NCBI GenBank assembly: GCA_018241505.1
Contig: JAFEDS010000022.1
Location: forward strand, 1-64,000
Direction of reading: 5' to 3'
Length of the DNA: 64,000 nt
Source: Pseudomonadota bacterium
GTDB taxonomy: Bacteria > Pseudomonadota > Gammaproteobacteria > Steroidobacterales > Steroidobacteraceae
Shown: positions 1 to 64,000 of the stretch, piece by piece
Layout of the letters: the number at the start of each line of letters is the position of its first letter
Numbering within the stretch: position 1 is the first letter of the stretch
Position numbers and translations under genes: made by a program
Notes under the pieces: model-generated
Seen by the model: only the letters and a program-made list of their open reading frames with translations
Database searches by the model: none
What the model was told of the DNA's origin: nothing

Positions 1-255
1 AATTGTTATTGCGCTTGCACCCTGCGCGCCGGCCATCCGGATGACCGTCAGCGCTCCTGAACAGATCTGTTCCCAAGCGCGCACTCATCGCACGGCGGGC
101 CCCGGAGGCTACGCGCCGCTCAACTGAACTCAGCGCGATTGATCCCAGCAAGCTGCGGCATGATCACCGCATCGGCGCCAGGCACTCACACTAATCGCCG
201 AGCGCGGATTTGAGGCATATGCTGGGCGTGCGCCGGGAGTAACGGAGCCTGGAAT

Positions 256-513
256 ATGACCAAGCTGAAACACGAAGCGGAAACATTCAAGGCGGCGCTG
301 CAGGCCGGGGTCCGCTATGCCGAAGGCCGTGGCGCCGTGCAGTTTGAGGCCACCGACTCCTCGAGCGCCAAGGCGCTCTATGTGTATCGCCTCCTGGTGC
401 ACGACAAGTTGATTACCCCCATGCCGGAGGACCAGGTGGCTGAGAAGACCATCCGCCACCGGCTGGCAACCTGGTACGCCCATCTTCCCAAAGATCATCC
501 GTTGTTGAAATAA
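256..513 (+). CDS. Small hypothetical protein, 85 aa
   Basis: I do not recognise the family. The product is a soluble, charged 85-residue protein with no signal peptide, membrane segment or cysteine. The middle is rich in Ala/Leu and Tyr (ALYVYRLLVHD), and the C-terminus has a His/Trp/Tyr-rich stretch (RHRLATWYAHL). The ATG follows a plausible purine-rich site (CGGAGCC) about 7 nt upstream. The opposite-strand frame in the same place lacks a ribosome site and looks like a shadow. It is a single gene upstream of a TonB receptor with about 110 bp between them. No function is inferred. Confidence 0.6.
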   Translation: MTKLKHEAETFKAALQAGVRYAEGRGAVQFEATDSSSAKALYVYRLLVHDKLITPMPEDQVAEKTIRHRLATWYAHLPKDHPLLK

Positions 514-574
514 CAGACCGCGGAGCGTTGTGCCGCACGCTGGTTGACAAACCTTGTGCTGGCGCCGCTGGGCT

Positions 575-598
575 CGCTATATTCTCTCAAATATAGCG
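575..598. promoter_or_regulatory. Perfect 9-bp inverted repeat upstream of the TonB receptor
   Basis: CGCTATATT and AATATAGCG face each other across a 6-nt loop, about 25 bp before the receptor start codon. The left arm contains a TATATT that could serve as a -10 box. A TTGACA at 544-549 is too far (28 bp) to be its -35. It could be an operator or a 5'-UTR hairpin, and I cannot tell which from sequence. Confidence 0.45.
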
Positions 599-622
599 CC
601 ATAGCGCATTCAGGGAGCCTGC

Positions 623-3004
623 GTGAATTTCAAGCTTGCGGCCGCCGTCGCGTCGGCCTGTCTGGTGACTTTTCCGCTCACCGCACAGGAATTGACATCA
701 TCGAGGGGACTTTCCCGTGCGAGTGACGAAGGAGCGCTCGGCGAAGTTCTGGTCACGGCGCGGCGCCGTGAGGAGAATCTTCAGTCTGTTCCCGCCGCAA
801 TCTCGGCGGTCGGCGGCTCCCTGCTCGATAGCTCGTATGCGGTGAATACGCAGTCGCTCGGCCAGCTCGTGCCCTCGCTCTACTACAACTCGGCCAACCC
901 CAGGAACACCGCCTACACCATCCGCGGCTTGGGCTCGAACACGCTCTCCATCAGCGCCGCGAACGACGGCATCGAGCCAGGCGTCGGGTTCTACGTGGAT
1001 CAGGTTTATCACGGCCGGCCGGCGACAGCCGCGTTCGACTTCACCGACATTGAGCGCGTGGAGGTGTTGCGCGGGCCCCAGGGAACTCTGTTCGGCAAGA
1101 ACACGACTGCGGGCGCCATTCACATCATCAGTCGCCTGCCCACATTCGAGCCCGAGGCGAACGCGGAAGTGTCCTTGGGACAGAACGATTTCCGCCAGGC
1201 GAAGGGTTCGATTTCGGGGCCCCTGATCGGCGATGTGCTCGCGGGCCGCCTTTCGGCGCAGCTCACGCGACGCGACGGCGTGATCCACAATGTCAGAACC
1301 GGCCAGGACCTGAACGCGCTCAACAACTACGCATTGCGCGGCCAGTTTCTGTTCGTGTCGAGCGATAATTTGAAGTTGCGCCTGATCGCGGATGTTTCGA
1401 ATCTGGACTCCGCCTGCTGCACACAGACTTACCTGCGCGTCGGCAAGAGCCAGCGCAGCGCAGCGCGCCAGTTTCCGGCTCTGGCCGCAGGGCTCGGCTA
1501 CACGCCGCCCAGCACCGATGTCTACGACCGCCTCAGCGATATTGATGCGGCATTACACGTCAAGACGCAGGACGGCGGCGTGTCCTTGATCGCCGACTGG
1601 AACGCCGGCTTCGCGACCCTGACCTCCGTCAGCGCCTGGCGGTATTGGAGTTGGGACGTGGCCAACGATCGCGACTACACGGGCATCTCGATCCAACTCA
1701 CTCAACGCATCCCCTCGCGCCAGGATCAATACAGTCAGGAAATTCGCCTCGCTTCGAACGGCGCCGAGCGGCTGAGCTATGTGGGCGGGCTTTACTTTTT
1801 CAGGCAAACCATCTCCGGCACGCCGACCAGCATCTACGGTCCGGCGGCGGCCTACTGGTTGCTCAACCCGGCGAACTTCACCGTACCGATTCCAAGCAAT
1901 CTGCTCGATGGCTACGGACAAGTGGGCAGCTCAGACTTCGCGGTGAACAGTTACGCCGGCTTCGGCGAAGCGAACTACAAGGTCACCGAGAAGCTCACAG
2001 CGACGCTGGGCCTGCGTTATACCTATGAGGATAAGGCAGGCACCTTTGCGACGAAGGTATTCGGAGGCCTCGATCTGACACCGTTCGTTCCGGCGGTCCG
2101 AACGGTGTTGAATCGCGCCGAGCTCTCGATCTTTCGCCCGCAGAGTTACACAGCCAAGGACAATGGGGGCAGCGCTTCCGGCCGTGCCAACCTCGCATAC
2201 CAGTGGACCGACGACATCCTCAGCTACGTGAGCTACGCCAACGGCTACAAGTCGGGTGGTCTCAACATGTCGGGCCTGCCCGTGGACGCTCAGAACCAGC
2301 CGGCACTGGCAACGGCAGTGATCAAAGATGAGAAAAACACTACCGTCGAGTTGGGTGTCAAATCCACCTTGCTCCAGGGTCGCGCCACACTAAACTTGGC
2401 GGGTTATAGAACCGTCGTAAAGGATTATCAGGCAAACATCGTCTCGAGTGTGGAGACGGCGGCAATTCGATCGTATCCCGCGAACGTGCCTGAGGTGCGC
2501 GTGCAGGGTGCGGAAATGGACCTTCTGGCGCGATTGTTTTCAGGTCTGACAATGCGCGTCTCAACAGCTTACGCCGACGGCAAGAACACGGAGTATCCCC
2601 AAGGACCGTGCCCGCTCGAGGTACAGACTTCAGCCACGGTAGCTTGCAATCTTACCGGCGTGAGACTGGCAGGCTTGTCGAAGTGGGTGGGTACCCTCGG
2701 GCTCGATTACGAGCATCCCCTGGGTAATGGCGACGCTATCTTCCACGTGGATTCGAACACGCGCTCGGGTTACAACAGCGACACGTCCGCGTCCCGGTAT
2801 ACGGAGATCGGCGGCTACAGCGTGACGAACGCGAGTGTTGGCTATCGCTTCAAAGACCATTGGGAAGTGGACGTGTTCGCTCGCAACCTGTTCGACAAGG
2901 ATTACATCACTGCGCTTACGATCCAGACGGGTAATTCGGGACTGATCCTGGGCCAGCCCAGCGACCCGCGGCTCGTGGGAGTCACGTTGCGGGCCAGGTT
3001 CTAA
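623..3004 (+). CDS. TonB-dependent outer-membrane receptor
   Basis: Outer-membrane gated channel for a scarce substrate such as a siderophore, oligopeptide or terpenoid, energised by TonB-ExbBD. The GTG start follows CAGGGAG at good spacing and begins a signal peptide that ends near ..FPLTAQ. A TonB-box-like segment (EVLVTARRREENLQSVP) leads into a plug domain with the typical RVEVLRGPQGTLFGKNTTAG motif, then a beta-barrel of about 600 residues ending in Phe (RARF), the usual C-terminal signature. At 793 aa it has normal length, with no STN domain. The QSVPAAISAV plug start is typical of iron/multi-substrate receptors of oligotrophic proteobacteria. The ligand is unknown. The gene stands alone and converges on the S53 peptidase. 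Confidence 0.92.
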   Translation: MNFKLAAAVASACLVTFPLTAQELTSSRGLSRASDEGALGEVLVTARRREENLQSVPAAISAVGGSLLDSSYAVNTQSLGQLVPSLYYNSANPRNTAYTIRGLGSNTLSISAANDGIEPGVGFYVDQVYHGRPATAAFDFTDIERVEVLRGPQGTLFGKNTTAGAIHIISRLPTFEPEANAEVSLGQNDFRQAKGSISGPLIGDVLAGRLSAQLTRRDGVIHNVRTGQDLNALNNYALRGQFLFVSSDNLKLRLIADVSNLDSACCTQTYLRVGKSQRSAARQFPALAAGLGYTPPSTDVYDRLSDIDAALHVKTQDGGVSLIADWNAGFATLTSVSAWRYWSWDVANDRDYTGISIQLTQRIPSRQDQYSQEIRLASNGAERLSYVGGLYFFRQTISGTPTSIYGPAAAYWLLNPANFTVPIPSNLLDGYGQVGSSDFAVNSYAGFGEANYKVTEKLTATLGLRYTYEDKAGTFATKVFGGLDLTPFVPAVRTVLNRAELSIFRPQSYTAKDNGGSASGRANLAYQWTDDILSYVSYANGYKSGGLNMSGLPVDAQNQPALATAVIKDEKNTTVELGVKSTLLQGRATLNLAGYRTVVKDYQANIVSSVETAAIRSYPANVPEVRVQGAEMDLLARLFSGLTMRVSTAYADGKNTEYPQGPCPLEVQTSATVACNLTGVRLAGLSKWVGTLGLDYEHPLGNGDAIFHVDSNTRSGYNSDTSASRYTEIGGYSVTNASVGYRFKDHWEVDVFARNLFDKDYITALTIQTGNSGLILGQPSDPRLVGVTLRARF

Positions 3005-3074
3005 GGAAGCGCTGGATTGCAACGCGCACGAGCGGACGTGTGCGACTCGATCGCGCTCGATGTCTGTACTCACC

Positions 3075-3106
3075 CGGGGTGCGCTCCTTTCGGAAAGCGC
3101 ACCCCG
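3075..3106. terminator. Hairpin between convergent genes (bidirectional terminator)
   Basis: An 11-bp perfect stem (CGGGGTGCGCT / AGCGCACCCCG) encloses a 10-nt loop in the 110-bp gap between the receptor and peptidase stop codons. There is no long T-tract on either side. Placement and symmetry suggest it serves both transcripts. Confidence 0.7.
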
Positions 3107-3114
3107 AGAGTACA

Positions 3115-5031
3115 TCAATGGCCGAACAAACTCAGAAATAGCGCGCCCGGGGTACCGAGGCCCGTGACATTGTCCCAGCCCGGATGAGTGCTCTGGGCGG
3201 TTGAGCCGGAATAGTCGTCGAAGGTCCGAAGCTTGTCGGATACTCCCGCGCTGGCATCGACGCCATTGTTGAAGTTCCGGCGTGCGACTGCGGCTTTCAC
3301 TGACGTGACGTCATAGAACCCGTTGGGGTGAGCATAGAACAGCGGATTTGCGAACCCGTGCGGTTGGCCGGCCGACTGATCGGCAAGCGCCATGATTCCG
3401 GCAAAAATCGGGCTCGCCAGGCTCGTCCCGCCGATGCGATATTCATCGTAGTGAGTGCCGTCGGGGAAGGTTTGCGTCTGACCAACCAGCATCCCGGTCT
3501 GCGGATCGGCGAGCGCCGCGACATCCGGAATACCCCGGCCCGTCAAGCCCAGCCCTTGCTGGTATGTAGGCACCCCAAACACAACACTGGTACCGCCACC
3601 GGCTCCATACAGCCAACCTGTACGAGTGCAGACCAACGTCGTGCTGTTACAGCTATAGTCGCTGGTGCCCCAGCCGGTTTCGATCACGCGCCTGTTGCTG
3701 GCGTCGACGCCCAGCGCCGTACCTCCAACGGCCGTAACCCAAGGGCTCGATGCCGGCCAGTCTGTCGTCACAACTCCGACGTTGCTCGATTCATCGCCGT
3801 TGTCTCCCGATGAGAAATAAACACCGATGCCTTCGATTGCCGCCTGTATGAGAGTGTCCTCGACCGGCTTCACGTAGCCGGGCGGCAGAAGCTCAGTGGT
3901 CGAGAACCCATACGAGTTGGTAACAATCTGCGCAAGGTGTTGATCGACTACGTGGTTGAGTGCCGCATCGAGATCCTGTCTGTTGTTGGGCGCCCCGACG
4001 TAGACAATCTTCGCGGCAGGTGCCATCCCGTGCACAGCCTCCACATCCAGTGTTTCTTCGCCATACCAACCCTGCGGGTCCTGTTTCGGGTTCTGCGGGC
4101 GCTTATATGTGCCAGGAGCCACCACCTGCACGAGCTGAGAGGGATTCATCGTGGGCAGGCCGCGATTGACAGACCACTGATTCACGTCTTGCAGAATCGT
4201 GGGAGAAGCGTAGGCGTCGATAATCGCCACCGTCTGTCCGGATCCATCGAGGCCCGAGCCAGACAGACCGTATGCCCCCTTGATCTGATCCGGCGTGTGA
4301 CCTTTCACGGACCAAGGTACGGTAGGCAACGCGACGTCTGTAAATCCCGCCGGGAAGGCGTAGGGCGAAAGCAGCTCAGCCCAGAAGTTGGACAACGGAG
4401 GTGCGTTACGGAACCCCGCCGACGGCGGTGCTTTTGCATCGGCCCGGCGATAGCTCTGGACGAAGTCATAACTCTGATCCAGTCCAACGACGGCGGTCAC
4501 CAAAGCGGCGAGATCGCTCGGCACCGACAATTCAGACATCGGCGCACGAAGCGTCCGGCCCCTTACACTATAGGTGGCGAACTGCGCGCCGAACGCGGCC
4601 TGTGCCTGAGCCAATGTACCTTCGGCGCTGATGTAGTGATTGTTTTGCGGGGTATGGACGATGTCGAAGCCCTGGCTCTTCAGCCAATTCCTGACCTTCG
4701 CGGTATCGGCCGCGGTGGGCGCAAAGCGGCTGCGGAACTGGTTCGGCGTGAGATACTGACGATACAGGCCGCTGCGCGGGTTGCTCACAGCCTTCGCCAG
4801 AGCTACCGCTCCGTCCGGGTCGGTCCAGCCCAGGTAAACACGAAAACCAACAGCGGTCTGTGAATCGGGGGTGCTGCTCGGTTTGCCGGCTTTCGCCCAG
4901 GACGGCACGCTTCCCTGCAAGGTAGCGCGGCTGGTGGCGCTTGTCGCAGCGCTGGATGCGGTCATTGCCACTGCGCTACTCACCGCTAGCATGGTGGCTA
5001 ACCATTTGTTATGTGGCCGGTTTGATTTCAT
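3115..5031 (-). CDS. S53 family (sedolisin/kumamolisin-type) secreted serine-carboxyl peptidase
   Basis: Secreted, probably acid-active endopeptidase made as a proenzyme. I chose the ATG at 5031 because GGAGG lies 9 nt upstream. The ATG at 5040 sits directly against that GGAGG, and the longer frame to 5184 adds a non-signal-like leader. From 5031 the protein is 638 aa: a signal peptide, an activation propeptide (about residues 35-190, YRQYLTPNQF region), then the catalytic domain. The S53 triad is visible: Glu325 and Asp329 (EETLD), oxyanion Asp410 (SSGDNGDE) and nucleophile Ser537 (GGTSLASP). The C-terminus has the Asp/Gly-rich calcium-site region (DNVTGLGTPG). Monocistronic. Confidence 0.93.
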   Translation of the reverse strand: MKSNRPHNKWLATMLAVSSAVAMTASSAATSATSRATLQGSVPSWAKAGKPSSTPDSQTAVGFRVYLGWTDPDGAVALAKAVSNPRSGLYRQYLTPNQFRSRFAPTAADTAKVRNWLKSQGFDIVHTPQNNHYISAEGTLAQAQAAFGAQFATYSVRGRTLRAPMSELSVPSDLAALVTAVVGLDQSYDFVQSYRRADAKAPPSAGFRNAPPLSNFWAELLSPYAFPAGFTDVALPTVPWSVKGHTPDQIKGAYGLSGSGLDGSGQTVAIIDAYASPTILQDVNQWSVNRGLPTMNPSQLVQVVAPGTYKRPQNPKQDPQGWYGEETLDVEAVHGMAPAAKIVYVGAPNNRQDLDAALNHVVDQHLAQIVTNSYGFSTTELLPPGYVKPVEDTLIQAAIEGIGVYFSSGDNGDESSNVGVVTTDWPASSPWVTAVGGTALGVDASNRRVIETGWGTSDYSCNSTTLVCTRTGWLYGAGGGTSVVFGVPTYQQGLGLTGRGIPDVAALADPQTGMLVGQTQTFPDGTHYDEYRIGGTSLASPIFAGIMALADQSAGQPHGFANPLFYAHPNGFYDVTSVKAAVARRNFNNGVDASAGVSDKLRTFDDYSGSTAQSTHPGWDNVTGLGTPGALFLSLFGH

Positions 5032-5467
5032 GCGCTTCATCCTCCGCCAATATTGTTGTGGATGCCGTGGCAGGACTGGCTGAACGAGCTGAGGCTGGGC
5101 GTGCAGGAGCTGGACCAGACAGCCCTCCCCGACCTGCGCTGGCAACATGCCAAAACGTGTCACATGTGAGCTGAATAGTCCCACATGCGAATTTGCAGGT
5201 CGAGTCGAAGATGAATCGCGGGTCGCGGGCGGCGAGCTTCAGCAGCGCCCATGCCGCTATATGCAGCCATGCATCGGCCGGATCCGGGGCGCGGCCACCG
5301 TCCCGGAAACTCTGAGACGCGCCGAACGCGGATTATGGAAAATAGCAGAAGCTCCTGCTGAGCCGTTTTCCAGCAAGCAAACGCCGCCGCGCTCGTGCAG
5401 GCGGTGCGCATCATCGGAGGCAGTCGAGGCGGTCAGAGTCACACAAAAAAAAGCCGGAGGCGAGGTT
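5032..5467. other. Non-coding interval, 436 bp
   Basis: No convincing gene: the frames here lack ribosome sites and are short. It should hold the promoter of the S53 peptidase (reading left). It also contains a 10-bp palindrome TCACATGTGA (5160-5169) and an 8-A run (5445-5452) that is a T-tract for transcripts leaving the leftward gene ending at 5468. The only stem before it is 3 bp, so I do not call a terminator. Confidence 0.5.
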
Positions 5468-5962
5468 CTACTTCTTCGTTTCAGGTCCAAACTTGGCAAG
5501 CCAATCCTCGCGCGCGCGACTCCTGACTCGTTCGAGATCCTCTGGAGGTTGTTGCTGTCGCATTTTGAGCCACGCTTCGCGCCCGTCTCTGCGCAGCTCC
5601 TCGGGATCGCGCGATGAGATTGGTTGGGAATTTCGACCAACAGACTCGGTCAAAGCGCAAGCGGCCTCGCTTTCTCCAAAATTCCGCCGCGGCGGCGGCG
5701 GCGGCGGGTAACGGCCCATCTTGGAATTCCAGTATGCCCAGGAGCGGGGGTCTATAATGCCCGGCGGTGCTCTGTCGAGCGCCTCGCGAAAATCCTCATC
5801 CGATACATACTGACGAATGACCCTCATGTCCTCGTGACGCGCGTAGGTCATCGCGTAGGCCATGAATCGGATCGGATCCGCGAGGGCCTGTTCAGGCGGC
5901 TCGAACCAAATGATCCGCGGCGCAATCGACAAGGTTTGCGGTGTGGCGGGAATGGCTCTCAT
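5468..5962 (-). CDS. Partner protein of AbiEii-like nucleotidyltransferase (164 aa, uncharacterised)
   Basis: Its start overlaps the end of the upstream nucleotidyltransferase gene by 4 bp (ATGA), so the two are translationally coupled. The N-terminal 80 residues look like a conserved globular domain (RIIWFEPPEQAL, a MAYAMTYARHEDMRVIRQY helix, APPGIIDPRSWAYWNSKMGR). Then come six prolines and a charged, Arg/Glu-rich C-terminal half. I recall similar proteins beside AbiEii-like genes in proteobacteria but know no assigned function. It is not the winged-helix AbiEi antitoxin. The position suggests antitoxin or chaperone; this is inference. There is no signal peptide or membrane segment. Confidence 0.75.
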   Translation of the reverse strand: MRAIPATPQTLSIAPRIIWFEPPEQALADPIRFMAYAMTYARHEDMRVIRQYVSDEDFREALDRAPPGIIDPRSWAYWNSKMGRYPPPPPPRRNFGESEAACALTESVGRNSQPISSRDPEELRRDGREAWLKMRQQQPPEDLERVRSRAREDWLAKFGPETKK

Positions 5963-6639
5963 AGGCCGTGCCCCTCATCAACGTGGCGAATTGGATTCCC
6001 AAGGCTCGGCAAGCGATCAAGATCAACATCGCGTGCCACAGTCACGAGGCGTGACTTCATGGCGTCAGGAATTTGACGCAGATCGCCATCGTCGAAGAAA
6101 GAAAGCGCCTTCAAGGTTATCTGCGGGTTGAAGGTTGGGCCGTAGAGCTTTTGTGCCGCGGACAAGGCGAGCGACAAATCGACCTTGCCCTTTGTGATCA
6201 AGGCATCGATGTCAATGTAGTCCTTGGCCTCGGCCCGCATCTGAACCACGGAAGCCTTGGTGCCTGCGAGGTCCAACAGAGCGGCAACCGCCAGCCCGTT
6301 GTCCTCAGCGACGAGCGGCGGGGACAGTCGTGGCAGATTCGGTAACCCGAAGAAGGACACCTTGACCGGACCATCCCGGTCAACGATCGCACTCAGCGTG
6401 TTCTTTTCCCGTTGGATGATGTTGGCACCCTGCAAAAACGGAACCTCCTGCTCGAGCTTTGAGATATCGAGCGCGCGGTTGCCGAAGAAATCGAAGTCGA
6501 CCGAATGTCGGTGTCCCAGATGCAGCGCGAGCGCCGTTCCGCCGTAAAGGATGAATTCCCGAGGGACTTGGTGCAGCTCAGCCCACAGCTTCCGCTGCGG
6601 CGGGGGCAGAATCTCGAGACGAGGTTCAAAAGGCGCCAT
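5959..6639 (-). CDS. AbiEii/AbiGii-family nucleotidyltransferase (putative toxin)
   Basis: A 226-aa protein of the AbiEii/DUF1814 nucleotidyltransferase superfamily. The hallmark active site is present at residues 33-52: GGTALAL, then GHRHSVDFDFF, with metal ligands Asp48 and Asp50. Family members in AbiE systems act as toxins by transferring nucleotides to RNA or protein and give abortive phage defence. A later KDYIDIDAL helix fits the family. It is the first gene of a two-gene operon, and a perfect palindrome lies 20 nt upstream of the ATG. No strong Shine-Dalgarno is visible. Whether it is a real toxin is untested. Confidence 0.85.
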   Translation of the reverse strand: MAPFEPRLEILPPPQRKLWAELHQVPREFILYGGTALALHLGHRHSVDFDFFGNRALDISKLEQEVPFLQGANIIQREKNTLSAIVDRDGPVKVSFFGLPNLPRLSPPLVAEDNGLAVAALLDLAGTKASVVQMRAEAKDYIDIDALITKGKVDLSLALSAAQKLYGPTFNPQITLKALSFFDDGDLRQIPDAMKSRLVTVARDVDLDRLPSLGNPIRHVDEGHGL

Positions 6640-6658
6640 GCGTGAAACTGAGCTAAAT

Positions 6659-6672
6659 GCGGACGCGTCCGC
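6659..6672. promoter_or_regulatory. 14-bp perfect palindrome, candidate operator of the nucleotidyltransferase pair
   Basis: GCGGACGCGTCCGC is fully self-complementary and lies 20 bp before the nucleotidyltransferase ATG. Toxin-antitoxin operons are commonly autorepressed at such palindromes, so an operator role is likely but inferred. Confidence 0.5.
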
Positions 6673-6756
6673 TGAGGCCTTAGTGTAGATCAGAGCACCG
6701 GCGCGGTGGCGGAATCAGCAGAATTCTTGTTGTAATTCAATACTTTGAGCGTTCCG

Positions 6757-7791
6757 TTAGTGGCTGCCGAGCTCAACGCTGCGGGGTGCCGCCAGCCCGC
6801 CGTACTTGGCGTCGATCTTAGCCAACTGCTTGGTGGCGGCGTTTGAGTCACCGCGCGCGAAGGCACTCTCTACCTGCGCGAGCTGCGTGTTCAGTTCATG
6901 ATCTATTCGGGCTCGACAGTCCGCGAGCTTGGCAGAGTGGGCCTGGCGGGCGCTGAGCAAGGCATCGAGCGATCGGCCGAAGGTTGAATCGTCCGCTATT
7001 TCATGCGCCCGGTGCGGCTCGTTCTCCGTGACCACATCGAATACGCACCACTTCTCGAGCGACCGGCGGCTCTGATTGTCATCGAGAAGATGTGCCTCGT
7101 CACGCTCGCCTGTTGCGAACACTACGCGTGTTGATTCCTGAAAAAGACGGAACAAGTCCGCCGGCGGCAAGGGCACCTGCGCGGTACCTATGGGATCGCT
7201 GCCCGCGTTGAGTAGCGCGCCGTGAAACAGATCGGGATATCCCAGCGCGAGTCGTAAGGCGATCCGCGCGCCGCCGGAAAAACCGCCGATGTAGACTCGT
7301 TGGGGGTCCACAGGGTACTGCTTCATGACGTTATGTGCGGCGAGCAGAATCAACGGTTCGCGCCGGTCGACGGTGGGAGAATCGTTGCCTGCGTTTGCCG
7401 CCGTCACCAGAATGGTGTGGTAACGATCCAGGACGGAGAGCCACTGCCGCGGTACCTCAGCTTTCGGCCACGGCGGAACAAACACCAACAGTGAATAAGT
7501 ACCTGAGGGCGAGTGAGGGCTGGTAGGGACACTGATCGAAAAGCGCTCCCTGGCCAAATCGATCGGCTGGCCTCCTAAAGTCTTCCCCTCCCGCTGCGCC
7601 TCCTGCTTGACCCGAAGTGCGGTCAACGGGCTCATCATCCGCCGTACCAACTCATTGATGCCGCTGAGGGGGGAGTATTCGGTAAAGACCAACTCATCCC
7701 GCAGGCCGGGAGAGATGGTTTGGGCGCCCGCAACGGATACCAGGGATGCGGCGATCGCCAGGCCGACGGCGACCGCCCGCTTCCTCGTCAC
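6757..7791 (-). CDS. Secreted alpha/beta hydrolase (esterase-like)
   Basis: A 344-aa exported hydrolase. It has an N-terminal signal peptide (MTRKR..VSVAGAQ) and an alpha/beta hydrolase core. The nucleophile elbow is GFSGG (Ser in VYIGGFSGGARIAL), preceded by an N-terminal strand (YSLLVFVPPWP) resembling PHB-depolymerase/feruloyl-esterase-like proteins. A candidate catalytic His lies in NEPHRAHE. The C-terminal 80 residues are helical and charged (ARIDHELNTQLAQVESAFARGDSNAA). Its ATG overlaps the stop of the upstream lipoprotein gene (ATGA), so the two are co-translated. Substrate unknown. An esterase acting on cell-wall or plant material is possible. Confidence 0.75.
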   Translation of the reverse strand: MTRKRAVAVGLAIAASLVSVAGAQTISPGLRDELVFTEYSPLSGINELVRRMMSPLTALRVKQEAQREGKTLGGQPIDLARERFSISVPTSPHSPSGTYSLLVFVPPWPKAEVPRQWLSVLDRYHTILVTAANAGNDSPTVDRREPLILLAAHNVMKQYPVDPQRVYIGGFSGGARIALRLALGYPDLFHGALLNAGSDPIGTAQVPLPPADLFRLFQESTRVVFATGERDEAHLLDDNQSRRSLEKWCVFDVVTENEPHRAHEIADDSTFGRSLDALLSARQAHSAKLADCRARIDHELNTQLAQVESAFARGDSNAATKQLAKIDAKYGGLAAPRSVELGSH

Positions 7792-9281
7792 TCACTCACG
7801 CCGGCCGTGGGCTGCGCAAATGCCGCCTCGCTACCGAACAGGCTCACAATGCTCTGATACTTCTCGATGTACCAGCGGTTCTCGTTGTTGTATTTCGGGA
7901 TCGACAGCGGCAGGGTGTCGGTGCCCTTGGTCTTCCAGACACAGGGGCAGGTCACCGAACCGCCTGCGGCCTGCACTCCCGGCCGGCTCAGCTCATCCAG
8001 GTTGACCTTCATTTTCTTCGTCAGCACCCGGTAGAGCTTGGTGACGTTTCGGGAACCGCCGTTGTAGGCGGCGACCGGAAAGATACCCAGCACTTCCGGG
8101 TTGGCACGATAAGCGACGCGGATATCGTCTCGCATCCCCGCCAGGTCGAAATCCAGCAGGCAGACGGCCGCTTTCATGGCATTCAGCAGATTCGTCGCGC
8201 CGCGCTCGAAGATCGGGTCGATCTTTGCGCCCGAGCAGCGTCTGGCCACGAGCGCGTAGGTGCCATTTCCCTTGCGGTTGGTGAATTGCATGGGCCCTAA
8301 CGCTTTCGCACTCGAGACACTGTATCGAAATGCCTCCTCCTTCTTCAGCCCGTACTGGCTCAGTACATCGTCGAAGGCGAGTACCTGCTTTTCAATGTAG
8401 TCGCCGTCATCAGTCTGTTCGATGACCGCCAGTGTCGTAATGACCTGGGGCGGAATGACATCCGCGAGCAGCTCCCCCGGAAACGCGGTACTCGGCACCT
8501 TGGCGGCGCGCAGCTCATCCAGCGCCTTGGTCGCCGTGGCAACGAGGAACTCCTTCCCGCTGCTGACGAATGCCGGGTCGAAGGTGTCTTCGGTGAACGG
8601 CAGATAGACGATCGGCTTCGCGGTCTGGGCGACAGCGCTCCACTGTTTGTGCTTGATCAGGGCATTGTCGAACACTGGGAACTTGCGTCCGTACACCTTC
8701 AACGGATCCCCGTTTTTGGAGAAGGCGAACATCAGCCGCTCCGCTCCGGTGCCCTTCACGTGCCGCGCCTCAATTCCCGGCGTCAGGTTGCGAAAGGCCA
8801 GGGGCCTGCCACCGGGTTTCCACTTGATGGGTGGACGCGGGAGCTCGACCTGGGCAATGGACCACTCCTGGGTCTTTTCGCTCCAGAGCGCGAACGCCAC
8901 AGGGCGGCCGCGAAGCACCTGACTCCTGCCTTTTCCCGTCAGGACGTACTTGAGCTCGACGTCTCGGAGCTGCAACTGCGCTTCGGCGACGAAATCGTGG
9001 ATCGCATCATGACGAGTACGGGGGCCGTGAACGACGACCTCCTTGGGCGCCTTCTCGGTCTGTTCCGACTCGGCAACGGCCAGCGGAACCTCGCCCTCTT
9101 CCTGCTTCGAGCCCTCGTCCGCGACGGGAGCCGCTGCCACGGCCGGGGGCGCCGCCTCCGGCTCGATGAGCGTGGGCTCAATTTCTGCAGGGGCGCCACC
9201 TGTTGTGCTACATCCAGGGAAAATCAGGGACGCCAGGGTGAGCAGGGCCAGCGCAGCCGAGGGTCGGGCAAGTGTGTTCAT
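7788..9281 (-). CDS. Putative lipoprotein with lytic-transglycosylase-like domain
   Basis: A 497-aa envelope protein. The ATG at 9281 starts a signal peptide ending in a lipobox-like site (LIFPGC), so lipidation is likely though the -3/-2 residues are not ideal. A Pro/Glu/Ala-rich spacer follows. The C-terminal half carries an SLT-like lysozyme signature: a Glu in KEEAF, then SSAKALGPMQF, a helix NLLNAMKAAVCLLDFDL and the closing AAYNGG motif. These match the catalytic Glu, GxMQ and AYNxG blocks of lytic transglycosylases that cleave peptidoglycan. The long middle part (residues about 85-300) I do not recognise. First gene of a pair with the esterase-like gene. Confidence 0.72.
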   Translation of the reverse strand: MNTLARPSAALALLTLASLIFPGCSTTGGAPAEIEPTLIEPEAAPPAVAAAPVADEGSKQEEGEVPLAVAESEQTEKAPKEVVVHGPRTRHDAIHDFVAEAQLQLRDVELKYVLTGKGRSQVLRGRPVAFALWSEKTQEWSIAQVELPRPPIKWKPGGRPLAFRNLTPGIEARHVKGTGAERLMFAFSKNGDPLKVYGRKFPVFDNALIKHKQWSAVAQTAKPIVYLPFTEDTFDPAFVSSGKEFLVATATKALDELRAAKVPSTAFPGELLADVIPPQVITTLAVIEQTDDGDYIEKQVLAFDDVLSQYGLKKEEAFRYSVSSAKALGPMQFTNRKGNGTYALVARRCSGAKIDPIFERGATNLLNAMKAAVCLLDFDLAGMRDDIRVAYRANPEVLGIFPVAAYNGGSRNVTKLYRVLTKKMKVNLDELSRPGVQAAGGSVTCPCVWKTKGTDTLPLSIPKYNNENRWYIEKYQSIVSLFGSEAAFAQPTAGVSE

Positions 9282-9544
9282 GGCACGAATAATATTCACG
9301 AGCGGGGCCGTATACACGTACCGGAGTCAAGAAATCCCGTTGCAGCCGGAACACGCCCTGCGAGCTGGTCACGCGCTGCGGGGCGCCGCGGGGAAACAGC
9401 GCCGCAGGTCACTGCAAAAGCGTCGCGGGTTACCGAGGGGATAACCGCGCCGCGGGGCTCCGAGGGGGCAACCAGCACCGCTGAGTCACCGTAAGGGCGC
9501 TGCGGCGCCGCATTTTTGTCGCTAAAACAGGGGGTTGGTGGGAT

Positions 9545-9916
9545 TCAACAGCTCGCCTGTCTGCGCAGCTCTTCAACCTGCCGCACCAACGTCCGTGTAT
9601 CGCACGGCTTAGTGAGATAGGCGTCGCACCCCGCCGCGAGATGGACGTTGCGAGGGAAGCTCTCTGAATACGCACTGACCGCAAGGATCGGCACGGGCTC
9701 GATCGCGGGCTCCGCCCGCAGTCGCCGCACGAGGGTGACGCCGCTGGCGTCGGGCAGGCTCAGATCAAGGAGGACGATGTCCGGTGTGCATTCGCGGATT
9801 GCCACAATCGCGCTATCCGCTGTGGGCGCTATCTCGACCGTATGTCCGCTCAACTCGAGCAGTATCCGAAACAGCGTCGAGTCGACTTCATTGTCCTCAA
9901 CGACCAGCACCCTCAT
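9545..9916 (-). CDS. Single-domain response regulator (CheY/DivK-like)
   Basis: A receiver-only protein of 123 aa from the ATG at 9916, which overlaps the previous receiver gene by 4 bp. The phosphorylation machinery is complete: acidic pair in VVEDNE, phospho-acceptor Asp in IVLLDLSLP, Ser in AVSAYSE and Lys in LTKPCD. There is no output domain, so it acts by protein contact or in a phosphorelay. It is the last gene of the operon kinase - receiver - receiver, presumably phosphorylated by the adjacent ethylene-receptor-like kinase. About 260 bp with no evident gene separates it from the next leftward gene. Confidence 0.9.
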   Translation of the reverse strand: MRVLVVEDNEVDSTLFRILLELSGHTVEIAPTADSAIVAIRECTPDIVLLDLSLPDASGVTLVRRLRAEPAIEPVPILAVSAYSESFPRNVHLAAGCDAYLTKPCDTRTLVRQVEELRRQASC

Positions 9917-10305
9917 TGGCCATCTCCACCTGCCTGCCCGGCCTTGCTCAGCCAACCGGCAATCTGTTTCGGCAGCGCCCGGGTGTCAATGGGCTTGGTG
10001 ACGTAGTCGTCACAACCTGCCGCGAACGCCTTCTCTTCGTCCCCCTTCATGGCGAAGGCGGTCAACACGACCATGGGCACGGATTTGAAGCGCGGATCGG
10101 CCTTCAGCAGGCGCAGCAGCGACAGGCCATCCATGCCCGGCAGCGCAATATCAATCAAAAATAGCTCCGGCACGCTCCGTTCGAGAAGCCGCAGGGCCTT
10201 CTCGGCATCCTCCGCCTGCTCGATTTCATGACCTTCCTTCTGCAACATCAGGCTCAGCAGGCGCAGATTGAGCGGGTTGTCATCGATCACGAAGATGCGG
10301 GCCAC
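9913..10305 (-). CDS. Single-domain response regulator (DivK-like)
   Basis: A receiver-only protein of 130 aa. I prefer the GTG at 10305 (VARIFVIDDN) because it begins right at the first beta-strand. The longer frame would run back into the kinase gene and add a Cys-rich leader. Conserved residues: acidic IDDN, acceptor Asp in LFLIDIALPGMDG, Thr in VVLTAFA and Lys in YVTKPID. The sequence closely matches the DivK/receiver-only group used in phosphorelays. It lies 11 bp after the histidine kinase stop and overlaps the next receiver by 4 bp, so the three genes should be co-expressed. Confidence 0.9.
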   Translation of the reverse strand: MARIFVIDDNPLNLRLLSLMLQKEGHEIEQAEDAEKALRLLERSVPELFLIDIALPGMDGLSLLRLLKADPRFKSVPMVVLTAFAMKGDEEKAFAAGCDDYVTKPIDTRALPKQIAGWLSKAGQAGGDGQ

Positions 10306-10316
10306 GGTGCCTGACC

Positions 10317-11477
10317 TCAGGTCACAGCGGCCGCAGCATCGAGCGGCAACAGCACAGTGAACAAACTCCCTTTCCCCCATTCGCTTTCCACGCTGATTCG
10401 GCCGCGCTGCAAGTCGATCAAACGCTTCGTGAGCGCGAGCCCCAGCCCGGTGCCTTCCTGCGACACGCCACGCCCACTGTCGAGACGTTGAAACTCGACG
10501 AACAGCCGGTTCAGGTCCTCGGATTTGATGCCGATTCCGCTGTCACGGATCTGCGCTCGCAGCATGGCCGCCGACTCGGTGTCGATATTCATGGACACAT
10601 GACCGCCCTCCCGCGTGAATTTGACCGCGTTGGAAACCAGGTTGAACAGCACCTGTTTGAATTTCTGGCGGTCGAGAGTCACCGTGGCCAGGAGCGCGGT
10701 CAGATGGTGTTCGATGGTGATGCCCTTCTTGGCGGCGAGTTGGCCCGCCACCACCATGACTTCGTCCACCGCGGTCTGCAGGTCGAAGGCTTCCGGATTC
10801 AGCTCCATGCGGCCGGATTCGATCTTGGACAAATCCAGGATGTCGTTGATGAGCTGCAGCAGGTGCCGGCCGCTGGTGAGCGTGTGGTCGCAGCATTCCT
10901 TCTGCACATCATTGAGTGCGCCGGCCTTCTCATCGACCATGAGCTCGGTAAAGCCGATGATCCCATTGAGCGGCGTGCGCAGCTCGTGTGACATGCTCGC
11001 CAGGAACTCACTCTTCAGTTGATTGGCATTCACCAGCTCGCGCTCGATTCGTTCCCGATCGGTGATCTCACGTTCCAGCTTAGCGTTCGCGGCCTGCAGG
11101 GTGGACGGACTCGGGACCTTCAGCGCAACCGGCATCAACTTGACCAGCAGGATGGCGGTCGGCACCGAGGCCAGCGCGGTAATTGCCTTGAGGCTGCCGC
11201 TCACCCAGTAGGAAGGGTGCCAGATAGTCCAGATATCCATGACATGGGTTGCACCGCAAGCAACGATGAAAATGGCGAAGCAGACAAACATCCAGTTGAA
11301 TTGCAGGTCCTTGCGGGCGCGTACAAAACTGAGCAGCGTGAGGGGGATCGAGAAATAGGCCAGGGAGATCAGAGCATCGGAGGCGACGTGCAGCGACAGG
11401 ATGTCCGCACGCCACAGGTAACACATGCCGTGCGGCATGAAGTCGCTGTCAGAAACGAATTGCCGGAAATCGAACAC
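10317..11477 (-). CDS. Histidine kinase with ETR1-type ethylene-binding membrane domain
   Basis: Sensor kinase of 386 aa from a GTG at 11477 with a GTGGGGG site upstream. An ATG at 11510 lacks a ribosome site. Three membrane helices (about residues 25-115) match the plant ethylene receptor domain: Asp34, Tyr41, Pro45, Ile71, Cys74 and His78 have the same spacing as Asp25, Tyr32, Pro36, Ile62, Cys65 and His69 of ETR1, where Cys65/His69 bind Cu(I). A coiled coil then leads to a complete HisKA/HATPase core (SHELRTPLNG, LVSNAVKFT, DSGIGI, GTGLGLAL). There is no GAF domain, unlike plant receptors. It is followed by two receiver genes. Cyanobacterial homologues sense ethylene; the ligand here is inferred. 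Confidence 0.9.
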   Translation of the reverse strand: MFDFRQFVSDSDFMPHGMCYLWRADILSLHVASDALISLAYFSIPLTLLSFVRARKDLQFNWMFVCFAIFIVACGATHVMDIWTIWHPSYWVSGSLKAITALASVPTAILLVKLMPVALKVPSPSTLQAANAKLEREITDRERIERELVNANQLKSEFLASMSHELRTPLNGIIGFTELMVDEKAGALNDVQKECCDHTLTSGRHLLQLINDILDLSKIESGRMELNPEAFDLQTAVDEVMVVAGQLAAKKGITIEHHLTALLATVTLDRQKFKQVLFNLVSNAVKFTREGGHVSMNIDTESAAMLRAQIRDSGIGIKSEDLNRLFVEFQRLDSGRGVSQEGTGLGLALTKRLIDLQRGRISVESEWGKGSLFTVLLPLDAAAAVT

Positions 11478-11571
11478 GGTACACCCCCACGCGGCGTGTC
11501 GTTGACGCATGTGGGTTGGATGATAGTCGAATGGGCGAGCCGATTTAGCATGTGCAACGCACCAACCGCGG

Positions 11572-13809
11572 TTAGCTGGCCGGTGGCGGCAGATTGCGCC
11601 GCAGAAACTCGAACCGCCGGCGATTGAAGTACGAGCCGCTGGCCAGGAAGTGATCGGCATTCGGCACGACGAGCAGCTCGAATGATTTGCCGGCCCCGAT
11701 CAACGCATCGACCAGGCGCAGCGTCGCGGCCGGTGGCACATTCTCGTCCAGCTCGCCGTACGCCAGAAACAACCTGCCCTCGAGCTTGCCGGCCCAGCTC
11801 ACATTGGAATTGGCGTCGTATTGCGGTCCGAGCGGGTAACCCATCCACTGCTCGTTCCAGATTGCCTTGTCCAGGCGATTGTCCTGATTGCCCGATGCGG
11901 AAATCCCGACCTTGTAGAAGTCGGGTCTCTCGGTCATGGCACGCACGACGTCATAGCCACCTGCCGAAAAACCATACACGCCAACTGCGGTCGCATCCAT
12001 GTAGGGATGTCGCCTGCTCAGGGTCTTGATGGCCGCAATGTGATCGTCGAGTCCCACTGCGTGCAGATTCTTGTAAGCGGGATCGAGGAACGCCCGGCCG
12101 CGTCCCGAGGTACCGCGCGCATCGACGACGACGACAATGTACCCCAGCTCCGCTACGGCGAAGGCAGATTCAACACGCAGACCCGCGGTGAATGACTGCG
12201 GGCTCGTAATGGTCGTTGGACCGGTATAGATGTATTCGACAACCGGATAGCGTTTGTTGGGGTCGAACGTCGAAGGTTTGTAGAGGACGCCATACAGCGG
12301 TGTGCGGCCGTCGGCGGCAGTCACCGTGAACGGTTCAGGCAGAACCAGGTTTCGCCGCTTCAGCTCACCGATGTCCGCGCTTTGCAGCTTCATCAGCACC
12401 TTGCCGTCGCGAGTATTGCGCAGGACGGTCACCGTCGGCTGGTTGACCAGCGATTGGTTGTCGACAAAGAATCGACCGTCCGGCGACACAAATACATCGT
12501 GGTCCAGTGGCTCCGGAGTCAATGTCAGCGTGCTGCCGCCGACGCTGTACAGGCTCCGCAGGTACGGGTCGCGTCCACTCTCCCGCCCGCGACCCACCAC
12601 GAACAGGTGACGGCCGGATTTATCGCTGCCTGCCAGCTCCGCGACCGTCCAATTTCCGGACGTTGCCTGATGGCGCTCGCCGTTTCGATCGACCAGATAC
12701 GCGTGATTCCAGCCATCGGTATCCGACACCCAGGCAACTGCATCCGCGCCTTCGATGTAGCTCCATCGATGCGAGTAGAAATCAACGAATCGATTCGACT
12801 GCTCGCGAGTCAGAACCGTGGACTTGCCGGTCGCGGCGTCGATTGAGTACAGGGTCAATGAGCCATAGCCGCGGCCCGGAATTTCCTGCAACACCGCGGC
12901 GCTGTCCCGAGTCCACTCGAGCACCGGTCCGCCGTAGTACAGCATTTCGCGCGGTGGCGAGTCGGTGCGAACGATTGCGGCCGACGCGGCATCCACAATG
13001 ACTGTCTGAGCCGTTGGAACGTGCTCATCGCCTGTCATCGGGTAAACGTAGTCAAACACCCGTGGGGCGGCTCCCTCGGGAGGGGTCGACTGGACCACGC
13101 TCAGGCGCCGCGCGCCTTGGAGATTCATGTGGTACGTGGCGAATCGGCGCGAGTCAGGTGACCAGACGATGTCAGCGTCGAGGTGGGGCACAGATGTGCC
13201 CTGCGCCACCATTTCCTTCAGGTTCACAACCGGGCGTGCGTAAGGCTGTTCCGCGGAGCCATCGGTCGTGAGCTGACGCTCTTTTCCGGTGGAGGTGTCC
13301 TCCAGATAGAGGTTGTAGTCGCGAACCCGGACTCTCCAATGCTTGTCCGGTGAGAGGCCACCCTCGACCTTGTCGCACTTTGTCAGACGATCATTGCGCG
13401 GTAAATAACACCACCGGCCCCCGGCATGATCGAACGATATTTCGTCCTCGGCGAAATCGAAGGCAAAACCGGGCAACTCGTCCGGCAATGTCGCCACCGC
13501 GACTTTGTGCAACGCACCCTCGAGTTTGGACCGCTCGAACAGCTTCGTCACGTGCTTCGACTCAGGGTCGACGCGAAGGTAATCCACTGCACCGACGCGA
13601 TCAGCAACGAACCAGAACTGCGAGCCTTTCTCGCGCCAGGTGGGAACCAACCGCTCACCCCGAACGAGCTTCAACAGCTCGGGCGGGGCGAGCGACAGCG
13701 CGCGACCGATTACCCGCGCCTCGTCGGTTGGCGACGCGGCGTTCAACCGCGGCACCGCGCAAATGGCCATGGCAATGCCCCAGTACAGATGCCTGCTCGC
13801 CGAGCGCAT
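11572..13809 (-). CDS. S9 family peptidase (dipeptidyl-peptidase IV-like)
   Basis: A 745-aa exported prolyl-oligopeptidase-family enzyme. It has a signal peptide (..VPRLNAA), an N-terminal beta-propeller (DPPIV_N-like, with repeated WSPD/WxRD blades such as IVWSPDSRRFA) and a C-terminal alpha/beta hydrolase domain. The catalytic Ser is in GFSAGGYD; Asp and His candidates lie in GELDENVPP and NADHFL. Such enzymes remove N-terminal dipeptides in the periplasm. It follows the STN-type TonB receptor by 15 bp and ends the sigma-FecR-receptor operon, which suggests that the receptor imports peptides that this enzyme trims. Confidence 0.92.
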   Translation of the reverse strand: MRSASRHLYWGIAMAICAVPRLNAASPTDEARVIGRALSLAPPELLKLVRGERLVPTWREKGSQFWFVADRVGAVDYLRVDPESKHVTKLFERSKLEGALHKVAVATLPDELPGFAFDFAEDEISFDHAGGRWCYLPRNDRLTKCDKVEGGLSPDKHWRVRVRDYNLYLEDTSTGKERQLTTDGSAEQPYARPVVNLKEMVAQGTSVPHLDADIVWSPDSRRFATYHMNLQGARRLSVVQSTPPEGAAPRVFDYVYPMTGDEHVPTAQTVIVDAASAAIVRTDSPPREMLYYGGPVLEWTRDSAAVLQEIPGRGYGSLTLYSIDAATGKSTVLTREQSNRFVDFYSHRWSYIEGADAVAWVSDTDGWNHAYLVDRNGERHQATSGNWTVAELAGSDKSGRHLFVVGRGRESGRDPYLRSLYSVGGSTLTLTPEPLDHDVFVSPDGRFFVDNQSLVNQPTVTVLRNTRDGKVLMKLQSADIGELKRRNLVLPEPFTVTAADGRTPLYGVLYKPSTFDPNKRYPVVEYIYTGPTTITSPQSFTAGLRVESAFAVAELGYIVVVVDARGTSGRGRAFLDPAYKNLHAVGLDDHIAAIKTLSRRHPYMDATAVGVYGFSAGGYDVVRAMTERPDFYKVGISASGNQDNRLDKAIWNEQWMGYPLGPQYDANSNVSWAGKLEGRLFLAYGELDENVPPAATLRLVDALIGAGKSFELLVVPNADHFLASGSYFNRRRFEFLRRNLPPPAS

Positions 13810-13824
13810 GGATGTTACCTGGAG

Positions 13825-16800
13825 TTAGCGGAACTTTTTGCCGACTTCAATGAAAATCACCCGCCCACGCACATCCACGCGGCTGGCATCAAAAAACTCA
13901 ACGTGGCCTGCCGTGTTATCAATGAACGGAAAGGTCTTGTCGAAGAGATTGCGGGCACCCCCCGTGACCGTCAGACCGTCGAGCCAGGTGTGGGCCGCGT
14001 GATACTGATACGAGCCGGTGAGATCCACCGTGGTGTAGCCGGCCACCTTCTCCATGATCTGAGAACCTGAGCCCGCCGGCGGGTTCAGGATCGCTGAGGT
14101 CGGTACCGTGTTGGTGTAACTCGAGCTGGTACGCACGAATAGATTTACCGCCCACGTCTCCTGCGGGCTGGCCCAACCTGCCCGCAAGGTTGCGCGCCAG
14201 CGGTCCGGGCCGCGGAAAGTTCCCACCAGGTCATTCAGCGCCGCTGCGGCATCGACCTGCTCATCGAACCTCGAGGTATAGGCCACGGAGGTGCCGAGCG
14301 TAAAGTGCTGCGCAAGCAGGTTGAAATAATAAGTGGCATCCATGCTCCAGACACGCGATGTCTGTCCGGCGAGGTTGATGTTCCGCAGGTACACGTCGGT
14401 CAGATTTCCATTGGCATCGCGCGCCGTCACACCGGGAAAGATGTCCGGGTGACTCACAAAGTAGGACGGATCCTGGCCGAAGTAGGTATAGGCACCGATG
14501 ATGCGGTCGCTGAAGCGCGTATCGCTGTAGGTGAGCGATGTGTTCAGGCCGTTGCCCGCTGAATCGACGTGCTGCCAATCGATACCCGCGGTCCAGACCT
14601 TCGCTCTTTCCGGCCCCAGGTCCTGGGAAGCCGGATACGATACATTGACATGAACCTTCTTCGCTCCGCCGGGTGCCAGGGGATCGATGACATCGGTCTC
14701 GTACGCGTAGTTGATCCCGGCCAGATCATGGACCACGGGCGCGCGGAATGCCTTGTTCCAACTCGCGCGTAAGCGGATCTCCCGCAGCGGTTTCCACGCC
14801 AGTCCAATCATGGGAGTGGTCGCGGAAAACGACCGCATGTGGTCCTCGATGCCGTCGTAGTTGAAGTCGCCGCTGGCCGAGTATCGGTCCCAGCGCGCGG
14901 CCAGGGTCATATCTAGCTGTTGCCCCGTCGCTGGGTTCAACAGGGGCACCGCAAATTCAGCGCCGAGCGCCTGGGCAGTGCGCTGACCGTTCGGTTGGTT
15001 GGGGCCGAAACCCGCCCAGTCGAGCGTGTCCTTGCGCCATTCGCCGACAAAAGACGCCTTCACGGCTCCCGTCGGCAGGTCGAACAATGCCCCGTCCGCC
15101 TGGGCGGAGAACTGCGACATGTTGGATGTGATCTTGTTGTCCGGCTTGCCCATCCAGTAACTCACCAGATTGCGCAATGTGGCAGGATTTTGCGCGCTGC
15201 CGTTGCCGAACAGATTGAGCGCCGTCTGCGGATTGGGGTCCGCGAGCGCGGCGGCCACTGCCGCAGTTGAGGTTTGCACCCACGTGTAGGTCGCCAGGGA
15301 CTCCTCGGCCGCCCGGCTCCCATAGATCTGCATTTGCCAATCGTGCGGCAACGAGATATCGGCGCCGAAAGTGCCCTGCCACAACCGCTCGTTCGCTGCG
15401 CGGAAAGTCGACGGAATCGAGCCGGCATCCCGTTCGGTGTCAAACTGATACGTCACCGCTACCGGCTTGCCGAAGGGGTTGAACGCATTCGTCGCGGGCA
15501 CCACAGCCGAATACAGGTTCAACGGCCATTCGTAGTTGCTGGCGTCATTTCTCGAATAGATGGCATCCACAAACAGCCGTACCGACGCGGTCACTTCCTG
15601 TTCGGCATTGATGTAGACCGCCGTATCCTTCAGTTCCGGCGTGGCGTATTGCGAAATCTGCGATGCCGGCACTATGTTGGCCGGTGATACGTCGGCGGGG
15701 GTGAATTGAGTGCCGGAATTACCCGCCGGCAGCGAACCCAGGCCGTCGATGATACCCGTTTCCCCGAACGAGATCGACCGCAGATCGTAGCCACCGCGAC
15801 TGCGGAAGTCCTGGGTTGTATATCCCAGGCTTCGCGACGTGACCGGATCCATCTTGCGATAGCTGGCCACCCCGGTGAACCGGCCGGAGCCCCAGCCAAA
15901 GCTCAGATCCTGCGATACCTGGGTGGCATTGCCGCCGTTGCTGCTGTCTTCGTAGGCGGCTCGCGTGTTGGTCTCGAAGGCTGAGCGCTTCTTGAGGATA
16001 ATGTTGACGACACCACCCACCGCGTCCGCACCGTAAATTGCCGCCGCGGCGGTCGGCAGGACCTCGACCCGCTCAATGGCGCTGGTGGGGATGGTACCGA
16101 CGTTCACCGAGTCTCCGAACAACACCGAGGAGTTGGCGGTGCGCCGGCCGTTGATGAGCACCAACGTGGATTTGGCGCCGAAGCCGCCCAGGTTGACGGT
16201 TGAATGGCCGATGGAGCCGCCCGGCGCCAGGTTGTTGATATCCATGGCCTGCATCGAGCCCATGCCCGAAACCTGCGGAATGGATCGGAACACATCGTCG
16301 GTGCTCAACAATCCCTGCTCTTCAATGTCCTTGCTGGTGATGGTGTAGACCTGGGAGGCGGGATTGTCGTGGCCGCGAATACGCGTACCGGTCACCACCA
16401 CCTGTTCCAGGTTGGCCGACTCGGCAGTAGCCGCCGGCGCCGCGGCGCTCGTGCTGTTCAGCGGAACAGACGCGACATCCGTTGAAGTGCCCGCCTGAGC
16501 CAGGCGAAAGGTGTCGGAAGAAACATGCTTCCCCTCCTTTGCGGGAGACGAAGTTCGTGCGCCGCCCTGCGCCGTCGTCGCGGGAACGATCAGCACAGTC
16601 TGTTCATCGAGATACCGGTAGGTGAGCCCGGTGCCGCTCAGAAGCGCCGTCAACGCCTCGGCAGCCGTCAGGTCGCCGGAGGCGCCGCCGGTGCTTTGGT
16701 CGTGCAGGTCTTCCGAAACATACACAACATGCAAGTCACGCAGTGTCATCAACTGTTGGAGTGCAGTGTCGAGACCTTGCGCGGGAATTTCGGTGTGCAG

Positions 16801-16884
16801 TTTCATTGCCGCCGCGGCTGGATCCGCGACCGCGAGGCTGATCAACGACAGGCTGGCTGCCGCCGCAACAATAGTCAGGCGCAT
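13825..16884 (-). CDS. TonB-dependent receptor with N-terminal STN signalling domain
   Basis: Outer-membrane transducer/importer of 1019 aa. I start at the ATG at 16884, preceded by GGGGGAGAG and followed by a clear signal peptide. Residues about 27-100 form a secretin/TonB short N-terminal domain (EIPAQGLDTALQQL) that touches FecR. A low-complexity linker, TonB box (EQVVVTGTRIRG), plug (VEVLPTAAAAIYGADAVGG) and beta-barrel ending KFR follow. This plug type (RIPQVSGM, INGRRTANSS) is common in receptors coupled to peptidases. Directly downstream of fecR and upstream of the S9 peptidase, so its signal is probably a peptide. Confidence 0.93.
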   Translation of the reverse strand: MRLTIVAAAASLSLISLAVADPAAAAMKLHTEIPAQGLDTALQQLMTLRDLHVVYVSEDLHDQSTGGASGDLTAAEALTALLSGTGLTYRYLDEQTVLIVPATTAQGGARTSSPAKEGKHVSSDTFRLAQAGTSTDVASVPLNSTSAAAPAATAESANLEQVVVTGTRIRGHDNPASQVYTITSKDIEEQGLLSTDDVFRSIPQVSGMGSMQAMDINNLAPGGSIGHSTVNLGGFGAKSTLVLINGRRTANSSVLFGDSVNVGTIPTSAIERVEVLPTAAAAIYGADAVGGVVNIILKKRSAFETNTRAAYEDSSNGGNATQVSQDLSFGWGSGRFTGVASYRKMDPVTSRSLGYTTQDFRSRGGYDLRSISFGETGIIDGLGSLPAGNSGTQFTPADVSPANIVPASQISQYATPELKDTAVYINAEQEVTASVRLFVDAIYSRNDASNYEWPLNLYSAVVPATNAFNPFGKPVAVTYQFDTERDAGSIPSTFRAANERLWQGTFGADISLPHDWQMQIYGSRAAEESLATYTWVQTSTAAVAAALADPNPQTALNLFGNGSAQNPATLRNLVSYWMGKPDNKITSNMSQFSAQADGALFDLPTGAVKASFVGEWRKDTLDWAGFGPNQPNGQRTAQALGAEFAVPLLNPATGQQLDMTLAARWDRYSASGDFNYDGIEDHMRSFSATTPMIGLAWKPLREIRLRASWNKAFRAPVVHDLAGINYAYETDVIDPLAPGGAKKVHVNVSYPASQDLGPERAKVWTAGIDWQHVDSAGNGLNTSLTYSDTRFSDRIIGAYTYFGQDPSYFVSHPDIFPGVTARDANGNLTDVYLRNINLAGQTSRVWSMDATYYFNLLAQHFTLGTSVAYTSRFDEQVDAAAALNDLVGTFRGPDRWRATLRAGWASPQETWAVNLFVRTSSSYTNTVPTSAILNPPAGSGSQIMEKVAGYTTVDLTGSYQYHAAHTWLDGLTVTGGARNLFDKTFPFIDNTAGHVEFFDASRVDVRGRVIFIEVGKKFR

Positions 16885-16999
16885 CAACTCTCCCCCGCCC
16901 CCGGTTGGGCTCGTTTCGCCCGCCGTCAGTGAGTGCGGCGGGTCGCTGCTAGGAGAAGAGCGTTGGGAGATCGAAAAAGGAAACCGCGGCCGCGAAAAT

Positions 17000-18028
17000 C
17001 TAACGTGAGACACGAATCTCATTGTCACTCTGCACGACGGTGGCACCGAATCGCTGCTGCAGCAGCTCGGCGACGCGGCTCGGATCGCTGGACGGGAACA
17101 CCCCGCTCAGGTGGAACTGTTGCAGCTCGCGATCCTCGATGATGAGACGCCGGGAGCTGTAGCGATTGAATTCAGCAACCACCTCGCTCAGCGGGGTCTC
17201 ATGGAATATCAACTTGCCCTGCGACCATGCGGTTGCGACGGCGGTATCGGTCGAATGGGGCGTGCCCAATGAGCGTGGGGACACGCTGATCTGCTCGCCG
17301 GCGGTCACGAGCACGGGGGCCGGCCCATCCGCTTGCTGTTGTTTACGAACCGCGACGGCGCCTTCCAGGACGGTCACGATGGTGCCCCGCTCCTGGCGGT
17401 AAACGTCGAACTGGGTGCCGACCGCCCGGATATCGGTTGAGCCACTGTGGACCACAAAGGGGCGCGCCGGGTTGTGCGCGACACGGAAGATGGCCTGGCC
17501 CTGGATGAGATCGATGTTGCGCTCGGCCGCCGAGAATCGCACTCGCATGCGCGAGTTGGCATTCAACACCACGGCCGAGCCATCCGCCAGGGCGATGGTT
17601 CTTTGCTCGCCTGTGTCGGTGACGTAGATATCGCGGCGAAACTCCAACCAGGCCAGTGCGACCAGCAGCAACAGCGTGCTGGCGGCGATTGCAAAACCAA
17701 CGTGCGGACGCCGGCGAACCGGGACAGAGGGAGTTGGCGCAACGGGCGGCGCGGTAGCGAGATCTAGCTCTACGACATTGCCGCTATCGCTCGCCTGCTT
17801 CAACAAGCCGTCCAGATCGAAGGCAGTCGAGCTCTTCAACGCGCCCGTGTCTTCCCAAACCGCCGTCATCCGCAGAAAGGCATGTACGTTCTCCGGTGAC
17901 TTGCGCACCCAGGCATGGAACTCCCGGCGAGTGGATTCGTCGCCATCACGCTCGCGCAGGGCTACGAGCCATTCCGCGGCTTCAGCGCGCGCTTGGGGTG
18001 ACGGACCGGTGGAGGAATTCAGCGGCAT
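17000..18028 (-). CDS. FecR-family transmembrane anti-sigma/signal transducer
   Basis: A 342-aa inner-membrane protein from ATG 18028, 8 bp after the sigma-factor gene. The N-terminal cytoplasmic part carries the DUF4880/FecR_N pattern (AAEWLVALRERDGD, FHAWVRKSPENVHAFLRM). One transmembrane helix lies near residues 105-125 (VGFAIAASTLLLLVALAW). The periplasmic FecR domain (QRTIALADGSAVVLNANSRMRV, FVVHSGSTDIRAVGTQFDVYR) is followed by a C-terminal STN-like fold (FSRYSSRRL, LSGVFPSSDP). It relays receptor occupancy to the neighbouring sigma factor. Longer upstream frames would overlap the sigma gene and have no homology. Confidence 0.93.
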   Translation of the reverse strand: MPLNSSTGPSPQARAEAAEWLVALRERDGDESTRREFHAWVRKSPENVHAFLRMTAVWEDTGALKSSTAFDLDGLLKQASDSGNVVELDLATAPPVAPTPSVPVRRRPHVGFAIAASTLLLLVALAWLEFRRDIYVTDTGEQRTIALADGSAVVLNANSRMRVRFSAAERNIDLIQGQAIFRVAHNPARPFVVHSGSTDIRAVGTQFDVYRQERGTIVTVLEGAVAVRKQQQADGPAPVLVTAGEQISVSPRSLGTPHSTDTAVATAWSQGKLIFHETPLSEVVAEFNRYSSRRLIIEDRELQQFHLSGVFPSSDPSRVAELLQQRFGATVVQSDNEIRVSR

Positions 18029-18036
18029 GAGCGTCC

Positions 18037-18552
18037 CTACTCCAGTTCGTCGAGGTGTTCGTCGCAGTACTGCATGGCACGCAGCAGGTATTTCCTGGCC
18101 ATCGGGCGCGATACCCCGAGCCGTTGGCCAATTTCTTCGAGAGTGAGCCCCTCGCACCGATACATGAGCAAAGTGGCACACGCTCGCGGCGAGACGGCCT
18201 CCAGGCCGCGGCAGACCCTTTCAATGCGGTCACGGATATCGAGCTCCTCGGCCGGGTCGGCCGCAATATCGGGCTCCGCGACCATCTCCAGAGGGTCCAT
18301 GGTTTCGGGCCGCCGGCTCTTTTGCAGGGCATGCTGATGCAGAACGTGGTTGGCAACCGTGTAGAGGTACGCCTGGGGATTGCGGACCGCCTCGTGATCC
18401 TTGATTCGCAGCAGGCGCAGGAAAATTTCCTGCATTAAATCAGGCACATCTGCTGCCGCGTGACGCAATCGCACGGACAGGAAGCGACGTAGCTGGCGCC
18501 CGTGCGACTCGGCTACGTTGGCCATGAACGCCTGCTTTTTCTGATCGGCCAC
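18037..18552 (-). CDS. ECF sigma-70 factor (FecI-like)
   Basis: Extracytoplasmic-function sigma factor, first gene of the sigma-FecR-receptor-S9 operon. Region 2 is seen in VPDLMQEIFLRLLRI and NPQAYLYTVANHVL; region 4 in LEAVSPRACATLLMYRCEGLTLEEIGQRLGVSRPMARKYL, a typical FecI-like helix-turn-helix. I favour the GTG at 18552 with GGGAG just upstream. The in-frame ATG at 18582 adds 10 Arg-rich residues without a ribosome site. It should direct transcription of the receptor gene when the ligand is bound. I could not identify its own target promoter with confidence. Confidence 0.9.
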   Translation of the reverse strand: MADQKKQAFMANVAESHGRQLRRFLSVRLRHAAADVPDLMQEIFLRLLRIKDHEAVRNPQAYLYTVANHVLHQHALQKSRRPETMDPLEMVAEPDIAADPAEELDIRDRIERVCRGLEAVSPRACATLLMYRCEGLTLEEIGQRLGVSRPMARKYLLRAMQYCDEHLDELE

Positions 18553-18633
18553 GGGTCTCCCGCGCAGATGAGTCCTGCGCATTTACATTAGAGCGATTCC
18601 GGGGCCGAAAATGAAACCAAACCGACAGCGTTT

Positions 18634-19209
18634 TCAGCCGAGGTGCGAATCGGCTGCAGGTGTGCGCGACAGCCAATGGCGAACAACCCGCTTGCCCACC
18701 AGGTTCACCACAGAGGAAAGGGCCATGAGCCGCAGGTCGAACCAGAAACCCTGGCGGCTGAGATAGAGGCGCTCGAGCCGGCCGCTGTAACGAGCGCTTC
18801 TGCCCGCGAGGAGCTGTGAAAGGCCGGTGACTCCGGGCCTGGCCGCGAACCGCCACTCGTGACTGCGATCCGCCCAGCCAAGACGCCGTAGGTCTTCAGC
18901 AGTGAGGGGCCGGGGCCCGATGACGCTCATCTCTCCGCGCCAGACATTGATGAACTGCGGCAGTTCATCCAGCCCCGTCCGGCGCAGCCAACGGCCAACG
19001 CGCGTGACCCGATGATCGCGCATGGTCCTGAATTTGAAGACCGTGAAGGGCCGGCGTCGTTGACCAACACGGGTCTGCAAAAACAGGGGCGATCCGCCGT
19101 CCTCGAACCAGGTCGCCAACGCTATGCCCGCTGCCAGCGGGGCGAATACCACTAATGCCGTGCCTGCAGCTATCAGGTCAACGGTCCGCTTGCCCGCATA
19201 AGGTTGCAT
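18634..19209 (-). CDS. Initiating sugar-phosphate transferase (monotopic phosphoglycosyl transferase, WcaJ/PglC-like)
   Basis: A 191-aa enzyme moving a sugar-1-phosphate from a nucleotide sugar to undecaprenyl phosphate, the first step of a surface glycan. From ATG 19209: a re-entrant membrane helix (VDLIAAGTALVVFAPLAAGIALA), then the family blocks SPLFLQTRVGQ, FTVFKFRTM, RRTGLDELPQFINVWRGEMSVIGPRP with the Asp-Glu catalytic dyad, and a C-terminal RPGVTGLSQL. It is a short, minimal PGT without the large N-terminal domain of WbaP/WcaJ. It is divergent from the cystathionine-lyase-like gene and close to a Wzx-like flippase, which supports a glycan or glycolipid pathway in this region. Confidence 0.9.
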   Translation of the reverse strand: MQPYAGKRTVDLIAAGTALVVFAPLAAGIALATWFEDGGSPLFLQTRVGQRRRPFTVFKFRTMRDHRVTRVGRWLRRTGLDELPQFINVWRGEMSVIGPRPLTAEDLRRLGWADRSHEWRFAARPGVTGLSQLLAGRSARYSGRLERLYLSRQGFWFDLRLMALSSVVNLVGKRVVRHWLSRTPAADSHLG

Positions 19210-19324
19210 CGATCGCCCTCGCTCGCTCCAGTCGGCAGGAGCAGATTGAATGCAGATTGGGGCACCGCTCGGGCGCAATTCAGGCAAATTATGGCTCAAT
19301 CACTCACCACACGAGGCACGGACC

Positions 19325-20479
19325 ATGACGCGGCACTGGCGCACCCGACTTCTGCATACCAATGCGCACGTACCTGAGGGCTTCAAGTCGCTCGCCACGC
19401 CCGTTTACCGAGGCTCTACAGTGCTGTTCGATCGTCAGGCTGACGTCGCCGATCAATGGCATGCCGACAAGGGCTACGCTTACGGCCTGTATGGAACGCC
19501 TACGGTCCTCGAGCTCGGCGCCCGCGTTGCGGAGCTGGAGCAAGCTCGTCACAGCTTTGTCGTACCCGGAGGGCAGGCTGCCATCGCCTTGACCTACCTC
19601 GCGAGCTGCAAAGCAGGCAGCCACGCACTGGTCCCCTGGAACGCCTACGGACCCAACCGCGAAATGGGAGAGGGTTTGTTGCGTGCCCTCAATATTGAAG
19701 TGGAAGCGTACGATCCGATGTTGGGATCTGGGATTGGGCAACTGATCCGCCCCAACACAGCGTTGATCTGGTGCGAGAGTCCAGGTTCCGTCACGATGGA
19801 GATTCAAGACCTGCCGGCAATTGTCGGCGCCGCGCATGAACGCGGAGTGACCGTGGCGTTGGACAACAGCTATGCAGCAGGCGTATTGCTCGATGCATTT
19901 GCCATGGGCGTGGACATCAGCATACAAGCGATCACGAAATACATTGGCGGACACAGCGACGTGCTGTTAGGAACCGTGTCTGTGCGCGACGAGCGGACAT
20001 ACGAGACCGTCGGGTCCACATGGGCGCAGCTCGGTATGGCCGTTTCCCCGGATGATTGCAGTTTGGCGCTGCGGGGTTTACAGACACTGGGCGTGCGGCT
20101 GGAGCGGCTGGAACGGTCGGCGCTCGAGTTGGCACGTTGGTTGGCCGATCGGCCCGAAATTGCCTGCGTTCTGCATCCCGCCCTGCCCTCATGCCCGGGT
20201 CACGATATCTGGCAAAGGGACTTCGCAGGGTCCGCGAGCATCTTTTCCATTGTGTTTGAAAAGCGCTATAGCAAGTCACAAGTGGCGTCCTTCATTGACG
20301 CGCTCGAATTGTTCCAGATCGGCTTTAGCTGGGGTGGCGTCGCGAGCCTTGCGGTGTCATTCCCCGATCTCAAACGTCCCGGCATCGATTACGAGGGGCG
20401 TCTGGTACGCCTGAATATCGGTCTCGAAGAGGTGGCCGATCTGCGGGCTGATCTCGAGGCGGCGTTCAGGAAGCTGTAG
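19325..20479 (+). CDS. metC: Cystathionine beta-lyase-like PLP enzyme (Cys/Met metabolism family)
   Basis: A 384-aa fold-type I PLP enzyme. The start at ATG 19325 (MTRHWRT) removes a longer leader that overlaps the divergent transferase promoter. Family features: ATPVYRGSTVLFD, YGLYGTPT, the Lys that binds PLP in AITKYIGGHSDVL, and SWGGVASLA near the C-terminus, as in cystathionine beta-lyases (MetC), which split cystathionine to homocysteine, pyruvate and ammonia. The gene lies between two surface-glycan genes and its 3' end overlaps the flippase gene by 14 bp. It might therefore serve the biosynthetic cluster rather than methionine synthesis; this is conjecture. Confidence 0.85.
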   Translation: MTRHWRTRLLHTNAHVPEGFKSLATPVYRGSTVLFDRQADVADQWHADKGYAYGLYGTPTVLELGARVAELEQARHSFVVPGGQAAIALTYLASCKAGSHALVPWNAYGPNREMGEGLLRALNIEVEAYDPMLGSGIGQLIRPNTALIWCESPGSVTMEIQDLPAIVGAAHERGVTVALDNSYAAGVLLDAFAMGVDISIQAITKYIGGHSDVLLGTVSVRDERTYETVGSTWAQLGMAVSPDDCSLALRGLQTLGVRLERLERSALELARWLADRPEIACVLHPALPSCPGHDIWQRDFAGSASIFSIVFEKRYSKSQVASFIDALELFQIGFSWGGVASLAVSFPDLKRPGIDYEGRLVRLNIGLEEVADLRADLEAAFRKL

Positions 20480-21920
20480 TCCACGCACGCCTGGCAACGA
20501 GGGCCGCAACCCGCTCGAGCAGATGCGGCTGGAGCACCACCGTCAGGAGGTACAAGGCCAGGGCAACCGCCGCTACCCACATGTGTGAAGCCCCGCGCGC
20601 CTCGGCAATCGACCCGGCAAGCGCGAAAATCCCCGCAGGTAGCGCGGACCTCGCCCAATCCAACGTCACAGCCCACTGCCGGCCCGGCAGGACAACACTC
20701 ACCGAAGCCGTCCGAAGCACGACCGCCAGGAAATAGACAGCTACGCCGGTCCAACACGCGCCCGGTAGTCCCCAAATCGTCACCGACCACGCGCATGCCG
20801 GTATGAAAAGCGCCGCCTCCACGCTCTTACCGAGCGCGTCGAGCTGCGCACGACCTACTGATTGCAGCAACGTTCCCATCTGGATAGCCGTGCAACGCAG
20901 GACCGCGATCAGAAACAAGGGTACGAGCAACGGGCCAGCCGCGGTCCAATGGTCGCCCCCGAGCAGGCTGACGAGCTCGTCCCGCAACAACACAGCGGGC
21001 AGGAGTCCGGCGCACAGAAGCGCGGTCGTCGGAACCAGCACACGCCGAAGTTGGTCTGCCAGAACGGACGCACCATCATCCCGATGCCGGGCGAATGCGG
21101 GCATGGCTACCGAGTTTACAACCGTTTGCAGCATTTCCACCGGAAGCGCCGCAAGGCGATAGGCAAACAGATACAGACCCAGCGCCGCCGGTCCCAGAAT
21201 TCGACCCACCAGGTAATTGTCCACTTGCGTGGTCACAAACGTCATTGCGGTGACGATCGCAATGTAGCGACTCTGGGCGAAGCCACGCTGAAACGAGGCA
21301 CCATCCCATGCGAACCGCGGCCTGTAGGGGTGGATGACATACGAGGCCAGTGTTGTAAGAGCCGCACCGCAAAGAAACCCGATCACTAGCACCCAGGGCG
21401 AAGGCAACGACCACGCGAGCGCGGCTGTGATCAGCAAGCCGACGAGATCACTGCCCAATCGAGCCAATGCCAGCGCACGCTGCTCCAACTGGCGATATAA
21501 CAGCAACGAGCCTGGACTAGCCAGCGCAGCGACGATGAGCCACGCGCTTGAAACAACGAGCAGTGGAATCAAACGGGGCTCGTGCACAGAGGTTGCGTAA
21601 GGGACCGCGAAACAAACCACCAGCACAGCGAGAATGATACTGCGCAGCAGATGCGCGGTCCATGCCGTGTCGAGAAAGCGGCGCTCCTGCCCGGCGTCCT
21701 CGAATTTCGCAACAATAATGAGCCGGGCGAACCCTAAATCCGTGAGTGTCGAGAGAGCCGACAATGCGAAGAACACCAGTCCGAACAGGCCAAAATCATC
21801 CGGCGACAACAGGCGGGCCAGGAGCGCTGCGCGGCCGACCGTGATGAGCGTGCCCCCCACTGTCGAGACGGCCGTCCAGGAAAGAGCACGCAATTCGCGG
21901 GTCGCGGTGGCCACTGTCAC
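20466..21920 (-). CDS. Oligosaccharide flippase (Wzx/MOP superfamily)
   Basis: A 484-aa polytopic membrane protein with about 12-14 hydrophobic helices and the Polysacc_synt pattern (GRAALLARLLSPDDFGLFGLVFFALSAL). It should flip a lipid-linked glycan or glycoconjugate across the inner membrane. The GTG at 21920 overlaps the NRPS stop codon (GTGA), showing translational coupling to the NRPS. The longer frame to 22064 has an Arg/Cys-rich leader lying inside the NRPS gene and is unlikely. It is the third gene of the FkbH - NRPS - flippase operon. Its presence argues that the NRPS product is attached to, or exported like, a lipid-linked molecule. Confidence 0.88.
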   Translation of the reverse strand: MTVATATRELRALSWTAVSTVGGTLITVGRAALLARLLSPDDFGLFGLVFFALSALSTLTDLGFARLIIVAKFEDAGQERRFLDTAWTAHLLRSIILAVLVVCFAVPYATSVHEPRLIPLLVVSSAWLIVAALASPGSLLLYRQLEQRALALARLGSDLVGLLITAALAWSLPSPWVLVIGFLCGAALTTLASYVIHPYRPRFAWDGASFQRGFAQSRYIAIVTAMTFVTTQVDNYLVGRILGPAALGLYLFAYRLAALPVEMLQTVVNSVAMPAFARHRDDGASVLADQLRRVLVPTTALLCAGLLPAVLLRDELVSLLGGDHWTAAGPLLVPLFLIAVLRCTAIQMGTLLQSVGRAQLDALGKSVEAALFIPACAWSVTIWGLPGACWTGVAVYFLAVVLRTASVSVVLPGRQWAVTLDWARSALPAGIFALAGSIAEARGASHMWVAAVALALYLLTVVLQPHLLERVAALVARRAWTTAS

Positions 21921-24900
21921 CCGCGCCTCACACGAACGTCGTGGCCTGGCTTCAACATGCCATCGATGGCGGCGGCGACGCGCACAACATGGGGCTCCCC
22001 CACGGCCTGCCTGTGATCGCAAGGCAAACGAACCACCTCGAGATCGTGGCAGACACGGTTCCAACCCAACGCGCTCGGTAGCCGCGAGTAGCCACGAATG
22101 TGCCGCTCGGCGGCGAACAACGCGACCTTGCCTGTGTAAGGCGCGGGCCGCCAGTCGAGCGCCTGCCGCCCGAGCTTACGCATTTCCTCATCGTCAATCA
22201 GCGGACGGCCCTCGCCCAGGTCGGGCTCTTTCGCCTGAGTCCCGGTAATACGAGAGAGTTGATCCGTGAGCCAGATACGCCGGTCGGACCATGAAAATCG
22301 CAGGAGCTCCGCCATCCGAAAGCGTAATTTCTCAACGCCTTGCGGCAACGGCTGCGGCACACCCGCATCGAGGAGAACGACCGCCCGCACTTCGCGGCCG
22401 GCGGCCCGAAGCTGGGCTGCCATTTCCATGGCCAGGACTCCGCCAAGCGAATAGCCACAGAGAATCACAGGACCCGGGCAGGCCTGGACCAACTCGCTCG
22501 TGTAGGCCGCACAGCGGTCCTGAATGGAGTTATATGAAACGCTCGAATTGATTGCCGCCTGGAGTCCGTACAACGGGGTGTCCGAGTCGATGTGCACCGC
22601 AAGCCTTGCATAAGGTGCGAGGTGTCCGCCGATCGGATGAACAAAGATCACCGGGATTCGCCCAGGTCCCTCGCGCATCGTCAACAGGTGCCGCACACTG
22701 CGTAGCGTCGATCCCAATTGCTGCAGACGGGCAGCCATGCGGCGGGGAGTTGCATGCAGGAACAGCTCTCCCGTCGTCAGCTCGTGAGCGCGAGCCCGTG
22801 CCAGCCGAGCCATCAGGCGCAAAGCGCCGAGCGAGTCGCCACCCGCCTCAAAAAAGTCGGTATCGAGCCCGGCCGGAACGCCGAGCATCTCGGTGAAATG
22901 GTCCATCAACTCGGCTTCCAACGCGGATGCAACGTCAGTCGAGGACGCTTCGTGTTCTCCCGGTGGCAGAGGCTGCGCCGCGAGGCGGCGGCGATCGGTT
23001 TTGCCGTTTGGCGTGAGAGGAAGTTGGTCGACCTGCAGGAAGTGATAAGGCAACATGGTGTCGATGAGCCAAGCGCGTAGCCGCACGCGCAAATCCGCGC
23101 TGTTGGGTAAGGCGATACCCTTCTTGGCGACGAGGTAGGCAACCAAGCGCCCGTCGCCGCTGTTGGGTCGATGCAGGACGACGGCAGCTCGCTCTATCTC
23201 CGGAAGCCGCAGAATTGCCGCCTCCACCTCACCGGGCTCGAGGCGAAAGCCGCGCAGCTTGATCTGTTCATCGTTGCGACCGAGAAACTCCAGAGTGCCA
23301 TCGGGCAGCCACCGGGCGAGGTCACCGGTTGCGTACAGTCTGTCTGCAGGATCCGCAGGATCGGAAATGAACCGCTCTGCATTGAGCTCGGGTCGTCCAA
23401 GGTAGCCGCGCGCGACCCCGATGCCACCGATATACAACTGACCCACGACGCCCAGTGGCAGCGAGCGGCGGTTTTCATCCAACACGACCATCTTGGTGTT
23501 GGCGATGGGCCGGCCAATGCGGACAGCCTGGACATCCTGTGGAATCTTCCACGCAGAAGACCAGATCGTGGTCTCGGTGGGGCCGTAGACATTCCAGGCT
23601 TCACCGCACCGGTGTACCAGCTCCTGCGCCAGATCGAGCGGCAACGCCTCGCCCCCCACCAGCGCCTTGAGCTTCTTGTTTCCCGGCCAATCGGTCGCGA
23701 ACAAAGCACGCCACGTGGAGGGCGTGGCCTGCAGCACCGTCGCTTGCGAGCGCAGGAGGGCCTCCGCCAGCCGCGAACCGTCGCCTGCCTCTTGCGGCCC
23801 CGCCAGATAGATCCGAGCGCCGACGAGCAGCGGCAGCCAAAGCTCGAGACCTGCTATGTCACCCGAAATGGTCGTCAACGCCAGGAGCACATCGGTGCGC
23901 TCGAGCCCGGGTTCACGCGCCATGCTGCACAGCAGGTTGACTAGCGACCGGTGTGTAATCTCAACGCCCTTGGGCCGGCCGGTAGACCCGGAAGTATAAA
24001 GAACGTACGCAAGCGACTCCGGTGCGCAGTCCTGCCAATCATCTGAAACCGGCCCTACCGCACCCAGCGGCTCATCAACGCATAGAATGGTAGTCCCGGG
24101 CGCAACGGGGGGAGCACTGCCCTTTCGGCTGCGAGTTGTCAACAGAACCCGGGGTGCGGCGTCCTCGATCATGAACGCCAGCCGATCGCCCGGAAAAGCA
24201 GGGTCGAGTGGAATGTACGCCCCTCCGGCAATCAAGACCCCCAACATGGATTCCAGCATGTAGGCGTCACGTTCAACAAACAGTCCGACCCGCTGATCGC
24301 GTCCCACTCCCGCGGCACGCAGCCGCGCGGCCAGGCCTTCAGCCCTTTGCCACAGCTCACCGAAGGAGATGCAGGTCCCATCCACTTCGAGAGCCGTCGC
24401 GCCCCAGTGTTGAATTGCGGATTCGTGCAACAGGGAAACGAGAGTCCGGTCCGCCGGGAAGCTCACTGTTGTGTCATTCCACTGCGCCAGGCGTGCCCGG
24501 TCTGTCTCCGACAACCAGGCGATTGAAGCGACGCTGGCGCTCGGGTCCCGACAAAGTGCGTACAGAGCCGTCACCACACCCTGTGCAAGGCGAGCGAGAT
24601 CGCCGCAGTCAAACTGCGCGCGATTGCCGATCAGGACCAGCGAGTATGAGTCGGCGAGCTCTTCGACCGTCAAACCAATCTCATAGTCGGCGTGCTCTGC
24701 GTCGAGCTCCAGGGATTCGAGCCGACCGCCCTGAAGTTGCCGGGCTTCGCAGCGGACCAGGTGAGTAAACAACGTGCCAAACAAATCGGGCCGGCGCCGG
24801 CCGAGATTCAACGCTTTCAGGAGCCGTTCGTGCGGGATGCGCCCCCAGTTGGCCGCCTGCGCAAACGCCTCGCGATTTCTCCGCAGCAATTCCTCGAAGC

Positions 24901-27286
24901 GCGGATCCAAGGAGAGGTCTGCGCGCATCGGCACCGGTGACATGAAGAGACCGATACACTGCTCGTCGCCCTCATCCCAACGGGTACTTTGATCGACAAC
25001 CACGACGACATCGCGCTCGCCACTCCAACGCGCCACCGTGGCCTGCCATGCGGTGAGGAAAATCGCAGCACTGCTGCTACGTTGACTTCGCGCGAGCTCC
25101 CGTAACGGGTCAACCAACTGAGCCGGTAAGGCGTGCCGCAACCGGAGCGCCGAACTATCCCCGGAGGCACTCGGGGTCCGGTAGGACGAATGAGATTCCT
25201 CCGGCGGGTTCTGCAGCAAGCTGCGCCAATAGTGCTCCACTGCAACCGAATCGGCGGCCGCGAGCTGTTCGCGCTGCCGCTGTGCAATCCCCGAGAATGT
25301 CTGGCGCAGGGGAGTTAGACCCTGGTGGGCAGCCACGCCGCTGCGTAGATTGCGTTCAATGATCGCGAGCTCGCGCCAGAATATTTCTTCAGAGGTGCCA
25401 TCGAATGCAATGTGATGGATGGTGAGCCAGAGCTCCCAACCGCCCGCCTCCTCTGCCGTCGGCACGAGCGACACGCGTAGGGGCAAGCTGGATTTGAGAT
25501 CGATAGGAGTGGTGCGTTCAACCTCTCTAGCTGCGACACGTTCCTGCGGCGTCATGGCGCTGCGTTGGTTGACAACCAGCTCGCTCGCCGGGCGGATGTC
25601 CAATAGCGCGTCACCCTCGTCTGTTCCAACAAATCGGCAGCGCAGAATTTCATGACGGTCCGCGAGAGACACGAGGCAGCGCGTGAGCAACTCCGCCGAA
25701 ATCGGTCCCGACCCCCGATAGGGACGGAACGTTATATACGCTGCGTCGCCTGGCGCAATCAGAAAAGAACGCCACATCCAAGTCTGATAGGGCGATATCA
25801 GGCCCGGCATGTCCTTTCCTGGCGTTACAGATGCTCTGCGGGGTTGACTTGCCTGCACCCGGAGCGCTTGATCGTCAATCGAAGCGTTGCGTTCGCGGGC
25901 GGCACGCCAAAGCGCCGGCCATGCTTCGCACAGAGCGCCGTATTGTCCAACCAAACGCCGAGCCGTTGAAATCGAAGTACGCGCATCCTCGCACGCGACG
26001 TCGACAATCCAAGGTACCGCTGATGATTCTGCTTGTGCGGCAGCTCGCTCACAGAATCGCTCAACATCATTACGCCAGTAGGCGGGAAGGTCGAGATGTT
26101 CCGCGCGCGTCAGCGCGTCCTCAATCAGTCGATGTTGCAATCCACGTCGCCTCTCCAACAGTGATTGCGCGAAGCAATCATCACTTTGTGCAGCGACCTC
26201 CCTGAGGTAGCGACCTGATGCGGCGACGCCCTGATCGGTCGGACTTCCATCCAAGAACGAGGCAAACACTCCACAGAGATCGAGACTGGTAGCTGCACGC
26301 AGAAGGTCACCGCCGTGAAAGCGACGCGCGGACGCGGGCTCGTGCGCCACTGCGATGGGTAGCCATACAGAAGGAGCACCTTGCAAGCGTTCAACCAGAG
26401 CGCTGAAAAGGATGTCTTGACCACGACCCACCGGTAGAAAAGGTGGCAGCTCCGTAGTTGCATCGATTCCAAAACACGTACTCATGCCAGGCGCACCGTG
26501 AGCGAGCTGCGGCCTGCTCGTGGCCCGAAGGAGGCGTCGGGTTTGCACCACGCGCGCCCAAGTTTCGGCCGAAGCGGTGAGACGGGCGAGTGTCGATCCG
26601 TTCAGCAGCAGGTAGCCCAGGGGCTGCCCCCAAAATCCAAACGGCGCACTCCAGCCACAGTCACCCGCCAGCCCGGCGAATGCCAACGGAGCGGGTCGAC
26701 CTTTCGCAGCACTTTGCGCCCACGCCGACTCGATACTCCCAACGAGTCCCCCTGTTGGTTGACGGCCGGATGAGAGTCGCCAGGACGTGAAGTCACCGTC
26801 ATCGGGGACGAAGTAATCGGACGGATCGCCGTGCGCGACAGTGTCCAGAAGCGGGGCGACGGGATCGAAATCCGGATGGGCGTGAAGATCCGCCAGAGTG
26901 TCATCATCGGTACTGAGCAAGCGATGTCCCGCGCCCCACAGGAGCACGGCATTTCGATTCGCGCCCGCGGCTGGCGGCTGGCTCGCTCGATGAAACAGCG
27001 CAAATTCGAGTACCGCCGGATCGACGCCGCTCAAACGTTTGAGCACTTTGGCCATCGCCAACTTTTCGGTGAGACCCACATAGCGCACGTCGGAATTTGC
27101 CGTCGTGGCTGTACGCAGGGCGTCAATCACCGCTTGCTGTTGCGATTCTGACTTCGGCGTGTGAAACACAATCAGCGGGAGGCCCTGGCGGTGACACGAC
27201 AGGTGAGCGCCGAAAGATTGCACGGCACGCTGTAGTTCGACAGGCCGTTGCGCGGTGGGGATGGCGACGAATTTCACGGCAATCAA
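21917..27286 (-). CDS. Hybrid NRPS: glycosyltransferase-like domain - C - A(Gly?) - T - TE
   Basis: A 1789-aa single-module megasynthase. Residues 1-460 form a GT-A-like domain (GANRNAVLL, then LLSTDDDT at 124-129 as a candidate metal-binding DDD). Condensation domain about 490-900, with active HHIAFDG at 624-630. Adenylation domain about 935-1435: YTSGSTGRPKG, VYGPTETT, TGD, RGFRLEPGE, NGKTDRRR with Lys1429. By eye the specificity residues read D-I-L-Q-V-G-V-I-W-K, close to the glycine code. Thiolation domain with Ser1485 (GGDSL). Thioesterase about 1545-1775 with Ser1613 (GYSLGG), Asp1640 and His1758. It starts 4 bp inside the end of the FkbH gene and overlaps the flippase start. A C domain preceding A implies that an acyl donor is supplied in trans, probably the FkbH carrier protein. 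Confidence 0.92.
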   Translation of the reverse strand: MIAVKFVAIPTAQRPVELQRAVQSFGAHLSCHRQGLPLIVFHTPKSESQQQAVIDALRTATTANSDVRYVGLTEKLAMAKVLKRLSGVDPAVLEFALFHRASQPPAAGANRNAVLLWGAGHRLLSTDDDTLADLHAHPDFDPVAPLLDTVAHGDPSDYFVPDDGDFTSWRLSSGRQPTGGLVGSIESAWAQSAAKGRPAPLAFAGLAGDCGWSAPFGFWGQPLGYLLLNGSTLARLTASAETWARVVQTRRLLRATSRPQLAHGAPGMSTCFGIDATTELPPFLPVGRGQDILFSALVERLQGAPSVWLPIAVAHEPASARRFHGGDLLRAATSLDLCGVFASFLDGSPTDQGVAASGRYLREVAAQSDDCFAQSLLERRRGLQHRLIEDALTRAEHLDLPAYWRNDVERFCERAAAQAESSAVPWIVDVACEDARTSISTARRLVGQYGALCEAWPALWRAARERNASIDDQALRVQASQPRRASVTPGKDMPGLISPYQTWMWRSFLIAPGDAAYITFRPYRGSGPISAELLTRCLVSLADRHEILRCRFVGTDEGDALLDIRPASELVVNQRSAMTPQERVAAREVERTTPIDLKSSLPLRVSLVPTAEEAGGWELWLTIHHIAFDGTSEEIFWRELAIIERNLRSGVAAHQGLTPLRQTFSGIAQRQREQLAAADSVAVEHYWRSLLQNPPEESHSSYRTPSASGDSSALRLRHALPAQLVDPLRELARSQRSSSAAIFLTAWQATVARWSGERDVVVVVDQSTRWDEGDEQCIGLFMSPVPMRADLSLDPRFEELLRRNREAFAQAANWGRIPHERLLKALNLGRRRPDLFGTLFTHLVRCEARQLQGGRLESLELDAEHADYEIGLTVEELADSYSLVLIGNRAQFDCGDLARLAQGVVTALYALCRDPSASVASIAWLSETDRARLAQWNDTTVSFPADRTLVSLLHESAIQHWGATALEVDGTCISFGELWQRAEGLAARLRAAGVGRDQRVGLFVERDAYMLESMLGVLIAGGAYIPLDPAFPGDRLAFMIEDAAPRVLLTTRSRKGSAPPVAPGTTILCVDEPLGAVGPVSDDWQDCAPESLAYVLYTSGSTGRPKGVEITHRSLVNLLCSMAREPGLERTDVLLALTTISGDIAGLELWLPLLVGARIYLAGPQEAGDGSRLAEALLRSQATVLQATPSTWRALFATDWPGNKKLKALVGGEALPLDLAQELVHRCGEAWNVYGPTETTIWSSAWKIPQDVQAVRIGRPIANTKMVVLDENRRSLPLGVVGQLYIGGIGVARGYLGRPELNAERFISDPADPADRLYATGDLARWLPDGTLEFLGRNDEQIKLRGFRLEPGEVEAAILRLPEIERAAVVLHRPNSGDGRLVAYLVAKKGIALPNSADLRVRLRAWLIDTMLPYHFLQVDQLPLTPNGKTDRRRLAAQPLPPGEHEASSTDVASALEAELMDHFTEMLGVPAGLDTDFFEAGGDSLGALRLMARLARARAHELTTGELFLHATPRRMAARLQQLGSTLRSVRHLLTMREGPGRIPVIFVHPIGGHLAPYARLAVHIDSDTPLYGLQAAINSSVSYNSIQDRCAAYTSELVQACPGPVILCGYSLGGVLAMEMAAQLRAAGREVRAVVLLDAGVPQPLPQGVEKLRFRMAELLRFSWSDRRIWLTDQLSRITGTQAKEPDLGEGRPLIDDEEMRKLGRQALDWRPAPYTGKVALFAAERHIRGYSRLPSALGWNRVCHDLEVVRLPCDHRQAVGEPHVVRVAAAIDGMLKPGHDVRVRRG

Positions 27287-29295
27287 CTCACTGGCAACTC
27301 ATCATCGTAGAGGGACTGGACTCGATCGAAGAAACCCTCGTCGGCGGGTGCCGATTGCGCCTTCTCCAGCCTCGCAAGCTCCAACAGGTCGGCCACATCG
27401 GCCCGGTAGAGAATCGCGCCGATGGATATTTCGAGTGCGAGCGCACTTTTCAGCCGCGCCAGCAGGCGCACGATCTTCAAGGAGTCGCAACCCAGCGCGT
27501 AGAGATTGTCACTGCGCGAGACCGGCCGGCCAACAACATCGGCGATGACGGACAGGATGCCCTGCTCGTCCGCCGCAATCGAAGAGTCGGCCGCGACGTT
27601 GGGGGAAAGCCCGAGACTGGCGGCGAGCGCTGCACTATCGCCGGTCAGTTTCGCCAGCGCCGTCCAATCGGGGGAACTACCGCCGGCGGCTTCAGGAGAC
27701 TCGTCCGCGCCCTCATCGACAGCCCTCAGTCGCGGACAACTCGAGAGGCCGTCGAGCAGGAAGCGCCACGTTACTGTCCCGTCAGCAGACGATCGACAAA
27801 CGGCGAGCAACGCCTCGCCGATCGATTTGAGGAATCTTCGAGCCGGCACATTGCGCTCGGTCTCGGCAAACGCAATATCCAGGTACGCCCCTCCCTCATT
27901 TCGCGCCAGCAGGACGAGGGCATCGAATACGTCCTCTTCCACTCCGCGCCCCAAAACACGGCAACTGAGCATCAACCGCTTTACCGTGAGTGCCTCGGCG
28001 GTGCGCTCCAGGAATGCTGAGCCGCTGATCCCGTACTCCCCGAATCGATCGGCGACCTCGACTGCCAACACGCTGCCACCTGCGATGGATTCTGCGACAG
28101 CTTGCGCAGAAGGCCTGTCGGCAGCGGTGTGGAACTGGTTTGTACGTTGCGCCAGCTCAAACAGCCGCGCTTGCTCGCCGCCGCTCGCCAAACGAACCGT
28201 TGTCCGCACGGCAAGGTCCCGAATGTAGTCAGCAAACGATGGCGCTGCGCGAAGTGCGGCGCGCCGCCGCGCTTCATCCTGGTAGAGACGAGTGCGGGAC
28301 TCTCCTAAACCTCCGGCCGCGGTGGAACGCGGGTCGAGGGGCCAGGCGGCCGCAAAAAATCGCCTGACCCCGAATCGAGGGCGCTGCAGGACTGCGACCT
28401 GCCCGCACGCCGACCTGACCTCGGCACACTCGACAGAACTGTCATCAATCAGCACGAACGAGTCGAGAGCGACATTCAGCTCATGAGCCAGCTCGCGCAA
28501 CGCTTCCGACTTTTTGCTCCACCCCACCCGTACGGCTGCAATGTCCGACCAACGCAGGCCCATATCCGCCCGATGTTGGAAGACTGCCTCAACATCCTCG
28601 ACAACATTCTTGCTGACGAGCACGAGCAGGCGCCCACTACGCTTCTGCTCGGCCAGATAGGCGTGCAGCCAGCGCTCCTCGGGACCGATATGCACACCGT
28701 TGGGTCCGACTTCCGCGCAGACTCCCTGCCACAAGGTACCGTCGCAATCGAGGGCAAGTACTTTTGGTGCGGGGGCAAGAAGTGCATGGGCGCGACGGTG
28801 CAAGGCCGTGCCGATGACTGTCAAAACTTCGTCGGTATACGGTACACCCGCAATCAGGAGACTCTCGATGTCAAATACTTTGTGGACGCCGGCAGCGGCA
28901 GCGGCGGCCGATACATCCAACAGCTCCGCGCGTGAGTCTCCTAAAGCCGTCGGATCAGATTTTCCAGCCGCGTCCGGAAACAACGCAACAATGGGCGCGC
29001 GACCGGCGCTCCCTGCACGAAGTACCCCGTTCGGTCCTTCCTCGAGGATCATGCGCAGACCCGCGGGATCCAGCAGGAAAACCCGCAGCTCGTCCGGCGC
29101 GATCTCGGCCGTTGCTCCCCACGACAGCAGGCCGGGACTGTGAACAGTCACGCCGGCAAAGAGCGGCACCTGGCTGTTCCAAAAGTTCAGGACGCGATCG
29201 AAACCAGGCGACTCGAACGATCCATAGACATTCAGCCGCACACACCACTCGATTGGCTTTGCAGATTGAGCCTGTTTTTGGGGGTCCGCCGCCAT
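27283..29295 (-). CDS. FkbH-like HAD-IIIC protein fused to a C-terminal carrier domain
   Basis: A 670-aa protein from ATG 29295 (GAGG 8 nt upstream). An N-terminal FkbH-associated domain is followed by a HAD-IIIC domain (LDCDGTLWQG with catalytic Asp183/Asp185; LIDDSSVE) and the family RTNQFHTA block. The C-terminal 90 residues are an acyl/peptidyl carrier domain (LYALGCDSLKI, phosphopantetheine Ser605). FkbH enzymes normally take a C3 unit from 1,3-bisphosphoglycerate to make glyceryl-carrier protein. Here the Cys usually found before SKN (CSKN) is Val (LVSKN), so glyceryl transfer is uncertain. It probably supplies the acyl donor for the downstream NRPS condensation domain. First gene of the operon. 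Confidence 0.88.
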   Translation of the reverse strand: MAADPQKQAQSAKPIEWCVRLNVYGSFESPGFDRVLNFWNSQVPLFAGVTVHSPGLLSWGATAEIAPDELRVFLLDPAGLRMILEEGPNGVLRAGSAGRAPIVALFPDAAGKSDPTALGDSRAELLDVSAAAAAAGVHKVFDIESLLIAGVPYTDEVLTVIGTALHRRAHALLAPAPKVLALDCDGTLWQGVCAEVGPNGVHIGPEERWLHAYLAEQKRSGRLLVLVSKNVVEDVEAVFQHRADMGLRWSDIAAVRVGWSKKSEALRELAHELNVALDSFVLIDDSSVECAEVRSACGQVAVLQRPRFGVRRFFAAAWPLDPRSTAAGGLGESRTRLYQDEARRRAALRAAPSFADYIRDLAVRTTVRLASGGEQARLFELAQRTNQFHTAADRPSAQAVAESIAGGSVLAVEVADRFGEYGISGSAFLERTAEALTVKRLMLSCRVLGRGVEEDVFDALVLLARNEGGAYLDIAFAETERNVPARRFLKSIGEALLAVCRSSADGTVTWRFLLDGLSSCPRLRAVDEGADESPEAAGGSSPDWTALAKLTGDSAALAASLGLSPNVAADSSIAADEQGILSVIADVVGRPVSRSDNLYALGCDSLKIVRLLARLKSALALEISIGAILYRADVADLLELARLEKAQSAPADEGFFDRVQSLYDDELPVS

Positions 29296-29359
29296 GGCGC
29301 GACCTCGACCGCAGGCTAAGGTAAATTGCGGAAACGGCGGCCGAAACACGTCGCACTCC

Positions 29360-29400
29360 CAGAAAAAAGCGGGGAACCTGGCTTGCGTTCCGCTTTCTGG
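29360..29400. repeat. Imperfect inverted repeat upstream of the FkbH operon
   Basis: CCAGAAA..AGCGG..AAC pairs with GTTCCGCTTTCTGG across a 9-nt loop, with two small bulges. It lies 65-105 bp upstream of the FkbH start in the divergent gap. It could be an operator, a leader hairpin or part of the promoter; no function is assigned. Confidence 0.4.
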
Positions 29401-29452
29401 ATGGGGGGGATTATGACAACTGCGACGTCAGCCAAGATGCTACGCTATACCG

Positions 29453-29668
29453 ATGGTCGTCCAGAGTGAGCTGACGTGCCCGCACTGCGGGCACCGATCG
29501 ATGGAAACGATGCCAACGGATGCCTGCATCTACTTTCATGAGTGCGCCGGCTGCGGCACTTTGCTGCGACCCAAAACAGGCGACTGTTGCGTCTTTTGCT
29601 CCTACGGGTCCGTTCCCTGTCCGCCGATTCAGGCTGACGCGTCATGCTGCAAGGCGCAGCGGCGCTGA
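29453..29668 (+). CDS. GDCCVxC domain-containing small protein
   Basis: A 71-aa cysteine-rich protein (10 Cys). It has a zinc-ribbon-like pair of motifs, CPHCG near residue 9 and CAGCG near 31, followed by the family signature GDCCVFCSYG and VPCPP. This family is known for members with selenocysteine in the signature; here all positions are Cys. Its role is unknown, with a redox or metal (mercury/arsenic-type) function usually suspected. It is divergent from the FkbH operon and convergent with the DUF4156 lipoprotein gene. No clear Shine-Dalgarno is visible. Confidence 0.8.
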   Translation: MVVQSELTCPHCGHRSMETMPTDACIYFHECAGCGTLLRPKTGDCCVFCSYGSVPCPPIQADASCCKAQRR

Positions 29669-29677
29669 CTTCGGCAA

Positions 29678-29956
29678 TTACGATGCACGACATCGATAGG
29701 CGACACCAAAGGCCGAATCACGCCGTGAAGTGTTGAGCAATACCGTGTCGGCACCCACTTCAATGGCTCGGTCGCGAATTCTTTCCATGTCTTCGCCCGG
29801 TAGCGAATACGGCGGAACACTCTGTACGGCTCCGATGTGTTTGCAATGCTCTACGTCTTCGACGTTACGAGTAACTTTCACACCGTGAACGACTGAACGG
29901 CTGCCGGCGCAGCCGCACAGAGCGATCCCGATGAGCATCATGGTGACACATCGCAT
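29678..29956 (-). CDS. Small lipoprotein, DUF4156-like
   Basis: A 92-aa putative outer-membrane lipoprotein. The signal peptide MRCVTMMLIGIALCGC ends in a good lipobox (LCGC), lipidated at Cys16. The mature domain (VKVTRNVEDVEHCKHIGAVQS, then AIEVGADTVLL) matches the DUF4156 fold, also seen in RcsF-like stress lipoproteins, with the Cys of EHCKHIG and YRCRAS possibly forming a disulfide. The family has no established function. Single gene, convergent with the GDCCVxC gene. Confidence 0.78.
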   Translation of the reverse strand: MRCVTMMLIGIALCGCAGSRSVVHGVKVTRNVEDVEHCKHIGAVQSVPPYSLPGEDMERIRDRAIEVGADTVLLNTSRRDSAFGVAYRCRAS

Positions 29957-30128
29957 AACAACCCGGCCCTGTGGTGGACGACGTCGGGAAAGTTACGCCT
30001 GCAGGTTCCCCTCGAGTGTGACTACCCTCACGCCCACCGCGGCCGGCGGCCGCGGGTGCTGAATTTGAGACAGCAACCACACGGCGCGTCGACGAGCCGC
30101 TTTTACAATAAAACGCGGGTAGCAATCC

Positions 30129-30284
30129 CTACAGAAATGCGCCAAACAGAAGAACGGCGGCAAGCGTGCCATTCGCGAGCAGATGAGCAACTGCCCAAAA
30201 CATCACCGCCGCGAGCATCGAGTGCTTCATCACACTCTTGATGCGGCCGGGTACATACGCCGCGAGAATGAGTGGGAATACCCC
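30129..30284 (-). pseudogene. Remnant of an NnrU-family membrane protein gene
   Basis: About 52 codons resemble the middle to C-terminal part of NnrU: AAYVPGRIKSVMKHSM, FWAVAHLLANGTLAA, LLFGAFL. NnrU proteins are normally about 190 aa with several membrane helices; the N-terminal half and C-terminal tail are missing. The frame upstream (to 30365) is unrelated and enters the HAD gene, and the homology ends at a TAG. It is best read as a decayed fragment. Intact NnrU proteins are linked to nitrogen-oxide respiration and carotenoid/isomerase functions. Confidence 0.65.
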
Positions 30285-30343
30285 GCTTCGCGAGCATTCT
30301 AGCTTTGAATCATGAGGTCCGACATCGGAATGCGATTGACGTC

Positions 30344-31024
30344 CTAGGCCCAACGGCAGAGCCAATCCAGCAAGCGGCGATCGCCCAGGGAGTCAAACAC
30401 CGCGTCCGCGGGATACTCCAACCCCTTCAGAGTGGGAATACAGATCACCTTCATGCCAGCCGCCTTCGCGGCCAACACGCCGGTCATTGAATCCTCGAAC
30501 GCCAGCGCCTGCTCGGGAGCAACACCCAGACGCCTGCACGCCTCGAGGTACATATCGGGCGCCGGTTTCGGCGCGCCTACTTCGTCGCCTGCAATGGTCG
30601 CCCGAAAAGCGCGAGCGAGCTCGCCCCGCTCGAGTGCCAAGTCGAGCAGCCGTCGCGGCGAGTTGCTCGCCACCCCGATGGGCAACACGCGCCCTATCCT
30701 GTCTACGATACTCACCGCACCTGGCATGGCACGGGCGCCCACACTAATTGCTTGCGACGCGAGCTGCAGCAGCTCGATCTCGATGTCGCGTGCGTTGCTG
30801 TTTCCGCCGACCGCTCTCGCGATTTCGCGCGCCTCGTCGGTAACGGCTTTGCCAATCAACTGCGCCTTCTGCTGCGGACCGAAGGTCAAACCGAATCGCG
30901 CGAATATCTCGCCCTCCGCAACCGCCCAGCAGCTTTCGGTATCCACCAGCAGGCCATCGCAATCGAACACCACGGCGGCGGGCTTCCAGGCGGGTGATAT
31001 CTTCGGGGTCACGGCTTCACTCAT
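30344..31024 (-). CDS. HAD-superfamily phosphatase (beta-phosphoglucomutase-like)
   Basis: A 226-aa cytosolic HAD hydrolase, subfamily IA. Motif I is FDCDGLLVDTE (nucleophile and acid/base Asp), motif II Ser in VASNSPRR, motif III Lys in GAPKPAPDMYL, motif IV FEDSMTGVLAA. The helical cap fits the phosphoglucomutase/phosphoglycolate phosphatase branch, which acts on small sugar phosphates. The substrate cannot be told from sequence. Monocistronic, divergent from the beta-lactamase-like gene. Confidence 0.9.
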   Translation of the reverse strand: MSEAVTPKISPAWKPAAVVFDCDGLLVDTESCWAVAEGEIFARFGLTFGPQQKAQLIGKAVTDEAREIARAVGGNSNARDIEIELLQLASQAISVGARAMPGAVSIVDRIGRVLPIGVASNSPRRLLDLALERGELARAFRATIAGDEVGAPKPAPDMYLEACRRLGVAPEQALAFEDSMTGVLAAKAAGMKVICIPTLKGLEYPADAVFDSLGDRRLLDWLCRWA

Positions 31025-31087
31025 TTGACACTGGGCCTTGCGACTGCTGGGATTGCGGTCATTGATTATCCTAGGGACAAGTGAACC

Positions 31088-32035
31088 ATGCGCGGAAGAT
31101 TGCCCCGGTACTGTCTCGCCATGATCCTGATGGCCGTTCCGATGGCTCGAGCAGCGTCACCGTGCTGCCCGAAAGAGGCGGCCGCCGACAAGGAAGCCGT
31201 TCTCTGGCACAAGCTGGAGACCGAAATCCGCGACGTCGATGCACACCTCGACGGGGTCATGGGTGTGGCCATCGAGGACCTCACAACGGGCCATACTTTT
31301 TTCCTCAATCCGGACGAAGTCCTCCCGCAGGCCAGCTCCATCAAGATTGCCGTACTCGCGGAGCTCTACCGGCAGCATCAGGTCGGAAAACTCAAACTCG
31401 AGGATCCCTACACCGTCAATGCCGCTGATCTGGTTGCCGACAGTCACATCATGGGGGGACTCACGCCGGGAGTCACACGCGTTACCAACCGCGACCTGGC
31501 TACCATGGTGGTTGCTGTCAGCGACAACTCCGCTACCAATGTTCTGATCGACCGGGTGGGGATGGAGAATGTGAATGCATTTCTGGAGAGCCTCGGCCTG
31601 CATCACGTGCGCCTGCGCCGCAAGATGATGGATCTCAAAGCGGCCGGCGAGGGACGTGAAAACGTCGCGACGCCGCGTGAGATGATGACTCTCCTCGACG
31701 ATCTGTATCACAACAAGGTAGTCAACCGGACTCTCACCGACGATTTCTTCAAGGTCCTGGCGACACCCAAAGATAGCTGGATTCCGCGCTATCTGCCGGA
31801 GGATTTGCAGATGGCCAACAAACCCGGCTCCCTCGAGGGTGTCCGCAATGACTCGGGTGTTATTTTTGCGAGCCGGCCTTACATCATCTGCGTCATGACG
31901 ACGTTCTTACGCGACGAGCGGGACGGGGAGGATGCCATCGCCCAAGTCTCCCGTGCTGCTTACCGAATGTTCGACCGCCTCGGACGCGCATCGGAGTACG
32001 GGCGTGTGATTTCCCCGGGAAACAGCAGCAAGTAG
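31088..32035 (+). CDS. Class A beta-lactamase-like serine hydrolase
   Basis: A 315-aa exported protein with a signal peptide (..MAVPMARA) and penicillin-recognising fold. Active-site motifs: SxxK with Ser83-Lys86, SDN at 145-147, and KPG at 245-247 replacing the usual KTG. In the omega-loop the alignment (RRKMMD ... ENVATP) shows no Glu at the position of the deacylating Glu166. It therefore probably belongs to the serine hydrolases related to class A enzymes rather than being an efficient beta-lactamase. It may be a peptidoglycan or D-amino-acid peptidase; resistance should not be assumed. Two Cys (CC, residues 26-27) follow the signal peptide. Confidence 0.85.
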   Translation: MRGRLPRYCLAMILMAVPMARAASPCCPKEAAADKEAVLWHKLETEIRDVDAHLDGVMGVAIEDLTTGHTFFLNPDEVLPQASSIKIAVLAELYRQHQVGKLKLEDPYTVNAADLVADSHIMGGLTPGVTRVTNRDLATMVVAVSDNSATNVLIDRVGMENVNAFLESLGLHHVRLRRKMMDLKAAGEGRENVATPREMMTLLDDLYHNKVVNRTLTDDFFKVLATPKDSWIPRYLPEDLQMANKPGSLEGVRNDSGVIFASRPYIICVMTTFLRDERDGEDAIAQVSRAAYRMFDRLGRASEYGRVISPGNSSK

Positions 32036-32140
32036 GGGTGACACGTCACTCCGGCCCAATCGAAAGTAACGCCAGCCCGACTCCTGGGCGCGGCTTCGAG
32101 CGAAGATCGGCTGAACAATCGAGGTGCCTGACCCAATCCG

Positions 32141-33289
32141 ATGCCTAATGTCCTGCTCGCGCTCCTGAGCCGCGAATGGATTGCCCTCGCAGTAGGGATA
32201 GCGCTGCTCGTATCCGGTACCGCGGCTCCGGCCCCAGCGCCGGTGAAATGGGCTTGCGCGATTTTCGGCGCGCTCCTGGCGCTCGGTGGACTGGTCAATC
32301 TCACCCGGATTTCGCGCGCGCGGCGACGGCATCCGCCTCAGGGAAAGCTGTGTAACCTGGGCGGCTATCGAGTCCACCTGCTCGCCGAAGGCAGTTCGCA
32401 TGACAGGCCGCCGATCGTCCTGTTCGGTGGGGGGCACGCCGCAGGGGCTGCGATGATCCACATCCATCGAGCGCTCGTGCAAAGGAACCGCTCGATTCTC
32501 ATTGATCGTCCAGGCACCGGCTGGAGCGACACCGGACCGTTTCCCCGTACGACGGCGCGCGAAGCGCAGGAGATGATGGCCGCATTGGATGCGGCGGGCG
32601 AGTCCGGCCCGTTCGTGTTCGTTGGATATTCATTCGGCGGATTGCTTGCGGCCAATATGGCGCGCCGCTATCCGCAGCGGGTCGCCGCTTTGGTACTGCT
32701 CGATCCAACCCCTCTTGAAACAATTGTGTTCGGACCGCGGTTGGCGGCGCTGCGTCAAATGCGCACGGACGAGTTGAAAACGGCTTTGGCGCGGTTGATC
32801 GGTTGGCCTGCTGATTTCGCCCGCTCGCGGCTGTCCCGCGAATCCGCCGGCGCCGCAGTCAACAACCGGTTCGAAGCGTGCCTCGGCGCGGATCTGGAGC
32901 GGATGCGGGAGTTGGAAGCAGGGGCCGGGCCGCACCTGGCCAACTATTCCATCTATCGCGAATTGTCCCCCACCGGCGCGGCCGCCAGCGGCTGGGAGAC
33001 AGTCGTCTACGATGGCGACCTCGGAGATTTGCCGGTGTTCCTGGTGGCTCCCGGTACCACGGAGGAAATCGGGTCGCTGCCTGAAATGCGCGCTGCACAA
33101 CAAAGCGAAGCACAACGCATGCAACGCTTCTTTGCGCGTACCCGCGAGCGTTACCTGGCCACTTCAACCCGCTCGCAGCGCGTCCATGCGCCTCCCGGCT
33201 CCACACATCAGTTTGTTTACGAGAACCCGGAATTCATTGTGGAGACGCTGCGGGGCATCCTCGAGTCCCTCCCTGGATCGAGGCGATGA
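32141..33289 (+). CDS. Membrane-anchored alpha/beta hydrolase
   Basis: A 382-aa protein with two N-terminal membrane helices (residues about 10-30 and 35-55), then an alpha/beta hydrolase domain. The oxyanion region is IVLFGGGHAAGA, the nucleophile Ser is in GYSFGG, and a His is found in PGSTHQF near the C-terminus. It resembles proline iminopeptidase-like or haloperoxidase-like esterases; substrate unknown. The stop overlaps the start of the DUF885 gene (ATGA), so it is the likely first gene of the peptide-processing cluster that continues to 45.1 kb. Confidence 0.8.
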   Translation: MPNVLLALLSREWIALAVGIALLVSGTAAPAPAPVKWACAIFGALLALGGLVNLTRISRARRRHPPQGKLCNLGGYRVHLLAEGSSHDRPPIVLFGGGHAAGAAMIHIHRALVQRNRSILIDRPGTGWSDTGPFPRTTAREAQEMMAALDAAGESGPFVFVGYSFGGLLAANMARRYPQRVAALVLLDPTPLETIVFGPRLAALRQMRTDELKTALARLIGWPADFARSRLSRESAGAAVNNRFEACLGADLERMRELEAGAGPHLANYSIYRELSPTGAAASGWETVVYDGDLGDLPVFLVAPGTTEEIGSLPEMRAAQQSEAQRMQRFFARTRERYLATSTRSQRVHAPPGSTHQFVYENPEFIVETLRGILESLPGSRR

Positions 33290-34953
33290 GCCGGGAAGCT
33301 GCGCAATCCCTGGCGCAATTGGCGGAGCGGATCTGGCAACGCCAACTCACACACGATGTTCAGACGCGCGCGCGACTCGGCTTGTCAATAGATCGGATAC
33401 CGCTCGGAACCTTCGAGGAACGGCAAAGTGATGCGGCCTTCGCTCTGATCGCACTTCGCGAGCTGGATGCATTATCGCCGGCGGACCTCGGGCACTCCGA
33501 CGTACTCACTCACGCATTTCTGCGCGACACACTCGAACGGTGGCGCGAGCGCCCTTACTTGTGGTGGGGACAATTCCCAGTCACGCCGTATGTTCTGTTG
33601 GGTCACAGCGCGGTCCTGCAAGGCGTTTTCAGCCACTTCGACTTCGCCGCCCCGGACGCGAACGATCGTTATCAGAGCCTGGTGGTTGACTACGGTCGCT
33701 GCGTGGACCATCTGTTGGAAAAGCTCAAACTCCAGGCGGGACGCGGCTGGCGCATTCCCAAGCCGGCACTCCCCGGCGTGCGCGGCGCCCTGACGGCACT
33801 GCGCCAGGCGACGCGGAAAATCTTGCCGGTCCCAGCGCAACAGTTGAATTCGCTCAACCAGCGTGTGCAAGCCCTGATGACCGAGGCTATCGAACCCGCC
33901 TTCGATCGCTTGTTTGACTATCTGCAAGGCGATTACGCGCGCTCGGCCCCGGAGACTGTTGGTATGTGGCAGTACACGGGCGGCGAAGAGATGTACAGGC
34001 GTTGGGTTCGCTATCACGCCACATACGACGCCGAGCCGAACGACATCTACCAACAAGGTCTCGCTGCGGTAGAAGAGCTCGCGGCCGCTATGGAATCCCT
34101 GCGCGGCACACTGGGCTTTCACGCCGACACACCAGGCTTTCTGCAACATCTGGAGACGACCGGGCGGCTGTACGCTCGCACGCCTGAAGAGGTTGAGAGT
34201 CGCTACCGGACGTACATGAGCCGCATGGCCGGCCAGGTGGATCGATATTTCTCGACCCAACCCCGAGCGCCCTACGGCGTCGCGCGCCTGGACCCCTCCA
34301 TGGAGGCTGGACTGTCTTTCGGATTCTATGAAAGACCGACTCCCACCGAGCCTGTCGGACGCTACCGCTACAACGGCTCAGGGCTCGACGCCCGGCCACA
34401 GATCAGCGCCGCCGCCTTGATATTCCACGAGGTCGTACCGGGGCACCATTTCCAACTGGCGCGCCAGGCTGAGAACCAGCACCTCGCCGCCATCCGCCGT
34501 GAATCACTCGACAACACGGCGTACGTTGAAGGGTGGGCGGAGTACGCCTCGGACCTGGCTCATGAGTTGGGACTCTACAAGGACCCATACGATGCGTACG
34601 GCCGGCTCGTGTTGGATCGCTTTGCAGCGCAGAGGCTGGTATTGGACATCGGACTGAACTTGCATGGCTGGACACTCGAGCGGGCCCAGGCCTACATGAA
34701 GGCGAACACGTTGGAGCCGCGGACGCAGATCGTCAGCGAGACGCTGCGCTACTCGACCGATCTACCCGGCCAGGCCCTCACCTATCGCCTGGGTCTCATG
34801 AGGTTCAAGGCACTGCGCGAGCTGGCACAGCAGGCCCTGGGCCCGCGCTTCGACATAAGGGCCTATCACGAAACGATCCTGGACGCCGGTGCCCTGCCCT
34901 TGTCCGTGCTGGAGAGCCACGTCCGGTGGTTCATTGAGAAAAATGGGTTATGA
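33286..34953 (+). CDS. DUF885 family metallopeptidase-like protein
   Basis: A 555-aa cytosolic or periplasmic protein without an obvious signal peptide. DUF885 proteins resemble M32/M3-type zinc peptidases. Here the zinc motif is HEVVPGHH (residues 381-388) followed by a Glu in YVEGWAEY (415-420), the second-half ligand block. The family is believed to hydrolyse oligopeptides, though few members are characterised. It overlaps the upstream hydrolase by 4 bp and the AraC gene by 11 bp. A second DUF885 paralogue lies 5.4 kb downstream in the same cluster. Confidence 0.88.
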   Translation: MSREAAQSLAQLAERIWQRQLTHDVQTRARLGLSIDRIPLGTFEERQSDAAFALIALRELDALSPADLGHSDVLTHAFLRDTLERWRERPYLWWGQFPVTPYVLLGHSAVLQGVFSHFDFAAPDANDRYQSLVVDYGRCVDHLLEKLKLQAGRGWRIPKPALPGVRGALTALRQATRKILPVPAQQLNSLNQRVQALMTEAIEPAFDRLFDYLQGDYARSAPETVGMWQYTGGEEMYRRWVRYHATYDAEPNDIYQQGLAAVEELAAAMESLRGTLGFHADTPGFLQHLETTGRLYARTPEEVESRYRTYMSRMAGQVDRYFSTQPRAPYGVARLDPSMEAGLSFGFYERPTPTEPVGRYRYNGSGLDARPQISAAALIFHEVVPGHHFQLARQAENQHLAAIRRESLDNTAYVEGWAEYASDLAHELGLYKDPYDAYGRLVLDRFAAQRLVLDIGLNLHGWTLERAQAYMKANTLEPRTQIVSETLRYSTDLPGQALTYRLGLMRFKALRELAQQALGPRFDIRAYHETILDAGALPLSVLESHVRWFIEKNGL

Positions 34954-35992
34954 TGCTTGCATGCAGCGAATTGCCGCATCGGTTGCCGATCTGCAGCGCA
35001 TGGCGGACGCCAGCGCGCGGGGCCTGATTGCTTCCTACTGCAGTGGCGGCGGCTTCAACTTCATGCCAGCACCTGAGAGCCGCTCGCACCCCGCGGTGGG
35101 GACGCAGGAGCTGCACAATCTCTCCGACGAGCTGCTGCTGATTCGCACGGACTTTCGCGCCATGCCGAGCGAGTTCCGCCAGCACAATCGCTACGACTAC
35201 GACAATCGCGGTTGGCTGTACCTGCACTGCCGCCTCGACGGATTGAGTGAAGAACGCACACCCGACGGGCAAACTCACTGCTTCGACGGTGAGTGCTTCA
35301 TGCTTTCGGCCTCGACACGCCCTGCGCCGCTGGCGCGCGATGTGCTGGGCGACTCGTGGCGGACTGTTGGAATTGCCTGCCGGCCGGCCTTTGTGATGCG
35401 GGATGTCCCGATTGGCGGCACGCTGCCGGCGCAGCTCAAGCGGTTCCAGTCAGGCGATGTGGATGTCGACTTCTTCTTCGAGGGGCGTTTGACCAGCGAA
35501 ATGAAGGCAGCCGTGACCGCCCTGTTGTATCCGAGCGTACAGGCCACCATCCGCCCACTGTATCTGAAGGCCAAGGTGGTAGAGCTGCTGTGCCTGGCGA
35601 TGGACCGGCTGCAGGTACCGAGCGCACAGGAGAGCCTCGCATTACGCCTGAGCCACCGGGACGTCGCCTGCCTGAATACCTGCCGGCAGCTTCTGCAGGA
35701 TTGCGTCGAGTTGCCATCCCTCGAGCAACTTGCCCGCCGAGTGGGCTTGAACCGCCGCAAGCTCGCGGTCGGATTCAAACAGGTGTTTGGGGTCACTGTG
35801 GGAACCTACCATCGCGAGCGGCGGCTCGATGCCGCTCGCGAGCTGCTCCAGCGCGGCGCAGTTTCAATCGGGCGCGTAGCCGCCGATGCGGGCTATGCGG
35901 ACGCCGGTAGTTTCAGTAAAGCCTTCCGCACCCGCTTCGGCTATCTGCCCTCGGAGATGCGACCCGCGAAAGTAACTGGCGCCCGAAAGTAA
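34943..35992 (+). CDS. AraC-family transcriptional regulator
   Basis: A 349-aa regulator from the ATG at 34943 (TTGAGAAAA just upstream); MQRIAAS at 34961 is an alternative. The N-terminal 240 residues form a ligand/cupin-like part that I do not recognise. The C-terminal 100 residues have two HTH motifs typical of AraC/XylS (LEQLARRVGLNRRKLAVGFKQVF and GRVAADAGYADAGSFSKAFRTRFG). It is embedded in the peptide cluster directly before the TonB receptor, suggesting it controls that receptor and the genes after it. Its start overlaps the DUF885 stop. Confidence 0.9.
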   Translation: MGYDACMQRIAASVADLQRMADASARGLIASYCSGGGFNFMPAPESRSHPAVGTQELHNLSDELLLIRTDFRAMPSEFRQHNRYDYDNRGWLYLHCRLDGLSEERTPDGQTHCFDGECFMLSASTRPAPLARDVLGDSWRTVGIACRPAFVMRDVPIGGTLPAQLKRFQSGDVDVDFFFEGRLTSEMKAAVTALLYPSVQATIRPLYLKAKVVELLCLAMDRLQVPSAQESLALRLSHRDVACLNTCRQLLQDCVELPSLEQLARRVGLNRRKLAVGFKQVFGVTVGTYHRERRLDAARELLQRGAVSIGRVAADAGYADAGSFSKAFRTRFGYLPSEMRPAKVTGARK

Positions 35993-36085
35993 GTAACGCG
36001 CGCCCGTCCCCCGGCATTGCACGGACCGCACAACCGGCACACTCTGCAATGAAAGACAAAGCCAGCCGGCTGGGGGTTTCTGACG

Positions 36086-38224
36086 ATGCGAGCCGCCGAT
36101 ACAGCGGGTGCCCGGGCAACCATTTCGTGGTTGGGTGCCTCAGTTGCCACTTTGGGATTCTGGGTACCGCCCGCGTCTGGCGCGGCGGCAGACGATAACT
36201 CCAGCGTTGTGACGTTGGACGAGGTTGTCGTCACGGCACAGCGTCGCGAACAAAGATTGGTGGATGTTCCAGTCGAAGTGACCGCCGTCACCGCTGCCGA
36301 GATTGCGGCGCGCGGCGTAACCTCTCTGCAGGACATGCAGTACAGCGTGCCCGGACTGACACTGACGGAATTTGGCCCCGGCCAGGGACGCCTGCAACTC
36401 GACGGCATCAGCACTGCAGGCGGCTCGACTGGGTTGCCAACTGTCGGCCGATATATTGACGAGATGCCCATCACCGCGGATGGGGCCGGGTCGGAGCTCG
36501 ATCTACGGCTCATCGACCTCGCCCGTGTCGAAGTTTTGCACGGCCCACAGCCGACCCTGTACGGTGAAGGCTCCATGGGCGGCACGATTCATTTCGTGAC
36601 GGCACCGGTCGATCTGCGGCACCTGGGAGGTTACCTCCAGGGCAGTTGGGGTGCCTTGGCTCACGGCGACAGCGACTACAATGTGCTCGGGGTTGTAAAC
36701 GCGCCTTTGATCGACGGCAAGCTGGGTGTCCGCATCGCCGCCGCCTATGAAAGAGACGGCGGTTGGATTGATGCGCCGAACCTGAATGCGTCCCGCTACA
36801 ACGGGGTCGACATCAAAACGGCGCGCCTGAAAGCACTCTATCAACCCACAGATGAGCTATCCGTGTCCCTGATGTACATGCATCAGCAACACGACCAGAA
36901 TTCACAGAACTATGCCGATCCGCAGACGCGCGTGACCGGCGCACTGCTGCCTTCTCCCAACAGCGAGAAGTACGACATCGGCAACCTGATCCTCAGTTAC
37001 AACCTCGGCTTCGCGACGGTGCTGAGCTCAACCGGCTTTCTGCATCGGGAGCCCATGGCCGGATTCGATCAGTCAGCGTATTTCGCGCCGTTGTTCGGCG
37101 ATCCGAACCTCACGCAGGTCGGTGAATACACCACGTCCACTCACAACATGCTGTCGCAGGAGCTTCGGATCAGCTCAAACGGCGGCGGCCCTTTCAATTA
37201 CACGGGTGGCATCTACGGACGCCGTTACACGACAGGCGGCACTATCCATTTCACAACGGCGCCGGACACGCTTCCGTTCGCAATCGATGACGACAATGCC
37301 AAGGCAGAATCCAAGTCGTGGGCCGCTTATGGCGAAGCCCGATATGCCTTCGCGTCCTCCATCGAAGCGCTCGTGGGCTTGCGCTACTTTCACGATCAGC
37401 GCTCACTGCGCGACCGCTTCTCATCCTTTGGCGCAGAGTTTTCCAGTGCGCAGTCGGCCACCTTCAGCAGCACCAATCCCCGTTTCAACCTGTCCTATAA
37501 AACCGGCGCGGACAGCCTGATTTATGCGGATGTGGCCAAGGGCTTCCGCAGCGGCGGCTTCAACTCGCAGGCCGGCGGAACCGTACCGCCCACCTACGGG
37601 CCGGAAAAGTTGTGGACCTACACCGTGGGTAGCAAACAGGACTGGTTGAACCGCCGCCTCAGCTTGGACACGTCGATTTACTACAATCAGTGGAAGGACA
37701 TCCAGACCGTCGGCATGAACGGGCAGATCGCCGACAGCTTCTCCAGCAACAGCGGCAAGGCATCGGGACCCGGCGTCAATTTTTCACTTGCCGCACGCCC
37801 CATCGCCACGCTTGCCTTGTCTGCGACGGTTGGTTACACCGATATGAAATACGACACCGGGGGCGCCACTATCGACAAGGGGGATCCGCTCGACATGGTG
37901 GCGAAGTGGACCGGGTCACTCGCGGCGGATTACCGCAAACCGGTCACCGAATCCCTTACGCTGCTGGCGCGTGCCGACTATTCGTACACCGAGGGCTACC
38001 AGTTGACCCTGCGTAACACGCCGTTTCCGGTGTTCAATCGCACCGGTTCATTCAACTCTCTCAATCTGCGCCTGGGAGGGGAATTCGGGCGTTGGCAGTT
38101 GAGCGCGTTCGCGCGCAATCTGACCGATCGCAAGGGACAACTCTATCCGGCGGTTGGCAGCTTGCCGGAGCCGGTGGTGACGGCCCCCCGCTCGGCAGGT
38201 ATCGAGGGGCGTGTAGACTTCTGA
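36086..38224 (+). CDS. TonB-dependent outer-membrane receptor
   Basis: A 712-aa receptor with a signal peptide, a TonB-box (LDEVVVTAQRREQRL), a plug domain (VEVLHGPQPTLYGEGSMGGTIHF) and a barrel ending in Phe (EGRVDF). It belongs to the short-loop receptor type frequent in alpha- and gammaproteobacteria; no STN domain. It lies 94 bp after the AraC gene, so it may have its own promoter, and its TGA shares an A with the ATG of the following hydrolase gene. The surrounding peptidases and MFS transporter suggest a peptide or related amino-compound substrate; this is inference. Confidence 0.92.
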   Translation: MRAADTAGARATISWLGASVATLGFWVPPASGAAADDNSSVVTLDEVVVTAQRREQRLVDVPVEVTAVTAAEIAARGVTSLQDMQYSVPGLTLTEFGPGQGRLQLDGISTAGGSTGLPTVGRYIDEMPITADGAGSELDLRLIDLARVEVLHGPQPTLYGEGSMGGTIHFVTAPVDLRHLGGYLQGSWGALAHGDSDYNVLGVVNAPLIDGKLGVRIAAAYERDGGWIDAPNLNASRYNGVDIKTARLKALYQPTDELSVSLMYMHQQHDQNSQNYADPQTRVTGALLPSPNSEKYDIGNLILSYNLGFATVLSSTGFLHREPMAGFDQSAYFAPLFGDPNLTQVGEYTTSTHNMLSQELRISSNGGGPFNYTGGIYGRRYTTGGTIHFTTAPDTLPFAIDDDNAKAESKSWAAYGEARYAFASSIEALVGLRYFHDQRSLRDRFSSFGAEFSSAQSATFSSTNPRFNLSYKTGADSLIYADVAKGFRSGGFNSQAGGTVPPTYGPEKLWTYTVGSKQDWLNRRLSLDTSIYYNQWKDIQTVGMNGQIADSFSSNSGKASGPGVNFSLAARPIATLALSATVGYTDMKYDTGGATIDKGDPLDMVAKWTGSLAADYRKPVTESLTLLARADYSYTEGYQLTLRNTPFPVFNRTGSFNSLNLRLGGEFGRWQLSAFARNLTDRKGQLYPAVGSLPEPVVTAPRSAGIEGRVDF

Positions 38225-38994
38225 TGCCGATCGATTCTCGCAGCGGCGTCTACTACGAGGTTCACGGCCGGGGAAAGCCTTTGTTTCTGGGCTTTCCCAT
38301 CTTTGCCTCGTATGCGCAGATTTTCGGGGCGGAGCAAGGCACAACCGTCCGCAATGCATTTCTCGAACGCCTCACCGATCGCTACCAGGTGCTGCTGATC
38401 GATTATCCCAGTATCGGCGGCAGCAGGACCATTGCCCCAACAGAGCTCACAGCCGAGCGCGTGTACCGTGACCACCTTGCCGTGGCGGATGCAGCCGGCT
38501 TCGAGCGCTTCGCCTACTGGGGATACACCTTCGGCGCTGCCACCGGCCTGCAGTTGGCGACCCGAAGCGATCGTCTGACTGCCGTGGTGGTCGGCGGTTG
38601 GACGCCGCTGGGAGGACCCTATGAACAGATGGCCCGAGGTGCCAAAGTTCATATCGGCAACCCGCCGGCAGCGAGCCGCGTGGTGTTGCGCGATCCGGGA
38701 CAATACGCGCAATGGGCCACCTTCTGGGACAGTCTGCGCGATTGGCCGGAAGCGACCGAAATTGCAAAAATCCGCTGCCCGCGACTGGCGTTCGCCGGTT
38801 CCAACGGGGATACGGAAGCCGGTGGTGTTCCGATCCGCTACGCATCGATACTGGCCGCACGGCGCGCCGAGCTGGCGGCATTGGGTTGGTCGGTGGTGTT
38901 GTTTGAGCAGCAGGGGCACGGCGTGGGTCTCGATGCCGCGCGCGTGGTCCCGGCGGTGCGCAAGTTTCTCGACTCCGTGTTGGTGGAGGAATGA
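38224..38994 (+). CDS. Alpha/beta hydrolase-fold protein with Thr at the nucleophile position
   Basis: A 256-aa protein starting at the TGATG junction with the receptor gene. It has the alpha/beta hydrolase order: oxyanion segment LFLGFPIFA, nucleophile elbow GYTFGA (Thr102 instead of Ser), LAFAGSNGD and a C-terminal His in QQGHGVGL. Thr at the nucleophile is unusual, so activity may be altered or lost. The gene overlaps the MFS transporter by 4 bp. It is not a remnant, since length and reading frame are intact. The longer frame from 38092 would run inside the receptor gene. Confidence 0.78.
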   Translation: MPIDSRSGVYYEVHGRGKPLFLGFPIFASYAQIFGAEQGTTVRNAFLERLTDRYQVLLIDYPSIGGSRTIAPTELTAERVYRDHLAVADAAGFERFAYWGYTFGAATGLQLATRSDRLTAVVVGGWTPLGGPYEQMARGAKVHIGNPPAASRVVLRDPGQYAQWATFWDSLRDWPEATEIAKIRCPRLAFAGSNGDTEAGGVPIRYASILAARRAELAALGWSVVLFEQQGHGVGLDAARVVPAVRKFLDSVLVEE

Positions 38995-40328
38995 AGAACT
39001 TTGCTGACGCGCCTGTCGGTGCATGGTACGGCCTGGGAACTTTGATCCTGGCGTCGATGGCCGGTAACGCCATTGTGGCGCTCATGCCGCTGCTCACCGA
39101 AGGTATCAAAGGCGAACTGCTGCTGACGGACGCCCAGATGGGCGCTCTGCGTGGTGTTGCAACGACTCTCGTCAGCGCCGGAGCCGCCTATCCCATCGGG
39201 TGGCTCGCCGATCGTATCGATCGGCGGATCATTTTCGCTGTTTGCACCGTCATCTGGTCGATCGCCACGGCGGGAAGCGGTTTCGTGCATTCGTACGCGG
39301 CGCTTTTCTGCTGCGCCATGGGCATTGCCGTGGGCGAGGCGGTGTTGGGTCCCGTCGTCTTCGCCCTGATCGCGGATCTGTTTCCGGCCCGCGCCCGATT
39401 GTTGGCCAACTCCATTTTCTTCATCTCGCAACTGCTGGGTATGGCGGCCGGCCTGGCGATTGCGGGCTCGATCATTGGCGCGATCCAGTCACACCGTGAC
39501 ATCCTCCCGGCTCCGCTGGCCGAGCTGGCGACGTGGCGCATCGCCATGATTGCCCACGCCCTACCGGTCGTCGTACTCGTTCCCCTGATCTTGTTGATTC
39601 CGCTGCCACCCGTCAAAGCCAAAGCAACTGAAATCTCCACGGCCCGAGCCGTAGTGCCCTATCTCAGGCAACATGCGACGACACTGTTCTGCACCTTCAT
39701 TGGATTTGGCGCCATTGGAGCCGCCAACGGGACTGTCTTTGGTTGGATTGCCGTCGCCATCCAACGCCAGTTCCATACCTCCGCAGCAAATGTGGGACTC
39801 GCATTGGGCCAGGTCTTCGCCATTGCCAGCATGGTCGGCGTCGCATTGGCCAACTTCGCCGCGCGCCGCTTCTCAATCCGCTGGCGCGACGCTACTTCGG
39901 TGCGGCTCGCCCAGATCGGCGCCACAATTGCGGCTGCAACCTCGTGCCTTTACTACTTGGCCTCCAGCCCTGCGCAGTTTTACTGGATAGCGGTCGTCCA
40001 GATCGCAGCGGCCATGGGCGGGCTGACGCTGTCTCCCACCGTGGTACAACTGCTCGCCCCGGCGGCGATCCGCGCGCGCGTCTTCGCGATTGCAGGGCTG
40101 TTTTACACGATCTTCGGCGCCTTGAGCCCGCTCGCGGTCGGGTTGCTATCCGACAGCCTCGGCACGGCTCCCCGCCAGCTACTCCTTGCCATGCTGTTGA
40201 TCGGGATTCCGTTGTATGGGTTGGGTGTTGCTCTCATCCACGTTGCTGGACGAGGCCTCGGCGCAACCATCGAGTCGGTGCGTCGTGAAGAAGGCAGCGC
40301 GCATCCGTTAGCCGAGGGAGCCTCATGA
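38991..40328 (+). CDS. MFS transporter
   Basis: A 445-aa major facilitator with 12 predicted helices. The A-motif is intact (GWLADRIDRRIIF between helices 2 and 3), as is a typical central cytoplasmic loop (LPPVKAKATEIS). It resembles MFS members of spinster/hexuronate-like branches; the substrate is not readable. In this cluster, after a TonB receptor and before intracellular peptidases, import of small peptides or amino-compounds across the inner membrane is the simplest role. Its start and stop each overlap neighbours by 4 bp. Confidence 0.88.
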   Translation: MKNFADAPVGAWYGLGTLILASMAGNAIVALMPLLTEGIKGELLLTDAQMGALRGVATTLVSAGAAYPIGWLADRIDRRIIFAVCTVIWSIATAGSGFVHSYAALFCCAMGIAVGEAVLGPVVFALIADLFPARARLLANSIFFISQLLGMAAGLAIAGSIIGAIQSHRDILPAPLAELATWRIAMIAHALPVVVLVPLILLIPLPPVKAKATEISTARAVVPYLRQHATTLFCTFIGFGAIGAANGTVFGWIAVAIQRQFHTSAANVGLALGQVFAIASMVGVALANFAARRFSIRWRDATSVRLAQIGATIAAATSCLYYLASSPAQFYWIAVVQIAAAMGGLTLSPTVVQLLAPAAIRARVFAIAGLFYTIFGALSPLAVGLLSDSLGTAPRQLLLAMLLIGIPLYGLGVALIHVAGRGLGATIESVRREEGSAHPLAEGAS

Positions 40329-42019
40329 TTGATACCGCTGCAGAACAAACGCTGTCTGAGCTGGCAACGCGCTACTGGGATTTCGAGTGCTACGAATCGC
40401 CCCTCACGGCCGCACTCGCCGGTGAGCCGACTGCCGATCACGTCCTGTTTCGGGAATCCGCTGCCGACTACGAGCGCCGTTACCACAAGGCGCAAGCATT
40501 CCTGCAGGAGTTGCGATCACTGCCCCCGCAGGCCCTCTCCGCTCAATCCCTGGCAACCTATCGCCTGCTGCAGCACGAGTTGACGAGCCTGTGCCGCAAT
40601 TTCGAAGTGAACGCGCACCTGCGCCCCTCCCTGTTTCCCGTGGGACCGGAATTCAACACAATCTACTTCGCCAATTCGCAGACCCTCGGCAACCTCGAAG
40701 CGGCGCAACGCTACCTGGGCCGCCTGCGCACCCTTCCGGCCTTTCTGCAGGACATTGAAAACAATCTGCGCGCCGGCCATGCGCTGGGGATTCGCTATCC
40801 GCGCCGCGTGTTGGAATGCGGCGTAGCGACTCAGAAGGCGTCTCTCGCGGGACCGCCGCAGGAATCGGCGTGGTATGGCCCATTCAAACGGGCTGCCGCG
40901 CCCCATTTCGCCGCCATTGCCGCTCAGGGCCTCACTTACATCCGGGATGAGCTTTACCCGGCCCTGAATCGCTACGGCTCGTTCCTGAGCGGCCCGTTGA
41001 GCCAGGATGCCCGGGACACGATCAGTTGTGCCGATTCGCCTCAGGGCGCCGACTACTACAGTGCGCTGATACGCCAGTTCACTAACCTCGACATGACGGC
41101 AGACGACATCCACGAGTTGGGGCTGCGCGAGGTGCAACGGCTCGACGCTGAGATTGCCGCTGTCGCGCATGAAGCCGGGTACCCGGACGACGTTCCGGGA
41201 TACCGGAAATTCCTCGCTGCGGATCCCAGCTTCTTCGCCGCGGATGCGGCTGCATTGCGCGAGCGCCTCGAAGTACTCGCCAAACGCATCGACCGGCGGA
41301 TTCCAACTCTGTTTGGCCGGCTGCCCAGAACGTCGTACGGAGTCGAGAGCATACCGTTGCCGCTGTCCGAGGGTCTGCCCCCCGCTTATGCACAACCCAA
41401 CCCGGCCGATCACAGTGCCGCGGGCGTACTGTGGATTACGAGCCTTCCTGCCAAGTGCCCGAGCTACATGCACGTGCCGCTGGCACTGCACGAGGGATGG
41501 CCCGGACATCTGATGCACATCGGGCTGATCCAGGAAATGCAGGGACTACCGAAGTTCCGGCGCTTCGGTGCGGTGAAATATACGGCCTGTGTGGAAGGAT
41601 GGGCGTTGTATTGCGAAACGCTGGGTCTCGAGATGCAGTTGTATGTAACTCCGCATCAACACTACGGCCGGTTGGAATTTGAAATGTGGCGCGCGGTGCG
41701 GCTGGTACTCGATACGGCCATTCATGCGAAGGGCTGGAGCCGGGAGCGCTCGATCGACTACATGGCTGCACACCTGGCGCTGCCCCGAGCCACTATTGAG
41801 AGCGAGGTGGATCGATACATAGCGCTTCCCGGGCAGGCTCTTGCCTATCAGCTCGGCAACCTGCGCATCCGCGAGCTGCGTCGCCGCGCCGAGCTGGCCT
41901 GCGGTGAGAAGTTTTCGCTGCGGGATTTTCATGATGCGGTGACCGGAATCGGTGCGGTTACATTGCCCGTTCTGGATGAGCTGATGGGTGGTTGGATCGC
42001 CATGGCGGCGAGACCGTGA
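40325..42019 (+). CDS. DUF885 family metallopeptidase-like protein (second copy)
   Basis: A 564-aa paralogue of the DUF885 gene at 33.3 kb but clearly diverged. The zinc site is HEGWPGH (residues 389-395) instead of HEVVPGHH, with the second block CVEGWALY (423-429). The terminal part (YRLGNLRIRELRRRAE-like helix, then FHDAVTGIGAVTLPVL) follows the same layout. The Trp-Pro-Gly form is the commonest DUF885 variant. It has no signal peptide, so it probably acts on imported peptides in the cytosol. ATG and stop overlap the MFS and M19 genes. Confidence 0.88.
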   Translation: MIDTAAEQTLSELATRYWDFECYESPLTAALAGEPTADHVLFRESAADYERRYHKAQAFLQELRSLPPQALSAQSLATYRLLQHELTSLCRNFEVNAHLRPSLFPVGPEFNTIYFANSQTLGNLEAAQRYLGRLRTLPAFLQDIENNLRAGHALGIRYPRRVLECGVATQKASLAGPPQESAWYGPFKRAAAPHFAAIAAQGLTYIRDELYPALNRYGSFLSGPLSQDARDTISCADSPQGADYYSALIRQFTNLDMTADDIHELGLREVQRLDAEIAAVAHEAGYPDDVPGYRKFLAADPSFFAADAAALRERLEVLAKRIDRRIPTLFGRLPRTSYGVESIPLPLSEGLPPAYAQPNPADHSAAGVLWITSLPAKCPSYMHVPLALHEGWPGHLMHIGLIQEMQGLPKFRRFGAVKYTACVEGWALYCETLGLEMQLYVTPHQHYGRLEFEMWRAVRLVLDTAIHAKGWSRERSIDYMAAHLALPRATIESEVDRYIALPGQALAYQLGNLRIRELRRRAELACGEKFSLRDFHDAVTGIGAVTLPVLDELMGGWIAMAARP

Positions 42020-43026
42020 GCGAACGCGCAACGTCGCTGCTCGCGTCGAGCCTGGTATGGGACAACCATGGATGCATGCCGGTGGGCCGCCCCAACGACA
42101 CGAGCTTCCTGTCCCAGCTCGAGCGCTATCGCGCCGTCGGTGTCGATGCCGTCATGCTGAATGTCGGATTCGGCGAGATGAGCGTCGAAGATCACTTGCG
42201 CACGCTCGCAAGCCTGCGTCATTGGCTGAAGGCAAATTCCCGGCAGTACCAGATCATTTCCCGGGTGCAAGACATCGAAGCAGCCCGTGCCAATGGACGG
42301 CTGGCCGTCGGCTTTGACATTGAGGGAGCGAATGCCATTGGCGAGCAGCTCAGTCTCATTGAGCTCTACTACGATCTCGGCGTGCGTTGGATGCTGCTGG
42401 CGTACAACCGCAACAACCGGGTGGCCGGGGGCTGCCAGGATGAGGATACAGGCCTGACCAGCTTTGGACGCCAGGCGCTGCTGGAAATGGAGCGGGTGGG
42501 AATGCAGGTGTGTCTGAGCCATACCGGGCATCGAAGCGCGCGCGAGGTGCTCGAGCTGGCTTCGCAGCCCGTCATCTTCTCGCACAGCAATCCGAGCGCG
42601 GTGCATTCTCACCCGCGCAACATTCCGGATGATCTGATCCGCGCCTGTGCGAACACGGGTGGCGTGATCGGGATCAACGGGGTTGGCATCTTTCTCGGCT
42701 GCAACGATACCGCAAGCGCGACGTACGCGCGTCATATCGACCATGTCGTGCAATTGGTCGGTCCCCAACATGTTTCGATCGCTCTCGATTACGTTTTCGA
42801 TACGCAGGAGGTCGATGACTACCTGCGCAAGATGCGCCACACCTTCCCGCCCGGCCTCGGATATGAGCTCGGCGCGCGGTTCGTGGCGCCAGAGCAGCTT
42901 CCCGAAATCGTCGAAGTCCTGCTCGGCTGGGGTTACGCTGAGAGCGACCTCCAGGCGATTCTCGGCGGCAATCTCCTGCGCCTCGCCAAAGCGGTCTGGA
43001 AGGAGCCGACCCATGGGGGTAAATGA
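42016..43026 (+). CDS. Membrane dipeptidase family protein (peptidase M19)
   Basis: A 336-aa TIM-barrel amidohydrolase-like dipeptidase. I choose the GTG at 42016, which overlaps the previous stop (GTGA). Visible ligands: His18 in DNHGC, Glu in VGFDIEGAN, His in CLSHTGHRS and the HSN block (IFSHSNPSAVH), and a late Asp in SIALDYVFD. In mammalian renal dipeptidase the first motif is His-x-Asp; here it is His-Gly-Cys, so the beta-zinc site may differ. The family cleaves dipeptides, often with D-residues. The 3' end overlaps the M3 gene by 14 bp. Confidence 0.88.
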   Translation: MSERATSLLASSLVWDNHGCMPVGRPNDTSFLSQLERYRAVGVDAVMLNVGFGEMSVEDHLRTLASLRHWLKANSRQYQIISRVQDIEAARANGRLAVGFDIEGANAIGEQLSLIELYYDLGVRWMLLAYNRNNRVAGGCQDEDTGLTSFGRQALLEMERVGMQVCLSHTGHRSAREVLELASQPVIFSHSNPSAVHSHPRNIPDDLIRACANTGGVIGINGVGIFLGCNDTASATYARHIDHVVQLVGPQHVSIALDYVFDTQEVDDYLRKMRHTFPPGLGYELGARFVAPEQLPEIVEVLLGWGYAESDLQAILGGNLLRLAKAVWKEPTHGGK

Positions 43027-45109
43027 AAGCGACCTGCTCGGACGCTGGGAAGGACCCGCAGGCGGCTTGCCTCCCTGGGACCAGGTGACACCGTGCAAAC
43101 TCGAGTCGGCGTACGTCCGCGCCATCGAGCTGAAGCGGGCGGAAATCGAAGCGATCGCGAGTCGTACGGATGCGCCCACGTTCGACAACACGATCGCGGC
43201 CCTGGAGGATGCCGGCAGGCCGCTCAATCGGGTCCAAGTGCTGCTCACCACTCATGCACAGACGATGGCGACCGGAGAGATGGCCGCGGCGGTCCGCAAG
43301 CTGACGCCTCTGGCGGCGCAGCTCGAAGACGAGATTGCTCATAATCAACGCATCTTCGTGCGCATCCGGGCCGTTTACCACCAGCGCGCATCCAGTGGGC
43401 TGACCGCAGAGCAACTGCGGCTCGTAGAGGTTGTCCATGCGCGCGCGTTGGAGCGCGGCGCCTCTCTCGGGGAATCCGCAAGAGCGCGGCTCGCACAGAT
43501 CAATGTCTCTTACGCGGAGCTGTTCGCGCGTTTCCAACAGAATCTTCTGGTGGACGAACAGCAAGTGTGTTGGATCGAGAACGAAACGGAGCTTCGAGGC
43601 CTGAGTGCGAGCTTGCGCGCGCAGCTCGCACGTGCCGCCGGTGAGCTCGGCCGCCGCGGCTCCTGGGCGGTTCGAAATATGCGGGCGCTGGTATGGCCCC
43701 TGCTCGAACAGAGCGAGGATCGTGCGTTGCGCGAACGAGTCTGGCGAATGTGGATGACCCGGGGCGACCACCCGGGTGAGCACGACAACAAACCCCTGGT
43801 GGCTCAGATCCTGGCGCTGCGGGGCGAGAAGGCGCGGATTTTCGGCGCGCCCAGCTTCGCTCACCACGCCATTACAAACAGGATGGTGTCCTCGCCACAA
43901 GCGGCTCTGGCATTGCTGGAGAGCACCTGGAGGCGGGTGTTGGATGCGACCCGCACGCAGATAGCGGCCTACCAGGCGGTTGCCGACGAGGAAGGTGCCG
44001 AATTCGAGCTGGCGCCCTGGGACCGTCTGCACTACGCGCAAAAGCATCGCCGCACCCGGCTGAATTTCGATCTGGACGAAATCCGCCCCTACCTGTCCTT
44101 GGATAACGTGCTTCAGGCCCTGTTCTGGTCGGCACAACGCCTGTATGGGGTGACGTTCCGGGAGATCACGGCGTCGGTTTCCCGGATCGATCCCCGTGTC
44201 CGCGTGTTTGAAATGGCGCGAGCGGCAGAGACCGCCGGCGTGTTGTATTTCGACCTGTTCGCACGCGCCGGCAAGGGTCACGGCTCGTACCAGGCACAAT
44301 GGCGCAGCTACGAAAACTTCCGCGCACCGCTCGTGCCGATCTCGTGCATATTCTCGAACCTTCCCGCGGCGCCACCCGCCGAGCCCACCCTGCTCCCGTG
44401 GGAATATGCGAACGTTCTGTTTCACGAGTTCGGGCACGCATTACACATGCTCGAGAACCGGACATCCTACCCGTCGCTGGGAAGCATGAACGTCGCCTGG
44501 GATTTCGTCGAATTACCGTCCCTGCTGCATGAACGTTGGCTCGCCGACCGTGAGTTGCTCGACCGGTTTGCCCGACATCATCAAACCGGTGCCAGGCTTC
44601 CCGCACACCTGTTGGATGGGCTGGAGAAGGCTCGCCAGTATGAACGCATTTTCAGTGTCGACCTCGGCTACCTGGGCAGCGCGATTGTCGACATGAAGTT
44701 GCATTTGTTGGCCGATGGGCGTGCCGCGGATGCATTCGATGTCGCCGCCTTGGAGCGGGACATACTGGCAGAGCTGGAGATGCCCGCCGTGTGGGATCTG
44801 ACCATGCGAATTCCGCATTCGTGGCATGCCATGTCCAGCCACTACGCTGCCAGTCTCTACGTGTACCTCTGGGCCGACGTGATGGCTGCAGATGCGGCCG
44901 AGGCATTCTTGACGACCGCGAACGGCCTCTACGATCAGGATACCGCGCGGCGCTGGCTCGACACCGTGCTCTCGGTTGGAACACGGGTTCCCGCGGAGAT
45001 GGCCTTCCGCGCGTTCAGGGGCCGCGACCCTGACCCCGAAGCGTTGTTCAGACGATTTGGCCTCCATCAGAACCTGACGGCGATGCCGGCAGTGAAGGTC
45101 CTCCCATAG
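43013..45109 (+). CDS. M3 family oligopeptidase (oligopeptidase A/Dcp-like)
   Basis: A 698-aa zinc oligopeptidase. The start at ATG 43013 is marked by AAGGAG at 7-nt spacing, inside the end of the M19 gene; longer frames upstream are not real. The catalytic HEFGH lies at residues 471-475, with the usual upstream helical lid (YVRAIELKRAEIEAIASR, DAPTFDNTIAALEDAG) typical of thimet-type oligopeptidases. It degrades short peptides in the cytosol and closes the collinear peptide cluster. Its 3' end overlaps the opposite TonB receptor gene by 43 bp. Confidence 0.92.
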   Translation: MGVNESDLLGRWEGPAGGLPPWDQVTPCKLESAYVRAIELKRAEIEAIASRTDAPTFDNTIAALEDAGRPLNRVQVLLTTHAQTMATGEMAAAVRKLTPLAAQLEDEIAHNQRIFVRIRAVYHQRASSGLTAEQLRLVEVVHARALERGASLGESARARLAQINVSYAELFARFQQNLLVDEQQVCWIENETELRGLSASLRAQLARAAGELGRRGSWAVRNMRALVWPLLEQSEDRALRERVWRMWMTRGDHPGEHDNKPLVAQILALRGEKARIFGAPSFAHHAITNRMVSSPQAALALLESTWRRVLDATRTQIAAYQAVADEEGAEFELAPWDRLHYAQKHRRTRLNFDLDEIRPYLSLDNVLQALFWSAQRLYGVTFREITASVSRIDPRVRVFEMARAAETAGVLYFDLFARAGKGHGSYQAQWRSYENFRAPLVPISCIFSNLPAAPPAEPTLLPWEYANVLFHEFGHALHMLENRTSYPSLGSMNVAWDFVELPSLLHERWLADRELLDRFARHHQTGARLPAHLLDGLEKARQYERIFSVDLGYLGSAIVDMKLHLLADGRAADAFDVAALERDILAELEMPAVWDLTMRIPHSWHAMSSHYAASLYVYLWADVMAADAAEAFLTTANGLYDQDTARRWLDTVLSVGTRVPAEMAFRAFRGRDPDPEALFRRFGLHQNLTAMPAVKVLP

Positions 45110-47895
45110 GCACTATAACCCTGGCCCACACTGCTGCCGGCAGCGGTCGATCCGGCGCTCCAGATCGCATCGCGCCGGCCGTTGAGGAAGGTCTTGGCCA
45201 CCGAATCGGCCAGATTCTTGCCTTCAAAGTAGATCTTGATCTGCGGCCGCAACTGGTAGGACGCGGAAAAAGTCACCCAACTGAAAGAGTCGGAGATCGC
45301 GGGCCACCCCGGCACTTCGGTGAAGGTTTGTGCCACAAACGAGCCCGTGTAGTCCCACGAGACATTGGCGCTGACCGGACCGGTTTCATACAGCACGCCG
45401 AGCGAGGCAGTGGACGGCGCTACTCCTTCGAGCTGGCCGACAAATTGGCCCTGCACATACGCCTTCGTCCAGGTATGGGTGTACTGCGCATGCACGCCGA
45501 AGCCGTTGTCGAAGATGTGTTGGAAACCGAGCTCGGCACCCCGGACCTCGCCCCGGTCGCCATTGATCGGCTTCTGGATTGAATACTCGAAAGTCTGCGG
45601 AGTCTGCTGCGGACCGACATAACCGGTCACGGGAACTGCGTTGGGAACGGTCGTCGTGGTAATGAAATCGCGCAGATTCTTGTTGAACAACGCCAGGGTG
45701 AGCGCGGCCTTGGGCCGGTAGTACCACTCGAGCGACAGGTCTTCCTGGTAGGAGCGGATGGGCTTCAGTTGGGCATTGCCCGAATAGTAGAAGTAGTACA
45801 CCCGGTTCTCGGTGTTGTCCGTCACCGTGGGGGCGAGCTCGTTCAGCTCCGGGCGGGCCATGGTCTCGGCCACACCGCCTCGCAACTGCAGCCTGGGAAG
45901 AATCCAGTAGCTGAAGTTCGCGGACGGTAGAACCATCGAGTAGGAGCCCTTCGCGCTGAAGGGCTGTTCGGGGCCGTAGTTGGGAATAGGCGAAGCGGTC
46001 GGAACCTCAGGCGTCGGGTCCGTGAATGACAGCAGGTCATGCGAGGATGTCGAGGAATGGGTTGTCGTTCGCACGAAGCGCAGTCCCGCGTTTCCAGACC
46101 AGTTGGATCCGGAGAACACGGCTTCACCGAAGAATGCCGTCGTGTCTTCCTTGACGTCATAGGAATTCGCCGGGTTGTATTGCGGCAGGGTCAGGTTGAA
46201 GTCGTAAAGCGTTCCGGGCGCCACACCCGGCTGAAGGTTGGGCGTGCCGTCGAGCTTGCGCAACGCGGCGAGATAGGCCGCGGTGTTGAATACCGGAATG
46301 ACCTGGGGGAAGGATCCCCCGGCGCCGTGCATGAAATTGGGCAGGCGTGTGGTCGAAATCACATCGGCCCCGAGCGAGCCGAAGGTGATGGGCGTCATTC
46401 CGGGCGGCGTGACATACAGGTTGCTGTACTGGCCATCCCCCGCATTCCACGTGTTGCTGATATCCGCCCGCGACTTCACGCGGCGCGTCTGGGCGACACC
46501 GAAGCTCACATGCTCCAGGGGACCCTTGTCGATCTGCCAGGCGCCGCTCAATGTGAAGCCGGTAACCGAATCATGGATGGTATAGCCGTTCAAGCCGACG
46601 TAATGCGGATTCCAGGCATCGTTTCCGAGCTGGCCGGCGGCAAGCGCCGTCGCATAGTCACGTCCGTCCGCCAACGTCACGCCGAGGTTGGGCATGCCGC
46701 CGTTGGTGTTATTCCAGTGCAGAGTGCCGCCCTGCGTAGCGCCATCGAAGCCCACACCCGCGGCGAGGAATGAGTCATTGCCTCCCTCGGGCCGGTTCGC
46801 CTTGGAGCGATACAGGTCGGCGGCCAGGGTCACAGTCGAGGTGACTTTCCAGTTGGCCTTGAAGCCCAGCAGCGAGGTGTCCACAACCCGGTCAATGGAA
46901 TTGTTGACCACTTCCGGAACGAAGTTGTTGGCCGTGAACGAGGTGATCAGGCCATTCTTGACCACCACATTCGACCACTCCGGATTGCCGGCGGCGTCGT
47001 ACGCGAAAGTCGGCGTGTAGGCCTCGTTGAAGCCCACCTGCGGGTCGCGCAGCTTGGTATACATCCCATCGAGCACGAAACTCAACGTCTCGGTGGGGCG
47101 CCACTCGGCCGTGCCCGACAGGGCGGTGCGCTTCTTGCGGTCGATGACCGTGCCAAAGGAGATGCAACACTCCCCTACGGCCGGTTGGCCATCGGTGCCG
47201 GTAACGGGCCAGACCCCCGGATTGTTCGGATCGTAGGTGTTGTAGTTGAGCGCATCGGTGCGCGTCTTCGTGTCGGAATACACCGCGCCGAGCAGGAGAC
47301 CGAAATGGCCGTCCGCCGTGGTATCGCTGGCGAACGCCGATACCTTGGTGCCGCCGAAATAGGACATGTCGTTGTAGCTGCGCTCGCCCCGCAAGGCCGC
47401 GTGCAGCCCTGGATTGTCGAACGGCCGGGCCGAGCGCAGATTGACCGTGCCACCAATGCTGCCTTCGAGCGCGGCGGCCTGAGCTGACTTCAGTACGTCC
47501 GCGCCCGAGATCACATCGGCGGGCAGAATATCGAACGCAAAATCGCGGCCATCGTCGTCGGTCGCCAGAATCCGGTCATTGAGAGTGACGATGTTGTACT
47601 GGGAGCCGAGACCGCGGACGCCGACGTACTGACCCTCCCCGCCCGTGGTTCGCGAAATCGAAATGCCGGTGATGTGGCTCAGGGAGTCCGCGACATCATC
47701 ATCCGGAAAGCGGCCCAGCTCGGTCGCATTGATGGAATCCAGAACAATGTCGGCGTTCTTCTTCAGCTCGAGGGATTTTTCCAGACTGCCCCTGAGGCCG
47801 GTCACCACGACTACCGGCATCACCTCATCATCGGCGGCAGCCGCTTTCGCGCAAAGACCCGCGACCGTGACCAGCAATGCGAAACGCTTACCCAT
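45067..47895 (-). CDS. TonB-dependent receptor, TonB-Xanth-Caul type (glycan uptake)
   Basis: A 942-aa receptor from the ATG at 47895 (GGGGGT upstream; the TTG at 47913 is less likely). It has a signal peptide, a short spacer, the TonB-box VVVVTGLRGSLEKSLELKK with VLDSINATELGRFPDDDVADSL, a plug and a long barrel ending in AVRF. This plug start defines the Xanthomonas/Caulobacter receptor group, commonly used for plant oligosaccharides. The promoter at 47942-47981 is shared in sequence with the glycosidase operon at 60.6 kb. Carbohydrate uptake for the adjacent sugar locus is therefore likely. Overlaps the M3 gene convergently. Confidence 0.92.
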   Translation of the reverse strand: MGKRFALLVTVAGLCAKAAAADDEVMPVVVVTGLRGSLEKSLELKKNADIVLDSINATELGRFPDDDVADSLSHITGISISRTTGGEGQYVGVRGLGSQYNIVTLNDRILATDDDGRDFAFDILPADVISGADVLKSAQAAALEGSIGGTVNLRSARPFDNPGLHAALRGERSYNDMSYFGGTKVSAFASDTTADGHFGLLLGAVYSDTKTRTDALNYNTYDPNNPGVWPVTGTDGQPAVGECCISFGTVIDRKKRTALSGTAEWRPTETLSFVLDGMYTKLRDPQVGFNEAYTPTFAYDAAGNPEWSNVVVKNGLITSFTANNFVPEVVNNSIDRVVDTSLLGFKANWKVTSTVTLAADLYRSKANRPEGGNDSFLAAGVGFDGATQGGTLHWNNTNGGMPNLGVTLADGRDYATALAAGQLGNDAWNPHYVGLNGYTIHDSVTGFTLSGAWQIDKGPLEHVSFGVAQTRRVKSRADISNTWNAGDGQYSNLYVTPPGMTPITFGSLGADVISTTRLPNFMHGAGGSFPQVIPVFNTAAYLAALRKLDGTPNLQPGVAPGTLYDFNLTLPQYNPANSYDVKEDTTAFFGEAVFSGSNWSGNAGLRFVRTTTHSSTSSHDLLSFTDPTPEVPTASPIPNYGPEQPFSAKGSYSMVLPSANFSYWILPRLQLRGGVAETMARPELNELAPTVTDNTENRVYYFYYSGNAQLKPIRSYQEDLSLEWYYRPKAALTLALFNKNLRDFITTTTVPNAVPVTGYVGPQQTPQTFEYSIQKPINGDRGEVRGAELGFQHIFDNGFGVHAQYTHTWTKAYVQGQFVGQLEGVAPSTASLGVLYETGPVSANVSWDYTGSFVAQTFTEVPGWPAISDSFSWVTFSASYQLRPQIKIYFEGKNLADSVAKTFLNGRRDAIWSAGSTAAGSSVGQGYSAYGRTFTAGIAVRF

Positions 47896-47941
47896 GCAGC
47901 AGACCCCCGCCAAATGATCGTTTAAAGTCGTTTTGTGGCCC

Positions 47942-47981
47942 TATTTGTTCATAAGATTATTTTTTTGTTCGAAAATGTCAA
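47942..47981 (-). promoter_or_regulatory. Sigma-70-like promoter with tandem operator (receptor at 47.9 kb)
   Basis: Reading leftward: -35 TTGACA (47976-47981), 16-bp spacer, -10 TAATCT (47954-47959). A direct repeat CGAACAAAAA (47962-47971) and TGAACAAATA (47942-47951) has a 20-bp period, one copy between the boxes and one just after the -10. The identical -35, spacer length and -10 occur at 60562-60601. Probable target of the DeoR regulator encoded nearby. The GC-rich stretch 47982-48113 behind it contains no gene. Confidence 0.65.
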
Positions 47982-48113
47982 TAGGCGCGGGAGCACCGCG
48001 GGCGCAGGGGGCGCCGGCGAGGTGGGCGCCCGCAAGGTGGGAGAACGTCGGCGGACGGCGCCGGCCGGTGGGAGCGGACGCCGGCGGCAATGGGTGCCAG
48101 CCGGCGGCGGGAG

Positions 48114-49454
48114 TCAGAACAGGACGAGGTCCTTGCGGAAGCCGCGCGTTCGGTAGGCACCGTAGATCAACCCCACGGCCATCCAGGCCGCACCGGCGAT
48201 CTGGGCGTTCAGGTTCAGGCTCCACCAAAGAGAAAAGCAGACCAGGCAACCGCTGATGGGAACCAGAGCGTCGAGCAGCTTCCGCTTTGGGGCACGCACG
48301 TAGTAATGCACGAGCGAGGCGGCGTTGACACCCATGAAGGCGATCAGCGCTCCAAAGTTGAGCAACTCGATGCCTCGCGTGTAGCTCATGGTGAGAGAGC
48401 CGATCAGCGCCACGGCTCCCGCGAACAGAACACTGTTGCGAGGGTTCTGCCGAACTGGATCGAGCACCCCGAAAAACGACCGAGGCAGCGCGTCGCTGCG
48501 ACCCATGGCATAGAGCAGGCGCGCAGCACCGAGCTGCGCGCCCATGCCGGACCCCACGGTCGCCACGAGCAGCGTGGCGTTGATCAGGATCATCAACCAC
48601 GAGCCGCCCGCCATCCCGGCCACATGTACGAAGGCAGTATCCACATTCGGAAACGGCTTGGCAGTGGGCCAGACCAATTGCGCCGCATACACTTCGCAGC
48701 CCGCCAGCACCCCCGTAATCAGGCAAACCAGAACGGTCGCAAAGAGGATGTCGCGCGTCGGATTCTTCGCTTCCTCGGACAGGGTGGAAATGCCATCGAA
48801 GCCGATGTAAGTCAGCACGGCGAGCGAGGTCCCGCCAAACACCAGCCGCAGATCGAAGGTGCGCGGATCATAGAACGGGTGCCACCAGAAACCCGGTTCG
48901 GTCGGTGGCGTGGCGAACAGGAAATGGGCCACGGCCACGAAGAACACGGCGATCACAATTCCCATGCCGATGGCGAGGGCGTCATTGATTCCGGCGGCGA
49001 TCTTGATGCCAAAGAGATTCAGGCCGGTGAGCAGCGCTGCGAAGAATACCGCCCATACGGTATACGGCACACCGGGGGCGAAGTTGCCGGCGAGCTGCGC
49101 CAGCAGAATGGTGCAGATCAACGGATTCAACAGGTAGTCCATGACCATGCCCCACCCGACTACATAGCCCAGGGCCGGATGGATTTCCTGACCGACATAC
49201 GTAAATGCGGAGCCGGCGCTCGGATAGGCACGCGCCATGCGGCCGTAGCTGATGGCGGTGAACAACATCGCCACCATGGCAAATAGCACCGCTGTCACCA
49301 CGTGCCCGTGAGCTTGCGTGCTCACCACGCCATAGATCGGCATAGGCGCGGTCGGCTGGATGACTACGATTCCGTAGAGCACCAGGTCCCGCAGACTCAA
49401 TGCACGGCGCAGCTTGGGGGCCGCAGCGGCCCCGTTGTTCTCGGCAATTCCCAT
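48114..49454 (-). CDS. APC family permease
   Basis: A 446-aa amino acid-polyamine-organocation permease. I take the ATG at 49454 (GGGGGT ahead); an ATG at 49481 is possible. About 12 helices, with the family start RALSLRDLVLYGIVVIQPTAPM and the helix-6 region YIGFDGISTLSEEAKNP. It lacks features of sugar permeases although it lies between a glycan TonB receptor and a DeoR regulator. Possible roles: import of an amino compound or unusual sugar derivative. The gene is leftward and may be read through toward the receptor, which also has its own promoter. Divergent from the DeoR gene. Confidence 0.87.
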   Translation of the reverse strand: MGIAENNGAAAAPKLRRALSLRDLVLYGIVVIQPTAPMPIYGVVSTQAHGHVVTAVLFAMVAMLFTAISYGRMARAYPSAGSAFTYVGQEIHPALGYVVGWGMVMDYLLNPLICTILLAQLAGNFAPGVPYTVWAVFFAALLTGLNLFGIKIAAGINDALAIGMGIVIAVFFVAVAHFLFATPPTEPGFWWHPFYDPRTFDLRLVFGGTSLAVLTYIGFDGISTLSEEAKNPTRDILFATVLVCLITGVLAGCEVYAAQLVWPTAKPFPNVDTAFVHVAGMAGGSWLMILINATLLVATVGSGMGAQLGAARLLYAMGRSDALPRSFFGVLDPVRQNPRNSVLFAGAVALIGSLTMSYTRGIELLNFGALIAFMGVNAASLVHYYVRAPKRKLLDALVPISGCLVCFSLWWSLNLNAQIAGAAWMAVGLIYGAYRTRGFRKDLVLF

Positions 49455-49625
49455 GACACCCCCGGATGTCTCGGGACGCATCTGGAAACCCGAGTAACGC
49501 GACTGTAGTCAGTTTGTGATCGTTTTCCAACCGTTCCAGGGCCGCCGGGAACCCCGAAAAGGCGCTCCGCGGCCGCCTTTCGGTTACTATTCGATCATTC
49601 GACCGCGCCGGGAGAGCACTCGCAC

Positions 49626-50447
49626 ATGCTTGCAGAAGAACGCCGTTTCCAGATTCGCGAGATCCTGGCTGCCCAGCGCACCGTCAGCGCCAAAGACCTG
49701 TGTGAGCGCCTCAATGTCACACCGGTCACCATTCGCCGCGATCTGGAAGCCCTGGAGCTCGAAGGCGTGCTGGTCCGCTCACACGGCGGCGCCGTCTCGC
49801 GCATGTCCAGCACCAACTTCCAACCCTCCTATGACACGCTCCTGCACAGCAAGACCGAGGAAAAACTGGCGATTGCACAGGCCGCCGAACAATTCGTGCT
49901 CGACGGCGACACCATCTTTCTCGAGGGCAGCACCACCGTTTTCGAGCTCGCGCGCCGCCTGGCGCAGCGCCAGCGCCTGACGGTGGTTACCAATTCCCCG
50001 AGTATTGTTTGCGAGCTGCAGCGCAGCCCCGGTGTCACCGTCTTGTGTACGGGAGGGGCGCTCATCAAGGAAACGTTCTACCTGGCAGGCGAATGGACGC
50101 AACGCGCCCTGGCGGAAATCCGGGTTGACAAAGCGATCCTGGGCGTCAGCGCCATCGATCCGCAGTACGGCGTCTCGACTGCCAACCACGACGAGGCGCA
50201 GATCAAGAAGATGATCATCAAGGCGGCCAAGACGTGCATCGCCCTGGCCGACAACAGCAAGTTCGGGCGCCAGTCCTTCGCTTATGTCGGCCCCGCCAGC
50301 GACATCAACGTGTTGGTTACCGACGCGCGCACAGACTCGCGCCACATCCGCGAGCTGCGCGACGGCGGGGTGCAGGTCATGGTGGCGGGAGGGGAAGATG
50401 TGGCGAAGAAAGAAACAAGTCGAAGAAAAACGAACAAAAAAGGTTGA
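49626..50447 (+). CDS. DeoR-family transcriptional repressor
   Basis: A 273-aa regulator. N-terminal winged HTH: RRFQIREILAAQRTVSAKDLCERLNVTPVTIRRDLEALE with the following GGAV. C-terminal DeoRC sensor domain with phosphosugar-isomerase-like fold (DGDTIFLEGSTTVFELARRL, VTNSPSIV, GVSAIDPQYGV, ADNSKFG), which binds sugar phosphates. It is followed after 61 bp by aldolase, epimerase-like, FGGY kinase, isomerase and dehydrogenase genes, so a catabolic repressor role is likely. A CGATCATTCG half-site at 49592-49601 lies between it and the divergent APC gene. The last codons (KKETSRRKTNKKG) include a third operator-like site. Confidence 0.93.
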   Translation: MLAEERRFQIREILAAQRTVSAKDLCERLNVTPVTIRRDLEALELEGVLVRSHGGAVSRMSSTNFQPSYDTLLHSKTEEKLAIAQAAEQFVLDGDTIFLEGSTTVFELARRLAQRQRLTVVTNSPSIVCELQRSPGVTVLCTGGALIKETFYLAGEWTQRALAEIRVDKAILGVSAIDPQYGVSTANHDEAQIKKMIIKAAKTCIALADNSKFGRQSFAYVGPASDINVLVTDARTDSRHIRELRDGGVQVMVAGGEDVAKKETSRRKTNKKG

Positions 50448-50472
50448 CGATCGATCAAGCTCGGCATAGGTT
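50431..50472 (+). promoter_or_regulatory. Candidate promoter and operator of the aldolase-kinase operon
   Basis: CGAACAAAAA (50431-50440, inside the 3' end of the DeoR gene) and CGATCAAG (50452-50459) are spaced 21 bp, close to the 20-bp repeat found at the other two sites. A -35 TTGACG (50444-50449) and -10 TAGGTT (50467-50472) at 17-bp spacing fit a rightward promoter. The -10 is weak. Confidence 0.45.
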
Positions 50473-50508
50473 ATCCCCAGTTTCTGACGTAGACGGGGAG
50501 ATCCGGCA

Positions 50509-51375
50509 TTGGCTGACTGCGGCAAAACGATCCGGTTGAATCGGGTCCTGGGAGGCGCCGGTCATCGGGCGCTGGTGGTGGCATTCGATCACGCACTCGT
50601 GCTCGGGCCGATCGAGGGCACTCAGAACGCGCACGGGCAGATCCGCCGGTTCATTGAGGGTGGCGCGGATTCCGTGCTGCTCAACCTGGGGTTGATCCGG
50701 CAGTTGGCGAACCTGCACCTCGACGGGCCACCGCCCGGCATCATTGCCCGAATCGACTGGACCACCATCTGGTCCGAGCGAGCGCATCTGGGCGGCAACG
50801 AGCTGCGCAGCTCCATGTTGGCTCGCCCCGAGGACGCATTACGACACGGCGCCGACGCGGTGTTGACCTACATGGTGATCGGCAGTGGCGACACTGACTT
50901 TGAAAGTCGGGAAATCGCCCGCACCGCCGAAGTGGCCCGCGAATGTGAGCGTGTCGGGATACCGCTGATCGTGGAATCGCTGGCGCGGGGCAAGGAAGTT
51001 CGCAACCCCGCCGATCCGCAATGGCTGCACCGGCATACGCGCATGGTGACTGAGTTGGGCGCAGATGCGGTCAAGACCGACTACACGGGGGAGCCGGCTT
51101 CAATGCAAGCCGTGATCCGCGAATGCCCTCTGCCGATCCTGGTGTTGGGAGGCACCCGCCAGGGTTCGGACGAAGCGGCCCTGCGCGCGATCCGGGAAAT
51201 CACCAGCAGCGGCGCGGCCGGCCTGTTCTTTGGCCGCAATGTATTCCAGGCGCATGACATCGTTTCCTTCCTGCAGCAGGCCCGTTCGATCCTGGACGGC
51301 ACCCCGGTTCTCGAATCCGCAAATCATGGCGTCGCAAAAGATTCGAATCGCACGCTCGGCCAACGTCCTGGATGA
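50509..51375 (+). CDS. Class I (DhnA/FbaB-type) aldolase
   Basis: A 288-aa TIM-barrel aldolase of the DhnA/LsrF group, related to fructose-bisphosphate and sugar-1-phosphate aldolases. The TTG start is supported by GGGGAG 8 nt upstream. The Schiff-base Lys is in ADAVKTDYTG, and phosphate-binding loops are visible in LVLGGTRQGSDEAAL and AAGLFFGRNV. Within this operon it most likely splits a ketose-1-phosphate made by the FGGY kinase into DHAP and an aldehyde. It would replace the zinc-dependent class II FucA/RhaD aldolase. Its 3' end overlaps the next gene by 50 bp. Confidence 0.87.
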   Translation: MADCGKTIRLNRVLGGAGHRALVVAFDHALVLGPIEGTQNAHGQIRRFIEGGADSVLLNLGLIRQLANLHLDGPPPGIIARIDWTTIWSERAHLGGNELRSSMLARPEDALRHGADAVLTYMVIGSGDTDFESREIARTAEVARECERVGIPLIVESLARGKEVRNPADPQWLHRHTRMVTELGADAVKTDYTGEPASMQAVIRECPLPILVLGGTRQGSDEAALRAIREITSSGAAGLFFGRNVFQAHDIVSFLQQARSILDGTPVLESANHGVAKDSNRTLGQRPG

Positions 51376-52528
51376 GCGCCCCGGCTACCGCCTGCGGGCT
51401 CCCTGGGGCCATCTGGCAGTGTTGGAAGGCGGTGGCCACATCTGTGAGCTGGAGTTGAACAGCCGGCCGGGTGTAAATCCGTTGTGGCGTCCCCAATGGA
51501 CGACGGTGGACCCGCAACACTACTCCCCGGCCCGGCACCGGCGCCGCTTTGGCTCCCCGCCGGATGGCCGGTTGCTGGCCGGAATTGCCGGGCACAGCAT
51601 CAGTTTCGATCAGTTTGGACCGCCCTCGCCTGAAGAGACCGCCGCGGGCCTGAGCACCCACGGAGAGGCGCCCTCCTCGCGCTGGCGACGATTGCGCGGG
51701 CCCAGCGAGGTCTTGCGCTATGGGTGCACTTTGCCGCAAGCCGACCTCGAGCTCATTCGCACGGTGACCGTGTCATCACAGGCGCCCGTCATCTTCTGTG
51801 AGGAGCAGGCACGCAATCTCGCCGCACTCGACCGGCCTGTCTGTTGGAATGAGCATGTGACCTTTGGGCCGCCTTTTCTGGGGCCTGACACACGCGTAGA
51901 CATGCCGGCCACACTGTCTCAGGTCTGTCCCGCAAGTTATAGCGACCGCAACCTTCTGTGTCCGGACGCGCAGTTCATTTGGCCGCAAGCCCCCGGTATC
52001 GGCGGCGAGATCGTCAATCTGCGCGAGATGCCCTTGGGATGTTATGGCCAATACAGCGCCCAACTGCTGGACTCCGCGCTCGAGATCGGCTTCATCAGCG
52101 CGGTCAATCCGAACCTCGGGCTCCTGGTCGTGTATGCGTTTCGCCGCACAGACTTCCCCTGGGTGGGCAACTGGCAGGAATCCAACTATCGGACCGCTCC
52201 CCCGTGGAACGGCCGGACGCTGTGCCGCGGCCTGGAGTTCAGCTCCACACCCTTCGCGCTGCCACGCCGCGAGACCCTGGATCGAGGGCCCCTGTTCGGC
52301 GAGCGCACCTATCGCTGGCTGCCCGCGAAGTCCGCTCAAACCGTACGCTATGTCATCCTGCTCTTCGCGGTACCGTCGGACTTTCGCGGCATTGAAAGTT
52401 TGACGCTCCGCAATCGCAGCATGGTTCTGACCGAGACAACAGCAGAGGGCCGCGGCCGCGAGCTGAGTGCACCCGTGGGCACCTTCCTCGATGCACGCTC
52501 GAAGTCAACTCGAGGCGCCGCCGCATGA
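51326..52528 (+). CDS. Aldose 1-epimerase/mutarotase-like protein
   Basis: A 400-aa protein with a beta-sandwich mutarotase-like pattern (HLAVLEGGGHICELEL at the start, TGLSTHGEAP-like segment LSTHGEAPSS, CWNEHVTFGPP, then NWQESNYRTAPPWNGRTLCRGLEF). I recognise it only as galactose-mutarotase superfamily; no specific family name. It could interconvert anomers of the sugar entering this pathway. No signal peptide. The start at ATG 51326 lies inside the aldolase gene and the stop overlaps the kinase gene by 4 bp. Alternative starts near 51375 are out of frame. Confidence 0.68.
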   Translation: MASQKIRIARSANVLDERPGYRLRAPWGHLAVLEGGGHICELELNSRPGVNPLWRPQWTTVDPQHYSPARHRRRFGSPPDGRLLAGIAGHSISFDQFGPPSPEETAAGLSTHGEAPSSRWRRLRGPSEVLRYGCTLPQADLELIRTVTVSSQAPVIFCEEQARNLAALDRPVCWNEHVTFGPPFLGPDTRVDMPATLSQVCPASYSDRNLLCPDAQFIWPQAPGIGGEIVNLREMPLGCYGQYSAQLLDSALEIGFISAVNPNLGLLVVYAFRRTDFPWVGNWQESNYRTAPPWNGRTLCRGLEFSSTPFALPRRETLDRGPLFGERTYRWLPAKSAQTVRYVILLFAVPSDFRGIESLTLRNRSMVLTETTAEGRGRELSAPVGTFLDARSKSTRGAAA

Positions 52529-53982
52529 GTCTGTTGGCCATTGACATCGGCTCGAGCTCGTGCAAAGCCATCGTCTTTGCCGCCGACGGGCGGGTGCTGG
52601 CACAACACTCGTTTGGCTGTCCCGCCGAATTCCCGGCCGCGACCCATGCGGAGTTGAATCCAGACGGTCTCTGGGATACCTTGTGCACGGCGTGTCGATC
52701 CAACACCCGGGACCTGGCCGAGCCGGTTCGCGCACTGTGCCTGAGCTCCCATGGCGAGACGTTCGTTCCAGTGGACCGCCGCGGCCGCCCCGTGATGAAC
52801 GCGATTCTCAATCAGGACACGCGTGCGGTACACGAGACCGGCGCGCTGGAGCAACGGGTCGGTCGACGCCGATTATTTGATATTACGGGCCTCACTCCTC
52901 ACCCGATGTACCCACTGCCGAAGATCCTGTGGCTGCGCCAACATCGGCCGGCGATCTTCGAAGCCACCGCGACGTACGTGACGCTCATCGGCTATCTGCT
53001 GCAGAAGATGGGCTTTCCACCCTACGTCGATCATTCACTGGCCTCGCGATACCTGGCTTTCGATGTTCGTTCGCGCGCATGGTCGCGTGAGATCCTGGAT
53101 GCCGCCGGGCTCAACGAGTCCTGTTTGCCCACGCCGCTCCCGGCAGGGACGCTCGTGGGTCGCCTGGGAAGCGAGGCAGCCTCGATGTTGGGACTGGCCG
53201 CGGGGACTGCGGTCGTGCTCGGCGGCCATGATCAGCCCTGCAGTGCGTTGGCCTCAGGTGCAGTCGGCTCTGGCCGGGTGTCTCATTCGATTGGCACCTA
53301 TGAGTGCCTGTTGGCGGCGAGTGACACTCCGAGTCTGAACGATTCTGGCTTCGAGGCCGCACTGAACACGTATTGTCATGTCGTGCCGGACAAGTATGTG
53401 ACATTGGCCTATTTTCCTTCGGGAATGATGGTCAAATGGTTTCATGACCTGTTGGGCGCGAGCGCGGCCGAACAGTTCGCCCAGCTCGAAGCCACCGCGC
53501 CGGAAGGGCCCACCGGGCTGATTGTCACTCCGCACCTGGTAGGCAGCGGCAATCCGGATTTCAACCCGCACGCACGTGGCGCCATCCTCGGACTGAGCCC
53601 GGGTACCCATCGCGCCCAACTGCACAAAGGCATCCTCGAAGGACAAGCGTGTGAATTGGCCTTGGTAACCCAGGCTCTCGCCTGCGCCGCAGGACCGATC
53701 ACGGATCTCTACGTCACTGGCGGTGGCGCGAGATCCAAACTTGGAATGCGCTTGCGTGCTGCCCTCACCGGCTGCCGCCTGCATCGGTTAGAACATGAAG
53801 AGGCCGCCTGCCTGGGTACCGCCATGCTGGCTGGCATTGCCGTAGGCGAATTTGCAAACACTGCGCAGGCGATTGCGGCCTGTGTGCGCGAGCGCGAAGT
53901 CATCGAGCCCAACGCGGCGATGGCGGCGCTCTACACGTCACAAACACTGCGCTATCGACACATTCGGAAGGAGGTCAATTGA
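52525..53982 (+). CDS. FGGY-family carbohydrate kinase
   Basis: A 485-aa sugar kinase phosphorylating a ketose or related sugar with ATP. FGGY hallmarks: phosphate loop DIGSSSCKAIVF, catalytic Asp in GGHDQPCSAL, ATP-binding GGGARSKL region and the C-terminal CLGTAMLAGIAVG block. It sits between the mutarotase-like and fucose-isomerase-like genes, so L-fuculose or a similar ketose is the expected substrate. ATG overlaps the previous stop (ATGA), and its last bases TTGA serve as the next gene's start. Confidence 0.9.
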   Translation: MSLLAIDIGSSSCKAIVFAADGRVLAQHSFGCPAEFPAATHAELNPDGLWDTLCTACRSNTRDLAEPVRALCLSSHGETFVPVDRRGRPVMNAILNQDTRAVHETGALEQRVGRRRLFDITGLTPHPMYPLPKILWLRQHRPAIFEATATYVTLIGYLLQKMGFPPYVDHSLASRYLAFDVRSRAWSREILDAAGLNESCLPTPLPAGTLVGRLGSEAASMLGLAAGTAVVLGGHDQPCSALASGAVGSGRVSHSIGTYECLLAASDTPSLNDSGFEAALNTYCHVVPDKYVTLAYFPSGMMVKWFHDLLGASAAEQFAQLEATAPEGPTGLIVTPHLVGSGNPDFNPHARGAILGLSPGTHRAQLHKGILEGQACELALVTQALACAAGPITDLYVTGGGARSKLGMRLRAALTGCRLHRLEHEEAACLGTAMLAGIAVGEFANTAQAIAACVREREVIEPNAAMAALYTSQTLRYRHIRKEVN

Positions 53983-55361
53983 TCCGCTCGACCGTTGGTT
54001 TCATTGTGTATGGTGTCCATAAGGATGGGCTCAAAGATCCCATGGGGGCGCCCTTCATTGACGAAGCGATCATCAAGCGCTCCCAGCAGGCGTTGCTTCA
54101 GGCGGGCACGACGATCGTCGAACACGACACCGTGATCGCGTCGAAGGAAGAAGCACGCACCGCGTTCAAGAAGATGAAGTCCGACGACAACGTCGATCTC
54201 GTCGTGCTGTTCTCGGGAACCTGGGTCTGGGCTGCTCACCTGGTTGCCGCGGTACGTGACTTCGTCGCGAGCGGCAAGGCGGTCCTCATCTGGACACATC
54301 CCGGTTCACAAGGGTGGCGGCCGGTCGGCGGGCTGGTCATGCACGGTGGCCTGCTGGAGCTCGGGATCGCTCACCAGTTCGTCTACGGCGCGGCCGACGA
54401 TCCCGCGACCATTGCAAAAATCACCAGCTATGCACGTGCCGCGCATATGAAGCGTTGGCTCAATATGCGTACGCTCGGTACATTCGGCGGCCGCGGCATG
54501 GGCCAGACCTGCGGCGTTGCCGATCCGTCGCAATGGATGAGGCTGTTTGGAGTCGACATCGACTCCCGCGATACCACCGAGTTGCAGCGCGAAGCGCAGG
54601 AGATTTCCGCAGCCGAGTTGGCTGCGTTGCAGCCGCGCCTGCGCAAACTCTTCGGTCAGGCGCCCGAGAGCAACCCCGTGAACGAGCGCTCCCAGCGCTT
54701 GTACCTCGCGCTGCGGAAGGTAGTCGAGCGCGAGAAGTTCGATTTCTACACCATCCAGTCCTTCCCGGGATTGGGGAACGACTACTCCGCCACCTGCTTC
54801 GCGCAGAGCATGATGCTCGAGGACGGCTATGGCACGGCCACACTCGGCGACTTCAACACGGCCCTGACCGTGCTGTTGTTGGGCAAGCTCAGCCAGCAGC
54901 CCGTCTACTACGGCGACCTGCAACACATCGATCGCGCGAAACGCGAGATCAAGATCATCGGCGATGGTGCCTGTCCGCCCTCACTCGCCGGCAAACTGGG
55001 CCCGGCGGGATTCTCGGAGCACGGCATACCCACGGAAGGCGAGGCAGGCGGACTGTCGGTACGACTGATCTGCAAGCCGGGTGAAGGGGTGCTGGCACGG
55101 CTCGGACGTGTCAACGGCGAGTTCCAGATGGTCATAGCGCGCGCCACCGTATCCGAACCCCCGGCAGACCGGGTACAGCAGCGCCTGAACGAGTGTGGCA
55201 TTCCTTTCTGGCCGCATGGCTTTGTCACCGTCCATTGCGACATCGACGCGCTGCTGCAGAGCTGGACGAATGAGTACGCCTGCCTGGGTTACGGGCCGGA
55301 GTTGTACTCCGCCCTGATCGACTTTTGTGCCCTCACCGGCATCAAACCCGTTCTCCCCTGA
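53979..55361 (+). CDS. L-fucose/L-arabinose isomerase family protein
   Basis: A 460-aa aldose-ketose isomerase. The TTG start has a strong AAGGAGG 4-5 nt upstream and overlaps the kinase stop. Domain layout follows FucI-like isomerases: N-terminal Rossmann part (DLVVLFSGTWVWAAHLV, WTHPGSQGWRP), GGRGMGQTCGV in the middle, and the C-terminal half with SFPGLGNDYSATCF and the metal-associated HGIPTEGEAGG. Expected reaction: L-fucose (or D-arabinose) to L-fuculose. The substrate is inferred from family and neighbours and not proven. Confidence 0.85.
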   Translation: MIRSTVGFIVYGVHKDGLKDPMGAPFIDEAIIKRSQQALLQAGTTIVEHDTVIASKEEARTAFKKMKSDDNVDLVVLFSGTWVWAAHLVAAVRDFVASGKAVLIWTHPGSQGWRPVGGLVMHGGLLELGIAHQFVYGAADDPATIAKITSYARAAHMKRWLNMRTLGTFGGRGMGQTCGVADPSQWMRLFGVDIDSRDTTELQREAQEISAAELAALQPRLRKLFGQAPESNPVNERSQRLYLALRKVVEREKFDFYTIQSFPGLGNDYSATCFAQSMMLEDGYGTATLGDFNTALTVLLLGKLSQQPVYYGDLQHIDRAKREIKIIGDGACPPSLAGKLGPAGFSEHGIPTEGEAGGLSVRLICKPGEGVLARLGRVNGEFQMVIARATVSEPPADRVQQRLNECGIPFWPHGFVTVHCDIDALLQSWTNEYACLGYGPELYSALIDFCALTGIKPVLP

Positions 55362-55381
55362 GATCCATTTCGAGGTGCAAC

Positions 55382-56863
55382 ATGTCAACACAGATGAGCC
55401 CGAAGGTGCACAGCTTCCTGTCGAAACCGCTGCAACTGCTGATTGGCGGTGAATGGGTCGGCAGTGCATCCGGCAAACAGTTCGAGACTTTCAACCCCGC
55501 GACCGGGGCGGTGCTGGCGCGCGTGGCCGAAGGCGACAAGGCCGACATCGACCAGGCCGTCAAGGCCGCTCGCCGTGCTTTCGAAAGTGGCCCCTGGCCC
55601 CGCCTGTCCCCTTCGGAGCGGGGCCGGATGCTGTGGAAGCTCGCGGATCTGCTCGAGCAGCACCTGGATGAGCTCGCGGAGCTCGAGAGCCTCGACAACG
55701 GCAAGCCCTACGCAGTAGCGCGCGTGGCCGATGTGCCCCTGTCCGTGGACAACTTCCGTTACATGGCCGGCTGGGCCACCAAGATTGAGGGCAGCACCAT
55801 ACCAGTCTCCGTGCCCGGCGATGCTTATCTGGCCTACACACTGCGCGAGCCGGTAGGCGTGGTAGGGCAAGTCATTCCCTGGAACTTCCCACTGCTGATG
55901 GCGGCGTGGAAACTGGGCCCGGCCCTGGCCGCCGGTTGCACCGTGGTCATGAAGCCCGCCGAACAAACACCGCTGTCAATCCTGCGGCTGGGTGAGTTGA
56001 TCCAGGAAGCGGGCTTCCCGCCTGGTGTTGTCAACATCGTACCGGGTTTCGGTGAAACGGCCGGCGCCGCTCTCGCCGCCCACCCGGATGTGGACAAGAT
56101 CGCCTTCACCGGCTCCACGGAGGTGGGCAAGCTCATTGTGCGTGCCTCGGCCGGCAACCTGAAAAAAGTGTCCCTGGAGCTGGGCGGCAAGTCGCCCAAC
56201 ATTGTGCTGGCCGATGCGGACCTGGAAACCGCCATTCCCGGCAGCGCGAATGCCATCTTTTTCAATCACGGCCAGTGTTGCACGGCCGGGTCGCGGCTGT
56301 ACGTGCACGAAAGTCTGTTCGACAAGGTGGTTGCGGGAGTGGCCGATGCAGCCAAGAAGATCCGGGTCGGCCCGGGGCTCGATCCCGCCACGCACATGGG
56401 CCCGCTCGTGTCGCAGGAACAGCTCGATCGAGTGTCCGGATTCCTCGAATCCGGCGAACGGGAAGGCGCACGCGCAGTGGCCGGCGGAAAGAAGCTGGGC
56501 GGGCCTGGCTACTTCGTGCAGCCCACCGTGTTGGTGGATGTGAAGCCGGAAATGAAAGTGGTCCGGGAAGAGATCTTTGGCCCGGTCGTGACGGCCATTC
56601 CCTTCAGAGACCCGCAAGAGGTACTACCGACGGCGAACAACAGCGTCTATGGTCTGGCTGCCGCGGTGTGGACGCGCGACATCAGCAAGGCGCACCTGCT
56701 CGCCGGCAAGCTGAAGGCCGGAACAGTCTGGATCAACTGCTACAACGTGTTCGACGCCGCCCTGCCCTTTGGAGGCTACAAGCAATCCGGCTGGGGGCGC
56801 GAAATGGGCCGCGCTGTATTCGAGCTCTACACGGAAACGAAGTCAGTCTGTACCCGGCTATAG
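55382..56863 (+). CDS. NAD(P)-dependent aldehyde dehydrogenase
   Basis: A 493-aa aldehyde dehydrogenase. The ATG at 55382 follows GAGG at good spacing. Catalytic Cys300 in FFNHGQCCTAG, general base Glu in LELGGKSPN, coenzyme loop FTGSTEVGK and the terminal GWGREMGRAVFELYTETKSV are all intact. In this operon it probably oxidises the lactaldehyde produced by the aldolase to lactate, as AldA does in L-fucose degradation. It could alternatively act on a broad range of aldehydes. The last gene of the rightward operon; its stop overlaps the convergent glycosidase gene by 6 bp. Confidence 0.95.
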   Translation: MSTQMSPKVHSFLSKPLQLLIGGEWVGSASGKQFETFNPATGAVLARVAEGDKADIDQAVKAARRAFESGPWPRLSPSERGRMLWKLADLLEQHLDELAELESLDNGKPYAVARVADVPLSVDNFRYMAGWATKIEGSTIPVSVPGDAYLAYTLREPVGVVGQVIPWNFPLLMAAWKLGPALAAGCTVVMKPAEQTPLSILRLGELIQEAGFPPGVVNIVPGFGETAGAALAAHPDVDKIAFTGSTEVGKLIVRASAGNLKKVSLELGGKSPNIVLADADLETAIPGSANAIFFNHGQCCTAGSRLYVHESLFDKVVAGVADAAKKIRVGPGLDPATHMGPLVSQEQLDRVSGFLESGEREGARAVAGGKKLGGPGYFVQPTVLVDVKPEMKVVREEIFGPVVTAIPFRDPQEVLPTANNSVYGLAAAVWTRDISKAHLLAGKLKAGTVWINCYNVFDAALPFGGYKQSGWGREMGRAVFELYTETKSVCTRL

Positions 56864-59017
56864 CCGCGTGATCTTGATCAATCGAACTGAGCGCGGCGCC
56901 AGGTCCAGGGTCAGGGCCGCCGTGCCCGCCTTCACCTGCCGGCCCGGACGCAGCACATCAGCGAACGAATACGACTGGGCGGCCTGCAAACCGATATCCG
57001 CGAACGCGAACGGTCGGGAGCGGGCCCTCCCGGTCCAATTGAACACGGCCAACACGGACTCGGTGTCACTCTCCCGCAACAGGAACAGGCTCGGGATTTC
57101 ATCGGCGGACTCATAACTCATCAGATCGAGCGGGCGCGATGCCAGACCTAGTTTCACCATGCGCAGCAGCCCAGTGTTTTTCAACAGCGCCACCCGCTCC
57201 GGTTCTTGCCCCACCGTGGGCAGGTCATCGCCGATCTCGAACAATCCCCCGGTTACGGCGGACAGCACAATGGACACCTCGGCTTCATCCAAGGTGAGCG
57301 GCGCCTTGATGGTGCGCTCTTCAATCACCTGCTTGGACACCGTGAAGGCATCCGGATCGTTGATGAAGAAGTTGCGGTGCATGTAATAGCGCGCGGCAAT
57401 CGCGGGAGCCGCCTCCCGACTGCGCTCGAAGGTATGGCCCGTGTCCTGTGAAATTCTCCCGTCATTCACCAGGCCCACCGGGTTCAACATCGGGCTGCCG
57501 TCCTTGTCCAGCAGGACCTCATCGCCCACCGCGCCGCGAATGATCTGCAGGCCGAGGCGCTGCGCCTCCAGCGCCGTTGTGTCCGGACGGTAGTACCTTC
57601 CTTCAATTGCGGTGTTGTCCATGAAGTCCAACTTGATGTACTTCACTCCCCACTCACGCACCATCGTGGTGTAGGTGTCGCGCAGGTACTGCTGGGCGCC
57701 CGGATGCGTCGTATCGAGAACATACACGCGCTCCCCTGGCCGCTCTTCCGCAGTGGTGATCTGGATCGGGTGTCCTTTCAGGTTGCGTACCAGCCAGTCG
57801 GGGTGTTGCTGAAAGATCGAGCTACGCTCGGACACCTCGAAAGGTGCAGTCCAGACGCCCACTCGCAATCCCATTTGCGCGATCTGGTGGGTTACCGGCG
57901 CCATGCCATGAGGAAACTGTGGCAGATTGGGACGGGTGTAGTCGCCCCTGGCATACCCGTATCCCAGGTCGAAGTGAAAATAGTCGTAGCCCAACGGCAG
58001 CAACTCCCGCGACAGCCATTGCGCGTTAGCCAGTGCCGCGCTCTCTGTAATCTGGGTGTAGTAGGCGGTCCAACTCCACCAACCCAGCATGTTGCCATCT
58101 GGAATCCGGCTGTGATGCAGCTCCCGTATTGCGGCCCCATAGGTCTCGAGCTGGGCGTGGTAATCATCGCCGACACTGAAGAGCACACGCTCCCCTGCCA
58201 CAGTGCCGCCGGGAGGCAGCGCGAGATTCAACTCGACCAGATTGTCCTTGGGACCGTGCCGCACGTCCGACTCCGGCTCGGTCGCCTGGATCTCCGTGGT
58301 TCCGGTGGAGTCAATGTTGAAGCTCTGCACACCCGAGTCGGTTGCCTGCAGATGCAGGATGGTCAACAGCCGTTCGGACGTCAGTGCGCCGAAGAAGGCG
58401 CTCTGCCGGCTGCGACGGTTGTAAATCAACTGGCTGCCCACCGCTCGATGCATCCGATGGGGCGCCTTTCCCAGGTCAAATATCTGCAGCGGCGGCCAAT
58501 CCTCACTGAAGCTGTCCGATAAGATCCGATCGGCTGCCGCCGGCGCCCCCAGGTTAAGGATCTGTGGTCCCACGGCTTGCAGGCCACGCAGACGTTGAAC
58601 TGTGTGCGTGCGGTCACTGTGGTTCACCACACGCAATTGAAGCTCGCCGTACTGTCGTGAGTCATACAACCGAATGGTGAATATCAGGTCCGGCTTCGCA
58701 GCCAATCCTGAGCAGGTCACCGTCAGCTCCTGGCCGGAACCCAGCACGTCCTTGAACGGGCTTTGGGAAGCTTCCCGGCGCGGATAGTCCGAGGCGCGCA
58801 GCCAGTGATGATCAATTTGTGCCGCAACGCTTGCCTGCAACAGGGGACTGCTTGCCGCCTTTGCTCCAATGGAGTACGTGCTGCTGTCCGCCGTCAGCGC
58901 AACTCGCAGTTGTTGATTCTCCAGCGAGCCCCCGGCTCGGGCCGCCGAAGCGGCCAGAACCAGGACCCATCCGGCCCGCCACAGGCGGCCGGACCCCGTC
59001 AATTGAAGTTTGATCAC
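56858..59017 (-). CDS. Secreted clan GH-D glycoside hydrolase (GH36/alpha-galactosidase-like)
   Basis: A 719-aa exported glycosidase from the GTG at 59017, 7 nt after the upstream stop. The longer frame lies within the beta-helix gene. Signal peptide near residues 1-28 (..AASAARA). N-terminal supersandwich, then a TIM barrel: LGWWSWTAYY, YDYFHFDLGYG, GVWTAPFEV, nucleophile region VKYIKLDFMDN (GH-D Asp) and acid/base candidate Asp in GRISQDTG. C-terminal beta-domain with VLAVFNWTG. It probably removes terminal alpha-linked galactose-type sugars from a polysaccharide side chain. The exact family (GH36, GH27 or related) needs a profile search. Confidence 0.82.
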   Translation of the reverse strand: MIKLQLTGSGRLWRAGWVLVLAASAARAGGSLENQQLRVALTADSSTYSIGAKAASSPLLQASVAAQIDHHWLRASDYPRREASQSPFKDVLGSGQELTVTCSGLAAKPDLIFTIRLYDSRQYGELQLRVVNHSDRTHTVQRLRGLQAVGPQILNLGAPAAADRILSDSFSEDWPPLQIFDLGKAPHRMHRAVGSQLIYNRRSRQSAFFGALTSERLLTILHLQATDSGVQSFNIDSTGTTEIQATEPESDVRHGPKDNLVELNLALPPGGTVAGERVLFSVGDDYHAQLETYGAAIRELHHSRIPDGNMLGWWSWTAYYTQITESAALANAQWLSRELLPLGYDYFHFDLGYGYARGDYTRPNLPQFPHGMAPVTHQIAQMGLRVGVWTAPFEVSERSSIFQQHPDWLVRNLKGHPIQITTAEERPGERVYVLDTTHPGAQQYLRDTYTTMVREWGVKYIKLDFMDNTAIEGRYYRPDTTALEAQRLGLQIIRGAVGDEVLLDKDGSPMLNPVGLVNDGRISQDTGHTFERSREAAPAIAARYYMHRNFFINDPDAFTVSKQVIEERTIKAPLTLDEAEVSIVLSAVTGGLFEIGDDLPTVGQEPERVALLKNTGLLRMVKLGLASRPLDLMSYESADEIPSLFLLRESDTESVLAVFNWTGRARSRPFAFADIGLQAAQSYSFADVLRPGRQVKAGTAALTLDLAPRSVRLIKITRL

Positions 59018-59024
59018 AGGATTT

Positions 59025-60491
59025 TCAATGCTCGTAAGCGCCGATGTCGATGGTGGTTCCCTGAACGCGGGCATTGCCCGGGTAATCGAGCGTGCCCACT
59101 ACCGAAGCGCCGAGATTCGTACCCGCATTGCGTGCGGGCGAGCCCGCCTGCGTATCCAGGTTCGGCGGTGTAGCCGTGCTCACGAACAAGGGATTCGCGT
59201 TCATTGAATGAGTCTCCGAGAATGGCGAAACACCGCCATAGTAGAGGTTGTAATCGAAGCTCAACCCCGAGGTGCTGGTGTGGCCGGTGGTCGTCTGCCC
59301 ACTGGAGCTGGTGTAGACGATATTGTTCTTGAAAAGGGTGGTGCCGGTAATGCTGCCGCCGAGCGACAAGGTGCCATTGCCGGCGCTGGTGGTATCGTTG
59401 TTGTAGAACGTGTTGTTGACCACCGTGATGTTCGAAGCGCCGCCCGGATTACCCTGGCCGCCGATGCCCATTCCCGCGGACGAATTCGAATAAAACACAT
59501 TGCTGCGCACGGTCACGTTTTGCGTATTCTGGCCCGAGTTCTCGCCGGTCGTCTCAATGCCCCAATCCACATCGTGAACCTGGTTGCGCTCCACAATCAC
59601 TGCGTTGCTGCCATCCAGGTAGATGCCGTCGGCACAATCGCAGTTGTTGCCATAGACATCCCAGGCCTTCCCATACTGGGAGCTGGAATGGATGTTGTAC
59701 ACGAGATTGCCGCTGATCGTGCCGTTGCTCGCATAGTCGTGCGACGGCGCGACGCCCTCGCCGCCCAGGGCGGCAATCCCGATATTGCTGTTGTCATGCA
59801 CGGTGTTGTTGGCAATCGTGAAGCTCTGGGAGTTGCCGTTCACGGTCATGGACTCACTGCAGCCGGTGAGCAGATTGTCCAACTGATTGCCGCTGATGGT
59901 GAAGTTGTTGATGGAGGCGGTGCCGCTGGTGCCGGCGAACACCAGGCCGAAGGCATTGGGCGGGGAGCCGGCGCAGTTGCCGTTCTTCTTGCCGCTGTAC
60001 TTGGCCTTGTTCTGGATGTGATGGATGTGATTGTTCTGGATCTGGATATTCGAGCCCGAGCCCTCCATGTGGACGCCCGCGGGCACGTAGCTGGCGTTGG
60101 TGGTAATGAAATTGCGGATCTCGAGACCACTCACCGTGACATTCGTCAGACCGCTGTTGATATCCACCAGGCCGTAGGCATAGGGACCGCTCACCATGGC
60201 GAGCCCGGTGCCGTCGATTGTGGCCAGCTCACTGGGATAACTCTGCAGGGTCAGGGACTTGGTAATCACCACCCGCTCATTGTAAGTGCCGGCGCGGGCT
60301 TGAATGGTGTCGCCCGCGGCGGCCGCGCCGATGGCATGGCTGATGGTTTTCCACGGCAGCGCGAGAGTACCGCTATTGGAGTCATTGCCAGTCGGGGAGA
60401 CGTAGTAGGTTGCAGCAGCCGCGAGCGCGGGAACCGCGCTCGAGACTACTGACACGAGCACGAGCAAAAGCGTCCCTGATGACTTTTTCAT
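59025..60491 (-). CDS. Secreted right-handed parallel beta-helix protein (polysaccharide lyase-like)
   Basis: A 488-aa extracellular protein. Signal peptide MKKSSGTLLLVLVSVVSSAVPALA, then the N-terminal ATYYVSPTGNDSNSGTLALPWKTI block typical of DUF1565/PL9-type beta-helix proteins, followed by many repeats with NITVxxNTF and NN-ladders that form rungs of a parallel beta-helix. Such proteins are pectate/rhamnogalacturonan lyases, glycosidases or non-catalytic sugar binders; the active-site residues cannot be identified by eye. First gene of the operon with the GH-D glycosidase, behind the promoter at 60562-60601. Confidence 0.85.
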   Translation of the reverse strand: MKKSSGTLLLVLVSVVSSAVPALAAAATYYVSPTGNDSNSGTLALPWKTISHAIGAAAAGDTIQARAGTYNERVVITKSLTLQSYPSELATIDGTGLAMVSGPYAYGLVDINSGLTNVTVSGLEIRNFITTNASYVPAGVHMEGSGSNIQIQNNHIHHIQNKAKYSGKKNGNCAGSPPNAFGLVFAGTSGTASINNFTISGNQLDNLLTGCSESMTVNGNSQSFTIANNTVHDNSNIGIAALGGEGVAPSHDYASNGTISGNLVYNIHSSSQYGKAWDVYGNNCDCADGIYLDGSNAVIVERNQVHDVDWGIETTGENSGQNTQNVTVRSNVFYSNSSAGMGIGGQGNPGGASNITVVNNTFYNNDTTSAGNGTLSLGGSITGTTLFKNNIVYTSSSGQTTTGHTSTSGLSFDYNLYYGGVSPFSETHSMNANPLFVSTATPPNLDTQAGSPARNAGTNLGASVVGTLDYPGNARVQGTTIDIGAYEH

Positions 60492-60561
60492 GTGTGGCCC
60501 TTATGCGTGGGTTGAGATTGATCAGCGTCGAAACAGATCCTTTGAGACCGTTTATAGTCTC

Positions 60562-60601
60562 TTTATGATCGTTAGATTAGTTTTATGTTCGAAAATGTCA
60601 A
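60562..60601 (-). promoter_or_regulatory. Sigma-70-like promoter with tandem operator (beta-helix/glycosidase operon)
   Basis: Leftward: -35 TTGACA (60596-60601), 16-bp spacer, -10 TAATCT (60574-60579). Direct repeat CGAACATAAA (60582-60591) and CGATCATAAA (60562-60571), 20-bp period. It matches the receptor promoter at 47942-47981 in boxes, spacing and repeat position, and the stretch GTTCGAAAATGTCAA is shared identically. Likely controlled by the DeoR repressor. Confidence 0.68.
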
Positions 60602-60669
60602 GAGGGCCCGCCCCGCCCGGTCGGCGGGTCGTGGGGCGGCCGGTGCCGCGGTGACCGAACGGGAAGGCG

Positions 60670-61653
60670 CTAGCGGGGCGACAACTCGGCGGAGAAAGCC
60701 GACAACGCCGCGGCGCCACCGGTGTGCCAGAAAAGCACCCGCTCGCGCCGATCGATGACTTTGCGCTCAATGAGATCCAACAAGGCACCGAAGGCCCGCC
60801 CCGTATAAACCGGGTCGAGCAGAAGGCCCTCGGAACGAGCGGCGACCCGAATGGCGTGTCGCTCGAGATCGCCCACGACAGCGTAGCCACCGCCCAGATA
60901 ATCCGCATTGACGTCGATGCGACCTGCCGGATCCGCGGATGGGGCCCCGAGGAGCTCAGCCGCACCGAAGGCAATCTCATGCACCATTGCAGATAGCTGC
61001 GCTTGCGGCGAATCAATGCTGATACCCAGAATCCGGCCTCGATAACCACCCAGGAGCGCACCCAACACCAGGCCGGCCTGGGTACCGCCGCTGCTGCTGG
61101 CCAACACCATGGTGTCGATGTCAATTCGCTGCTCGGCCAACTGTTGGAGGGCTTCCTGCATGGCTCGCACATAGCCACACGCGCCGAGCGGCGTTGAGCC
61201 GCCCAGCGGCACGAGATAGGGACGCTGGCCCACTGCGCGCAGGCCGGCTACGAGACTGTCGGCGACGGCTTCACGGGTTTCGCTGCCGGCCCAGCGAATC
61301 TCGGCACCGAGCAAGTCATCGAGCAGCAGGTTCCCCAGCGATTGCGGCGGCGGGTTGCCCCGGAGGACCACGCTGCATTCCATGCCCATCCGGGCCGCGG
61401 CGGCGGCCGTCTGCCGGCAGTGGTTGCTTTGCGGTCCGCCGAGCGTGATCAATCTATCGGCGCCTCGGGCCACGGCGTCCGCCAGAATGAACTCGAGCTT
61501 TCGCGTCTTGTTGCCACCCGTGGCAAGCCCTGTCTGGTCATCGCGCTTGAGGTAAATCTGCGGGCCCGCGAGCTGCCGGCTGAGCCGGCCGAGCGGCTCG
61601 AGCGGCGTTGGGAAATAACCGAGGGGGATGCGTGCGGGCCAGTTGATATTCAT
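60670..61653 (-). CDS. D-cysteine desulfhydrase-like PLP enzyme (ACC deaminase family)
   Basis: A 327-aa fold-type II PLP enzyme from the ATG at 61653, which overlaps the permease stop (ATGA). The PLP Lys is in GGNKTRKLEF, and LGGPQSNHCRQTAA and SSSGGTQAGL bind the cofactor. In true ACC deaminases the motifs are DPVYEG and HLGG; here they read DPVYTG and HTGG, with Thr in both places, as in D-cysteine desulfhydrase. It should release sulfide, pyruvate and ammonia from D-cysteine or a related compound. Operon with an APC transporter and an amidohydrolase. Confidence 0.85.
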   Translation of the reverse strand: MNINWPARIPLGYFPTPLEPLGRLSRQLAGPQIYLKRDDQTGLATGGNKTRKLEFILADAVARGADRLITLGGPQSNHCRQTAAAAARMGMECSVVLRGNPPPQSLGNLLLDDLLGAEIRWAGSETREAVADSLVAGLRAVGQRPYLVPLGGSTPLGACGYVRAMQEALQQLAEQRIDIDTMVLASSSGGTQAGLVLGALLGGYRGRILGISIDSPQAQLSAMVHEIAFGAAELLGAPSADPAGRIDVNADYLGGGYAVVGDLERHAIRVAARSEGLLLDPVYTGRAFGALLDLIERKVIDRRERVLFWHTGGAAALSAFSAELSPR

Positions 61654-63002
61654 GATTGCTGCGCGGCAAGTGCTCGTCGGTGACGTAACAGGTAGTAGAG
61701 TGGCAGGCCCGCCGCAATGATGGCAAATGTGAGACTGGTGTTGACCGGGTCGGTCCACAAGGCATTGGCGGTCATTCCAATCGAGACCACAATGAAAACG
61801 ACCGGCACCACTGGGTAACCCCACGTCCGGTAAGGTCGAGCCAGATCGGGCCGCGTGCGGCGAAGAACAAAGACACCGGCCACTGCCAGCGCAAAGAACG
61901 GCCAACTGCCGAGAATGAACTTGCTGGCGAGTTGGGCGAAGTCATTTTGCGAGGCATACAAGGCGCCGAGGCCGGCAGCGAGCCAGATGGCCACCGACGG
62001 TGTGGCGAAGCGCGGCGAAATCCGGGCAACGCTTTTGAACAGTAAGCCGCGTTCGGCCATGGCGAACAGAATACGCGGGCCGGTCATGATCGAGCCGTTC
62101 AGGCCACTGAAAGTGGATATCAGCACAACGGCCGAAATTGCGGCGCCTCCGAATCCACCGAAGAGTCCGATGCGCTGCGCGGCAGTGGCTGCGATGAGAT
62201 TCGAGTGGGCCATTTCAGGCAGGGGCACGAGGTAGATGAACGCCGTGTTGACTATCAGGTAGATGACGATGATGGCCACCGTACCGAGAATCAGGGCGAG
62301 CGGTAACGTCCGCTGCGGATCCTTGATCTCGCCGCTGACATACGAGAGGTTTCCCCAGCCGTCATAGGTGTAGAGAATCGGAATCAAGGCACTGACCAGC
62401 AGCGGCCACTCACACGATTGATTGCACAAAGGCAGGAAATGCGCCTTGTTGCCCGATCCGGCGGTGAATGCGAGGCAGGCGAGCGCGGCAAGGGCGCCGT
62501 ATTTCAGAGTTGTCATCACGTTCATCACGGCGGCCGCCCGCCCTACTCCCGAATAGTTGATGAGCGCGACACAGGCTATGGCGACTACCGCGACAACCCG
62601 TGCAGTGGATGGTGTCAGCGGGAAGAAGTATCCCAGGTACTCGCTGAAGATGGTGGCAATGCTGGCGAGTGCGCACGGCCTCACGATTGTCAGCTCGGCC
62701 CAACCAAACAGGAAACCAGGCAAGGGACCGAATGCCTCCAGCAGATAGGCAAAGACGCCCCCCGATCGCGGCATTGCCGCCGCCAACTCCGCGATGGTCA
62801 ACGCACCGCACAGCGAAATGAGGCCACCGAGTATCCAGGCAAGCAGAACCGGGCCTGGAGCGTGGAGTTGGTGGGCGATGGTGGCGGGCACTCGGAAGAT
62901 GCCGCTGCCAATAGTTGTGCCAATGAGGACGGCAATGGCGCTCGTAAGACCGAGCGTGCGCGGGAGGCGCTCACCCCAGCGGTCCGGGCCGGAGCCGCTC
63001 AT
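61650..63002 (-). CDS. APC superfamily amino acid transporter
   Basis: A 450-aa permease with 12 helices and the APC start TLGLTSAIAVLIGTTIGSGIFRVPA (GSGIF binding motif). Helix 6 (PILYTYDGWGNLSYVSGEIKDPQRTLP) and the helix-8 region are of the LAT/YkfD-like type. The preceding amidohydrolase and following D-cysteine desulfhydrase-like genes suggest it moves an amino acid or modified amino acid. Its start directly follows the amidohydrolase stop (1 bp apart) and its stop overlaps the next start. Confidence 0.9.
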   Translation of the reverse strand: MSGSGPDRWGERLPRTLGLTSAIAVLIGTTIGSGIFRVPATIAHQLHAPGPVLLAWILGGLISLCGALTIAELAAAMPRSGGVFAYLLEAFGPLPGFLFGWAELTIVRPCALASIATIFSEYLGYFFPLTPSTARVVAVVAIACVALINYSGVGRAAAVMNVMTTLKYGALAALACLAFTAGSGNKAHFLPLCNQSCEWPLLVSALIPILYTYDGWGNLSYVSGEIKDPQRTLPLALILGTVAIIVIYLIVNTAFIYLVPLPEMAHSNLIAATAAQRIGLFGGFGGAAISAVVLISTFSGLNGSIMTGPRILFAMAERGLLFKSVARISPRFATPSVAIWLAAGLGALYASQNDFAQLASKFILGSWPFFALAVAGVFVLRRTRPDLARPYRTWGYPVVPVVFIVVSIGMTANALWTDPVNTSLTFAIIAAGLPLYYLLRHRRALAAQQS

Positions 63003-64000
63003 TTAGCGGGACGCGCTCGGCCGCGGTATGCCGGCGTGGCTCACTGGCGCGGCATCGGCGCGGCTCAGCTCCGCGGCATTGGGCCCGCTCAACTTCGCGC
63101 TATCCGGCCCGCGCCCCAGCGTGGCATCGGCGCGGCTCGCCGCCTTCAATCGATTCAGATAGCGATCTCGCAACTCGGTCTGGCGCGAGCGCATCTCAAC
63201 CGGCCGGCCGGCTATCCACACTCGATCCGCGATGCTGGTGATCTCCAGCGGGTCAGCGCTCCACAAGACCAGGTCAGCGCTTTGTCCTGGCACGATGCGT
63301 CCCTCTATGGCACCGATGCCGAAGATATCCGCAGGCGCCGCGGTGATCGCCTCGAGCGCAGCCGGCCAGGGCAACCCGTGAGCCACCGCATTCCCGGCAA
63401 GTTGCCGGACATTGCGAGCGTTATGCGTAGCCCCGGAACTGAACGCAATTCGCACACCCGCTGAATGCAACAGGGCCGCGTTGTCGAGTCGTGCGCCCAG
63501 CATGTCAAAAGTGCCCGGGAGATCGGACAGCGGGTCGAGGATGACAGGTACGTCTTCGCGGGCCAACTGGGCGGCCACGAGCCATGCCTCACTGCCGCCT
63601 ACAATAACGGGACGCATGCCGTTGGCACGCGCGAACCGCGTCACCCGCAGGATGTCTGCCGCACGCTCCACGTCGAAGAGCACTCGGCCGCCCTTGAGGT
63701 AATGAGCCAGCACGGTACGCCCGGCCGCATGGAGTAAAGATCCCGCGGCGGGAGCGCCAGAGGAGCTGGCTTCGCGGAATGCCTGTTCCAACAGCATGTA
63801 CTGCGCGGCACGGCTCCCGCCTGAAGCCGAAGTTCCGTCCGCTCCGAGCCTCACGTACAGGGAACGGCTACCTTCCAGGGCGGCGTCCATACGGCCATCC
63901 AACACCACGGCGGCACCCTCCCCGCTCATGATCGAGTCGCGGCTGTGCGGACTCAACACCGCCCAGGTCGTGCCCTCAATACGCGTTACAGGAACTACCG
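63003..64000 (-). CDS. Amidohydrolase, C-terminal part (cut by window end)
   Basis: The open frame runs off the window; in-frame codons continue beyond 63959 to the last bases, so the start is outside. At least 332 aa of the C-terminal portion are seen. It has imidazolonepropionase-like amidohydrolase order: metal/substrate-loop VILDPLSDLPG, then AGVRIAFSSGATHNARNVR with the His/Asn region, PADIFGIGAIEGRIVPGQSADLVLW, typical of the domain that returns to the small beta-sandwich. The last 40 residues are Ala/Arg-rich. First gene of the operon with the APC transporter and D-cysteine desulfhydrase-like gene, so cyclic dipeptide or N-acyl amino acid hydrolysis is possible. Confidence 0.8.
   Translation of the reverse strand, partial: VVPVTRIEGTTWAVLSPHSRDSIMSGEGAAVVLDGRMDAALEGSRSLYVRLGADGTSASGGSRAAQYMLLEQAFREASSSGAPAAGSLLHAAGRTVLAHYLKGGRVLFDVERAADILRVTRFARANGMRPVIVGGSEAWLVAAQLAREDVPVILDPLSDLPGTFDMLGARLDNAALLHSAGVRIAFSSGATHNARNVRQLAGNAVAHGLPWPAALEAITAAPADIFGIGAIEGRIVPGQSADLVLWSADPLEITSIADRVWIAGRPVEMRSRQTELRDRYLNRLKAASRADATLGRGPDSAKLSGPNAAELSRADAAPVSHAGIPRPSASR

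Follow-up and report, generated by a model that had tools for sequence, protein, structure and literature searches.

We analysed a 64,000-nucleotide stretch of DNA from a bacterium of the Steroidobacteraceae (the window), in which three leftward genes encode an FkbH-carrier protein, a nonribosomal peptide synthetase (NRPS) and a flippase-like protein of the MOP family (Table 1). The stop of the fkbH-carrier gene and the start of the NRPS gene overlap by the four bases TTGA, and the NRPS stop and the flippase start by the four bases GTGA. Because of these overlaps we read the three genes as one translationally coupled operon; a preliminary description had already listed them as overlapping, and they are present as it stated. 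The convergent cystathionine-lyase-like gene that it named is there as well: it lies on the opposite strand, converges with the flippase gene and separates the latter from the gene for a short phosphoglycosyl transferase (PGT), from which it diverges (starts at ~19325 and ~19209, respectively). The same description had counted this PGT as an adjacent, minimal enzyme. The gene is present, but as the lyase gene on the other strand intervenes, the PGT is a neighbour outside the operon, and its membership in the pathway is uncertain. The lyase is probably also a neighbour and unlikely to be part of the pathway. The GC content of the operon is 0.624 versus 0.62 for the window (0.612 in the part for the N-terminal domain of the NRPS), while the third-position GC of the operon genes (0.60-0.70) is slightly below that of four other genes (0.73-0.75).

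Table 1. Genes of the locus and domains of the two enzymes, with positions in the window
Feature	Position	Strand	Evidence and remarks
FkbH-carrier gene	27283..29349	-	GTG start (alternative ATG at 29295); TIGR01686 219.7 bits, PF00550 32.4 bits
FkbH domain (HAD-IIIC glyceryl transferase/phosphatase type)	27811..28773	-	TIGR01686; motifs LDCDGTLW, SKN, LIDD, QRTNQF
Acyl carrier domain (T)	27382..27561	-	PF00550, aa 597-656; Ser in GCDSL
NRPS gene (GT-C-A-PCP-TE, 1789 aa)	21917..27286	-	TTG start; Pfam C, A, PCP, TE
N-terminal GT-A-like glycosyltransferase domain (putative)	25850..27286	-	DDD at 26897-26914, QD at 26411-26428; homologues, models, Foldseek
Condensation domain (C)	24488..25798	-	PF00668 158.6 bits; HHIAFDG
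Adenylation domain (A)	23000..24424	-	PF00501 258.5 bits; code DILQLGVIWK
Peptidyl carrier domain (PCP)	22724..22909	-	PF00550 41.2 bits; GGDSL
Thioesterase domain (TE)	21965..22654	-	PF00975 66.4 bits; GYSLGG
MOP-family (Wzx/TuaB-like) flippase gene	20466..21920	-	GTG start; PF13440 178.3 bits (cut-off 23), PF01943 81.4 bits
Cystathionine beta-lyase-type PLP enzyme gene	19325..20479	+	NF005456 566.7 bits (cut-off 500), TIGR01324 397.4 bits, each above cut-off
Short phosphoglycosyl transferase (PGT) gene	18634..19209	-	PF02397 147.6 bits (cut-off 27); LDELPQ motif

The FkbH-carrier protein belongs to the FkbH family by its TIGR01686 score (219.7 bits versus a cut-off of 146.65) and has an intact HAD motif LDCDGTLW; its gene is the sole FkbH match in its own genome. 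The presence of an FkbH domain together with a carrier domain supports the earlier suggestion that FkbH loads a C3 unit on the carrier, and by analogy with its relatives, from which the predicted activity is carried over, the enzyme would load glyceryl from 1,3-bisphosphoglycerate. Each domain has its textbook catalytic motifs.

The NRPS ends in a termination module in which C, A, carrier and TE follow one another in order and with their motifs (Pfam residues 497-933 for C, 955-1296 plus a C-terminal part to 1429 for A, 1460-1521 for PCP and 1545-1774 for TE), and HHxxxDG, the A core motifs, GGDSL and GxSxG are all intact. This part matched the structures of LgrA, AB3403 (4zxh, E 2.8e-134) and EntF (5ja1, E 5e-123). 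AB3403 and EntF have the four domains C-A-PCP-TE in common with the NRPS of the window; to our knowledge, neither has a glycosyltransferase (GT) domain in front or an FkbH-carrier partner. The ten-residue code of the A domain was taken from the alignment at positions set by GrsA numbering, and reads DILQLGVIWK, which we take to be a code for glycine (one residue off the glycine code). The A domain is thus predicted to be glycine-specific, which agrees with the glycine unit that had been proposed for this NRPS.

Residues 1 to ~480 of the NRPS form an extra domain that was absent from the preliminary description. It gave no significant match in Pfam (best E 0.16), no sequence match in the PDB below E 0.1, and was not covered by NCBIfam among the matches listed (the best 25 of 106 for the NRPS). 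Nor could a named glycosyltransferase family be assigned through its homologues, which reached PF00535 at E 0.0046 and 0.15, under the cut-off. In an AlphaFold2 model of the domain (pLDDT 62.7, pTM 0.71) 173 residues were below 50 and the middle was poorly modelled. A Foldseek search with this model returned weak matches (best E 7.2e-3, none at or below 0.001, TM at most 0.53 among those listed), and the best 50 of 896 (E <= 10) were all glycosyltransferases, as judged by title or by what is known of them. The model of a homologue from a cyanobacterium (L061), which included a further domain described below, was confident (pLDDT 86.8, pTM 0.88), and 44 of its 50 listed matches were glycosyltransferases, mannosyl-3-phosphoglycerate synthase among them and one of the 44 at E <= 0.001. 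The STDDDT and GRGQD sequences of the window correspond to DDDT and (E/Q)D, both of which are conserved across the window and 10 of 10 relatives; we take DDD for the metal motif and (E/Q)D for the base motif of a GT-A enzyme. At the latter, Q replaces the E of the classic enzymes in the window and in nine of the ten. By definition, the window also conforms to the 15 columns that are invariant in alignment A4. The domain of the window is also shorter than its relatives (~25-60 residues are missing and its middle is shortened) and forms a long branch in the GT tree. From the weak Foldseek matches, the two motifs and the confident model of the homologue, we infer that the N-terminal domain is a GT-A-type glycosyltransferase in fold and activity. 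The sugar link that had been suggested for this pathway is therefore supported, since the NRPS itself bears a GT-A-like domain.

A search of genome_contigs with a two-row alignment of the GT domain found L061 (Oscillatoriaceae cyanobacterium), L062 (Candidatus Cloacimonetes) and L063 (a Candidatus Poribacteria bin), and when 195 genomes from the order of the L061 genome were searched by profile, 16 matched, 8 of them at full length, the genome of L061 included. In total there were ten distinct loci (L061-L063 and L086-L092), eight cyanobacterial, one from Cloacimonetes and one from a sponge-associated bin, in which FkbH, carrier and GT are joined in a single protein (1294-1521 aa). Pfam recognised the carrier in the three proteins that were scanned (L045/L063, L061, L062); in the others it is assumed from length and alignment. 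At 8/10 loci an NRPS gene starting with C follows in the same direction, 77-151 bases on. In the remaining two, the L063 contig ends 372 bases after the FkbH-T-GT gene and L092 is without an NRPS at that place. The partner NRPS is C-PCP-TE in L061, C-A-PCP plus a second multi-module gene in L062, and C-A-(PCP)-TE in L086-L089 and L091; in L090 it is cut by the contig end. Hence the order FkbH-T-GT-C-(A)-T-TE recurs in other phyla, although the gene break is shifted from between GT and C in these loci to between T and GT in the window, to which the flippase is added. The A codes of the cyanobacterial partners are DPRHFGFQAK in 5/5 cases (L086-L089, L091) versus DILQLGVIWK in the window, so that their product differs: they have the loading unit in common with the window, but another amino acid. 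L086-L089 have a further NRPS immediately upstream. L045, from genome G330, and L063 are the same DNA (8698 of 8700 bases) in bins of different phyla; the host of L063 is therefore unsure and at least one of the bins is contaminated.

Between carrier and GT, nine of the ten loci (one of them the query itself) have an extra domain of ~90 residues that is absent in the window. Because the other 6 of the 50 listed Foldseek matches of the L061 model were TigE (the best, 6.6e-5) and five heterocyclase rows, which carry RiPP recognition elements (RREs), we read it as a putative RRE/PqqD-like domain; Pfam gave no support for this label. When the flippase, PGT and lyase of the window were used as phmmer queries, no relative was found in the 9-21 kb around 11 loci (the ten FkbH-T-GT loci and L067). 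The preliminary description had proposed that the same gene order be sought in other genomes. Among the genomes searched, the full order occurs nowhere else, and what recurs in other phyla is the domain order of the enzymes.

Do these proteins descend from one FkbH-T-GT unit? In a first FkbH tree (36 rows) the window grouped with the ten GT-fused FkbHs at 100/99. For a second tree (41 rows), 8 plasmid FkbHs were added, L029, L032 and L033, which were long or short, were removed, and L063 was trimmed to its FkbH part; L034 was too short and was left out of both trees. Once the plasmid FkbHs had been added, the clade of the window and the GT-fused FkbHs was gone: none of the 200 bootstrap trees contained it (0%), and the AU test did not reject it (p-AU 0.244). 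We therefore dropped this clade as a result. In the second tree the window lay within the assembly-line FkbHs (19 rows, 100/98), apart from the same-order FkbHs (22/22). The GT tree placed the window and the FkbH-T-GT proteins on one side with a support of just 39/10. A motif, GxxGDC(G/A)WxxPFGxW, was present in the window and in 10/10 FkbH-T-GT proteins and in 0/7 other GT rows; it is partly selected, as L061-L063 were found by a pattern of this or one other motif, while L086-L092 and L045 came from searches by profile or sequence that did not use the motif pattern. Domain order and motifs make it likely that the FkbH-T-GT unit as a whole is of common descent, with independent assembly as the alternative.

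The GT domain is rare, as it was found in 2/60 relatives, 6/369 genomes of the class and 6/398 of the phylum, and with profile A4 (15 rows) in 5/292 genomes of the order and 8/340 of the class, the window's own genome being included in all these counts. FkbH matches, with carrier-only matches counted, were present in 43/296 genomes of the order sample. FkbH and GT-domain matches occurred together in the window's genome alone in the order samples, which are nearly identical in genomes. As a single-sequence query the N-terminal domain had no match in genome_contigs, plasmids or phages; the L045 domain had none in plasmids, and alignment A2 none in viral_contigs. G005 and G258 have a GT-only relative without FkbH. 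In G005 (L051:8789-10124) it extends across two frames, which points to a frameshift or an assembly error, and in G258, of the same genus, it is a single frame of 472 aa. There were also weak GT matches in G496, G725 and G820, and short cyanobacterial matches besides the full-length ones. The match in G496 was set aside as probably due to chance, since the matched frame is, judged by eye, a TonB-receptor-like protein. Further proteins with RRE-like and GT domains are encoded in the class at L048:9495-11531, L056:8496-10463 and L105:8958-10727, and the next frame in L048 and L056 is that of a family-2 glycosyltransferase.

We then compared the locus with described systems. According to three papers, FkbH loads glycerate on a carrier (with 1,3-bisphosphoglycerate as the source by analogy), and sulfotransferase and methyltransferase domains modify it before the next module (PMC6520454, PMC10143770, PMC13122637). 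The dysinosin, suomilide and varlaxin NRPSs (DysB, AerB/BslA) resemble the window in starting with FkbH, carrier and glycerate and in tailoring within the module before C-A-T. They differ in that their tailoring domains are a sulfotransferase and a methyltransferase and their glycosylation enzyme is separate, whereas the window has a GT-A-like domain in this slot, a glycine module and then the TE. The order FkbH, carrier, tailoring domain, C is present in the window over two genes and in 8/10 relatives, and the Pfam scan of the FkbH-carrier protein and the NRPS showed no sulfotransferase domain. The GT-A glycerate glycosyltransferases GpgS (4dec) and MpgS (2zu8), which put a sugar on phosphoglycerate, are fold-level matches of the window and L061 models. 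However, they are free enzymes that act on the free acid, their TM scores are low (at most 0.44 and 0.25 by target), and they have no sequence match to the GT domain. In the passages and titles examined from the open-licence full-text literature, we found no description of a GT between FkbH-T and C.

The reading that we prefer, with a probability of about 0.47 and so just short of even odds, is an NRPS that starts from glycerate and whose loading module contains a glycosyltransferase, together with a flippase that moves the product. FkbH would take the C3 unit from 1,3-bisphosphoglycerate and leave glyceryl on the carrier domain, and the GT-A domain would then add a sugar to a hydroxyl of the tethered glyceryl. 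The C domain would join the glycosylglyceryl to glycine activated by A and held by the PCP, and the TE would release the product. As the MOP flippase is translationally coupled to the NRPS, it likely carries the product over the inner membrane, either as a free molecule or in a lipid-linked form.

Could the NRPS instead decorate a surface glycan, as the preliminary description had proposed? Here the acyl-glycine would be moved by the TE (or C) to a lipid-linked sugar begun by the PGT on undecaprenyl phosphate, the GT would extend the glycan and the flippase would move it for a surface polymer. We consider this unlikely, but not negligibly so. The flippase is of a polysaccharide family and translationally coupled, and a PGT is nearby; moreover, the L045/L063 FkbH-T-GT gene adjoins glycosyltransferase genes, the FkbH genes on plasmids of Streptomyces NBC_00209 and Aquisphaera (L109, L110) lie amid glycosyltransferase and dTDP-sugar genes, and amide transfer to an amino sugar by a C domain has been described for streptothricin (PMC4351081). 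However, the PGT is outside the operon, and of the four PGTs that the genome has, three are larger (frames of 474-505 aa) and located elsewhere. Although the flippase and PGT families are like those of Wzx/TuaB-type flippases with PGT-initiated glycans, the operon has no other recognised part of such a pathway, neither a polymerase nor another glycan gene, and no polymerase of a Wzx/Wzy pathway was recognised among the 28 window proteins scanned (up to 52528). In addition, no flippase, PGT or lyase relative was found in the 9-21 kb around the ten FkbH-T-GT loci, so that a lipid-linked part, if there is one, would be peculiar to the window's genome. Thus, the attachment of the NRPS product to a lipid-linked sugar or glycoconjugate gains from the operon coupling of the flippase and from the GT-A-like domain, and loses by the lack of conservation; it is possible, and conservation does not support it.

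The GT-like domain might also be non-catalytic here or act elsewhere, so that the operon makes plain glyceryl- or lactyl-glycine and the flippase-like protein exports it. The shortened sequence, long branch and poorly modelled middle of the domain would fit this, as would the lack of a flippase-type exporter near the L061 and cyanobacterial clusters. Yet the domain keeps DDD, QD and all 15 invariant alignment columns, and the GC of its coding part (0.612 versus 0.62) is close to that of its surroundings, while an unused domain would be expected to decay; we therefore regard an inactive GT as distinctly improbable. That the operon forms a siderophore-like system with the FecI/FecR/TonB receptor genes (13825-18582) is more improbable still. 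These genes share the strand of the PGT and follow directly downstream of it, but glyceryl-glycine is without the usual set of iron ligands, and the operon has no recognised hydroxamate, catechol or esterase gene. As the genome has 42 FecR matches, a FecR neighbour is to be expected, and we dropped this reading.

The operon is real, and a GT in line with the assembly adds interest beyond what had been described; the glycan pathway is less sure. Sugars on nonribosomal products are usually added after release. If the reading of a glycerate-initiated NRPS with a built-in GT is correct, a GT held in place after the carrier of the starter unit and before the first C domain would mean glycosylation in line, and a class of products would be predicted in which glycosylated glycerate is joined to amino acids. 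Genome mining tools cannot name such a class, because the GT domain is in neither the Pfam nor the NCBIfam results (among the matches listed). More tentatively, FkbH-T-(RRE-like)-GT may be an undescribed class of loading module that glycosylates glycerate in line while it is bound to the carrier, and from which glycosylglyceryl peptides would arise as a family spread over at least three phyla; it would be wired here to a lipid flippase for a sugar-glycerate-glycine unit destined for export or a surface lipid; we would sooner doubt than assert this wider claim.

The combination of RRE-like and GT domains is also found in a protein without FkbH at L047:4092-6637 (G644), which adjoins an exosortase-H-associated membrane protein (NF041730, 186 bits). 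The GT family of L047 may serve exosortase-H systems too, which would link assembly-line and protein-modification settings. Elsewhere in the window, a histidine kinase whose N-terminal domain is ethylene-receptor-like (PF25487 at 134.6 bits) is encoded at 10317-11660. Two DUF885 proteins (33286-34953 and 40325-42019) lie near TonB receptors, an MFS transporter and an M3 peptidase, and this neighbourhood probably serves peptide uptake and breakdown.
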